Positions 1 to 39,314 of a DNA stretch of 39,314 nucleotides are shown here, one piece after another. The stretch comes from Fibrobacter sp. Its GTDB lineage: Bacteria; Fibrobacterota; Fibrobacteria; Fibrobacterales; Fibrobacteraceae. Every line of letters begins with the position of its first letter. Positions within the stretch are counted from its first letter, which is position 1. The notes beneath the pieces are model-generated. The model saw only the letters and a program-made list of their open reading frames with translations, searched no databases and was not told the origin of the DNA. The stretch covers positions 1-39,314 of the forward strand of contig JAISUZ010000037.1 in the NCBI GenBank assembly GCA_031271785.1. Direction: 5' to 3'. A program made the translations under genes and the position numbers.

Positions 1-61
1 GGTCAAGAAATACTTTGTTTTTGAGCAGCGGATGGTTTTTGGGGTCGGTAATGTCTTCCAT
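1..61 (-). CDS. Partial CDS, N-terminus only, unidentified
   Basis: A leftward reading frame starts with ATG at 59-61 and runs off the left edge after 20 codons (beginning MEDITDPKNHPLLKNK). A purine-rich ribosome binding site (AAAAAGG) lies just upstream on the minus strand. The 20 visible residues carry no motif I can assign, so no function is given. It is divergent from the nfnA gene across about 420 bases that hold a dispersed repeat. Confidence 0.45.
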   Translation of the reverse strand, partial: MEDITDPKNHPLLKNKVFLD

Positions 62-197
62 ACCTTTTTCCTTTTTTACAGCGGGCAACATGCCTGCCTG
101 CCTTATAAACGTTTGAAACCCGATTTTGTTCGCAAAATTCTGAAAAAAGTCTGATTTTCATTTTTTGAATTGTTGAGAAATTGGAATCGCGCGAACA

Positions 198-352
198 TTG
201 CGTGAGGCAGGCGGAGGGTGCGCGCGAAGCGCGCAGTGCGCAACACCGACCGGAGGGTAGCCCGTAGCCGCGCCGACCCGGCGCATCAGAATGACGGGAT
301 TCCGTATGACGTATTCAAGATCACGGTGACGGCGGATGCGCCGGGGTACGCC
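198..352 (-). repeat. Dispersed mosaic repeat, copy A
   Basis: Read on the minus strand this copy starts GGCGTACCCCGGCGC (352 to 338), passes a loop of about 54 bases containing two CGTCA-type segments, returns with the complementary GCGCCGGGTCGG (283 to 272), and ends CCTCACGCAATG (209 to 198). The same order of landmarks is seen at 30643-30920. It occupies most of the gene-free interval 62-483. I see no credible protein here; the 72-codon frame across it is repeat-derived. Confidence 0.6.
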
Positions 353-483
353 ATATTTTATTGAACATATTTTCATTTGTTGGCGCTTTCGAATTTTGAG
401 AGGCCGGTTGCTACGAAAAATTCCGTATGGAGCGAAAATTTTTTATTTACTCTTTCCCGAAAAAAACTAAATTTCCCGCCACT

Positions 484-1341
484 ATGGCAAAAATCTTATT
501 TAAACAGCAACTTTCCGCGGATGTTTTTTTAATCCGCGTTCACGCTCCCCATATCGCCGAAGAACGGCTGGCCGGGCAGTTTATCATTTTGCAGATCGAT
601 CTTGAGTTCGGCGAACGGATTCCGCTCACGATTGCCGATGCGGATACTCAGGAAGGTTCGATTACTTTGATTTTCCAAGCGGTCGGGAGAACGACCCGCC
701 TTCTTTCTCATCTTGAAACCGGCGATGATATTCCGGTTTTGGTCGGCCCTCTCGGTAAACCGACTCACATTGAAAAATACGGTCATGTTGTTTGTGTGAG
801 CGGCGGCGTGGGTACCGCCCCGATGCACCCGATTGCGCAGGCTCTCAAGAAAGCCGGGAACCGCGTTTCCATTATTATGGGCGCGCGCCACAAAGAGCTT
901 CTCTTTTGGGAAGACAAGATGCAGGCGATTGCCGATGAGAATTTTATTATCACGACAGACGATGGTTCCGCCGGGCGCAAGGCGCTTGTGACCGAGCCGC
1001 TGAAAGAGCTCTGCGAGAGCGCAGACAAGCCGGATTTGGTGATTGCTATCGGACCTTCGATTATGATGAAGTTCTGCGCGAAAACGACCGAGCCGTTCCA
1101 TGTTCCGACTCTCGTGAGCCTGAATACGATTATGGTGGACGGTACCGGAATGTGCGGTTGCTGCCGCGTGAATGTGGGCGGTAAAGTGAAGTTTGCCTGT
1201 GTGGACGGTCCGGAATTTGACGGACACCTTGTGGATTGGGATAACCTGATGCACCGCATGAGTACTTACCGGGAAATTGAAAAAGATCATTTGTGCAATA
1301 TGGAGCGCATGGCTCTTGAGAAAGAAGCGGAGGGTAAATAA
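484..1341 (+). CDS. nfnA: NfnA-type ferredoxin-NADP reductase / sulfide dehydrogenase subunit
   Basis: Small subunit of NADH-dependent reduced ferredoxin:NADP oxidoreductase (also annotated sulfide dehydrogenase subunit SudB), a cytoplasmic flavin enzyme that partners NfnB encoded next. From the ATG at 484 it is 285 residues. An FAD segment (ERIPLTIAD, about 44-52) is followed by a nucleotide-binding glycine run (GGVGTAP, 107-113), then a C-terminal [2Fe-2S] site: D219, C224, C227 and C239, in the D-x4-C-x2-C-x11-C spacing of this family. An upstream in-frame ATG at 427 would add 19 basic residues that do not fit the family; the 484 start gives the usual MxKIL-type N-terminus. Neither start has a clear Shine-Dalgarno. 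The stop overlaps the nfnB ATG by one base (TAATG), so translation is probably coupled. Confidence 0.88.
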   Translation: MAKILFKQQLSADVFLIRVHAPHIAEERLAGQFIILQIDLEFGERIPLTIADADTQEGSITLIFQAVGRTTRLLSHLETGDDIPVLVGPLGKPTHIEKYGHVVCVSGGVGTAPMHPIAQALKKAGNRVSIIMGARHKELLFWEDKMQAIADENFIITTDDGSAGRKALVTEPLKELCESADKPDLVIAIGPSIMMKFCAKTTEPFHVPTLVSLNTIMVDGTGMCGCCRVNVGGKVKFACVDGPEFDGHLVDWDNLMHRMSTYREIEKDHLCNMERMALEKEAEGK

Positions 1342-2852
1342 TGTCGATGCATAATACCGAACACAGTAACGAGATTCAATTGGATGAAATCGCCAAACAC
1401 GATGTGGAACAGCTTAAGACTTTGCACCCGACGCTGAAAATGAAAGACCGCCTTGCGATTCCGCCGCAGGCGATGCCCGAACTCGACCCCAAATACCGTG
1501 CGACCAATATGGAAGAGGTGGCTTGCGGTTATTCGGAGGCGGAAGCGATTATTGAAGCGAACCGCTGTTTGGATTGTAAGAAACCGTTCTGCATGGACGG
1601 CTGTCCGGTTAGAATCAATATTCCGGGTTTCATTAAGGAAGTGGCTCAGGGGAATTACGATCAGGCGATTCATATTATTAAGGAAACCTCGCTGCTTCCG
1701 GCGATTTGCGGCCGCGTTTGCCCGCAGGAACGGCAGTGCCAAAAGAGTTGTACCGTCGGAAAAACTTTGAAAGATGTGAACAAAGCGGTGGCGATCGGGC
1801 GTTTGGAACGTTTCTGCGCGGATTACGAGAGAGAAAAAGGGACGATCAAAGTGCCTGCCGTGAAACCCGCGACCGGTAAGAAAGTGGCGGTGATCGGTTC
1901 CGGCCCGGCCGGGCTTGTGGTGGCTGCCGACGTGCGCCGCGAAGGTCACGATGTGACTATTTTCGAAGCGTTTCATAAACTCGGCGGCGTGATGCGTTAC
2001 GGGATTCCCGAATTCCGTCTGCCGAAAGAGATTGTGGATCAGGAAATCAAGACGCTCGAAGCGATGGGCGTTCATTTCAAAACCGATTTTATTATCGGCA
2101 AAAGCCGCAAACTTCAGGATTTGATCGACAAAGACGGTTTCGACGCGGTCTTTATCGGCGTTGGCGCCGGACTCCCGCTCTTTATGGGGATTGAAGGCGA
2201 AAACCTGGTGGGCGTTTTTGCGGCAAACGAATACCTGACCCGCGCGAACCTGATGCGCGCTTACGATTTGAATAATGCCCATACGCCGTCTTGGCCGGCG
2301 AAGAAAGTCGCGGTGCTCGGCGGCGGAAATGTGGCGATGGATGCTGCCCGCATGGCTCTTCGTTTGGGAGCCGAATCCGTGAAGATTATTTACCGCCGCG
2401 GGATGTCGGAACTTCCGGCGCGTGCGGAAGAAGTGCATCACGCTCAGGAAGAAGGCGTTGAATTCTGCGTTCTCCAAAATCCGTCCAAGATTCTCGGCGA
2501 TGAAAAAGGCCGGGTACGCGCGATGTTGGTGGACCGCTATGAACTCGGCGAACCGGATGAAAAAGGCCGTCCGCGCCCGGTGAAACTTGAAGGTCAGAGT
2601 TTTGAAATGGAAGTGGATACCGTTCTCGTGGCGATCGGCAACGGTTCAAACCCGCTGATTTCTCAGACGACTCCGGATTTGAGAGTGAACCGGAAAGGTA
2701 ATATTGAACTGGATAATCCGGAAACCAACCTGACTTCGAAAGCGCACGTTTTTGCCGGCGGTGATATAGTTCTCGGGGCTGCGACCGTGATTCTCGCCAT
2801 GGGCGAAGGTCGCCGGGCTGCCGCGGGAATCAATAAGCTTCTCGCCGAATAA
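1341..2852 (+). CDS. nfnB: NfnB / GltA-like NADPH-dependent glutamate synthase-type oxidoreductase
   Basis: Large subunit of the NfnAB bifurcating transhydrogenase, homologous to the glutamate synthase small subunit (often annotated gltA). At 503 residues it has the usual length. The N-terminal ferredoxin-like part carries two cysteine clusters: RCLDCKKPFCMDGCP (about 76-90) and GRVCPQERQCQKSC (about 124-137). An FAD Rossmann motif (VIGSGPAGL) and an NADP(H) motif (VLGGGNVAMDAAR) follow. No glutamate synthase large subunit is nearby and NfnA is directly upstream with a one-base overlap, which favours the NfnAB reading over nitrogen assimilation. The likely role is balancing ferredoxin, NADH and NADPH in fermentative metabolism. 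Confidence 0.9.
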   Translation: MSMHNTEHSNEIQLDEIAKHDVEQLKTLHPTLKMKDRLAIPPQAMPELDPKYRATNMEEVACGYSEAEAIIEANRCLDCKKPFCMDGCPVRINIPGFIKEVAQGNYDQAIHIIKETSLLPAICGRVCPQERQCQKSCTVGKTLKDVNKAVAIGRLERFCADYEREKGTIKVPAVKPATGKKVAVIGSGPAGLVVAADVRREGHDVTIFEAFHKLGGVMRYGIPEFRLPKEIVDQEIKTLEAMGVHFKTDFIIGKSRKLQDLIDKDGFDAVFIGVGAGLPLFMGIEGENLVGVFAANEYLTRANLMRAYDLNNAHTPSWPAKKVAVLGGGNVAMDAARMALRLGAESVKIIYRRGMSELPARAEEVHHAQEEGVEFCVLQNPSKILGDEKGRVRAMLVDRYELGEPDEKGRPRPVKLEGQSFEMEVDTVLVAIGNGSNPLISQTTPDLRVNRKGNIELDNPETNLTSKAHVFAGGDIVLGAATVILAMGEGRRAAAGINKLLAE

Positions 2853-2861
2853 GAAAACCAA

Positions 2862-3575
2862 ATGCAAAGCGGATTCGTTCATTCGTTTGAATCCGGAGCG
2901 GCGGCAGATGGCCCCGGAGTTCGCTTTGCTCTTTTTTTAACCGGTTGTTCGTTCCGGTGCGTTTATTGCCATAATCCCGATACTTGGGAACTCTCCCGCG
3001 GGAAAAAAATGACGAGCGATGAAGTTCTCGGGGAAATCGGGAAGTACGCTCGATTCCTGCGAATTGCGGGCGGGCTTACGGTGACCGGAGGCGATCCGCT
3101 TTGCCAGGCGGATTTTACTCACGAAATTCTGGAACGTTCTCAAAAGGAACTCGGGCTCCATACCGCGCTGGATACGCAAGGGTTCCTTGCAGATAAATTA
3201 CCGGATTCCTGGTTTGACGCGGTGGATTTGGTGCTTTTGGATATTAAGCAGATTCACCCCGAAAAACACCTTGCGCTTACCGGGAAAAATGCGGAACCGA
3301 CGCTCCGTTTTGCCGAACGCCTCGAATGCATGGGCAAAAAATTTTGGCTCCGTTATGTGCTCGTGCCGGGAATTACCGATGACGAAACCGATTTAAAAAA
3401 CCTCGCCGCTTTTATCAAACCGTTCACTTGTATGGAACGCGTTGAAGTGCTCCCGTTTCATCAACTCGGGAAACACAAATGGGAAGAAATGAATCTCCCC
3501 TACTCTCTTGCAAATACGCGCGTGCCTACGCGGGAAGAAGTTTGTTTGGCGGAGAGTATTTTGAGAGGGGGGTGA
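2862..3575 (+). CDS. pflA: Pyruvate formate-lyase activating enzyme
   Basis: Radical SAM enzyme that installs the glycyl radical on pyruvate formate-lyase. It is 237 residues, close to the family norm. The [4Fe-4S] motif C-SFR-C-VY-C lies at residues 29, 33 and 36, followed by HNPDTW as in PflA proteins, and the SAM-binding glycine segment TVTGGDP is present. It starts 9 bases after nfnB and probably shares its transcript. The glycyl radical enzyme itself is not in the window. An activase for another glycyl radical enzyme is possible, but the short form without an extra ferredoxin insert fits PflA best. Confidence 0.88.
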   Translation: MQSGFVHSFESGAAADGPGVRFALFLTGCSFRCVYCHNPDTWELSRGKKMTSDEVLGEIGKYARFLRIAGGLTVTGGDPLCQADFTHEILERSQKELGLHTALDTQGFLADKLPDSWFDAVDLVLLDIKQIHPEKHLALTGKNAEPTLRFAERLECMGKKFWLRYVLVPGITDDETDLKNLAAFIKPFTCMERVEVLPFHQLGKHKWEEMNLPYSLANTRVPTREEVCLAESILRGG

Positions 3576-3590
3576 AATGCGCGAGACTGT

Positions 3591-3710
3591 GGCAGGAATA
3601 GCGACCGGAATTGCGGAGACGCGGAACGCGGCTCCGTTTTGCCGCATCGGTTCGGTTAGTGGTTTCATACAGCTCTGATGCCGTGCAAAATGCCAGTCCG
3701 GTCCCGGAAT
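3591..3710 (-). repeat. Dispersed mosaic repeat, degenerate copy E
   Basis: On the minus strand this region reads GCTGTATGAAACCACTAACC, then CGGAGCCGCGTTCCGCGTCT, then GGTCGCTATTCCTGCC. The same landmarks occur in the same order at 28916-29058 (copy D). It lies between the convergent pflA and apeR genes, starting about 15 bases after the pflA stop. No clear intrinsic terminator is visible here for either gene. Confidence 0.5.
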
Positions 3711-3751
3711 GAAATGGAGGGAGCCACCCATGAAAATAATTTTAAAACCGC

Positions 3752-4972
3752 TTATACTTTCTTGAAAATCAACGATGTGTTAATGCCGCCGAAAGCAAAA
3801 TTGTTACTCATTATATATTCGGTATTGAGTGCGAGCCCGTTTCCTTGTATGTAAGAAAGCGGAGCGCATTCCGGGTCGATGTTTTCGAGGTTCAGGTTCG
3901 GCGCGAACCAGTTTTCGTTCATCATGTTGATCGACATCCACGCTTCAATCGCGCCGCAGGCGCCGAGCGTATGCCCGATGTAATTTTTCAGAGAGCTGAT
4001 CGGAACCGCTCTCCCGAGCGCATTGTAAGTGGCCCAGCTTTCCGCAATATCGCCGTGTTTGGTGGCGGTTCCGTGCCCGTTTACATAACCGATGACTTCC
4101 TTTGAAATTCCCGCATCTTGAATAGCGAGCTCCAAGGCTATTTGCATGGTGGCTTTGTTCGGTTGCGTGATATGATCGCCGTCGGTATTGGTGCCGAAGC
4201 CGACAAGTTCCGCATAAATTTTAGCGCCGCGCGCTTTGGCGTGTTCATATTCTTCAAGCACGAGCGTTCCAGCGCCTTCGCCGATCACGAGCCCGTCCCG
4301 GTCGCGGTCATAGGCACGCGGTGTTTTTTCCGGCGTGTCGTTTTTGGTGCTTGTAGCAAACAAAGTATCAAATACGGCCGATTCGGTGGGGTTGAGTTCT
4401 TCGGCGCCGCCCGCGACCATTACATCTTGCTGCCCGTTTTTGATGGCTTCGTAAGCGTAACCGATGGAGAGGCTCCCTGCCGTGCAAGCGGTGTTCGTGG
4501 TGATCATCCGGCCGGTGAGTCCGAAAAATACGCCGATATTCACCGCGCAGGTTTGCGGCATGGATCGAATATAAGTGGTGGCCGTAATGCCTTCGGTTTT
4601 GTTTGTGGTGAGCATGGAGTAAAAATCAAGGAGCGCGTCCACGTTTCCGGTAGAAGAACCGTACGCGACCCCGCAGCGTCCGGAACGCAAAAGAGTTTCG
4701 TCGTTGATGCCCGCCATTTGAATGGCTTTTTCCGCCGAAGTAACGGCAAGGAGCGCCACACGGCCCATTCCCCGGATTTTTTTCCGCGGGTATTTCGGGA
4801 GTTCATAATTCACGGGAGCGGCGAGCTTTGTATTCATTTGTTCGTACTTTTCGTAAGATTCCATTCTCACGACACGATTTTTCAAACCTTTCAGGTTCGC
4901 AAAAACTTCACTCCACTCGGAGCCCAGAGAGGAAATGCAAGATCCACCGGTTACTACCACACGACACGCCAT
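3752..4972 (-). CDS. apeR: APE beta-ketoacyl-ACP synthase (FabF-like, ApeR)
   Basis: Chain-elongating ketosynthase of the aryl polyene type II PKS, condensing malonyl-ACP units in the cytoplasm. It is 406 residues and FabF-like. The catalytic triad is complete: Cys163 in TACTAGS, His300 in NGHGTATKHGD, His334 in YIGHTLGACG. It is the last gene of the leftward operon, and its ATG overlaps the apeQ stop by one base (TAATG). Its position after KS-DH-KR matches apeO-apeP-apeQ-apeR in the characterised E. coli and Xenorhabdus loci. Family membership is clear; the ApeR assignment rests on gene order. Confidence 0.9.
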   Translation of the reverse strand: MACRVVVTGGSCISSLGSEWSEVFANLKGLKNRVVRMESYEKYEQMNTKLAAPVNYELPKYPRKKIRGMGRVALLAVTSAEKAIQMAGINDETLLRSGRCGVAYGSSTGNVDALLDFYSMLTTNKTEGITATTYIRSMPQTCAVNIGVFFGLTGRMITTNTACTAGSLSIGYAYEAIKNGQQDVMVAGGAEELNPTESAVFDTLFATSTKNDTPEKTPRAYDRDRDGLVIGEGAGTLVLEEYEHAKARGAKIYAELVGFGTNTDGDHITQPNKATMQIALELAIQDAGISKEVIGYVNGHGTATKHGDIAESWATYNALGRAVPISSLKNYIGHTLGACGAIEAWMSINMMNENWFAPNLNLENIDPECAPLSYIQGNGLALNTEYIMSNNFAFGGINTSLIFKKV

Positions 4973-5697
4973 TAAATCAATCCTCCGTTCACGGAAATTA
5001 CTTGCCTCGTGATATAAGAGGCGGATTCGGACAAAAGAAAAATCACGACCGCGGCCACTTCTTCGGGTTTACCTGCGCGCCCAAGCGGAATGGACGGGAG
5101 AATTTTATCAAGCGGCGCGTCTTTGCTCATTTCGGTTTCGATCAAGCCCGGCGCGACACAATTGACGGTAATTTTCCGGCTAGCCAGTTCAATTGCTAAC
5201 GCCTTTGTCGCGCCGATGATTCCGGCTTTGGATGCGCTGTAATTCACCTGCCCGCGGTTTCCTATAATGCCTGCGACGGAAGCCATGGTGATGATCCGCG
5301 CCGGTTGTTTGGCGCGGCACATGGGCATAACGACCGGATGAAGGCAGTTAAAAAATCCGTTTAAGTTGGTGTCGATCACCTGATCCCAATTTTCATCGGT
5401 GAGCGCAGGGAACGCGCCGTCACGGCAAATTCCCGCATTATTCACTACGCCGTAATAAACGCCGTTTTCCCGTATATCGCGTTCCAATACTTCGCGGCAT
5501 TCTTCGCGGTTGCCGATATCGAACTGAAGCAATCGGATTTTCCCGCCGGCGGAGAGAATTTCTTCGGAAGCTTCTTTCAAAAGAGTTACGTTACGGTGGT
5601 AATGCGCTACGACCGAATAACCTTCTTTCGCGATCGCTTTCACGAGAGCAAGCCCAATACCGCCCGAAGCGCCTGTGATCAATACTTGTTTTTCCAT
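4972..5697 (-). CDS. apeQ: APE 3-oxoacyl-ACP reductase (FabG-like, ApeQ)
   Basis: NADPH-dependent short-chain reductase that reduces the beta-keto group after each PKS extension. It is 241 residues. The cofactor motif TGASGGIG is at 9-16, NNAG at 86-89, and the catalytic residues are N111, S140, Y153 and K157 (YSASK). A good ribosome binding site (AAAGGGAA) overlaps the end of apeP, from which it is separated by one base. It overlaps apeR by one base. All catalytic residues are present, so an active ketoreductase is expected. Confidence 0.9.
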   Translation of the reverse strand: MEKQVLITGASGGIGLALVKAIAKEGYSVVAHYHRNVTLLKEASEEILSAGGKIRLLQFDIGNREECREVLERDIRENGVYYGVVNNAGICRDGAFPALTDENWDQVIDTNLNGFFNCLHPVVMPMCRAKQPARIITMASVAGIIGNRGQVNYSASKAGIIGATKALAIELASRKITVNCVAPGLIETEMSKDAPLDKILPSIPLGRAGKPEEVAAVVIFLLSESASYITRQVISVNGGLI

Positions 5698-5698
5698 A

Positions 5699-6166
5699 TC
5701 ATTCCCTTTCTAAAACTTTATACGAACTAACTTCAACCGTATTTAAAACACCGTGCGCGACTTCTTTGCCGTCCATAAAAATAACGCCTTCAAAAGTCAC
5801 CGCCTGATCCATCCGGAGCGTTTGCCGTACCTGAATTTGTATGCATTTTCCGAGGGGAAACGAATCCACCGAAGCCGTATAACCCGTAACGCTCATAATA
5901 AAACCGACTTGCGGCGCGGTATTTCTTTCCCGATTGTAAATCCCGGAAAGAGCGGAGATACTTTGCGCCATATACTCAAATCCGATCCATACGGGAACGC
6001 CCTGCATTCCGGAATCCAAAAACAGGGTGCCGGGCAAAATATCCACTTCGCTCGTGAGCTCTTTGGCTTCAATACTAAACGCCGCAATGCGGGAAAGGAG
6101 AAACATTTTACCGGAGTGCGGCACCAGTTTTTCCGTTTGTTCTTTTGTATAAATAACTTCGCTCAT
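5699..6166 (-). CDS. apeP: APE hot-dog fold 3-hydroxyacyl-ACP dehydratase (ApeP)
   Basis: FabA/FabZ-like dehydratase of 155 residues that would remove water from the beta-hydroxy intermediate to build the conjugated polyene. The N-terminal LVPHSGKMFLLSRI resembles the LLPHR.P.LL.DRI start of FabZ-type proteins, and GVPVWIGFEYMAQSISAL is the central hot-dog helix. Its ATG overlaps the apeO stop (ATGA). Work on proteobacterial APE enzymes describes two dehydratases, ApeI and ApeP, acting together; the ApeI counterpart here is the C-terminal domain of the fusion protein at 14670-16961. Confidence 0.85.
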   Translation of the reverse strand: MSEVIYTKEQTEKLVPHSGKMFLLSRIAAFSIEAKELTSEVDILPGTLFLDSGMQGVPVWIGFEYMAQSISALSGIYNRERNTAPQVGFIMSVTGYTASVDSFPLGKCIQIQVRQTLRMDQAVTFEGVIFMDGKEVAHGVLNTVEVSSYKVLERE

Positions 6167-7347
6167 GTTCTCTCCATCACAAGACTCACGTTACAGCCGC
6201 CGAAAGCGAATGAATTACTCATGCACCGCGAAACCCGATTTACCGCATGAGGCGCGGGCACTAAATTCAATGACGGCAAAGTCTCGTCACGCACGCCGTC
6301 AAAAAGATGAGGCGGTAGAAATTTTTCGTTGCCGGTTTGCAAAAGAGTCATACCGCAAATCGCAAGTTCCAGCGCGCCGGCAGCACCGAGAGTGTGTCCG
6401 GTCATAGCCTTTGTGGAACTCACCGGAAGCGTTCCGGAAAAAACCGAGGCAACGGCAAGGCTTTCCATAGCGTCGTTTAACTTGGTTCCCGTTCCGTGCA
6501 AATTCAGATAATCGATTTGCGAGGGAGAAAGTTCCGCATCGGAAAGTGCCCCTTGCATGGCAAGTATTGCTCCCGCGCCGTCGGCGCGGGGGGCTGTCAT
6601 GTGGTCGGCGTCGGCGCTTTCGCCGATGCCGATTATTTTCAAAGAAGCGCCGTCCGCCTCTTTCGTGACTAAAAAGAACGCGCCTGCTTCGCCGAGAGTA
6701 ATACCCGAACGGTTTGCGCTAAACGGATTACACGGTTCGGGAGATACCGCCTCAAGCGAAGAAAACCCAAGCATTACCGGAAGCGAGACAATATCGACTC
6801 CGCCGACAATCGCAGCATCGCAAACGCCCGCGTAAATCATATTCCGCGCCGAGGCAAACGCGCTCGCACTGGAAGCGCACGCCGTCGAATGTGTTTGAAT
6901 CACATTGTTAAGTTCAAAATAATCGGCAATGAAACGCGCCGGAAAATCCGCCTGCTGCATTTCCATGGAATAATTTTCCGGGAAACTTCCGGTTTGAGAA
7001 AACGTTTGAAGCGCCGCGAGAGAAGCTTCGGATCCGTTATCGCAAGAACCGAGAAACACGCCGATCCGGTCTTTTCCATAATTTTGAATTGCCGCCTCTA
7101 TTTTCGGACGCATAAATTGCAAAACACTTAAAGAAATCCGGTTCACGCGGTTATCAAAAAACGGATTTTCAACAGGTACATCCGTTACTTCGGACGTTAA
7201 AAGCGCGGCATAACGCGAAAGCTTTCCGAAGATTCGCTCTTGAATGGCGGAGCGATCCCCGGCGAGCAATTTTTTCCAAATCGCATCCTTCCCGGAACCG
7301 AGGGCGCAAACGGCGTTAAAATCCTGAATAAAAAGCGGGCGCGTCAC
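6163..7347 (-). CDS. apeO: APE beta-ketoacyl-ACP synthase (ApeO)
   Basis: Second ketosynthase of the PKS. I place the start at GTG 7345-7347, which forms a GTGA overlap with the apeN stop, giving 394 residues beginning TRPLFIQDFNAVCALGSG. An upstream TTG at 7389 would add 14 residues deep inside apeN and is less likely. The nucleophile is Cys157 (HSTACASSAS), with later histidine motifs LNLHGTGTKLND and AMTGHTLGAAG, so catalysis is expected. Proteobacterial ApeO is described as working with the chain-length-factor-like ApeC, whose counterpart lies at 19549-20139. The next gene overlaps it by four bases (ATGA). Confidence 0.87.
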   Translation of the reverse strand: MTRPLFIQDFNAVCALGSGKDAIWKKLLAGDRSAIQERIFGKLSRYAALLTSEVTDVPVENPFFDNRVNRISLSVLQFMRPKIEAAIQNYGKDRIGVFLGSCDNGSEASLAALQTFSQTGSFPENYSMEMQQADFPARFIADYFELNNVIQTHSTACASSASAFASARNMIYAGVCDAAIVGGVDIVSLPVMLGFSSLEAVSPEPCNPFSANRSGITLGEAGAFFLVTKEADGASLKIIGIGESADADHMTAPRADGAGAILAMQGALSDAELSPSQIDYLNLHGTGTKLNDAMESLAVASVFSGTLPVSSTKAMTGHTLGAAGALELAICGMTLLQTGNEKFLPPHLFDGVRDETLPSLNLVPAPHAVNRVSRCMSNSFAFGGCNVSLVMERT

Positions 7348-7937
7348 TCGCGAACCTCCGAAAGAATACGGTATTCGTAACCGCGCCAAAGATTTTTATA
7401 ATAAAGTTCGCCGGGCGTTTTCCGGATAGTGATAACGGTTTTCTCTCCGCTTTTCAAAAGCCGCGTTTCCGTATTACCCTCCCGATGTACTTCAAAAATA
7501 AAACCGGCGGTTTCCAAATTTTTCTTTAAAGCGCCCGCCCGGTAATAACAAAGCTGAAAATCGGCAATCACATATTCCGGCCGTTGTTTCTCGGTATCTA
7601 AAATACGGCTTGAAAACGTAAGACTGTCTTCGGTGTAAAAAATTTCCGCAAATGTACCGCCGAGCGCATTAAAAACATGAATGCTGATAAGAGAATCGGA
7701 TGCTTTAATCCAAGCCTCCATTTCAAATTCGGAATCGCCGTATTTCCCCTGCAAATGCTGCGCGCCCTCAAAAGGCGTTTCGATTTCGGACGGCGGAAGC
7801 AATGAAAAAAAGTGTTCATCCGTTAAATAAACCGGGTGTTCGTTCACGCGGAGCTGTGACACGGAACGGCAGCCGAACATTCCCCAAACGATGCCGACTG
7901 CAATTAAACTCCAAAAGAAATAATGCCGTATTGCCAT
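7344..7937 (-). CDS. apeN: APE-associated DUF3261-like lipoprotein (ApeN)
   Basis: Exported lipoprotein of 197 residues. A hydrophobic signal (residues 6-20) ends in GMFGC with Cys23 as probable lipidation site, followed by a beta-rich soluble domain. Its size and position directly after the MMPL exporter match the DUF3261 lipoprotein ApeN, which is thought to act with ApeL and ApeM in moving the lipid-like pigment to the outer membrane. It starts 33 bases after the exporter stop, the largest gap in the arm, and overlaps apeO as GTGA. The domain assignment rests on context and general appearance, not on a signature motif. Confidence 0.72.
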   Translation of the reverse strand: MAIRHYFFWSLIAVGIVWGMFGCRSVSQLRVNEHPVYLTDEHFFSLLPPSEIETPFEGAQHLQGKYGDSEFEMEAWIKASDSLISIHVFNALGGTFAEIFYTEDSLTFSSRILDTEKQRPEYVIADFQLCYYRAGALKKNLETAGFIFEVHREGNTETRLLKSGEKTVITIRKTPGELYYKNLWRGYEYRILSEVRE

Positions 7938-7970
7938 AAATTGAGACCCAATTTAAATAATTTGTACCGG

Positions 7971-10325
7971 TTATTCCAGGTCTTTGCCCGGTTCTTCTTG
8001 CTTTTGCGATACGAACGGCGCGAAAAGAAAGCAAAATAAAATCCCTAAAAAGACGGAAAGCCCAAACTGCGATACCGGGGCAAACGAACTGAGCGAAAGG
8101 GCGCCGAAAGAGAGTTCCGTCGTTACCATGGAAAGGAATACCGCAAGCATCGTCACCGCGTAATTTTTCTTTTTTTCCGAGAAAAAGAGAACGTAATCGA
8201 TACCGATGCCGAGCGTGAGGATAATCCCTGCCACCGCAAAGAAGTTAAAAGGACGCCCTAAATAACCGAAAACGGCAATCGTCGTCAAAACCGAAAGCAA
8301 CGGCGTGGCGATAATCAAAAGCGTTTGACGGAGCGCATAAAATTTTAACAGTACGAAGAAAATAAAAACATAAACCGCAAAAATCATCAAAAGCGAAATT
8401 TGAGAATAGCGTGTGAGTTCGTTTCCGATATCCTCTATTTTATCGACAAAATAAACCGAATCGAACCGGCTTGCGAGTTGTTTTAAAGCCGGGCGGTCCT
8501 TTTCCCGAAGCGGAAGTATTACGCTGAAATATTCTTCCCCCACTTTTCCGATCTGCAAATTGGAAACAAGCGCGGAGAGTGTTTCCGGAATTTTATCAAA
8601 AGTCAAAAAACGGGTAGCGGCAAGTTCAAAATCCCGGAGAAACTTCGATTCCGCCGAATCGCTTAACCCGAGAAGTTCAAACTGCCGGGCGGATTCCGGC
8701 AAAAGGCGTTCCCGGACGGTTTCGTAAGAATATGCCTGATGTTTGAGAGACGGGAGAAATTGCGAAAGCGATACATAGCCTTCCAAAATATTTTCCTGCT
8801 GCATGGAATCGAGAGCGATTCGAAATGCTTCTTCTTTTTGCAAAAGTTCTTCCGCCGAATTTCCTTTGACGATAAAGAACCAGCCGGAAGACCCATGATT
8901 TAAAATTTCAGCGGCAAATTTTTCCGATTCCAAAAGCTTCGCGGACATTTTGTATAAAGAGCGAATATCATTTTTAAAATTCACCTGATAAATACCGAAA
9001 GCCAAAACACCCGCAAACAATACAAAAACCCCCGCCCGCACCATTTTAGGAATCGCGCGTACTTTAGCATAACCTTTCATTAAAAAATGCGGAAAGGCGA
9101 GCGGCAATTTCTGTTTTTCCACCTTAGGGAGCGGTAAATACGGAAACGCGAGCTGAATCACAAGAAATGAACTTAAAAGCCCCGCGAGGGAAAAGAACGC
9201 CATCTGTTTCAACAGCAAAAACGGCATTAACACGAGCGCCACATAACTGAGTTGTGTGGTGAAAAAACCGATGCTGACCTGCTTGATAATTTTCTTACGC
9301 ACATCAAAACCGCTCCGGTTGTTTTCCTTATTTTTCCAATGCGTGAAAAAATGAAGCGAGTAATCGATACTGATTCCAATGAGGGTTGTGCCGAAAATAA
9401 AGGTAAAAGTGTGAATTTCTCCGAAAATCAATTTCGTCGCCGAAGCGGCAAATAAAATCGAAGTGATAATCACGGTTACCGTGGATAAAATCGGAATCGG
9501 CGTGCGGAAGACGGATAAAAGAAGGATCACGATGAGAATCATCGAAAGCGTGCTGATAAGAGAAATCTCTTTTTTTGCTTCCGTAGAACTTTCATAAGTA
9601 TGGAAAGGCACCCCGGAGAAAACCGTCCGAACACCTTTACTTTCCAGTTGATCCGCCAAGAGGCGCATTTTCCCGATGATATGATTTTCTTCCGCAATCG
9701 CGAGTACATCATCCGAAAGCGCACCGTCGATAAAGACAAAATAAGATCCTTTATTTTCAAAAACACGGTAACCGTCTTTCAGAGTGAAGGCCATTTTCTG
9801 CAAAGCCGGCGAAGTCAGATAATCGTTAAAAAGATTTTCCGTAAGGAGAAACGGGTCTTGCTCCAAGTTTTCAAGAGATGAAAAGGAAAACGTACCATAT
9901 ACCCGACCAAGGGCTTCGCGCTGTACTTCCTCCGCATTCAGATTTTGAAGCCGCTCTGCTTTTTGAAGCGCATAACGGTAATCGAAAAGGAAGTTTTTGA
10001 AATCGTTGAGAGAAAATTCGGGGACACGGCAATTTATTTTCCCAAGCCCCGCCGATTTTTGAATTTCTCCGCAAAAAGAATCTGCCGAAAGTTTCGCTGT
10101 TTCAAAATTTTCATGCCCGATAAACACAAAAAATTTGGATGAGTTCGCGGAACTCCAGACTTTTTCCGCTTCCGCGATTTCTTTGAGTTCGTGAGATTCC
10201 GGGAGAATGGAGTAAAAATCGGAACTGATTTTCCATGAAGAAGTAAACGCAAATGCGATAACGGTCAAATAAACCAAAACGAAAAGCGCAAGCGCTATGC
10301 CGTTTTTGGTGTATTTACTCGGCAA
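7971..10325 (-). CDS. apeM: MMPL/RND-family exporter (ApeM)
   Basis: Inner-membrane RND/MMPL transporter of 784 residues, predicted to move the aryl polyene lipid out of the inner membrane. It has the two-fold MMPL layout: one N-terminal membrane segment, a large periplasmic domain with FSGVPF, five membrane helices around 260-400, then a second membrane segment, periplasmic domain and helices to the end. Glycine-rich segments typical of the family occur (IGISIDYSLHF, LGIGIDYVLFF). The only plausible start is TTG at 10323-10325, preceded by AGAGG and overlapping the LolA-like gene by 11 bases; no ATG occurs before the first membrane helix. Confidence 0.87.
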   Translation of the reverse strand: MPSKYTKNGIALALFVLVYLTVIAFAFTSSWKISSDFYSILPESHELKEIAEAEKVWSSANSSKFFVFIGHENFETAKLSADSFCGEIQKSAGLGKINCRVPEFSLNDFKNFLFDYRYALQKAERLQNLNAEEVQREALGRVYGTFSFSSLENLEQDPFLLTENLFNDYLTSPALQKMAFTLKDGYRVFENKGSYFVFIDGALSDDVLAIAEENHIIGKMRLLADQLESKGVRTVFSGVPFHTYESSTEAKKEISLISTLSMILIVILLLSVFRTPIPILSTVTVIITSILFAASATKLIFGEIHTFTFIFGTTLIGISIDYSLHFFTHWKNKENNRSGFDVRKKIIKQVSIGFFTTQLSYVALVLMPFLLLKQMAFFSLAGLLSSFLVIQLAFPYLPLPKVEKQKLPLAFPHFLMKGYAKVRAIPKMVRAGVFVLFAGVLAFGIYQVNFKNDIRSLYKMSAKLLESEKFAAEILNHGSSGWFFIVKGNSAEELLQKEEAFRIALDSMQQENILEGYVSLSQFLPSLKHQAYSYETVRERLLPESARQFELLGLSDSAESKFLRDFELAATRFLTFDKIPETLSALVSNLQIGKVGEEYFSVILPLREKDRPALKQLASRFDSVYFVDKIEDIGNELTRYSQISLLMIFAVYVFIFFVLLKFYALRQTLLIIATPLLSVLTTIAVFGYLGRPFNFFAVAGIILTLGIGIDYVLFFSEKKKNYAVTMLAVFLSMVTTELSFGALSLSSFAPVSQFGLSVFLGILFCFLFAPFVSQKQEEPGKDLE

Positions 10326-10995
10326 GGAACGCCTCTTGCTCTTCTTTCGTTAAACGTTCCGGAAATTGGTGACCGGAAAATTGATACACGATTTGATCGC
10401 CGTTGCTTTCTTTCAGAATGCAATCCGCGAGTACGGAATCCACGCGAATATAAATAAAGGCAAATAAATCCCGAAGCGTTTTATCTTTCGGAATCAGCCC
10501 GATATGCGAGCCGGGGAGCACTCCCTTTTTATGAGGAGGCTGTGAAAAAAAATAAATATCGAAACGCCCGTAAAGTTCTGCGGGTTTTCCGGAGAAAACC
10601 GCCTGAATGGTTTTAGCGAATTCGCGGAATACGGCGTTATCCGCCGTATGAATTACCTGATATTTCCCTTGCGGCGTTTTCTGCACCACTTTGGAATCGG
10701 TCACGGCAAGCAGTAACGGAAACGGTTTTTGCGTATCCCACAAAATGCCGTCCTGTTCGGAAATCAAAAAAACGCCTTCCGACTCAAACGTCCGCGAAAG
10801 TTTGGTAATGACTTTCTTTTGTTTGAAATTCCCCTTCACAATCGGGTATTTGGCAAGCTGCAGACAAACTTCTTCAAAAAGGGGTTTATCCTCTTCGTTC
10901 AGCGGCATACGAAAAACCGTGAATTCTTCCGAAGGTTCTTGAGCCGAAAGAATTCCTGCAAGCGTAAAAAGCAGAGGCAGAAAAACTTTAAGCAT
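10315..10995 (-). CDS. apeL: LolA-like outer-membrane lipoprotein carrier (ApeL)
   Basis: Exported 226-residue protein with a Sec signal (residues 1-18, probable cleavage after LSA) and a LolA/LolB-type fold. GNFKQKKVITKLSRTFESEG and the later GILWDTQKPFP are the usual start of LolA-like proteins. In APE loci this protein is the presumed periplasmic carrier for the pigment between the exporter and the outer membrane. It overlaps the thioesterase gene by 8 bases and the exporter gene by 11 bases. Confidence 0.85.
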   Translation of the reverse strand: MLKVFLPLLFTLAGILSAQEPSEEFTVFRMPLNEEDKPLFEEVCLQLAKYPIVKGNFKQKKVITKLSRTFESEGVFLISEQDGILWDTQKPFPLLLAVTDSKVVQKTPQGKYQVIHTADNAVFREFAKTIQAVFSGKPAELYGRFDIYFFSQPPHKKGVLPGSHIGLIPKDKTLRDLFAFIYIRVDSVLADCILKESNGDQIVYQFSGHQFPERLTKEEQEAFLAE

Positions 10996-11428
10996 CCGCT
11001 TCTCCGTTCTTCAAATAGTATTCCACTTTATCCAAAAACACTTTCGGCGACACAAATTGGGATTCCATGGTTTTCAAATCCACCGCCATCTGCATGCTTT
11101 CCGCTTTGGTTAAAACCATTCCCGTTTCAAGGTCTTCAATCTTATAAGCGAGTTTTAAGCAATTTTCATATTCCACAATAGTTGCCGTAATCCGCACCTT
11201 TTGTAAAAACCGGAGAGGGCGAATATACTTCACATGAATATCCACCACCGGAAAAGCAAAACCGCTTTTCTCCATGGCGGCGTAATCATAACGGAGCTTG
11301 GAAAGCAATGCACAACGCGCCCGTTCCATGTATTTCACATAATTGCCGTGCCAAACGATATTCATGGAATCCACATCGTAAAATTCCACTTGAAAATCAA
11401 CGGAGGCGCTGACGGTTTTATTTTCCAT
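10988..11428 (-). CDS. apeK: YbgC/FadM-like acyl thioesterase (ApeK)
   Basis: Hot-dog fold acyl-CoA/ACP thioesterase. I choose the ATG at 11426-11428, which forms a one-base TAATG overlap with the ammonia lyase stop and gives 146 residues; an upstream frame extension adds four residues. The 4-hydroxybenzoyl-CoA thioesterase-type motif YDVDSMNIVWHGNYVKYMER is intact, with Asp20 as probable catalytic residue. It may release or edit PKS intermediates. Position between the lyase and the LolA-like gene agrees with apeK. Confidence 0.87.
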   Translation of the reverse strand: MENKTVSASVDFQVEFYDVDSMNIVWHGNYVKYMERARCALLSKLRYDYAAMEKSGFAFPVVDIHVKYIRPLRFLQKVRITATIVEYENCLKLAYKIEDLETGMVLTKAESMQMAVDLKTMESQFVSPKVFLDKVEYYLKNGEADA

Positions 11429-12954
11429 TAAACGCTCCAACGTTTGAGGCGAATCAGTTCTACCGTTTCGCGGAGTTCATGTTCCAGCGGGCGGTCTTCC
11501 GCTAAAAACTCAAAAGAATCGCACAACTGTTCGTATGTTTTTTCCACTCCTTTCAGTTTTTCCCGGGAAATTTCTTTTTTGAGAACCCGGAGACGGAGAG
11601 CCTGAGCGGCGGCGAGCAAACAGGCGGCAGCCACTTGTTCCGTGAGCTCGAGAACACGAATACAATCGCGAGCCGCGATAGTTCCCATACTGACTTTATC
11701 CTGATTATGGCACTCGGTTGAGCGGGAGAACACGCTCATGGGCATTGTATTTTTGAGCGCCTCCGCCGTCCAGGCCGAAGCCGCAATCTGCACGGCTTTA
11801 AACCCGTGATGATAGGAATACTTGCCTTCCGAGCCCGAAAGATTCGGAGGGAGACCGCGGTTAAATTTCACATCGACCATAACGGCAAGCTGACGGTCCA
11901 AAAGATCGGCGAGGTTTGCCACCACATTTTTCAAAGAATCCATAGCAAAAGCAATATGACCGCCGTAAAAATGACCGCCGTGGAAAACCGAGCGCAGTTC
12001 CGGATCAATAATCGGGTTATCGTTCGCGCTGTTCATCTCGACTTCAATCAACTGCCGGAAGAGTTTCTCCGCATCGTAAAAAACACCGATGACATGAGGC
12101 GCGCAGCGAATGGAATACGGATCCTGAATTTTTTCGGGAACAATGTTTTCTTCCGAATCCGAAGCAAGTACTTCACGGATTTTTGCCGCCGCCAGATTTT
12201 GCCCCGGATGCGGCTTCACCTCAAAAAGGCGTTCGTAAAAATGGTAAGCATTTCCTTTTAACGCCATCGAATTCATAGCCGTGACGCGGCACGCGACATC
12301 CGCCAAATAAGAAGCCTTGGAAAACGCAAGGCACGCTACGGCATTCATTACCGCCGTTCCGTTCATGATCGCAATCGCTTCTTTAGGGCGGAAACGGTAA
12401 GGGCGCAATTCCAATTCCTTTAAAACATCAAGCGCCAAACGGCGTTTTCCTTGATACAGCACTTCGCGTTCGCCGATCAAAACGGCAGCGAGGTAAGAGA
12501 GCGGCGTTAAATCTCCGCTAGCCCCCACGGAACCTTCTTCCGGAATCAGCGGCAAGATATCATGTTCGAGTAAAAAAGCAATCCGCCGAAGAAGTTCCAT
12601 ACTCACGCCGGAAAATCCTTGAGAGAGCGTATTTAAACGCACCGCGATAATGGCGCGGGTGGTTTCCGGAGTGAAATGATTTCCCATGCCGCAACCGTGA
12701 TAACGCGTGAGGTTCACAGGTAAATCGTAATAATGTTCGGGAGGCACCACCTGCGTACAGGAATCGCCGTAACCGGTAGTCACGCCGTAAATGCCGCCGT
12801 GTTCCTGTAAAGCTTCATCTAAAAAAGTAGCGCCGCTCTCAATTTTACGGATAAACGAAGGCTCATCACATAACGTTACGGCACATTCTCTCCGGGCAAT
12901 CGCTTCGATCATTTCAATCGTTAAAAAATCTTTTCCAATAACCACTTGTTTCAT
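11428..12954 (-). CDS. MIO-type aromatic amino acid ammonia lyase (HAL/TAL family)
   Basis: Lyase of 508 residues from the ATG at 12952-12954, which overlaps the acyltransferase stop as ATGA and has AGGAAA upstream. The MIO prosthetic group triad Ala-Ser-Gly is at 145-147 (GSVGASGDLTPLS). The catalytic tyrosine is in IYGVTTGYGDS and the SANDNPIID motif is present. It would deaminate tyrosine or phenylalanine (possibly histidine) to the aryl acrylate used as APE starter. The substrate-selectivity pair is Tyr-His (residues 85-86, in TRYHGCG), unlike the classical Ser-His of histidine lyases, His-Leu of bacterial tyrosine lyases or Phe-Leu of phenylalanine lyases, so the substrate cannot be read off directly. 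No hut genes are nearby, arguing against histidine catabolism. Confidence 0.9.
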   Translation of the reverse strand: MKQVVIGKDFLTIEMIEAIARRECAVTLCDEPSFIRKIESGATFLDEALQEHGGIYGVTTGYGDSCTQVVPPEHYYDLPVNLTRYHGCGMGNHFTPETTRAIIAVRLNTLSQGFSGVSMELLRRIAFLLEHDILPLIPEEGSVGASGDLTPLSYLAAVLIGEREVLYQGKRRLALDVLKELELRPYRFRPKEAIAIMNGTAVMNAVACLAFSKASYLADVACRVTAMNSMALKGNAYHFYERLFEVKPHPGQNLAAAKIREVLASDSEENIVPEKIQDPYSIRCAPHVIGVFYDAEKLFRQLIEVEMNSANDNPIIDPELRSVFHGGHFYGGHIAFAMDSLKNVVANLADLLDRQLAVMVDVKFNRGLPPNLSGSEGKYSYHHGFKAVQIAASAWTAEALKNTMPMSVFSRSTECHNQDKVSMGTIAARDCIRVLELTEQVAAACLLAAAQALRLRVLKKEISREKLKGVEKTYEQLCDSFEFLAEDRPLEHELRETVELIRLKRWSV

Positions 12955-13919
12955 ACGGTTTCCTTTTCTTCCAAAGCAGGATGCTCCCAAAAATTGTAAA
13001 AATTATACCACTGATAAGGGTGTTTCACGCAAAGCGTTTCCAAATGAGCCACATATTCTTTCATGAGAGCCGCAAGCATTTCCGGACGGTTTTTCCGCGG
13101 TCCATTCAAAGAAGTTTCCGCCTTAAAAATATGCATTTCATAAGGCGCACGAAAGTCCAAATCGCGTTTCCGGACGGCAAAGGCAAAGTAAACCGGAGCC
13201 TGCACGAGAGCCGCGAGCGTAAAAGCGCCCTGCGGGAAATAAGCGGTTTTTCCTAAAAAAGAAACTTCGGAACTGCGTGCCCGTGTTTTGGCCGCCGTGC
13301 GGTCGCCGGCAATTACCACCACATTTCCGTTTTTAACTTGTTCGGTAATTGAAATAACCGTGTCCGGGCCGATCGAATTGGCATCGATGATTTTTTCAAT
13401 AAGCCCGGGATTCACCTGCCGGAGCATTGTGTTAAAACGCACCGTACCCGAAAAATCCACCACCGGCAACACCTCGAAAGGGCGCGCCGCGTGAGTATTA
13501 TTAAACCCGGTAAAAGAGCGGAGCATTTCCATATTCCCCAAATGAGAACAAATTAAGAATGCGCCGTGTCCCTCATTGAGTTCCGCCACCAGTTTTTGAA
13601 TATCGTCGTTTTGAGTTTCGATGGAAGCGAGCGGTACATTGTTCCCCCAGCCCGCAATTTTTTCAAACATGGAAAACGAGAACGATAAAAAATGTAAATA
13701 CACCGAAAACACAGTCGCCCGTTTTCCGGCATGAATTAAAAAATTTCTCGACAACACGCGTTCATCGCGAGCGCCGAGAAAAAAGAAAAACGTCACGACA
13801 GCAATCACCGGAAACCTGACAAAATAAGGCGCGGCGCCGGCAATCCAAAACATGAAACGGAACTGCCAATCCCCTTTTCCGAATTCCTGTTTTTCCGACC
13901 AGTGCTTATCTTTTCCCAT
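12951..13919 (-). CDS. LpxL/HtrB-like acyltransferase (C-terminal half of ApeJ)
   Basis: Membrane-associated acyltransferase of 322 residues from the ATG at 13917-13919. An upstream in-frame start at 13955 would add 12 residues inside the glycosyltransferase gene. The LpxL/HtrB motif HX4E appears as H126-LGNM-E131, and a hydrophobic segment lies at about 28-50. In many APE loci a glycosyltransferase and this acyltransferase form one ApeJ polypeptide; here they are separate frames overlapping by 14 bases. It may add a fatty acyl chain to the pigment's lipid anchor. It overlaps the lyase gene as ATGA. Confidence 0.82.
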   Translation of the reverse strand: MGKDKHWSEKQEFGKGDWQFRFMFWIAGAAPYFVRFPVIAVVTFFFFLGARDERVLSRNFLIHAGKRATVFSVYLHFLSFSFSMFEKIAGWGNNVPLASIETQNDDIQKLVAELNEGHGAFLICSHLGNMEMLRSFTGFNNTHAARPFEVLPVVDFSGTVRFNTMLRQVNPGLIEKIIDANSIGPDTVISITEQVKNGNVVVIAGDRTAAKTRARSSEVSFLGKTAYFPQGAFTLAALVQAPVYFAFAVRKRDLDFRAPYEMHIFKAETSLNGPRKNRPEMLAALMKEYVAHLETLCVKHPYQWYNFYNFWEHPALEEKETV

Positions 13920-14673
13920 GGTTCTTGATTTTGCGGTAAAGGAGAAGCGGCGCACGAACGAGCATCCCGAGAAACAGAATCGCGTGAAGCCTTGAAATAC
14001 GCAGATTATCGCGGATCATGCGGAAATGCGAAATACCGTCTTCGGGGTAAGAAACTTTTACCGGATAAAAATGCATTTTCACGTTTCCCCAATAAAGGCG
14101 CACTAAAATTTCAATATCGAATCCCATGCGGTAATCCGAAAAGCCGCGTTTTAACAGCTTGCTTGTGGACTTCAAAGGATAAACGCGAAAACCGCACATC
14201 GCATCGGGAATATCGCAGGAAAGCGTTTCGAGAGCTACCCAAAAATTCGTAATTTTCCGACCGTGTTCACGGCTCTTGGGAACGCTTTTATCATATTGCG
14301 GTATGCCGCCGATCAAAGCCCGCGGATGTTTCTCCGCTGCTTTTAAGAAAAACGGAATCGCAGATAAATCGTGCTGACAATCCGCATCAATTTGGAGCGC
14401 GTGAGAAAACCCGAGTTTGTTCGCCACGAGAAACCCGGCCGAAACCGCGCCGCCCTTCCCCCGGTTTTCAGGGAGCGTCACGAGGTTAATTTCTGGAAAC
14501 GCACGCATAAGGCGCAGAATATCCGCTTTTGTTTCTTCATCGCTGCCGTCGTCCACAAGAACTACAGGGAGCGCATTCTCCCGCAAAACTTCCATGAGTG
14601 AAAAAAGCGTTCGCCCATGATTATAACAAGGGATCACGGCACAAGCATCAACGGTAAAAGCATCTTTATTCAT
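13906..14673 (-). CDS. apeJ: Family 2 glycosyltransferase (N-terminal half of ApeJ)
   Basis: Cytoplasmic GT-A fold glycosyltransferase of 255 residues. Nucleotide-sugar motifs are CAVIPCYNHGRTL near the N-terminus, VDDGSDE (40-46), RGKGGAVSAGF (71-81) and the metal-binding DAD (96-98). The C-terminus resembles polyprenyl-phosphate glycosyltransferases of the DPG-synthase type but lacks strong membrane helices. It probably adds a sugar to the aryl polyene or its lipid anchor. ATGA overlap with the upstream fusion gene and 14-base overlap with the acyltransferase suggest tightly coupled translation. Confidence 0.85.
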   Translation of the reverse strand: MNKDAFTVDACAVIPCYNHGRTLFSLMEVLRENALPVVLVDDGSDEETKADILRLMRAFPEINLVTLPENRGKGGAVSAGFLVANKLGFSHALQIDADCQHDLSAIPFFLKAAEKHPRALIGGIPQYDKSVPKSREHGRKITNFWVALETLSCDIPDAMCGFRVYPLKSTSKLLKRGFSDYRMGFDIEILVRLYWGNVKMHFYPVKVSYPEDGISHFRMIRDNLRISRLHAILFLGMLVRAPLLLYRKIKNHGKR

Positions 14674-16961
14674 TCAAGAACCTCCATAAAAATCACTCCC
14701 GAAGAAAACAAGGCGCGACTCTCGGGACAAAGATAATTAAAGGTGATTTTCCCTTTCTCGCGGCTGTAAGAAGCCTCCAGACAAATGGGAGTATCCGGAA
14801 GAACCGGTTTTACAAACTTCACGCGGGAAATTTTGGAAAAACGAAGCGAACTCTGCAAATATTCGTGAGAAAAACGAATGGCGAGGTCAATTTGAACCAC
14901 GGCCGGCAACAAATGAAACTCGTTAAAATGACCGTCGTAATAGTCGCTGGATTTCGGCACGGTCAAAAGCACTTCCATTTTATCTTCACATACCCGAACA
15001 TCCCGGACAATCACATTTTGAGATTCTTTCACAAACAACTGTTCTATTTCCTTCCGTTTGATTTTCCCTTGGGTATCTCCGGGGAGACTCTCCGAATAGC
15101 GCCACTTTTTAGGGAGTACCGTTCTCTCCAAGTAACCCGAAAGATAGTTTTTAAAAAAATCGTTTCTCGCTTTTAGGGAACATTTTCCCAATTGTTCGCA
15201 CCCCGCCCGGTTCAGCACGACAGCCGCCCCCAAATACTCGCGGAACCCGGTAAGCGCCACCACGCAAACATCCTGCACAAGTCCGGTGGCGCGGATCCTC
15301 GACTCCACTTCGGTGAGCGAAATCCGTTTTTCCTCGATTTTTACAATCGAATCGATTCTGCCTTTCAAAATAAAAGAGCCGTCTTCATTGAATTCCACCA
15401 AATCGCCCGTGGTGAACCCCGCCGGGTCATTCAAGTAAGGCGAATATACTTTCAGACATCCGTTCTCTGTAAGTTCCATGCGGTTCACGCGGAAAGGTGT
15501 CCAGGCAAGCGACTTTTCCGCCACACGGTAAGCGATACCGCCGGTTTCCGTACTTCCGTAAATCTCCGCCGGGGAAGTTCCGGTAATGCGTTTGGCTTCC
15601 TGCGCCGCTTCTACCGGGAGCACGCCCCCCGATGAGAACAGAAGCGGCGGAATCTCAAAAATGTGATTCTCGAGTTTCGATTCGGCAAGCCGCTTGAGAA
15701 ACGCAGGGCTCGAAACCAAAACCAAAGGCTCGCGGCTGAAATGCTTTAAAGACTCGGGAATTTCAATGCGCTCGCTCCGGAACGGAACGCCGAGAGAAGC
15801 CGGGAGAAGCGCGGAAAATAAAAGTCCGTAAATATGATGGTGATTCACCGTTCCCACAAAACGCCGGGAAAGACAGGCTTCGCCCCAGAGGAATGAAAGT
15901 TCGGCGCCTTCCGCCTCAAACTGGAATAACTTTTTATGAACGGCTTTCGGCGCGCCGGTGGTACCCGAAGTATATAAGAATAAATCCGAATCTTTGGAAA
16001 CCGATACAAAGTCAACCGTTCCGGAACTGTTTTTCACGCATTCTGGAATTGAAAACGAATCCGCAATTTCCTGATCCGTAAGAATTCCCGTTTCCGCCTC
16101 TCGAATTTCCCGGAGAAAATCCGGAGCGCGGTTCGCCGTGAGGTATAATTTTTTACCTGTTTGGAGTACCGCCGTAAACGCGACTAAAAACCGGTAAACA
16201 TTTTCGGCATGAAGGATCCACCCGGAATAAGGCAATGAATTTATCTTCGCCCGAAGTGCTGCCGTATCGCGCACAAAATCGCCCCATGTCCGGTAACGTT
16301 TTTCTTCCCATTGATTTTCAAAGCATAAAATTTTTTCATCCGGATAAAGCCGGCGGTGCCATGCCGATAAAGGAGTGTAATTCGATTTCGGATATTTCTT
16401 TCGTACCTGTACCCGAACCGCATACTCAATTAAAAAAAGCAAGCCGATCAGAATGTAAGAAATCAACCCGTTGTAAAGCGACCAAATCCATTCGGAGCCG
16501 GCAAAAACGGTCGCCCAGGAAACCGAGCCGTTAAAGACAAAAAACAGGCACCAAACCAGCGTAACCTTAAAACAGTATTTTTCTACCGCAGAAACTGACG
16601 GAGATGTCGCAAGCGTTTTATCCTGCAAGAGCGCAAACCGAAAAACGAGCGACGGCGGGCGAAACAAAGTGGAACCGAAAACCCCAAGCAGCACCAGGTT
16701 GACAAGCACCGGATAAATTTTGAGAGTCGTTTCGCTGTTCGTGACCCAAACGAGAGCGACAAGCCCCAAAAGCCCGGCGAATAAAAACAGCGTTTTGCGG
16801 TTTTTTCCGCGAAGAAATGCGGAAAAATGAAACGCCGCCATGATAACCAAAAGGAGTGAAAGCACGCGCGGCTGTATCTTAAAATACAGCCCGGCAAAAA
16901 TTAAAACAGGGTAGCAAACCGAAAAGATTGTAAAAACAACCTTCCCTAAAACAGATTTCAT
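14670..16961 (-). CDS. apeH: Three-domain fusion: ApeG-like membrane part + ApeH AMP ligase + ApeI dehydratase
   Basis: A 763-residue protein that appears to join three APE functions. Residues 1-185 hold several membrane helices (about 8-27, 31-50, 57-74, 84-98, 131-153, 160-183), matching the small membrane protein ApeG. Residues about 200-640 are an adenylate-forming ligase with the P-loop-like LYTSGTTGAPKAVHK (329-343), YGSTETGG (468-475), TTGD (517-520), GRIDSIVKIEEKRIS (534-548) and a C-terminal GKIKRKE with probable catalytic Lys633. Residues about 645-763 are a hot-dog dehydratase with DGHFNEFHLLPAVVQ around His678. It would activate the aryl starter for ACP loading and supply the ApeI partner of ApeP. 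It overlaps the neighbouring genes by ATGA on both sides. Confidence 0.88.
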   Translation of the reverse strand: MKSVLGKVVFTIFSVCYPVLIFAGLYFKIQPRVLSLLLVIMAAFHFSAFLRGKNRKTLFLFAGLLGLVALVWVTNSETTLKIYPVLVNLVLLGVFGSTLFRPPSLVFRFALLQDKTLATSPSVSAVEKYCFKVTLVWCLFFVFNGSVSWATVFAGSEWIWSLYNGLISYILIGLLFLIEYAVRVQVRKKYPKSNYTPLSAWHRRLYPDEKILCFENQWEEKRYRTWGDFVRDTAALRAKINSLPYSGWILHAENVYRFLVAFTAVLQTGKKLYLTANRAPDFLREIREAETGILTDQEIADSFSIPECVKNSSGTVDFVSVSKDSDLFLYTSGTTGAPKAVHKKLFQFEAEGAELSFLWGEACLSRRFVGTVNHHHIYGLLFSALLPASLGVPFRSERIEIPESLKHFSREPLVLVSSPAFLKRLAESKLENHIFEIPPLLFSSGGVLPVEAAQEAKRITGTSPAEIYGSTETGGIAYRVAEKSLAWTPFRVNRMELTENGCLKVYSPYLNDPAGFTTGDLVEFNEDGSFILKGRIDSIVKIEEKRISLTEVESRIRATGLVQDVCVVALTGFREYLGAAVVLNRAGCEQLGKCSLKARNDFFKNYLSGYLERTVLPKKWRYSESLPGDTQGKIKRKEIEQLFVKESQNVIVRDVRVCEDKMEVLLTVPKSSDYYDGHFNEFHLLPAVVQIDLAIRFSHEYLQSSLRFSKISRVKFVKPVLPDTPICLEASYSREKGKITFNYLCPESRALFSSGVIFMEVLE

Positions 16962-17215
16962 TTGCCGGAAGAATCCTGCATCAAGTTGTCAATCGCGTTC
17001 ACCACGTCTTGCATGGTGCGTACTTGCTTGAAAACTTCCGGATCAATGTTTCTCGGGAGCATGGACTTTAATTTCACAATCAGATCCACCGCGTCGATGC
17101 TATCCAAATTGAGATCTTCATACAAACGCGCCTCGGGAGTCACCAAAGCCTCATCAATATCAAATTCATCCACTAATGTGTTTTTCAATTTTTCAAAAAT
17201 TTCATTTTTGTCCAT
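16958..17215 (-). CDS. apeF: Acyl carrier protein (ApeF)
   Basis: ACP of 85 residues with the phosphopantetheine site LNLDSIDAVDL (Ser39). A strong ribosome binding site AAGGAG overlaps the stop of the preceding ACP, three bases away. One of two adjacent ACPs, as in apeE-apeF; one probably carries the aryl starter and growing chain. Which ACP has which role cannot be decided from sequence. Confidence 0.9.
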   Translation of the reverse strand: MDKNEIFEKLKNTLVDEFDIDEALVTPEARLYEDLNLDSIDAVDLIVKLKSMLPRNIDPEVFKQVRTMQDVVNAIDNLMQDSSGK

Positions 17216-17218
17216 ATT

Positions 17219-17482
17219 TTACTCCTTCGTATTCGCCCGGATATAAGCGGCCAGTGCATTGACCGAGGCAAAGTGTTTGCGCGTTTCGTCGTTTACGGTG
17301 GCAAAGCTCACATTAAAATTCTCTTTAATTGCAATCCCGAGTTCCAAAGCATCAATGGAATCCAATCCAAGTCCGTCACCAAAAAGCGGAGCATCGTCCA
17401 CGATATCTTCAGGTATTATCTCTTCCAAATCAAGCGCTCGAATCAAAACTTCTTTGATTCGCAAATTCAAATCATCCATCAT
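17219..17482 (-). CDS. apeE: Acyl carrier protein (ApeE)
   Basis: ACP of 86-87 residues, first gene of the leftward arm. The attachment site is LGLDSIDALELG with Ser42. Two consecutive ATG codons (17482 and 17479) are possible starts, preceded by TTGGAGTT. It differs from the second ACP in helix II and the C-terminus, suggesting distinct partners. Its start faces the divergent rightward arm across 105 bases. Confidence 0.88.
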   Translation of the reverse strand: MMDDLNLRIKEVLIRALDLEEIIPEDIVDDAPLFGDGLGLDSIDALELGIAIKENFNVSFATVNDETRKHFASVNALAAYIRANTKE

Positions 17483-17587
17483 AACTCCAATAACTTATTT
17501 GGGTATTCCCCACCGCAACAATTGACGGGGCGTAAAATATAGCTAATTTTAAACGATTATAAATATAAACTCTGTCAAGGAGCCCTT
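17483..17587. promoter_or_regulatory. Divergent promoter region of the APE locus
   Basis: The only gap of note between the two APE arms; both operons must start here. It is AT-rich. On the minus strand TATATT (17535-17540) is a candidate -10 for the 14-gene arm. On the plus strand TATAAA-type boxes at 17558-17569 are candidates for the four-gene arm, and a strong ribosome binding site (AAGGAG, 17577-17582) precedes the ATG at 17588. I could not assign convincing -35 boxes. No regulator gene is encoded in the locus. Confidence 0.5.
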
Positions 17588-18457
17588 ATGAAGGTTCGTT
17601 ACCTGATTTTAGCCATTGTCCTCTTATTCGGAAGCATTTACGCAGGACCCAAACCCCTTGCTATTCCGGATCATTTTGCCAAACCGGCAAAAAAACAGAC
17701 CGCGCTCCCCGGAAATTTTGAAATTATTATTGGGGAAAAGGTTCGTGCCCCCATTGATCAAAAGCGGTTTTTCTACTCCATCCTTCTCGCCGCGCAAAAC
17801 CTCGGGCTCCGGAGTCAAGTCACGTCTTCCAATACGATTGTTGTTAATTCTACAAACACCGCCGTCCGGGTTTCTTTCGGAGAAGACGAATACTGGTATG
17901 AATATGTGGACAGCCGGAATCTGAATGCAAACCCCAAAGAAAACCGGATGCCGGACAACTATATTCAATTCCTCGATACCCTCGAAACAAGCATTCAGGG
18001 AGTTTATACGTCGCCGGAATCCGCAACCATTCCGCAGCCGACACTCTCGCAACTAAAAGAACAACAAACCGCCGCCCCGGCCGCTTTTTCTCCGCCGCAA
18101 AGAAAAACGCAGGCGATGGCGCATAATTTTGAAGTCATTTCCGGAAAATTTCTCACGCCGCCTCTCAACGAAGAAAGTATGCGCTACGCCATTATCAAGG
18201 CCGCCCATACCCTTGGTTACCATCCGCTCCCGTCGGATAACCCGAACTCTATTGTGCTTTACAAAGCGAACGGCAGCAAGTGGTCGGTGAAAATCAAAGT
18301 CGTTTTCTGGAAAGGCGATTACTGGTTTGAATATGTGGACAGTAACCGGCTTAAAGCCGATCCGTTCCGCAACCGGATCCACCGGAATTACTATGAATGG
18401 ATCCGGGATTTGGATTCAAAAATTACCTCCTATTATAAATCACACTATTCCCGCTAA
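17588..18457 (+). CDS. Exported protein with two tandem homologous domains, APE-associated, function unknown
   Basis: 289 residues with a Sec signal peptide (MKVRYLILAIVLLFGSIYAG, cleaved near residue 19). The mature part is two copies of one domain of about 95-110 residues (about 42-140 and 174-285) joined by a Pro/Gln-rich linker. Each copy begins NFE(I/V)I(I/S)G, continues with ALLHAA-type helix positions (ILLAAQNLGL versus IIKAAHTLGY), and ends W(Y/F)EYVDS.(N/R)L(N/K)A(N/D)P..NR. I do not recognise the family. Its position before the methyltransferase corresponds to the place of the small exported ApeA in other loci, so a duplicated ApeA-like role is an inference only. Confidence 0.8.
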   Translation: MKVRYLILAIVLLFGSIYAGPKPLAIPDHFAKPAKKQTALPGNFEIIIGEKVRAPIDQKRFFYSILLAAQNLGLRSQVTSSNTIVVNSTNTAVRVSFGEDEYWYEYVDSRNLNANPKENRMPDNYIQFLDTLETSIQGVYTSPESATIPQPTLSQLKEQQTAAPAAFSPPQRKTQAMAHNFEVISGKFLTPPLNEESMRYAIIKAAHTLGYHPLPSDNPNSIVLYKANGSKWSVKIKVVFWKGDYWFEYVDSNRLKADPFRNRIHRNYYEWIRDLDSKITSYYKSHYSR

Positions 18458-18463
18458 GCCTTT

Positions 18464-19552
18464 ATGTTTCCTTTTTACACCCAAGACAAAATCCGCGCGA
18501 TTGATGCGAAGTTTGAAGCACAGCGCATCGCTTTCGCACCTCTTTCGTTTCAAGCCGCCATCGCGCTCCGCGACCTCGGTATTCTCGCAGAAGTGAGCGC
18601 AAACAAAGACGGCGTCACCACGTCTGCCCTCGCCGAAAAGCTTTCGCTCTCCCTCTACGGTGTGGGCGTTCTCGCGGAAATGGGACTCGGCATGGGAGTC
18701 TTAAAACTCGCGCCCGGTTCTTCCGAAGAAGATTTGAAATACACGCTCGGAAAAACAGGTTACTTTCTCTTAAAAGACGAAATGACTCTCGTAAACATGA
18801 ACTTTTCTCAAGACGTGTGTTATGAAGGCGCGAAAGCCTTAACGGAATCGGTGAAAAACGGAAAGCCCGAAGGATTAAAATTTTTCGGAACATGGAAAAC
18901 GGTGTATGAGGCCCTTTCGCAACTCCCGCCGCCCGTTCAAAAAAGCTGGTTCGAGTTCGATCATTTTTATTCCGACCTCGCGTTTCCCGAAGCCCTGCCT
19001 GTGGTTTTCCGGAAAAAATATAACACCCTTTTTGATATCGGCGGTAACACCGCCAAATGGTCGATCGCCTGCTGCAAGTACGACTCTCAGGTGAAAGTCA
19101 CCATTATCGATTTACCCGGACAAACTGCCGTCGCCGAAAAAAACATTGCCGAAGCAGGCTTTTCCGACCGGATTTCCACTCACGCCACAAACGTTCTCGA
19201 CAAGGAATCAAAATTTCCGCAAGGCGCGGAAGCCGTTTGGATGAGTCAATTTCTGGATTGTTTTTCGCTTGAAGAAATCACACGGATCGTCTCCAAAGTC
19301 CGCGAAAGCATTACGAATGAAACCGATGTTTTTGTTCTCGAACCGCTTTGGGATATGCAGCGTTTTGAAGCCGCGTCTTATTCTCTGCAAGCCACTTCGC
19401 TTTACTTTACCTGTATCGCCAACGGCAACTCGAAAATGTACCGTTTTAAAGAACTCACGAACGCGATTGAAGCAGGCGGTTTTGAACTGAAAGAAGCAAA
19501 CCATAATCTCGGCATCAACAGTTATTCCCTCTTGCGTTTTCAGAAAAAATGA
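18464..19552 (+). CDS. apeB: SAM-dependent O-methyltransferase (ApeB)
   Basis: 362-residue small-molecule methyltransferase of the plant O-MT/hydroxyneurosporene type: an N-terminal winged-helix dimerisation domain (about 1-110), then a Rossmann domain with motif I LFDIGGNTAKWS (189-200). The acidic adenosine-binding residue falls in VTIIDLPGQ. It would methylate a phenolic hydroxyl of the aryl head group. It starts six bases after the duplicated-domain gene without an obvious Shine-Dalgarno and overlaps the next gene as ATGA. Confidence 0.85.
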   Translation: MFPFYTQDKIRAIDAKFEAQRIAFAPLSFQAAIALRDLGILAEVSANKDGVTTSALAEKLSLSLYGVGVLAEMGLGMGVLKLAPGSSEEDLKYTLGKTGYFLLKDEMTLVNMNFSQDVCYEGAKALTESVKNGKPEGLKFFGTWKTVYEALSQLPPPVQKSWFEFDHFYSDLAFPEALPVVFRKKYNTLFDIGGNTAKWSIACCKYDSQVKVTIIDLPGQTAVAEKNIAEAGFSDRISTHATNVLDKESKFPQGAEAVWMSQFLDCFSLEEITRIVSKVRESITNETDVFVLEPLWDMQRFEAASYSLQATSLYFTCIANGNSKMYRFKELTNAIEAGGFELKEANHNLGINSYSLLRFQKK

Positions 19553-20139
19553 CAACCGATATTTTTATTAACGCCCGGTGTACCTGGAGCCCTTCCGCAG
19601 AAAGTAACGCGCCGGCACTCCCGTGGGTACCCGTGTTATTCAAACGCCGCCTCAGCACTCTTTCCCGCATGGTGATTCACGCGGTTCACGCGGTTTCGGA
19701 CAACCGCCCGCCCGTAAAAATCACGTTTTCTTCCGTTTACGGAGAAGTTTCGCAGCAATGGAAAATCGCTAAAAAGATTATCGAAACCGGAGAAGTTTCC
19801 CCGGCTCATTTTAGTTTATCCGTCTTCAACACGCCGGCAGCGCTTTCCACCATCTTAGAAAAGAATACCACCGGTTATGCCGCCGTATTTTCAGGGGCAC
19901 AAGCTTTTGAAACCGGACTTCAAGACGCCATCGCCGATCTCGAAACCTCCGGAGAATCCGAACGCATTTATGTTTACGCCGACGAAATACTCCCGGAAGA
20001 TTATCAGAAGCTGACAAAATCCGAAACCCCTTCCTTTGTTCTCGCTCTCCGGCTTTCTAAAACCAAATCACCCGAAAGTATTCCCTGCCCGCGTCAAAAA
20101 ATGCCGGCGCTTTCTTTTTTAAAGAGTATCCTTCTTTGA
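19549..20139 (+). CDS. apeC: Short beta-ketoacyl synthase N-terminal-like protein (ApeC, chain-length-factor-like)
   Basis: 196 residues, about half a ketosynthase, with no Cys-His-His triad. The stretch KITFSSVYGEVSQQWKIAKK followed by HFSLSVFNTPAALSTI is characteristic of the ketoacyl-synthase-like proteins found in APE loci. In Xenorhabdus the ApeC equivalent is described as a chain-length-factor-like partner of a true ketosynthase; that role is assumed here. ATGA overlap with the methyltransferase and TTGA overlap with the next gene. Confidence 0.8.
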   Translation: MTTDIFINARCTWSPSAESNAPALPWVPVLFKRRLSTLSRMVIHAVHAVSDNRPPVKITFSSVYGEVSQQWKIAKKIIETGEVSPAHFSLSVFNTPAALSTILEKNTTGYAAVFSGAQAFETGLQDAIADLETSGESERIYVYADEILPEDYQKLTKSETPSFVLALRLSKTKSPESIPCPRQKMPALSFLKSILL

Positions 20140-20945
20140 AAAAACTAACAGTTAAAATTCTTTATTATTACCGGATTTTCGGCAAGCTGATTTGTTTTTT
20201 TATTTTCGGCGTCGGGAGTTTTTTTCTCGCTTCAATCTTTTTTCCGGTTATCATTGCGCTTACGCTTTTATCCCCGCGGCTTTTTCAAAAAACAGCGCGG
20301 CGTACCGTTTCTTTTACATTCTCTATTTTTATCAAAATGATGATTCTGCTCCGCCTCGTGACATTCAAAGTACACCACCGCGAACGTTTAAACGATATCC
20401 GGGCCAAGATTATTATTGCCAATCACCCATCGCTTCTCGATGTGGTGATGCTCATTTCCCTGATTCCGAATGCCGACTGTCTCGTAAAGTCTTCCCTCGG
20501 CGGAGCCAATATTTTGCGCGGGATTGTGCGCCGGCTTTATATTCCGAACTCTCTGAATTTTCAAGACGTGATTGAGGGCTGCATTCATTCTCTGAATCAG
20601 GGAAACTGCTTTATTATTTTCCCGGAAGGAACGCGTACGCGCCCCGGCAAACCGTTTGATCTGAAAAAAGGCGCGGCACGCATTGCACTTGCCGCCGAAA
20701 AAGATATTATCCCGATTTACTTCGGCGGTAATGAAAAAATCGGGTTACGGAAATTCGATAAACTGCTTTCGTTCCACCCAACGGAACGCTATCATTATAT
20801 TTTGTCCGTACTCGAACCGGTTTCTATTGCGGCTTATGAAGATATTCCCGCTCACAAAGCCGCCGCACTCCTCACCGACCAATTTGAAGAAATCTTTACC
20901 CGCGAACGGGAAAAGGAACGCGCTCAAAGCAAAAATGCGGAATAA
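20136..20945 (+). CDS. apeD: PlsC-type 1-acyl-glycerol-phosphate acyltransferase-like protein (ApeD)
   Basis: 269-residue membrane acyltransferase. The start is TTG at 20136-20138, forming a TTGA overlap with apeC; no ATG fits. A long hydrophobic segment lies at about 18-47. The PlsC motifs are intact: ANHPSLLD with His97 and Asp102, and FPEGTRTRPG (161-170). In APE loci this enzyme is thought to attach an acyl chain or help build the lipid anchor. Last gene of the rightward arm, followed by a bidirectional terminator. Confidence 0.87.
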   Translation: MKKLTVKILYYYRIFGKLICFFIFGVGSFFLASIFFPVIIALTLLSPRLFQKTARRTVSFTFSIFIKMMILLRLVTFKVHHRERLNDIRAKIIIANHPSLLDVVMLISLIPNADCLVKSSLGGANILRGIVRRLYIPNSLNFQDVIEGCIHSLNQGNCFIIFPEGTRTRPGKPFDLKKGAARIALAAEKDIIPIYFGGNEKIGLRKFDKLLSFHPTERYHYILSVLEPVSIAAYEDIPAHKAAALLTDQFEEIFTREREKERAQSKNAE

Positions 20946-20973
20946 AACTTGTTTTAATAAAAAGCGCCAATAA

Positions 20974-21001
20974 AAAACACTCCGGTTTCCCGAAGTGTTT
21001 T
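20974..21001. terminator. Bidirectional intrinsic terminator between apeD and thrS
   Basis: A hairpin with AAAACACT / AGTGTTTT arms, one mismatch and a further CGG/CCG stem around a TTTC loop. A-rich sequence on the left and T-rich on the right give a U-run in either direction. It sits 28 bases after apeD and 22 bases beyond the thrS stop. Confidence 0.75.
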
Positions 21002-21022
21002 AAATATCCGGTTTCAAAAAAT

Positions 21023-22960
21023 TCAATTCACGGCAGCGCACGCCTCTTTGACCTGCGCAATGAATTCCTGAATACTCATTTGACCGAGATCGCCCGCTTT
21101 GCGTTTGCGGACGGCGACAAGCCCTTGTTCCCGTTCTTTCTCGCCCACAACCAAAAGATAAGGAACTTTCTGCTGTTCGCCCTGACGAATTTTGTAACCT
21201 ACTTTTTCGTTGGAGTCATCGACTTCTACGCGGATGCCGGCCGCAAGCAAAGCGGCTTTTAATTCCTGCGCGTAATCGACAAATTTTTCGGAAAGCGGCA
21301 AAATGCGAGCCTGTACCGGCGAAAGCCATAACGGAAAATCGCCGGTAAATTCTTCAATCAAAATTCCGAGGAACCGTTCAATGGAACCTACGGCCGCGCG
21401 GTGCAGCATCACCGGCGTGTGTTTCTGATTGTCCTTCCCCACATATTCCGCGCCGAGCCGGGAAGGCATATTGAAGTCCACCTGAATGGTACCGCATTGC
21501 CAGTCGCGCCCGAGGCTGTCTTTCAAAACAAATTCGAGTTTCGGCCCGTAGAAAGCGCCTTCACCGGGGTTCAAAACGTAGCTCAGTCCAGCGAGTTTCG
21601 TTGCCGATTCGAGAGCCGCTTCCGCTTTGTCCCAAAGAGCATCATCACCAACGCGTTTTTCGGGGCGGGTTGAAAACTTCACCAGCACTTGATTAAAACC
21701 AAAATCCGAATAAATTTCCTTCACGAGTTCGCAGAAATCCGCGACTTCGGACGCGATTTGATCTTCCGTGCAGAAGATGTGCGCGTCATCCTGTACGAAT
21801 CCGCGCACCCGCATGAGCCCGTGCATGGTGCCCGCCGGTTCGTAACGGTGGCATTTTCCGAACTCCGCAAGGCGCAGCGGCAAATCGCGCCAAGATTTTA
21901 AACCCTGATTGAAAATTTGAACATGGCAGGGGCAATTCATTGGCTTAATAGCCATTTCTTTATCGCCCGCCATGGTTTTAAACATATTTTCTTCGTATTT
22001 CTCGGCATGCCCGGATTTAATCCAAAGAGATTTATCCACAATTTCGGGCGTTAAAACTTCACGGTAATCGCGGCGCTGAAGTTTCCGGCGGATATAATCT
22101 TTCAGCGCATTGACCATCACGGTACCTTTCGGGTGCCAGAATACCATTCCCGGAGAATGATCTTCCATGTGATAAAGTCCCATTTCTTTTCCGATCCGGC
22201 GGTGATCGCGTTTTTCGGCTTCTTCCAAAAAGTGAAGGTAAGCATCAAGCCCCGCTTTATCCGCAAAGCAAGTACCGTGAATCCGGGTGAGCTGATCGCT
22301 GTTTTGATCGCCGTGCCAATACGCGCCTGCGAGAGAAAGAATCTTAAACGCTTTCAATTTTCCGGTACTCGGCACATGAGGCCCGGCGCATAAATCTTCC
22401 CAATTCCCGCCCGGTTTTCCCGTGACATAAAAACTGAGGATGCCGTTATTCCCCTCGCGTTCGAGAGCGCGCTTCGCGTTATCATATTTATACTTGTCGT
22501 TTTTCGTGCGGGCGAGCCCTTCTTCGGCAGGAAATTCCACACGAACAAACGGGCGGTCTTCCTTAATAATTTCTTTCATCCGGTTTTCGATTTTTTCAAA
22601 ATCATCAATCGAAATCGGTACCGGCGTTTTCATATCGTAATAGAATCCCTTTTCCACCGCCGGACCGTAGGCGAGTTCCGTTCCCGGAAACAAATCGCAT
22701 ACCGCTTCGGCGAGTACATGGGCGCAAGAGTGGCGCAATACAAAAAGAGCGTCGGCATCTTCATTGGAAGGCGTGATAATACGAAAACGGCCGTTTTTCG
22801 TGAGGGGGCGGGAAAGATCTAAAATTTGATCGTCCAGTTTTACGGCAAGCGCTTTGCGGGCGAGCCCCTCCGAAATACTTTTTGCAATTTCCAGTCCGGT
22901 GATTCCCGCGCTTTCGTGACGAATGGAGCCATCGGGAAGAGTTAAGCTGATTTCTGACAT
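21023..22960 (-). CDS. thrS: Threonyl-tRNA synthetase
   Basis: Charges tRNA-Thr in the cytoplasm. At 645 residues it is full length. The order of domains is TGS (about 1-62), the second additional (editing) domain with HSCAHVLAEAV, the class II catalytic core with MNCPCHVQIFNQG (zinc site) and motif 2 CHRYEPAGTMHGLMRVRGF, then a C-terminal anticodon-binding domain with KVGYKIRQGEQQKVPY. A ribosome binding site AAAGGA precedes the ATG. It converges on the APE rightward arm and shares the terminator. Confidence 0.97.
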   Translation of the reverse strand: MSEISLTLPDGSIRHESAGITGLEIAKSISEGLARKALAVKLDDQILDLSRPLTKNGRFRIITPSNEDADALFVLRHSCAHVLAEAVCDLFPGTELAYGPAVEKGFYYDMKTPVPISIDDFEKIENRMKEIIKEDRPFVRVEFPAEEGLARTKNDKYKYDNAKRALEREGNNGILSFYVTGKPGGNWEDLCAGPHVPSTGKLKAFKILSLAGAYWHGDQNSDQLTRIHGTCFADKAGLDAYLHFLEEAEKRDHRRIGKEMGLYHMEDHSPGMVFWHPKGTVMVNALKDYIRRKLQRRDYREVLTPEIVDKSLWIKSGHAEKYEENMFKTMAGDKEMAIKPMNCPCHVQIFNQGLKSWRDLPLRLAEFGKCHRYEPAGTMHGLMRVRGFVQDDAHIFCTEDQIASEVADFCELVKEIYSDFGFNQVLVKFSTRPEKRVGDDALWDKAEAALESATKLAGLSYVLNPGEGAFYGPKLEFVLKDSLGRDWQCGTIQVDFNMPSRLGAEYVGKDNQKHTPVMLHRAAVGSIERFLGILIEEFTGDFPLWLSPVQARILPLSEKFVDYAQELKAALLAAGIRVEVDDSNEKVGYKIRQGEQQKVPYLLVVGEKEREQGLVAVRKRKAGDLGQMSIQEFIAQVKEACAAVN

Positions 22961-23026
22961 ATTTTTCCTTTACCCTGGAAATACGACATCCAGCGGTGAA
23001 GCAAATGTAGTAATATGAACGGAAAA

Positions 23027-23044
23027 GGCGGCTTAAAAGCCGCC
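23027..23044 (-). terminator. Intrinsic terminator of lipoprotein gene 1
   Basis: GGCGGCTT..AAGCCGCC hairpin 25 bases beyond the stop at 23069; on the minus strand it is followed by TTTTCC. The same stem is found after all five paralogues. Confidence 0.75.
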
Positions 23045-23068
23045 CGGATTCAGGTTACATTCAAAAAT

Positions 23069-23806
23069 TTACTGCTGTTTGATAAAAGAGGTTCCGCTCA
23101 AAGTTAATGTATCGCCGTTAAAAATATAAGAAAAGAAATGAGGAATCAAAAAGGCATTAAGACTTGTTTCAATGGGATTGAGTATGGAATCAATCTGAGA
23201 GGAATCCTTCCCCTGAAGAGTCAGTTGTGTCTTGAGAGTATCCAAAACCCTTGCAACACTGTACCAAGACGCAGTATCAAGCCCCGTTCCGGTAGGAAGA
23301 TTCGCAAAACTGTGTACATAGGCGCCATATACCTGATTAAAAAGCAACGTTACCGTATCCTCGGTTGCCGAATAAGTTCCTATCACCATAGGATATCCTC
23401 CGCTGACTGTGAGTTCAACGACAGCATTGTTATCGAATGTCAATTCTTCAATATCATTCCCCCCGCTGAAATAGACCCAGGTTCCGACAAAGGGACCAAC
23501 AGCAATCGAGCTACTGGAGCTCTCGGCTACCGAACTGCTCGAACTCGCCGCCTCGGAACTACTGGAACTTTCGGTTATGGAACTGCTCGAACCCGCCGCA
23601 TCGGAGCTGCTGGAATTTGCCGTACCGGAACTGCTCGAACTTGAAGCTACGGAACTGGAACTTACCGTTTCCGTACTGCTCGAACTCTCATCAACATCAA
23701 TAATTACGCCGTCGCTTAGCCCGCCGCCCGAATCATTACAACTGATCATGGCTACGCCGAAAAGAAGCGAAACCATTAACAAACCGAATCGAAATACTTT
23801 AGACAT
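23069..23806 (-). CDS. Poly-serine-linker lipoprotein, paralogue 1
   Basis: 245 residues. Lipoprotein signal with lipobox AMISC, lipidation at Cys23. A serine-rich flexible linker spans about 41-100, built from SSSS blocks separated by 2-5 other residues. The C-terminal domain (about 104-245) begins VGTWVYFSG and contains a GTYSATEDTVTL strand pair like its neighbours. Unlike the others it ends in KQQ and not TRK. The leader CAAGGAGTCCCT before the ATG is shared with the other copies. Likely anchored in a membrane with the domain held away by the linker; function unknown. Confidence 0.85.
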   Translation of the reverse strand: MSKVFRFGLLMVSLLFGVAMISCNDSGGGLSDGVIIDVDESSSSTETVSSSSVASSSSSSGTANSSSSDAAGSSSSITESSSSSEAASSSSSVAESSSSSIAVGPFVGTWVYFSGGNDIEELTFDNNAVVELTVSGGYPMVIGTYSATEDTVTLLFNQVYGAYVHSFANLPTGTGLDTASWYSVARVLDTLKTQLTLQGKDSSQIDSILNPIETSLNAFLIPHFFSYIFNGDTLTLSGTSFIKQQ

Positions 23807-23826
23807 AGGGACTCCTTGTGTTTAAA

Positions 23827-23856
23827 GCGGTAAAATTCATTACCGCAGTGAGTATA
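23827..23856 (-). promoter_or_regulatory. Promoter and 5' palindrome of lipoprotein gene 1
   Basis: On the minus strand a TATACT -10 box (23856-23851) is followed by the palindrome GCGGTAA-N6-TTACCGC (23846-23827), which would begin at about the transcription start. Copies occur upstream of the next three paralogues. Confidence 0.55.
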
Positions 23857-23917
23857 ATTGAATTGTAGTTCAAAAATTAGAGTCCGGCAAGGCTAAAAAA
23901 CCTCGTTAAATACAAAA

Positions 23918-23936
23918 AGGCGGCTTAAAGCCGCCT
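23918..23936 (-). terminator. Intrinsic terminator of lipoprotein gene 2
   Basis: AGGCGGCTT / AAGCCGCCT hairpin; on the minus strand it is followed by TTTTTGTATT. It lies 24 bases past the stop at 23960. Confidence 0.8.
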
Positions 23937-23959
23937 GATTTCAGATTACATCCAAAAGT

Positions 23960-24883
23960 TTATTTGGTATAAACAACTGTAATAAGACCGCTTTGCAAAG
24001 TTAACGTATTGCCGCTAACAGTATAATTCCATACCTGAGCTGTGAAAAGAGAATCAATTAAATCCAACATAGGTTGAAGCAAATCACCCGCCAACGGTAT
24101 CCCCTGAATAACATTAGTAACCGTATCCACAAGACTGCTGAGGGTAAACCATGTTGCACCCAAAACAAGTTCAAGGGCAGGAAGGACAAGATCAAGAAGC
24201 CCACCTACCAGGCCAAAATCATAAGACTGTACCTTCTGTAAAAAAGCAAGTCCGTACATTTCCTCAATATTCAGAGTTAATACAAGGCCGCTCACCGAAT
24301 AAGTTCCTTGATAAGTAGGTACCGCATTGGTCGAGGTTGAAAAAGTGCTGTCACTGTTTAACGTAATGGCATCGCCATTAGTAGATGCCCAAGCTCCCGA
24401 AAGAAGAGCCGCAGCCAAACTGCTCGAGCTTGAAACGGCGGTACTGCTCGAACTGCGGGCGCTGCTGGAACTCGAAACGGCGGTGCTGCTCGAACTGCGG
24501 GCACTGCTGGAACTTGATACGGTTGTACTGCTCGAATTTGCACCACCTGTGCTACTGGAGCTTGCCGTACCGGAACTGCTGCTTGAGTTTACCGCAGAGG
24601 AACTACTGGAGCCTTCACCGGTACCGCTGCTGGAGCTCTCGGCCACCGAACTGCTCGAATTTGCACCGCTTGTGCTGCTGGAACTTGCCGTATTCGAACT
24701 ACTGGAGCCCGTAATGCTTGAACTGCTGGAATTATCGCCATCCGCGCTGCTTGAACCGGCTACGTCCGTGCTGCTCGAACTTTCGACATCCGCGCTATTG
24801 GTACTTCCGCCGCCACAACCCATAAAGGTAATTCCGAAAATAAGTGCCAACATAAATAAACCGAATCGAAATACATTAGACAT
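23960..24883 (-). CDS. Poly-serine-linker lipoprotein, paralogue 2
   Basis: 307 residues with lipobox TFMGC at Cys23. It has the longest linker of the set, about 35-155, including two and a half copies of a 14-residue unit (TAVSSSSSARSSSS) encoded by 42-bp DNA repeats at 24432-24515. The C-terminal domain (about 160-307) begins SGAWAST, contains YQGTYSVSGLVLTLN and ends VVYTK. The linker reads as LLEL repeats on the opposite strand, which is an artefact. Surface or periplasmic role unknown. Confidence 0.85.
   Translation of the reverse strand: MSNVFRFGLFMLALIFGITFMGCGGGSTNSADVESSSSTDVAGSSSADGDNSSSSSITGSSSSNTASSSSTSGANSSSSVAESSSSGTGEGSSSSSAVNSSSSSGTASSSSTGGANSSSTTVSSSSSARSSSSTAVSSSSSARSSSSTAVSSSSSLAAALLSGAWASTNGDAITLNSDSTFSTSTNAVPTYQGTYSVSGLVLTLNIEEMYGLAFLQKVQSYDFGLVGGLLDLVLPALELVLGATWFTLSSLVDTVTNVIQGIPLAGDLLQPMLDLIDSLFTAQVWNYTVSGNTLTLQSGLITVVYTK
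24432..24515. repeat. Two 42-bp tandem repeats encoding Ser-rich linker
   Basis: Two near-identical 42-base units (24432-24473 and 24474-24515), with a partial third continuing to about 24535. Each starts GAAACGGCGGT on the plus strand. They lie inside paralogue 2 and encode 14-residue serine-rich units. Confidence 0.75.
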
Positions 24884-24903
24884 AAGGACTCCTTGTATTT
24901 AAC

Positions 24904-24933
24904 GCGGTAAAATTCATTACCGCAATGAGTATA
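24904..24933 (-). promoter_or_regulatory. Promoter and 5' palindrome of lipoprotein gene 2
   Basis: TATACT (24933-24928 on the minus strand) followed by GCGGTAA-N6-TTACCGC (24923-24904), then CAAGGAGTCCTT before the ATG. The palindrome arms match those of gene 1 exactly. Confidence 0.55.
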
Positions 24934-24991
24934 ATTGAATTGTAGTTCAAAAATCAAAGCCCGGCAAGGCTAAAAAACCTCATTAAATGCA

Positions 24992-25016
24992 AAAAGGCGG
25001 CTAAAAACCGCCTTTT
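24992..25016 (-). terminator. Intrinsic terminator of lipoprotein gene 3
   Basis: AAAAGGCGG / CCGCCTTTT hairpin with a 7-base loop, 18 bases after the stop at 25034, with U-runs on both sides. Confidence 0.75.
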
Positions 25017-25033
25017 CGGAGCTGATAACCGGT

Positions 25034-25609
25034 TTATTTTCTGGTGTAAACGGTTTCTTTGATGACACCGCTCACATCCATCTTCGTTGTGAGTTTGTTG
25101 CCGTCAAGAAAATAAGCCTCTTTTGTAGGGGCAAAAGCACTGTCAATCATCTCCTGCAAACCAAAGAGAATCAGTTCAATCTGATCCGGAGGCATTCCCA
25201 ATTCAGTAAGCATTTTCTGAACGGCTTCCTCAAGTTGTTCCGGAGTGAGCCATTCGGCCGGGAGCGCCGACGCCGGGTCCAATTTACTCAAATCGGTTTC
25301 GGGAGGAACCATAGAACTCAGTAAGCCGGCAAAAGACGGGCCGTACATAAAATCAATCGTTCTGGTTATCGAATCATCGGTTGCCGAATAGGTTCCTTTA
25401 AACGAGGGCGTTCCGTCAATATTATCAATTTCAAAACTGCCGTCACCGTTCAGCGTCATTTCTTCGGCTGGACTTTCCCAGGTTCCGATAATGGAACCGT
25501 TTTGATCACTTGAGCCGGAACTGCTGGAACTACCGCTACTGCAACTCATAAAGGTAACGCCGAAAACAAACGTTACCGCGAACAAACTCAACCGGAACAT
25601 TTTAGACAT
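25034..25609 (-). CDS. Lipoprotein with short Ser linker, paralogue 3
   Basis: 191 residues from the ATG at 25607-25609, chosen because CAGGAGTATTT precedes it and because it aligns with the other copies; a longer frame to 25675 lacks these. Lipobox TFMSC puts Cys at 23. The serine stretch is short (about 24-35). The domain begins IIGTWESPAEEMTLNGDGSF, then FKGTYSATDDSITRT, a Pro/Leu-rich helical insert with LPAEWLTPEQL, and ends VYTRK. Function unknown. Confidence 0.83.
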   Translation of the reverse strand: MSKMFRLSLFAVTFVFGVTFMSCSSGSSSSSGSSDQNGSIIGTWESPAEEMTLNGDGSFEIDNIDGTPSFKGTYSATDDSITRTIDFMYGPSFAGLLSSMVPPETDLSKLDPASALPAEWLTPEQLEEAVQKMLTELGMPPDQIELILFGLQEMIDSAFAPTKEAYFLDGNKLTTKMDVSGVIKETVYTRK

Positions 25610-25629
25610 AAATACTCCTGTGTTTGGTA

Positions 25630-25656
25630 CGGCAAAACATTTTACCGCAGTGAGTA
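25630..25656 (-). promoter_or_regulatory. Promoter and 5' palindrome of lipoprotein gene 3
   Basis: CGGTAAAA-TG-TTTTGCCG on the minus strand (25647-25630), one arm position differing but still able to pair as G-U in RNA, just downstream of TATACT. Confidence 0.45.
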
Positions 25657-25706
25657 TAGTTGAATTGTAGTTCAAAATTCGGAGTACGGCAAGGTATAAA
25701 CAGAAA

Positions 25707-25726
25707 AGGCGGCTTTTAAGCCGCCT
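25707..25726 (-). terminator. Intrinsic terminator of lipoprotein gene 4
   Basis: AGGCGGCTT / AAGCCGCCT stem with a TTTTC run on the minus strand, 21 bases after the stop. The whole terminator is identical to that of gene 5. Confidence 0.8.
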
Positions 25727-25747
25727 GATTCGGATTTGACCTAAAGT

Positions 25748-26398
25748 TTATTTTCTGGTGTAAGTAGACCCACCCATTGTTAATTTGTTGCCGTTAAGAG
25801 AATAAGTATATGTGTTAGGAGTAAATCGTTCAGTCAACGATTCTTCAGAGATATTGGCCACCATCTCAGGAGTAATCTGCGGAAATTGAAGGAGTCTTTT
25901 CGGGATTTCAACCGCAAGTTCTGCCGGAGTGAGCCAATCGTTAGGGAGCACCGCCGGATCAATTGGAGTTCCTTCAAAACCACCAACCCCAAACATTATA
26001 GTACCATGCATATGAGTCAGTGTCACTGTTATCGCATTTTCATTTTCGGCTACCGAATAAGTTCCTTTAAACAGAGGAGCGTCATCCGCGGAGGTGAGAT
26101 AATAACCACCATCGTTCTTCAAGGTCATTACCGTGCCATTGACATCGAGCACCCAAGCTCCAACAAGGGAACCAACAGCAACCGAGCTACTGGAGTTTGC
26201 GGTACCGGAACTCGAACTTTCTACAACGGAACTGCTGGAATTTGGGACCGACGAACTGGAATTCACCATTTCCGAGCTGCTCGAACTCTCTCCAACATCA
26301 ATAACCACGCCATCGCTTGGCCCCTCATTACAACTGATCATGACAACGCCGAAAAGAAGCACAACCATAAGTAAACCGAATTGAAATACCTTAGACAT
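25748..26398 (-). CDS. Poly-serine-linker lipoprotein, paralogue 4
   Basis: 216 residues from the ATG at 26396-26398, which has AAGGAG upstream and gives Cys23 in the lipobox VMISC; an upstream frame extension of five residues is less likely. Serine linker about 38-72. The domain begins LVGAWVLDVNGTVMTLKNDG, has FKGTYSVAENENAITV, then LPNDWLTPAELAVEIP, and ends TYTRK. The N-terminal region is closest to paralogue 1 while the extreme 3' end is identical in DNA to paralogue 5. Confidence 0.85.
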   Translation of the reverse strand: MSKVFQFGLLMVVLLFGVVMISCNEGPSDGVVIDVGESSSSSEMVNSSSSVPNSSSSVVESSSSGTANSSSSVAVGSLVGAWVLDVNGTVMTLKNDGGYYLTSADDAPLFKGTYSVAENENAITVTLTHMHGTIMFGVGGFEGTPIDPAVLPNDWLTPAELAVEIPKRLLQFPQITPEMVANISEESLTERFTPNTYTYSLNGNKLTMGGSTYTRK

Positions 26399-26419
26399 AG
26401 AGACTCCTTGCATTTAGCA

Positions 26420-26450
26420 CGGTAAAACAAGTTACCGCAACAGCTATAAT
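26420..26450 (-). promoter_or_regulatory. Promoter and 5' palindrome of lipoprotein gene 4
   Basis: CGGTAA-N6-TTACCG on the minus strand (26437-26420) next to a diverged TATAGC box. It has the same layout as the other copies, with shorter perfect arms. Confidence 0.45.
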
Positions 26451-26505
26451 TGAATTTTAGTTAAAAATTTGATATCCGGCAAAATATGAAAACTGTTCTA
26501 TAAAA

Positions 26506-26525
26506 AGGCGGCTTTTAAGCCGCCT
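26506..26525 (-). terminator. Intrinsic terminator of lipoprotein gene 5
   Basis: AGGCGGCTT / AAGCCGCCT hairpin followed on the minus strand by TTTTTATAG, 21 bases after the stop at 26547. Confidence 0.8.
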
Positions 26526-26546
26526 GATTCGGATTTGACCTAAAGT

Positions 26547-27695
26547 TTATTTTCTGGTGTAAGTAATCGATTCAGGTTCACCTTCTTCATCTTCCGTTAT
26601 CATCGTTAACTCATCGCCTTTAAGAGAATAAGAACTTGTTACCGGAGCAAACAAATCAACCATTATTCCAACCATATCGGGATTAGAGAGCATCTCCGTA
26701 ACCTCACCCTGAGGCACTCCAATTTGAACGAGCATTGTCGCAAAAGCCCTCGCAAAATCTACTTGACTAAGCAACAATCCGACGGGTAATGCCGATTCTA
26801 ACGAAGATAGATCCACCGAAGATAAATATTCAGGGGGGAGAAACATTATCAGAGCTATCATCGCAGCACCACTTACATGAGTGGGTGTTACAATAATAGA
26901 GTCTTTAGTTACCGAATAAGTTCCTTTCAACATGGGTTCTCCATCACCGGAAGCCTCAACAGAACCATCGCGACCCAAAATTATTTCGGTACCCTCATCA
27001 TCCACCCAAGTTCCAACAAGAGTTGTTTCAATAATTACACTGCCGGAGCTTTCTACAACGGAACTGCTGGAATTTCCGGTTTTTGCACTACTGGAACTTT
27101 CTGTCTTTACGCTGCTGGAACTTCCTGTCGTTATTTCACCGTTTTTTCTGGTATGAACGGTTGTTACGGTTTCACCTTCTTCATCTTCCGTTATCATTGT
27201 TAACTCATCGCCATCAATAATAAAAGACCCTGTGATAGGAGCAAACATCTCGGCTTTCATTTCTTCCACAGGGAAGCCTTCAAGAAGCGCCGGAATCATC
27301 TCCGGAGTCACACCCGGCAATTTAAGAAGCATTTCTTCAATCGCTCCCTGAATATCTTCTTCAGCGAGCCAGCCGGCGGGGAGTATTGCCGGATCAAACG
27401 AAATCCCTTCGGGAACATACATACCAAGAGAAGGACCGTACACATGAGTTACTTGCGCTGTTATTTTATCTCCGGTTACCGAATAGGTTCCCTTAGTCAT
27501 AGTAACGTCACCAAAGGCCATTTCAAAATTGCGACCATCTTTCACCTTTAATTCTTGGCCGTCTTCATCAACCCAAGTCCCGACAAGGTCACTATTACCG
27601 CTTGCGCCGCTTGAACTTCCGCTATCGCAACCGATAAAGGTAATGCCGAAAACAAGCGTCACGACCAGCATACTTAACCGAAACATTTTAGTCAT
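26547..27695 (-). CDS. Two-domain lipoprotein of the same family, paralogue 5
   Basis: 382 residues with lipobox TFIGC at Cys23. It contains two copies of the family domain: about 37-184 (LVGTWVDEDGQELK to VHTRK) and about 226-382 (LVGTWVDDEGTEII to TYTRK), joined by a serine-rich linker at 185-222. Both carry KGTYSVT.D.I and ELTMITEDEEGE near the end. It looks like a fusion or tandem duplication of two paralogues that lost the second signal peptide. CAGGAGTATTT precedes the ATG. Function unknown; a lipocalin-like beta fold is a guess from the strand pattern. Confidence 0.85.
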   Translation of the reverse strand: MTKMFRLSMLVVTLVFGITFIGCDSGSSSGASGNSDLVGTWVDEDGQELKVKDGRNFEMAFGDVTMTKGTYSVTGDKITAQVTHVYGPSLGMYVPEGISFDPAILPAGWLAEEDIQGAIEEMLLKLPGVTPEMIPALLEGFPVEEMKAEMFAPITGSFIIDGDELTMITEDEEGETVTTVHTRKNGEITTGSSSSVKTESSSSAKTGNSSSSVVESSGSVIIETTLVGTWVDDEGTEIILGRDGSVEASGDGEPMLKGTYSVTKDSIIVTPTHVSGAAMIALIMFLPPEYLSSVDLSSLESALPVGLLLSQVDFARAFATMLVQIGVPQGEVTEMLSNPDMVGIMVDLFAPVTSSYSLKGDELTMITEDEEGEPESITYTRK

Positions 27696-27875
27696 AAATA
27701 CTCCTGTGTTTGGCGAGGCAAAAAATGTTACCGCGCGCGAGAAATCGCGGAAAAAATAGATTAAAAATCGAAATTCAACAAGGAATAAATAGCCGTTACG
27801 AAAAAAAAATACTTTTGACCGATTTTCTTGATTTATATCACACGGAAAAAATGCCTTTGAAAGGCTTTCCGGATT

Positions 27876-27889
27876 TATATTAGCCCTAT
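27876..27889 (+). promoter_or_regulatory. TATATT box abutting the ATG at 27890
   Basis: TATATT at 27876-27881 is followed by eight bases (AGCCCTAT) and then the ATG. This leaves no room for a Shine-Dalgarno if the box is a -10 element. Confidence 0.5.
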
Positions 27890-28912
27890 ATGCTCCGGTG
27901 GATTTTACCTGTTTTGGGTCTCGCGCTTGTATTATGGCTTGCTTTTAAGCCAAAAACGCCGGTTTTTCCCGAAAAAGCACCGCCGCTCCCCGAAACCGTT
28001 TACTTTCCGGCAGAGGATACCCCGGATTCTTTTGCCCGCGCCGAGGAATGCCTCCGGAAAAAAGACCGGACTTGCGCCGAAACGGAAATCCGAAGCCTTT
28101 TAACGGCGGAACCGGAAAATCCGTTCCTTTATTTAACGCTCGGTCAAATCTTATTTGCCGGAGAAAACTACGAACAGGCGCTCCCCGCTTTTCAAAATGC
28201 GAAAAAATTCGACGCTCCCGATTCGCTCACGGACCCCTGGGTCCGGAGGGCGGAACGCTTGCTCGGAGAATCGGAGCAACTCGGGGTTCTCCGCTCCCCC
28301 CATTTTGAACTCCTCTTTGAAAACGGAAACACACTTTCCGCAAGCGACAGCGTTTTTGCGATTCTCGAAAACGCTTACGATTCCCTTTGCCTGCTTTGGA
28401 ATTATTATCCGGAAAAAGCCATCGGCATTGTTCTTTACGAAAGCCCGGCCTACGAGGGCGCAAACCCGAAACCCGAGTGGAGCAGCGCGGTGTACGACGG
28501 TAAACTCCGGATTCCGCTCCGGATTTTTGATACCGATGCCCCCAAGGACGTTTTAATTCACGAACTTTCTCACGCTTTTGTTCACGAACTCGCCGGAGGA
28601 AAAGCTCCTGTTTGGCTGGACGAAGGGATCGCGCAAATTACCGACGGCACCACGGTTCAATTGGACGGGCTCCCTCCCCCGCCGGTTTCTCTTTTGGAAA
28701 AACCGTTTACGAAACAGCAGGACGTGGAAACCGTAAAAGCGCTTTACGCCTATTCTCTCGCCATGACCGGTATTTTATTCCGGAAAGCGGAGTCTTTTGA
28801 GCGCATGGGCGTTTTCTTGCAGCAATTAAAATCCGGCGGTTCGGTGCGGGAAATACTCGAAAAAGATTTCGGAACGTCTCCCGAATTGCTTTTGAAGGAA
28901 TCCGAAAATTAA
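27890..28912 (+). CDS. TPR and peptidase-MA-like zinc metalloprotease domain protein
   Basis: 340 residues. One N-terminal membrane anchor (about 4-19), two TPR-like repeats (about 45-110), then a gluzincin-type domain with HELSH (224-228) and the downstream WLDEGIA (242-248) that supplies the third zinc ligand, as in the peptidase MA/DUF2268-like families. Probably a periplasmic membrane-tethered peptidase; its substrate is unknown. Divergent from lipoprotein gene 5 across about 190 AT-rich bases. A TATATT box lies eight bases upstream of the ATG and no Shine-Dalgarno is seen. Confidence 0.8.
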   Translation: MLRWILPVLGLALVLWLAFKPKTPVFPEKAPPLPETVYFPAEDTPDSFARAEECLRKKDRTCAETEIRSLLTAEPENPFLYLTLGQILFAGENYEQALPAFQNAKKFDAPDSLTDPWVRRAERLLGESEQLGVLRSPHFELLFENGNTLSASDSVFAILENAYDSLCLLWNYYPEKAIGIVLYESPAYEGANPKPEWSSAVYDGKLRIPLRIFDTDAPKDVLIHELSHAFVHELAGGKAPVWLDEGIAQITDGTTVQLDGLPPPPVSLLEKPFTKQQDVETVKALYAYSLAMTGILFRKAESFERMGVFLQQLKSGGSVREILEKDFGTSPELLLKESEN

Positions 28913-28915
28913 GTT

Positions 28916-29058
28916 CGGGCAGGGATGGTGACCCGTACGGGCGGAGACGCGCGGAATCTTTATTTTTCGGAAATGAAACGCGCGCGGCTCCGTTGCACTT
29001 GGCGAATAGCCTTAGTGCAATACAGCCCGGCCGGCGAGCCATGCGAGCCGGGCCCGCC
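28916..29058 (-). repeat. Dispersed mosaic repeat, copy D
   Basis: Minus-strand order: GGGCCCGGCTCGC-ATG-GCTCGCCGG hairpin, then the core CGGGCTGTATTGCACTAAGG...CAAGTGCAACGGAGCCGCGC (29029 to 28982), ending GTCTCCGCCCGTACGGGTCA and CATCCCTGCCC. The core is nearly identical to 30810-30856 on the opposite strand (one substitution and a small indel). It starts immediately after the stop of the peptidase gene. Confidence 0.75.
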
Positions 29059-29170
29059 AAAATCAGGAATTTATATCCCCTGCTCCGCCCCAAATTTCAT
29101 CCATAAATTTCGCAGGAATACCGGCGGTTTCTCAAGAAAATTTAACGCGGTATGGCGCAGCCGGGTAGCA

Positions 29171-29219
29171 GCGCACACTGAGAAAACTTTTCATACCGGG
29201 GCGAACTTGGCAGATGCGC
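29171..29219 (-). repeat. 49-bp module, copy 1
   Basis: Starts GCGCACACT and ends AGATGCGC on the plus strand. By hand alignment 35 of 49 bases match copy 3 read in reverse complement, with the same length. Together with copy D it fills most of the 370-base gap 28913-29282. Confidence 0.6.
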
Positions 29220-29247
29220 CGAATCCATCAAAAGACGGGCGTTGAGC

Positions 29248-29267
29248 GTGAATGACCGCAAGACCTA
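29248..29267 (+). repeat. 20-bp repeat GTGAATGACCGCAAGACCTA, copy 1
   Basis: An exact copy is at 31881-31900. Here it lies directly before the TATATT box of the hemY gene. Confidence 0.75.
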
Positions 29268-29269
29268 AC

Positions 29270-29282
29270 TATATTTGAATTC
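29270..29282 (+). promoter_or_regulatory. TATATT box abutting the hemY ATG
   Basis: TATATT at 29270-29275, seven bases (TGAATTC), then the ATG at 29283. There is no Shine-Dalgarno. Confidence 0.5.
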
Positions 29283-30635
29283 ATGACTCAGAAAACCGTA
29301 GCCGTGATCGGCGCCGGGCTTACCGGACTCTCGACCGCGCTTTATCTCAAAAAGCAAAACATTCCCTTTAAGGTTTTTGAAAAATCAAACCGCGTGGGCG
29401 GCGTGATTCAATCGCACCGGAAACACGGTTTTCTTTGGGAGTCCGGACCGAGCACCGGGACTCTCGGCAAGCCCGAAGCGATGGAACTCTTTGAAGATTC
29501 CGATTCGCTCGACCTCCTGGAGATCGCTTCTCCCGTTTCCAAAAAACGTTATATCTGGAAAAAAGGCAAGTTCCGCGTCATTCCCTCTTCTCCCATTTCC
29601 GGTTTATTCACGCCGTTGTTTTCCCTTCGGGACAAATTCGGAATCCTCCTCGAGCCGTTCCGCCCGCGCGGTACCGACCCGTATGAAAACTTATCCTCGT
29701 TTGTGAAACGCCGTTTGGGAGAATCCATTCTCGATTACGCGGTGGACCCTTTTGTTTCCGGCGTTTACGCAAGCTCTCCCGATATTCTGATCCCGAAATA
29801 CGCTTTCCCGAAACTCTATAATCTGGAGCAGGAATACGGCAGTTTCCTCCGCGGCGCGTTCCACAAAATGAGAGAAAAGAAAACCGACCGCGACAGAAAA
29901 GCCACCAAACAGGTGTTCTCCGCCAAAGGCGGACTCGGCGCCCTCGTTGAAAAACTGGAAACGTTTATCGGCGCCGAACATATCGTTACCGGCGCGCAAA
30001 ACTTAAACTGCAGCCCTACCGAAGACGGGCGTTACCAAATCATGCAAAGCGGCAAGCTCGAAACGTTCGACGGGATTATTTTCGCCGCGGGCGCGGAGCA
30101 TTTATTTGAAGTCTTTCCGTTCCTCAATCAGCCGAAGTTCCATGATGCGGTCAAAGTGACCTATGCTCCGGTTATCGAAGCCGCCGTCGGTTTTAAAAAA
30201 TGGAACGGACTTTCGCTGAACGGATTCGGCGGCTTGATTCCCTCCAAAGAAAACCGCAAACTCCTCGGCGTACTTTTCATGTCGTCGCTTTTCACGGACC
30301 GCGCGCCGGCAGGCGGCGCCTTGCTTTCCGTATTTATGGGCGGACTCCGCCGCACGGATTACCTGAGCCGGAGCGACAGCGAACTCCGGGAAACCGTACT
30401 CGCCGAACTCGGAGAAATGCTCCGCATCCCAAACCCGGCGCCCGATCTCTTTGAAATCGCGCGGCATGAAAAAGCGATCCCGCAGTACGACATCCTGACT
30501 GCGGAACGGATGAAAATATTCGGAGAAATCGAAACCGCTTATCCGGGACTGATCCTCGGCGGGAACGGTGTCGGCGGAATCGGCATGGCAGACCGCATCC
30601 GTCAGGGCTCGCAAATGGCTTTCCGTTTGGAATAA
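29283..30635 (+). CDS. hemY: Protoporphyrinogen/coproporphyrinogen oxidase (HemY type)
   Basis: 450-residue FAD-dependent oxidase of the HemY/HemG family that oxidises protoporphyrinogen IX (or coproporphyrinogen III) in heme synthesis. The dinucleotide motif GAGLTG is at 10-15, followed by VFEKSNRVGGVIQS, and the C-terminal FAD motif GGNGVGGIGMADRI is present. Length and end-to-end pattern match the family. No other heme genes are in the window. Whether it acts on proto- or coproporphyrinogen cannot be told from sequence. Confidence 0.9.
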   Translation: MTQKTVAVIGAGLTGLSTALYLKKQNIPFKVFEKSNRVGGVIQSHRKHGFLWESGPSTGTLGKPEAMELFEDSDSLDLLEIASPVSKKRYIWKKGKFRVIPSSPISGLFTPLFSLRDKFGILLEPFRPRGTDPYENLSSFVKRRLGESILDYAVDPFVSGVYASSPDILIPKYAFPKLYNLEQEYGSFLRGAFHKMREKKTDRDRKATKQVFSAKGGLGALVEKLETFIGAEHIVTGAQNLNCSPTEDGRYQIMQSGKLETFDGIIFAAGAEHLFEVFPFLNQPKFHDAVKVTYAPVIEAAVGFKKWNGLSLNGFGGLIPSKENRKLLGVLFMSSLFTDRAPAGGALLSVFMGGLRRTDYLSRSDSELRETVLAELGEMLRIPNPAPDLFEIARHEKAIPQYDILTAERMKIFGEIETAYPGLILGGNGVGGIGMADRIRQGSQMAFRLE

Positions 30636-30698
30636 GATTTTTGGGCGTGCCCCGGCGCAACCACTCTCCGTCATGCTGATCCTGAAACCGTCACCCTG

Positions 30699-30719
30699 AT
30701 CCTGAAATAAATTCAGGAT
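30699..30719 (+). terminator. Hairpin after hemY, possible terminator
   Basis: Perfect 8-bp stem ATCCTGAA / TTCAGGAT with a 5-base loop, followed by GTTTTGC. The U-run is short, and the hairpin lies inside the repeat loop 64 bases after the stop. Confidence 0.4.
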
Positions 30720-30724
30720 GTTTT

Positions 30725-30773
30725 GCGCATCTATCGAGTTTGCACTTGCATATAAGATTTTCCAAATGTGCGC
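30725..30773 (+). repeat. 49-bp module, copy 2
   Basis: Starts GCGCATCTATCGAGTTTGCA and ends TGTGCGC. It matches copy 3 at 46 of 49 positions and is nested inside mosaic repeat copy B. Confidence 0.8.
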
Positions 30774-31016
30774 CGCCGCTTGGTCAGAATCCACTCTAAA
30801 GCGCCGGGTCGGGCTATATTGCACTAAGGCTAAAGCCAAGTGCAACGGAGCCGCGCTTACCGGTCGTTTCGGGCAAGTTACTCGCGCGGCTCCGCCCTTC
30901 GGGTCACTATCCCTCACGCATTCAAGCGTACCCTCGGCAACCGCCGGAAATATCAGCGGAGCAACCTTTTTAAAGTTTTTCTCGGAATTTATCACCGCAC
31001 TTTTGAAATACCTTAG

Positions 31017-31022
31017 TATATT
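31017..31022 (+). promoter_or_regulatory. Candidate -10 box of tRNA-Leu
   Basis: TATATT ends 16 bases before the tRNA 5' end, so a short leader removed by RNase P would be made. A matching -35 is not obvious. Confidence 0.45.
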
Positions 31023-31035
31023 TGGTGCGTTCCTT

Positions 31036-31121
<86 letters not shown>

Positions 31122-31160
31122 TCTTTTCGTGTCGCTGTCCTTTGTTGAAGTTTATATTTA

Positions 31161-31172
31161 TATATTAGTGCT
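31161..31172 (+). promoter_or_regulatory. TATATT box abutting the ATG at 31173
   Basis: TATATT at 31161-31166, six bases (AGTGCT), then the ATG. There is no room for a ribosome binding site. Confidence 0.5.
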
Positions 31173-31607
31173 ATGATTAATTTTTATCCTAATACTTTTT
31201 ACTACCCTCGAGAAAGAGTCGAAGAAAAATTTGCAAACGGCGAACTCCAGGCCATGCAAAAAATGCTACTTGATTTTGTAGAGCGGCATCGTGAAAATAT
31301 TTGGATCGTAGCGCAAGATGAAAACGAACCGGGCGTTATTTCCGATGAAAGCCTGCTGGACGGACTCCGCAGTTTCCTTTTATATAAAGGTTCGCTTCAA
31401 CCCGCTTTCGAAATGGCGGAACTGATTAAGGAAATCGACAAGGAAGCCTGGTACCGCAACGAAATTCATCCGGAAAATCCGAAAGAAGTCGCCGACGACT
31501 GGAAAGAGCAATACGCTTCGCAATGGCGCGAAGCGCGGATGTTTGAGACTTTCTTTTTGATTGAAGTGCTTTCGGACAAACTCGTCGAAATGCTACGCTG
31601 TAAATAA
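31173..31607 (+). CDS. Small acidic protein of unknown function
   Basis: 144 residues, no signal peptide or membrane segment, rich in Glu, Trp and aromatic residues, probably cytoplasmic and mostly helical. I recognise no motif. Codon use resembles the neighbouring housekeeping genes, and the frame is closed and well preserved, so it is likely real. It stands alone between tRNA-Leu and recJ, flanked by direct 49-bp repeats, with a TATATT box six bases upstream of the ATG. Confidence 0.7.
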   Translation: MINFYPNTFYYPRERVEEKFANGELQAMQKMLLDFVERHRENIWIVAQDENEPGVISDESLLDGLRSFLLYKGSLQPAFEMAELIKEIDKEAWYRNEIHPENPKEVADDWKEQYASQWREARMFETFFLIEVLSDKLVEMLRCK

Positions 31608-31710
31608 AAAGCGTTTTCAATCCGCGCCATTACTTGAATTTTGGGGTATGTAAACCATGCCCATATATTTTTAACCGGATCGAAAATATTCGGTCCCGAA
31701 CATCATTATT

Positions 31711-31759
31711 GCGCATCTATCGAGTTTGCACTTGCATGTAAGATTTTTCAAGTGTGCGC
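31711..31759 (+). repeat. 49-bp module, copy 3
   Basis: Starts GCGCATCTATCGAGTTTGCA and ends TGTGCGC, 46 of 49 identical to copy 2 and in the same orientation 986 bases away. It lies in the 290-base gap between the small orphan gene and recJ. Confidence 0.8.
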
Positions 31760-31797
31760 CGCCACCTGGCCAGGATCCATGTTTTGGGGTCCCGGAT

Positions 31798-31846
31798 TCC
31801 TCGCGTTTTTATGCGGTTAGGACAATCGCGAGGACAGGCATTGTCC
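31798..31846. repeat. Overlapping inverted repeats downstream of recJ
   Basis: TCCTCGCG (31798-31805) pairs with CGCGAGGA (31827-31834), and GGACAAT (31820-31826) pairs with ATTGTCC (31840-31846). The two stems interleave and so exclude one another or form a pseudoknot. Confidence 0.5.
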
Positions 31847-31861
31847 GGTACAAAATTCGTT

Positions 31862-31881
31862 CCGAAATCCAAAGATTTCGG
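31862..31881 (-). terminator. Hairpin after recJ, probable terminator
   Basis: Perfect 8-bp stem CCGAAATC / GATTTCGG with a 4-base loop, 17 bases past the recJ stop; the following U-run on the minus strand is weak. Confidence 0.45.
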
Positions 31882-31900
31882 TGAATGACCGCAAGACCTA
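31881..31900 (+). repeat. 20-bp repeat GTGAATGACCGCAAGACCTA, copy 2
   Basis: Exact match to 29248-29267. Its last three bases are the complement of the recJ stop codon. Confidence 0.75.
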
Positions 31901-33565
31901 GTCGATGGATTTGATCATAAGCTGGATGTTTCTCATGCCGTTGAAGGAGTTCCAGCTCACTTCAAAATTTACGTTGATTTCTTTTCCTTTTTTCAGTTCG
32001 CTTTCCATCTTTCCCATTCCGAAAGCGATGGCGGAAAACGAGTGCTGCCGGTCTTGGGCGAGTTCCATTTGCAAGTGACCGCCGCGCACTTCCCGCACGC
32101 GGAGTAGTTTGACTTTCTCGGCGCGGAATACGGGGTAAGGGAAAGAGCCGCCGTAGGGTTCCATTTTTTGAAGGTGGTCCATGACTTCTTCGTTGAGTTC
32201 CGAGAGCGCGATGGGAATATCGTAATCCGTTGCGCTTGCGGAGGCAAAGTCGGGCGGTTCCTTTTTCGCAAAGTCAAGCAGAGAATTTCTTAAGGTTTCA
32301 ATGTTTTCTTTTTTCAAGTTGAAGCCGGCGGCATTGGCGTGCCCGCCCCAGCGAGAAAATAAATGACGGCATTCAAAGAGCGCTCTGTGCCAATTAAATC
32401 CGTACATCGCCCGCGCCGAAGCATGAGCGGATCCGTCCGGCTGAATCGAAAGGATCGCGGTCGGCCGCCCGAAATGCTGGGCGACTTTCGCAGCGACTAT
32501 GCCGATAACGCCCAAGTGCCAATTTTCGCCGTCCACCACAAGCACATCGGGAACACCGTTCGGGTAACGCGTTTCGACCCAATCCATGGTGGCTTTTGTG
32601 ATTTCGGTTTCTTTCTTTTTGCGGAGCGTGTTGAAGCGGTTTAATTCCTGAACGAGTTGTTTTGCTTTTGCCGCGTCTTCGCAAATCAGGAGTTCCATGG
32701 CAATGTCCGGTTTTTCCATGCGCCCCGGCGCATTCATTAACGGCGCGAGCCGGAACAGCACTTCCTGACCGCCGATTTGTTTGCGATCGCCGAGCTGTAC
32801 CTCGCAAAGCTCGCGAATCCCGGGCAATTTGCTTTGTTTGATTTTCGCGAGCCCGCCGCGAACGAGCAAGCGGTTTTCGGGACTGAGCGGCACCAAATCG
32901 GCGAGAGTCCCGAGCGCCACTAAATCCAAATAATCTTCCGCTCCGGGTATCGAGAGTTCCTGAAACAGCGCGCTTACTAATTTGTATGCAATTCCCACGC
33001 CGCACAAAAACGGGTTCGGGTAATCACAACTTTCCTGATGCGGGTCAAGCAACACCTCGCACGCCGGGAGACCGTCGCCGGAAGGCTGATGATGATCAAG
33101 CACCATCACCTGGATTCCTTTGGAATTCGCGTATTCGATTTCGGTGACGGCGGTAATGCCCGTATCAACCGTAATTAAATGCGTGACGCCGCTTTCATGA
33201 ATTTCATCAACGGCTTTTTGGGAGAGTCCGTAACCCGAATCAAAGCGGCACGGGAGTTTCCACGCGGCTTCGATCCCGAGTTTTTTGAGAGCGAGCACGA
33301 GAAGCGCGGTGCTTGTCATGCCGTCGAGATCGTAATCGCCGAAAATAAGGACGCGCGCTTTTGGGTTTTCCAAAATGCGACGTACATAATCCACCGCTTC
33401 TTTCATGCCGTTCATTAAGTAAGGGTCATGCTCAGGAAAAGAAGAAGTATTTAAAATCGAATAAGCTTCCGAGACGGAAGTGTAACCGCGGCGTACAAGC
33501 AAGCGCGCAATTAAATGAGGGATTTTGAGTTCGTTTGCAATGGTAGAAGCCGCTAATTCCTGCAT
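31898..33565 (-). CDS. recJ: Single-stranded-DNA-specific exonuclease RecJ
   Basis: 5'-3' ssDNA exonuclease of repair and recombination, 555 residues. DHH-family motifs: FGDYDLDG (76-82), TVDTG (131-135), LDHHQPS (155-161), then NAPGRMEKP and the DHHA1 motif GGHANAAGF. The C-terminal OB-like domain is present. The usual DYDVDG reads DYDLDG here, a conservative change. The start is eight bases after holB, so recJ probably belongs to the ftsX-envC-holB operon. Confidence 0.95.
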   Translation of the reverse strand: MQELAASTIANELKIPHLIARLLVRRGYTSVSEAYSILNTSSFPEHDPYLMNGMKEAVDYVRRILENPKARVLIFGDYDLDGMTSTALLVLALKKLGIEAAWKLPCRFDSGYGLSQKAVDEIHESGVTHLITVDTGITAVTEIEYANSKGIQVMVLDHHQPSGDGLPACEVLLDPHQESCDYPNPFLCGVGIAYKLVSALFQELSIPGAEDYLDLVALGTLADLVPLSPENRLLVRGGLAKIKQSKLPGIRELCEVQLGDRKQIGGQEVLFRLAPLMNAPGRMEKPDIAMELLICEDAAKAKQLVQELNRFNTLRKKKETEITKATMDWVETRYPNGVPDVLVVDGENWHLGVIGIVAAKVAQHFGRPTAILSIQPDGSAHASARAMYGFNWHRALFECRHLFSRWGGHANAAGFNLKKENIETLRNSLLDFAKKEPPDFASASATDYDIPIALSELNEEVMDHLQKMEPYGGSFPYPVFRAEKVKLLRVREVRGGHLQMELAQDRQHSFSAIAFGMGKMESELKKGKEINVNFEVSWNSFNGMRNIQLMIKSID

Positions 33566-33573
33566 TCCCGCTC

Positions 33574-34686
33574 CTACTTCCGAAGTACGCTTTCAAAAAT
33601 TTTTATGGCGAATACCTGAAGCGCGGCCATCGGCGCACTTTTCCGGGATTCTACCCGCGCGATGGTTTCCTGCGTTTGAATAAGAGCGCCGTTTAAGGTT
33701 TCCGCATCCAAAGAAAAATCCCACAAGGCGAGAGATTCCGAGAGTTCGCGGGCGCGCAACGGTTCGCCCGAAAGATACCGCACGGCATCGTTCAGCAAAA
33801 AGGAAATCACATCCAAAAGGAAAAGCGCGTCTTCGATTTCTTTTAAGTTTTCCGATTCGAGCGTAAAAAACAGTTCGGAATATTCTCTTTGAAGCGCGTG
33901 TCTTAAAAAATCACCGGCAAGAGTCACGAGCGATTCCCGGTAACTGCCGTAATACATGGCTTTTCCCGGAGAGCCGAACGCCATGCCCAAAATATCGGGG
34001 TCGGGAGCCTCTCCCGAAGTTTCCCGCACCGTTTGCTTCACTTCATCATCGGTCATGGACGGCAAGTGAAGCGTGATGCAGCGGGAAAGAATCGTCGGCA
34101 AAAGCCGTTCCTTATAAGACGTGGTAAGGATAAAATAAGTTTCTGGCGGGACTTCTTCGAGCGTTTTCAAAAGCGCGTTGGAGGCGGCTTCATTCATGCG
34201 TTCCGCTTCGGCAATAATCACACAGCGCACCCGGTCGCCTTTTAAACCGAAACGGGATGTCATGGCGCGGATCAAATCCACCGAAATAAAAGCGGCGGGC
34301 GTAATGTAATTCAGGCGGTACGGATTTTCCAAAATTTCTTTGGCGTAATGCGCTACATAATCGTCCACGGTTTTGGCGGTGGAACCGGCGGAAACTTCCG
34401 AGGCGCGCCTCGCGTTTGCTTCTTTGGACTCGAGCGGAATGACCCAATTCGAGACCGCTCCGGAATCCAATATCATTTTACAGCCGAAGCAATGACCGCA
34501 AGGGCGGTGCGATGCATCGGTACAGGAAAGAATGCGGGCTAAATCAAACGCGAGTTTCTTTTTCCCGACTCCCGGCGCGCCTTCTATGAGAAGCGCTTGC
34601 GGAAAGCGGGATTCTTCGAGTGCAGAAATCAAACTCTGCCGTTGTTTTTCCTGGGACTTCGGCCCTTGTAATTCAAACTTCATCAT
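33574..34686 (-). CDS. holB: DNA polymerase III delta' subunit (HolB-like)
   Basis: Clamp-loader AAA+ subunit, about 370 residues. Walker A GAPGVGKK (36-43), zinc-binding cysteines C55, C63, C66, C69 (CGHCFGC), SNALLKTLEEVPPET and the sensor-like PTILSRC are all typical. I place the start at the first of two adjacent ATGs (34686), overlapping the EnvC-like gene as ATGA; a GTG at 34701 is an alternative. A DnaX-like protein is possible, but the length and lack of long C-terminal extension favour delta'. Confidence 0.87.
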   Translation of the reverse strand: MMKFELQGPKSQEKQRQSLISALEESRFPQALLIEGAPGVGKKKLAFDLARILSCTDASHRPCGHCFGCKMILDSGAVSNWVIPLESKEANARRASEVSAGSTAKTVDDYVAHYAKEILENPYRLNYITPAAFISVDLIRAMTSRFGLKGDRVRCVIIAEAERMNEAASNALLKTLEEVPPETYFILTTSYKERLLPTILSRCITLHLPSMTDDEVKQTVRETSGEAPDPDILGMAFGSPGKAMYYGSYRESLVTLAGDFLRHALQREYSELFFTLESENLKEIEDALFLLDVISFLLNDAVRYLSGEPLRARELSESLALWDFSLDAETLNGALIQTQETIARVESRKSAPMAALQVFAIKIFESVLRK

Positions 34687-35915
34687 TTCCTGTTCAGCCA
34701 CTGCAGCGGATCAATCGGTCGCGTTCCTTCACTGACTTGAAAATACAATTTAACTCCGTTGAGAGAAGCGACATCGCCGACGACTCCGATTTCTTCGCAA
34801 TTCCGGACCTCGTCGCCTTCCTTGACGCGGATGGAACTTAAATGCCCGTAAGCCGAATAAACGCCGCCAGCATGCTGGATAAATACGGATGGTCCGCGGC
34901 CGTCGATTTCTTCAACCATCACCACGGTTCCTTTAGCCGCCGCCTTTACCGCCTGCCCGCGTTTCCCGCGAATCTCCACGCCGATATTTTTAGTTCTGAT
35001 GTGAAGCACCGCATGTTCCTGCAAGCCGTAACGGCTAATGACCGCGCCCGCAAGCGGCATGCATTTGGGCCCCACGACCGCCGGAGCGGCGACTTCTTTG
35101 GGTTCCGTTTTTCGAGAACCGGAGGAAGCCTGTTTTCTTTTTCGCTCCTCTTCGGCGCGCCGGCGCGCCGCTTCTTCCTCTTTGCGTTTCTTTTCGAGTT
35201 TTGCAATGAGGGCGATCATGGTTTTTTGATTGCGTTCAAATTCCCGAAGCGCCTGCTGCTGCATTTTCCGGTTGGTTTTCAGCGAATTCAAAACGGTATT
35301 TTGATTTCCGATTTGCTGTAAAAGTCCGCGTTCCTCTTCCGATTTTTTTTTCCGCAACCGCTGAATTTCGTTCAAGTGAGAATTTTGCTGTTTTTGTTTT
35401 TCCTGCCGCAGCCGCATTAAATTTCCTAAATGCTCCACTCGCTCCCGGTCTTCGGAAACGAGCCGCTTAACCATATAGGCGTGGCGTTCCGGGTTTTTGT
35501 TTTGGAGAAACAACTGGTATAAAGTTTCCCATTGTTCGCGCTGTCCCCGGATATAAAGTTCGCGAATGCGATTTTTCATGGCCGTCTGCTGCTCTTCGAT
35601 ACTTTTATTGAGCGAATCCAATTCATGCCCGAGAACCGTTAAGGCGGAATGGAGCGTGGTTTCGTTTTCGATCATCGCGGATACATATTCCCGCGTTTGA
35701 CTTAAATTCTGATCGAGAACGGAAAGCGTATGAATCACACCCTTTTCCTGATTTTCCAAAAGGCTCAGCTGTTTCCGGGTTTGAGTCAATTCCTTCTCAA
35801 TGTTTTTCAACGCCTGTTTTTGAGATTTGATTTGCGCGGCAGTACCGGGCGCCGCCCAAAGAGAAGCCGTGCCGAAAAGGAAAAGAAGGGCGAGTAACTT
35901 AATATTCCCGGTCAT
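34683..35915 (-). CDS. envC: EnvC-like murein hydrolase activator (degenerate M23/LytM)
   Basis: 410 residues: signal peptide (1-21), a long coiled coil (about 25-262), a Lys/Glu-rich stretch, then a C-terminal LytM fold (about 284-408). Metal-binding positions are lost: the usual HxGxD reads NIGVE (310-314) and the HxH-type end reads LYF (390-392), while H358 in YGHLSS remains. This matches EnvC, a non-catalytic activator of amidases driven by FtsEX. It overlaps ftsX by 17 bases, which supports the FtsX-EnvC pairing in division-site peptidoglycan splitting. Confidence 0.87.
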   Translation of the reverse strand: MTGNIKLLALLFLFGTASLWAAPGTAAQIKSQKQALKNIEKELTQTRKQLSLLENQEKGVIHTLSVLDQNLSQTREYVSAMIENETTLHSALTVLGHELDSLNKSIEEQQTAMKNRIRELYIRGQREQWETLYQLFLQNKNPERHAYMVKRLVSEDRERVEHLGNLMRLRQEKQKQQNSHLNEIQRLRKKKSEEERGLLQQIGNQNTVLNSLKTNRKMQQQALREFERNQKTMIALIAKLEKKRKEEEAARRRAEEERKRKQASSGSRKTEPKEVAAPAVVGPKCMPLAGAVISRYGLQEHAVLHIRTKNIGVEIRGKRGQAVKAAAKGTVVMVEEIDGRGPSVFIQHAGGVYSAYGHLSSIRVKEGDEVRNCEEIGVVGDVASLNGVKLYFQVSEGTRPIDPLQWLNRK

Positions 35916-36813
35916 GACGGCGTAAAAATCCCCGTACCGAACTGAAACTGGAAAACGCCGAGAACAAAGTTACGAGCAGCATTTGCAAAAATAAAATGGT
36001 GCCGAAGCCTCCCGTAAACGGGATGAGCACCGGCATCTGTTCCTGTAAAAAACCAATCAGAAAAAGCGCGACCACCGAAGCCGCGGTACTCCCCAAAAAA
36101 CCGAGCATCACGCCTTCCAGAACAAACGGGAAACCGATAAAAAACGAACTCCCGCCGGCATATTTCATATTCTCCACGAGCAACTTTCTCGAGAACAGCG
36201 AAAGTTTTACAGCATTTCTGATAATCAGCGCAACCGTAAAAAACATGAGAACGCTAATACAGGGGAACCAAAAAAAGAGGGTTGATTTCCACGCGTCCAC
36301 CCGTTCCACCCAGGAAAGCGGCGATTGCACCGCGTCAAAATCGTATTCCCGCAACAGAATTCCATGGACTTCATGAAACGAATGCAGCGTTTGGTAACGG
36401 GGGCGGAGCGAGAGCCGGAACGACGGCGGCAACGGGTTCCCGGAAACGAGGGCGAGCATTTCTCCGGAAAACTGCTCCTTAAAATCCCGGAGAGCCGTTT
36501 CCGGACTCACATACTCCACGCTGTCAATCTGCTTGATGCTTTGAAGCCGGAGGGCAAGCTGCGCGAGGGAATCCGGAGAAAGCGGTTCTTTCAAAAAAAC
36601 TTCGGCGGTATAAAGCGAACGCTCCATTTTTGTCGCCCGGAACATACCGAGTAAACCCACCAAACTCCCCGAAAGCAGCAGGGAACAGAGAAATACGGTC
36701 ATAAGCGACGGAGCTATCACCGTAAAATGCTGTTTCCATCCGCGGAAAGATTCCGTAATTAAGTAACCGATTTGACCGAACACATGCGGAATATAACTAT
36801 TTTTAACGGACAC
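35899..36813 (-). CDS. ftsX: Cell division protein FtsX
   Basis: Inner-membrane permease-like subunit of FtsEX, 304 residues. Four membrane helices: about 32-57, 178-198, 224-256 and 269-291, with an extracytoplasmic domain between the first two (EVFLKEPLS, QIDSVEYVSPETALRDFKEQ), the region that contacts EnvC. The ATPase FtsE is not adjacent, unlike the common ftsE-ftsX order, so it must be encoded elsewhere. Divergent from the YbbR gene with only 14 bases between starts. Confidence 0.9.
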   Translation of the reverse strand: MSVKNSYIPHVFGQIGYLITESFRGWKQHFTVIAPSLMTVFLCSLLLSGSLVGLLGMFRATKMERSLYTAEVFLKEPLSPDSLAQLALRLQSIKQIDSVEYVSPETALRDFKEQFSGEMLALVSGNPLPPSFRLSLRPRYQTLHSFHEVHGILLREYDFDAVQSPLSWVERVDAWKSTLFFWFPCISVLMFFTVALIIRNAVKLSLFSRKLLVENMKYAGGSSFFIGFPFVLEGVMLGFLGSTAASVVALFLIGFLQEQMPVLIPFTGGFGTILFLQMLLVTLFSAFSSFSSVRGFLRRHDREY

Positions 36814-36827
36814 TCCCTGAGAACCTT

Positions 36828-37778
36828 ATGAAACACCTTGGCTTAAAAATCGTTGCATTTATCTTCGGAATCACCCTATGGTTCTATGTGGCTTCCGGAC
36901 GCACTTATACTATTGAGCTTGAAGTGCCTCTCACTCTCGAGCGGATTCCGGAATCCATGGCGATCGCCTCCCGCCCGCCGCAAACTCTCCCGGTTCTTTT
37001 AGAGGGAAAAGCGCTTGATTTAATCCAAATCCGGTATTCCAAAACGAACACCGCCGCGATTGTTTTGGATCTTCACAACGCGGAACTCGGCACCGAACGT
37101 TTTGTAATCGGCAAAGAAAATTTCAACGCTCCGGATTTCCCCAAAGTAAAATTCGCCGGGCTCAATAATATCCCCTATCTCGAAATTAATTTCGACACGC
37201 GCATCACCCGCACGATTCCCATTAAACTCAACGCCGAATTCGAAGCGGCATCGAAATACACGATCGTTCAGGAACCGCAGATTTTCCCGAACGTCGTTCA
37301 AATTTCGGGAGCGCGCCAAGCCCTTTCCCGCATTTCCGAATTTCCCACTCAGAAAATCCGGTTCGACAATTTAAAGGAAAATGACACGCTCGCCATCGCG
37401 CTCGCTATGGAAACCCTTTCTCCGTTTATCTCTTCGAGCGACTCCGTAGTGAAAGCTGTTTTGGAAGTGCAGCTTTTGAGCCGGGCGGCTTTTGAAGGCG
37501 TTCCGGTAAACCTCATCGGCATTTACGATAAAAAAGAATACAGCCTCGTTCCCGCTACCGCTACGGTGGAGATCAGCGCCGGAGAAGGAATCCTTTCCAA
37601 TTTAACGCACCGCGACATTGACCTGTTCATTGAGTTCAACCGTTTCGCCGTAGAGGATGCCGACAAATTATCACCGACGGTACACATCAACTACCCGATT
37701 CAAAATTTCCAGATTCACCCGGATAAATTTGCATTGAAACACGAAACGCCGGCAGAAGATTCCGTAAAAGCGCCATGA
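36828..37778 (+). CDS. YbbR-domain protein (CdaR-like)
   Basis: 316 residues with one N-terminal membrane helix (about 5-22, ending LWFYVASG, a YbbR hallmark) and three YbbR-like beta domains outside the membrane. In Gram-positives the YbbR protein CdaR regulates the diadenylate cyclase CdaA, usually encoded next to it; no cyclase is in this window. It overlaps tsaD by ATGA. Confidence 0.83.
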   Translation: MKHLGLKIVAFIFGITLWFYVASGRTYTIELEVPLTLERIPESMAIASRPPQTLPVLLEGKALDLIQIRYSKTNTAAIVLDLHNAELGTERFVIGKENFNAPDFPKVKFAGLNNIPYLEINFDTRITRTIPIKLNAEFEAASKYTIVQEPQIFPNVVQISGARQALSRISEFPTQKIRFDNLKENDTLAIALAMETLSPFISSSDSVVKAVLEVQLLSRAAFEGVPVNLIGIYDKKEYSLVPATATVEISAGEGILSNLTHRDIDLFIEFNRFAVEDADKLSPTVHINYPIQNFQIHPDKFALKHETPAEDSVKAP

Positions 37779-38788
37779 TTTGGATGGGAATCGAATCCAG
37801 CTGCGATGAAACCGCTTGCGCCATTCTGCAAGACGATTTTCCGCGGCCGCGCATTTTAGCAAACGAACTCTACAGCCAAATTCGGGAACATGAAATTTAC
37901 GGCGGCGTCGTTCCGGAAATCGCCGCGCGCGCGCACCTCGAAAAAATCGCGGTGATCGTGAGGAGCGCGCTTCAAAAAGCAAATAAAACCCCGAAAGAAA
38001 TTCAAGCGATCGCCTACACGCGGGGGCCCGGACTCATGGGACCGCTTCTCGTGGGCGCTAACTTTGCCCGCGGGCTTGCGCGCGACCTCGAAATTCCCGC
38101 TTACGGCATCAACCATCTCGAAGGCCATATCGCAGCGGCGTGGCTTTTTGCCGAAACGCTCGAAGCTCCTTTTTTAACGCTCACCGTATCCGGCGGGCAC
38201 ACCGAACTCGTAGTGGAAAACCCGGGATTCCGTTACGAACTCCTCGGAAGAACACGCGACGATGCCGCCGGAGAAGCGTTTGACAAATGTGGAAAACTGC
38301 TCGGGCTCGGATACCCGGCAGGGCCGCTTATCGGCAAACTCGGGAAAACCGGCAACCGGAAATTCCACCATTTCCCGCGCGCGCTCAAGAACCGGGACAA
38401 CGGCGATTTTTCATTCAGCGGCCTCAAAACCTCCGTACTCCGCTACGTCGAATCCAACACACCCGAATTTATCCGCGAGAACATCCATGACATTTGCGCC
38501 TCGCTCGAAGACGCGATTGTCGATACCCTCGTGCATAAAGTGATCTGGGCGCTCAAAAAAACAGGACTCCGGAATCTGGTCGTGGGGGGCGGCGTCAGCG
38601 CGAACGCCCGGCTTCGGGAACGGCTATCGCATTATTGCGAACCTCGCGGTATCGGACTCCATTTTCCGAGCCCGCCGCTCAGCACCGATAACGGCGCCAT
38701 GATCGCCGCCGCTGCAATTCGGCGTGCGCGGGAACAAGCCTTATTGCAAAACAGCGAAATAAAACCGTGGATGCCCCTCGCCGACTAG
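37775..38788 (+). CDS. tsaD: tRNA threonylcarbamoyladenosine transferase TsaD
   Basis: 337-residue ASKHA-fold enzyme that makes t6A37 in ANN-decoding tRNAs, working with TsaB, TsaE and TsaC. Motifs: GIESSCDETA (5-14), the metal-binding NHLEGH with His114 and His118, SGGHTELV, FSFSGLKT, and the nucleotide site GGGVSANARLR with STDNGAMIA near the end. Full length. ATGA overlap with the YbbR gene suggests coupled translation. Confidence 0.96.
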   Translation: MIWMGIESSCDETACAILQDDFPRPRILANELYSQIREHEIYGGVVPEIAARAHLEKIAVIVRSALQKANKTPKEIQAIAYTRGPGLMGPLLVGANFARGLARDLEIPAYGINHLEGHIAAAWLFAETLEAPFLTLTVSGGHTELVVENPGFRYELLGRTRDDAAGEAFDKCGKLLGLGYPAGPLIGKLGKTGNRKFHHFPRALKNRDNGDFSFSGLKTSVLRYVESNTPEFIRENIHDICASLEDAIVDTLVHKVIWALKKTGLRNLVVGGGVSANARLRERLSHYCEPRGIGLHFPSPPLSTDNGAMIAAAAIRRAREQALLQNSEIKPWMPLAD

Positions 38789-38808
38789 CTTTTTCAAAAC
38801 TCATTCAC

Positions 38809-38822
38809 TATATTCTTACGCG
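38809..38822 (+). promoter_or_regulatory. TATATT box abutting the ATG at 38823
   Basis: TATATT at 38809-38814, eight bases (CTTACGCG), then the ATG. It lies in the 34-base gap after tsaD. Confidence 0.45.
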
Positions 38823-39263
38823 ATGAAGCGAGTTACCCGAAATACCCTCCGAAAAGCGACCGCACCCATGGCCGCCGGGTTCGCCTTTTTGCTGATCCTG
38901 TTTTCAAACGGACCCGCGCAAACAAACAACGAACTGCTCTTTAAACCCGAAGCGCGGAAAACACAAGTCCAGGCCGTGGACACCACACAAAGTAACGCCT
39001 ACAAATTCAGCGTCGATGTCTTCAGCGACGGCATCATCGGCGTCCCTTTTATCCTCCTTTGGGAAGCCGAAGACATTTCCAACGAAATGAAAGAACTCAT
39101 CTCTTCACGGAACTTCGCGAAAGACGAATTTTTCATGCAAAATATCGACCGCGAACAATTCGAGCAAGAACGCCTGCTCCAACTCTTTGAAGACAGAAAA
39201 CGGGAATACTTTCTGATTTTCCCCGAAGAAGCGCTCAAAGCCCTCGAAGACGAAGAACTCTAA
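38823..39263 (+). CDS. Small exported protein of unknown function
   Basis: 146 residues. Basic N-terminus followed by a hydrophobic stretch (about 16-28) ending near AQT, consistent with a signal peptide or anchor. The rest is rich in charged residues, with an acidic C-terminal helix (DREQFEQERLLQLFEDRKRE). I recognise no family. The frame is closed and codon use resembles tsaD, so it is probably real. Confidence 0.65.
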   Translation: MKRVTRNTLRKATAPMAAGFAFLLILFSNGPAQTNNELLFKPEARKTQVQAVDTTQSNAYKFSVDVFSDGIIGVPFILLWEAEDISNEMKELISSRNFAKDEFFMQNIDREQFEQERLLQLFEDRKREYFLIFPEEALKALEDEEL

Positions 39264-39270
39264 AACAAAC

Positions 39271-39314
39271 GGGCGTGCCCCGGCGCGTTCATACGCCGTC
39301 GGCATGAAAACCGC
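39271..39314 (+). repeat. Dispersed mosaic repeat, copy C, cut by window end
   Basis: GGGCGTGCCCCGGCGC (39271-39286) is identical to 30643-30658 and, as there, starts eight bases after a stop codon. The remainder runs off the window. Confidence 0.6.

Follow-up and report, generated by a model that had tools for sequence, protein, structure and literature searches.

The window, by which we mean the whole stretch of 39,314 nucleotides of Fibrobacter sp. DNA analysed here, carries a full aryl-polyene (APE, flexirubin-like) cluster as judged from its gene content. It encodes two acyl carrier proteins (ACPs), ApeG, ApeH, ApeI, ApeP, a ketoreductase (KR), ketosynthases plus a chain length factor (CLF), acyltransferases, a LolA-like carrier, an MMPL exporter and a DUF3261 protein, and the product is predicted from these genes. 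According to earlier descriptions, APE clusters form the most widespread family of bacterial biosynthetic gene clusters. In the window ApeG, ApeH and ApeI are parts of one open reading frame on the minus strand. The genome from which the window derives encodes 29 Fib_succ_major domains, which agrees, indirectly, with a place in the Fibrobacterota. The features of the locus are the following:

3752-4972, minus: ketosynthase in the ApeR position (PF00109/PF02801)
4972-5697, minus: ketoreductase, ApeQ (PF13561)
5699-6166, minus: ApeP, dehydratase partner of the ApeI domain (PF22817, E 2.3e-10; Glu present, no GHF His)
6163-7389, minus: ketosynthase in the ApeO position (PF00109/PF02801)
7344-7937, minus: DUF3261 LolB-like protein, ApeN (PF11659)
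7971-10325, minus: MMPL/RND exporter, ApeM (PF03176)
10315-10995, minus: LolA-like carrier, ApeL (PF03548)
10988-11440, minus: thioesterase, ApeK (PF13279)
11428-12990, minus: aromatic amino acid ammonia lyase that probably supplies the aryl acid starter (PF00221, E 2.7e-155; in the same position in Acinetobacter baumannii)
12951-13955, minus: LpxL-type acyltransferase, corresponding to the C-terminal half of ApeJ, a separate gene (PF03279)
13906-14673, minus: glycosyltransferase family 2 (GT2), corresponding to the N-terminal half of E. coli ApeJ, a separate gene (PF00535; 4-bp ATGA overlap with the stop of the fusion)
14670-16961, minus: ApeG-ApeH-ApeI fusion open reading frame, 763 aa, ATG at 16961, stop codon included
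16386-16961, minus: ApeG domain of the fusion, residues 1-192, six predicted membrane helices (E. coli ApeG homology, AlphaFold, positive-inside count)
15018-16373, minus: ApeH-type adenylate-forming ligase domain of the fusion, residues ~197-648 (PF00501, E. coli ApeH homology, motifs A3/A5/A7/A8/A10)
14673-14996, minus: ApeI-type hot-dog half-dehydratase domain of the fusion, residues 656-763 (PF22818, E. coli ApeI homology, His678 in GHF)
16958-17215, minus: acyl carrier protein in the ApeF position (PF00550 / NF003757; 4-bp ATGA overlap with the start of the fusion)
17219-17482, minus: acyl carrier protein in the ApeE position (PF00550 / NF006617)
18464-19552, plus: FlxJ-like methyltransferase in the ApeB position, in a divergent operon (NF053543, 463 bits, below its cut-off of 560)
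19549-20139, plus: ketosynthase-like chain length factor in the ApeC position (PF13723)
20136-20945, plus: 1-acylglycerol-phosphate-type acyltransferase in the ApeD position (PF01553)

The order of these genes is collinear with E. coli apeE-R except for the split apeJ, the added lyase and the divergent methyltransferase/CLF/acyltransferase operon. In E. coli CFT073 (apeA-R, c1186-c1204) the succession ACP-ACP-ApeG-ApeH-ApeI-ApeJ and onward is the same, but ApeG, ApeH and ApeI are encoded by three genes whose ends overlap, GT2 and acyltransferase are fused in a single ApeJ, there is no lyase and all genes lie on one strand. A. baumannii (CP035931) resembles the window in that GT2 and acyltransferase are encoded by separate genes and an aromatic amino acid lyase is present. 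Between the divergent ape operons of the window, at 17588-18457, lies a gene for a secreted-looking protein of 289 aa that consists of two similar halves and has no Pfam match.

Three domains in one frame

No internal stop was found in the 763 residues of the minus-strand frame at 14670-16961. A Pfam search of the protein placed the AMP-binding family PF00501 over its cut-off at residues 324-479 (E 2.8e-14) and the ApeI-like family PF22818 over its cut-off at residues 670-743 (E 1.1e-8, or 5.2e-10 with the C-terminal piece alone); the N-terminal 184 residues had no family match in Pfam or NCBIfam. When compared pairwise with proteins of E. coli CFT073 (translations from the RefSeq record), all three parts were matched, the N-terminal one with ApeG (41% over 113 aa, E 2e-21), the middle with ApeH (33% over 430 aa, E 5e-62) and the C-terminal one with ApeI (31% over 103 aa, E 2e-17). 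The first of these is identified as ApeG by this homology together with its position between the ACPs and ApeH.

Residues ~197-648 have the adenylate-forming fold and the motifs of an ApeH ligase (A3 at 330, A5 at 468, A7 at 518, A8 at 534), including the A10 lysine (Lys633, with GKIK at 632). The ApeI-like dehydratase is characterized, besides PF22818, by the histidine of the GHF motif at 677 and by an ApeP-type partner encoded in the cluster. Among the fusions examined, A3, A5 and A8 are kept in 39/39 and the ApeI GHF in 38/39. AlphaFold gave a confident multi-helix domain at residues 1-190 (pLDDT 90.7 when folded alone) and the strand/helix order of a hot-dog fold at 651-760, with pLDDT mostly 87-98. 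This structural evidence comes from the ApeG, C-terminal ligase and ApeI parts of the models; residues 193-391, where MAFFT had misaligned ApeHI rows onto ApeG, were left out. What the earlier note had read from the letters alone is borne out by these results, namely a single uninterrupted frame with a multi-helix ApeG-like domain in residues 1-185, a complete adenylate-forming ligase and a hot-dog dehydratase in residues 645-763, and so is the presence of ApeP as its partner. The single frame recurs in 55 genomes of the window's family, one of them a single contig, and an assembly or frame artefact is therefore ruled out. The ApeG-ApeH-ApeI polypeptide is a genuine fusion of three recognisable domains with their motifs kept.

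Distribution and history of the fusion

Part of this arrangement has been described before. In A. baumannii the C-terminus of ApeH carries a fused ApeI whose partner is ApeP (PMC8041823), and the window likewise joins ligase and half-dehydratase in a single polypeptide, with ApeP as the partner. The difference lies upstream, where the ApeG of A. baumannii is a separate gene 9 bp from ApeHI, in the same phase and with a stop codon between, whereas in the window it is fused. The earlier note had assumed that each of the three has a gene of its own in those proteobacterial APE loci that have been characterised; this holds for E. coli but not for A. baumannii, and its claim of novelty was to that extent wrong. 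The ApeH-ApeI fusion is already known and is common in beta- and gammaproteobacteria and Myxococcota; the novel step is the joining of ApeG to ApeHI, and only the ApeG joint is unusual.

A genome scan of Pseudomonadota and Myxococcota found ApeH and ApeI fused, with ApeG as the adjacent gene upstream, in 80/80 loci, a set that is biased towards the ApeHI form because the query was an ApeHI protein. The 29 new loci examined from a sample of 398 Pseudomonadota genomes had both arrangements, three separate genes and ApeG followed by ApeHI, and ApeG was fused in 0/29. A candidate ApeG-ApeH fusion in the Pseudomonadota genome G399 (open frame 685) was ruled out, as stop codons separate the genes. 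Altogether, 109 loci from Pseudomonadota and typical Myxococcota were examined, and none has the three-way fusion. Within the window's phylum (168 genomes), a survey for the same fusion recovered it in one frame in the 55 genomes already mentioned, which belong to five genera of a single family, and elsewhere in the phylum (G057, G048, G050, G026) ApeG is a separate gene.

The fusion is nevertheless not confined to that family, since three small genomes of another phylum, grouped with Myxococcota (G600, G669, G705), also have it. In the tree their fusions form the sister group of those of the family (support 100/99), and in G600 the divergent layout of the cluster is the same as that of the window. 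The tree favours a single fusion in a common ancestor and two later losses, and a transfer of the fusion between the two phyla is likely. One loss is that of genus g7, where a shortened ApeG lacking the N-terminal helices is once more encoded by its own gene, with an overlap of ATGA. The other concerns a second copy in G096 (L205, 6690-10163, plus), where ApeH-ApeI retains no more of ApeG than a remnant of its tail; the full fusion is present in G096 as well. As genus g7 split ApeG off and the second copy of G096 lost it, the covalent link to ApeG must be dispensable.

Some other ApeG-related genes were seen along the way. The two-gene cassette of G096 on L205 combines ApeH-ApeI with an aromatic amino acid lyase and lies away from APE clusters, flanked by uvrA and a gene for a glycosyl hydrolase of family 8. 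G129 of genus g7 has an ApeG-like gene that stands alone, with no other ape gene near it (L208, 5834-6643, plus), and this may be a binning artefact. In three Myxococcota genomes a PF01522 polysaccharide deacetylase domain stands in frame N-terminal to ApeG (L257, 1-2499, plus, in G759; L258, 3610-6531, plus, in G707; L262, 5946-7439, minus, in G673). This is possibly another ApeG fusion, with a Met near the joint that leaves room for a separate start.

The three sister genomes display a further peculiarity. In L259 (G669, 1394-3775, plus), L260 (G705, 922-3270, minus) and L261 (G600, 4364-6904, minus) the N-terminus of ApeG, comprising two helices, is in a different frame from the remainder of ApeG-ApeH-ApeI. 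The frame change falls in all three on an exact run of ten A (A10), in the cytoplasmic loop that joins helix 2 to helix 3. The sequence upstream of the run evolves as coding, with 5/9/15, 15/13/22 and 14/11/28 differences at codon positions 1/2/3. Systematic homopolymer errors are unlikely, and an assembly error of this kind is a less likely source of the break, because two of the three genomes have seven other A10 runs across which the frames stay open. Judging from the sequence, transcript slippage, a programmed -1 frameshift or on/off switching (phase variation) are possible explanations. The corresponding region of the window has no ten-A run. An in-frame A10 run lies in the region of the ApeG helix 2-3 loop in G048 (L068, 668-1351, plus), a genome that belongs to the same phylum as the window but is distant from it.

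The nature of ApeG

ApeG has been annotated as 'COG4648 - pyrophosphatase', and for E. coli it was proposed to power export together with ApeM (PMC8253772). An alignment of 15 ApeG sequences gives as invariant residues P84, F95, L99, A110, T134, W137, F140, F141, N144, W160, E179 and R183, hydrophobic or aromatic for the most part and including a single Glu and a single Arg, and no phosphohydrolase motif was found among them. A fold search of the PDB with the ApeG model returned no match at E below 1 (best E 1.9), and the ApeG profile found nothing significant among the sequences of solved structures. At the level of sequence and fold, then, ApeG has neither the phosphohydrolase fold nor the motif that go with the pyrophosphatase label.

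A different relationship is suggested by profile comparison. Against the YciB/IspA profiles hhalign gave ApeG a probability of 95.7% with a score of 60.7, compared with a score of 12.1 for a reversed profile and at most 34.7 for 30 block-shuffled ones (highest decoy probability, 51.5%). The likeness extends over 139 columns, including a W..FF...N stretch, at ~15% identity, and the YciB genes compared lie outside APE clusters. The family model of YciB/IspA, PF04279, is matched weakly by 17/36 ApeG relatives; one ApeG in an APE cluster is over its cut-off, the ApeG domain of the window itself has no match to it, and one Pseudoalteromonas ApeG is named 'septation protein IspZ' in RefSeq. YciB is described in PMC9487459 as acting with DcrB in membrane fluidity. 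By this resemblance of sequence profiles ApeG would be a remote homologue of the YciB/IspA membrane family and a candidate member of it. Given this homology, the PF04279 matches, the lack of a fold match and the lack of a phosphohydrolase motif, we favour a reading of ApeG as a YciB-like membrane protein that partners ApeH over one as a pyrophosphatase driving export.

The competing view would make ApeG an energy-supplying (pyrophosphatase- or ATPase-like) part of the exporter, and would regard its fusion to ApeHI as a neutral outcome that arose by accident from the order of the genes. It has on its side the published label and the proposal of export powered with ApeM (PMC8253772), as well as the fact that ApeG adjoins ApeH everywhere, so that a lost stop codon could fuse them. 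We consider it improbable, as the invariant residues, the absence of a PDB fold match, the remote homology to YciB instead and the persistence of the fused state through deep divergence all speak against it. Tentatively, and with the odds somewhat against so specific a statement, the partnership of ApeG with ApeH might be carried further. ApeG would be a YciB-family scaffold for the aryl:ACP ligase, APE synthesis would start on a membrane complex, and in the sister lineage the amount of full-length ApeG-ApeH-ApeI would be governed by slippage or on/off switching at the A10 run in apeG.

A probable membrane-held ligase and half-dehydratase

Our preferred reading, to which we give a probability of roughly 0.78, is that the genuine APE-cluster fusion serves, through its ApeG domain, to keep both the ligase and the half-dehydratase ApeI at the inner membrane. 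In this view the six helices of the ApeG domain would lie in that membrane, its C-terminus would face the cytoplasm, and the ligase would be anchored there; the distribution of positive charges favours this orientation (positive-inside count), with the ligase on the cytoplasmic side. The membrane tethering proposed in the earlier note is consistent with such a topology and plausible. The ligase would adenylate an aryl acid, probably of the cinnamate type supplied by the adjoining ammonia lyase, and load it on an ACP. A Xenorhabdus enzyme of the ApeH type is described, as cited in PMC8253772, as loading the ACP directly, without a CoA ester. The ApeI domain, with the separately made ApeP, would then dehydrate each elongation intermediate, His being contributed by ApeI and Glu by ApeP. 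ApeI and ApeP form a heterodimer with a single composite site, and the A. baumannii ApeH-ApeI fusion with ApeP acts as a dual ligase and dehydratase (PMC8041823). The sequences of the window fit a composite site, the GHF His being present in the ApeI domain and ApeP having the Glu and no GHF His.

How complete the tether is depends on whether ApeHI is made only as part of the fusion. That the fused frame is translated while functional ApeHI is also produced separately, through an internal start or proteolysis, which would make the tether only partial, is suggested by Met codons at the ApeG-ApeH joint in relatives and by the natural HI-only versions elsewhere, but we hold it very improbable, since the stretch from Met41 to Met495 of the window protein contains no further Met, which leaves a separate ApeHI without an ATG start there, and since across the family the final helix of ApeG runs into the ligase with about zero linker residues at the joint.

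Returning to the proposed membrane-held fusion, anchoring of the ligase and ApeI by ApeG would keep starter loading and half of the dehydratase where the product is lipid-attached and exported, and a kinetic or spatial benefit may follow from it. The natural covalent link between ApeG and the ligase offers a direct clue that the role of ApeG is to act at the membrane together with ApeH, not to power export, and the homology to YciB provides a testable alternative to the pyrophosphatase label.
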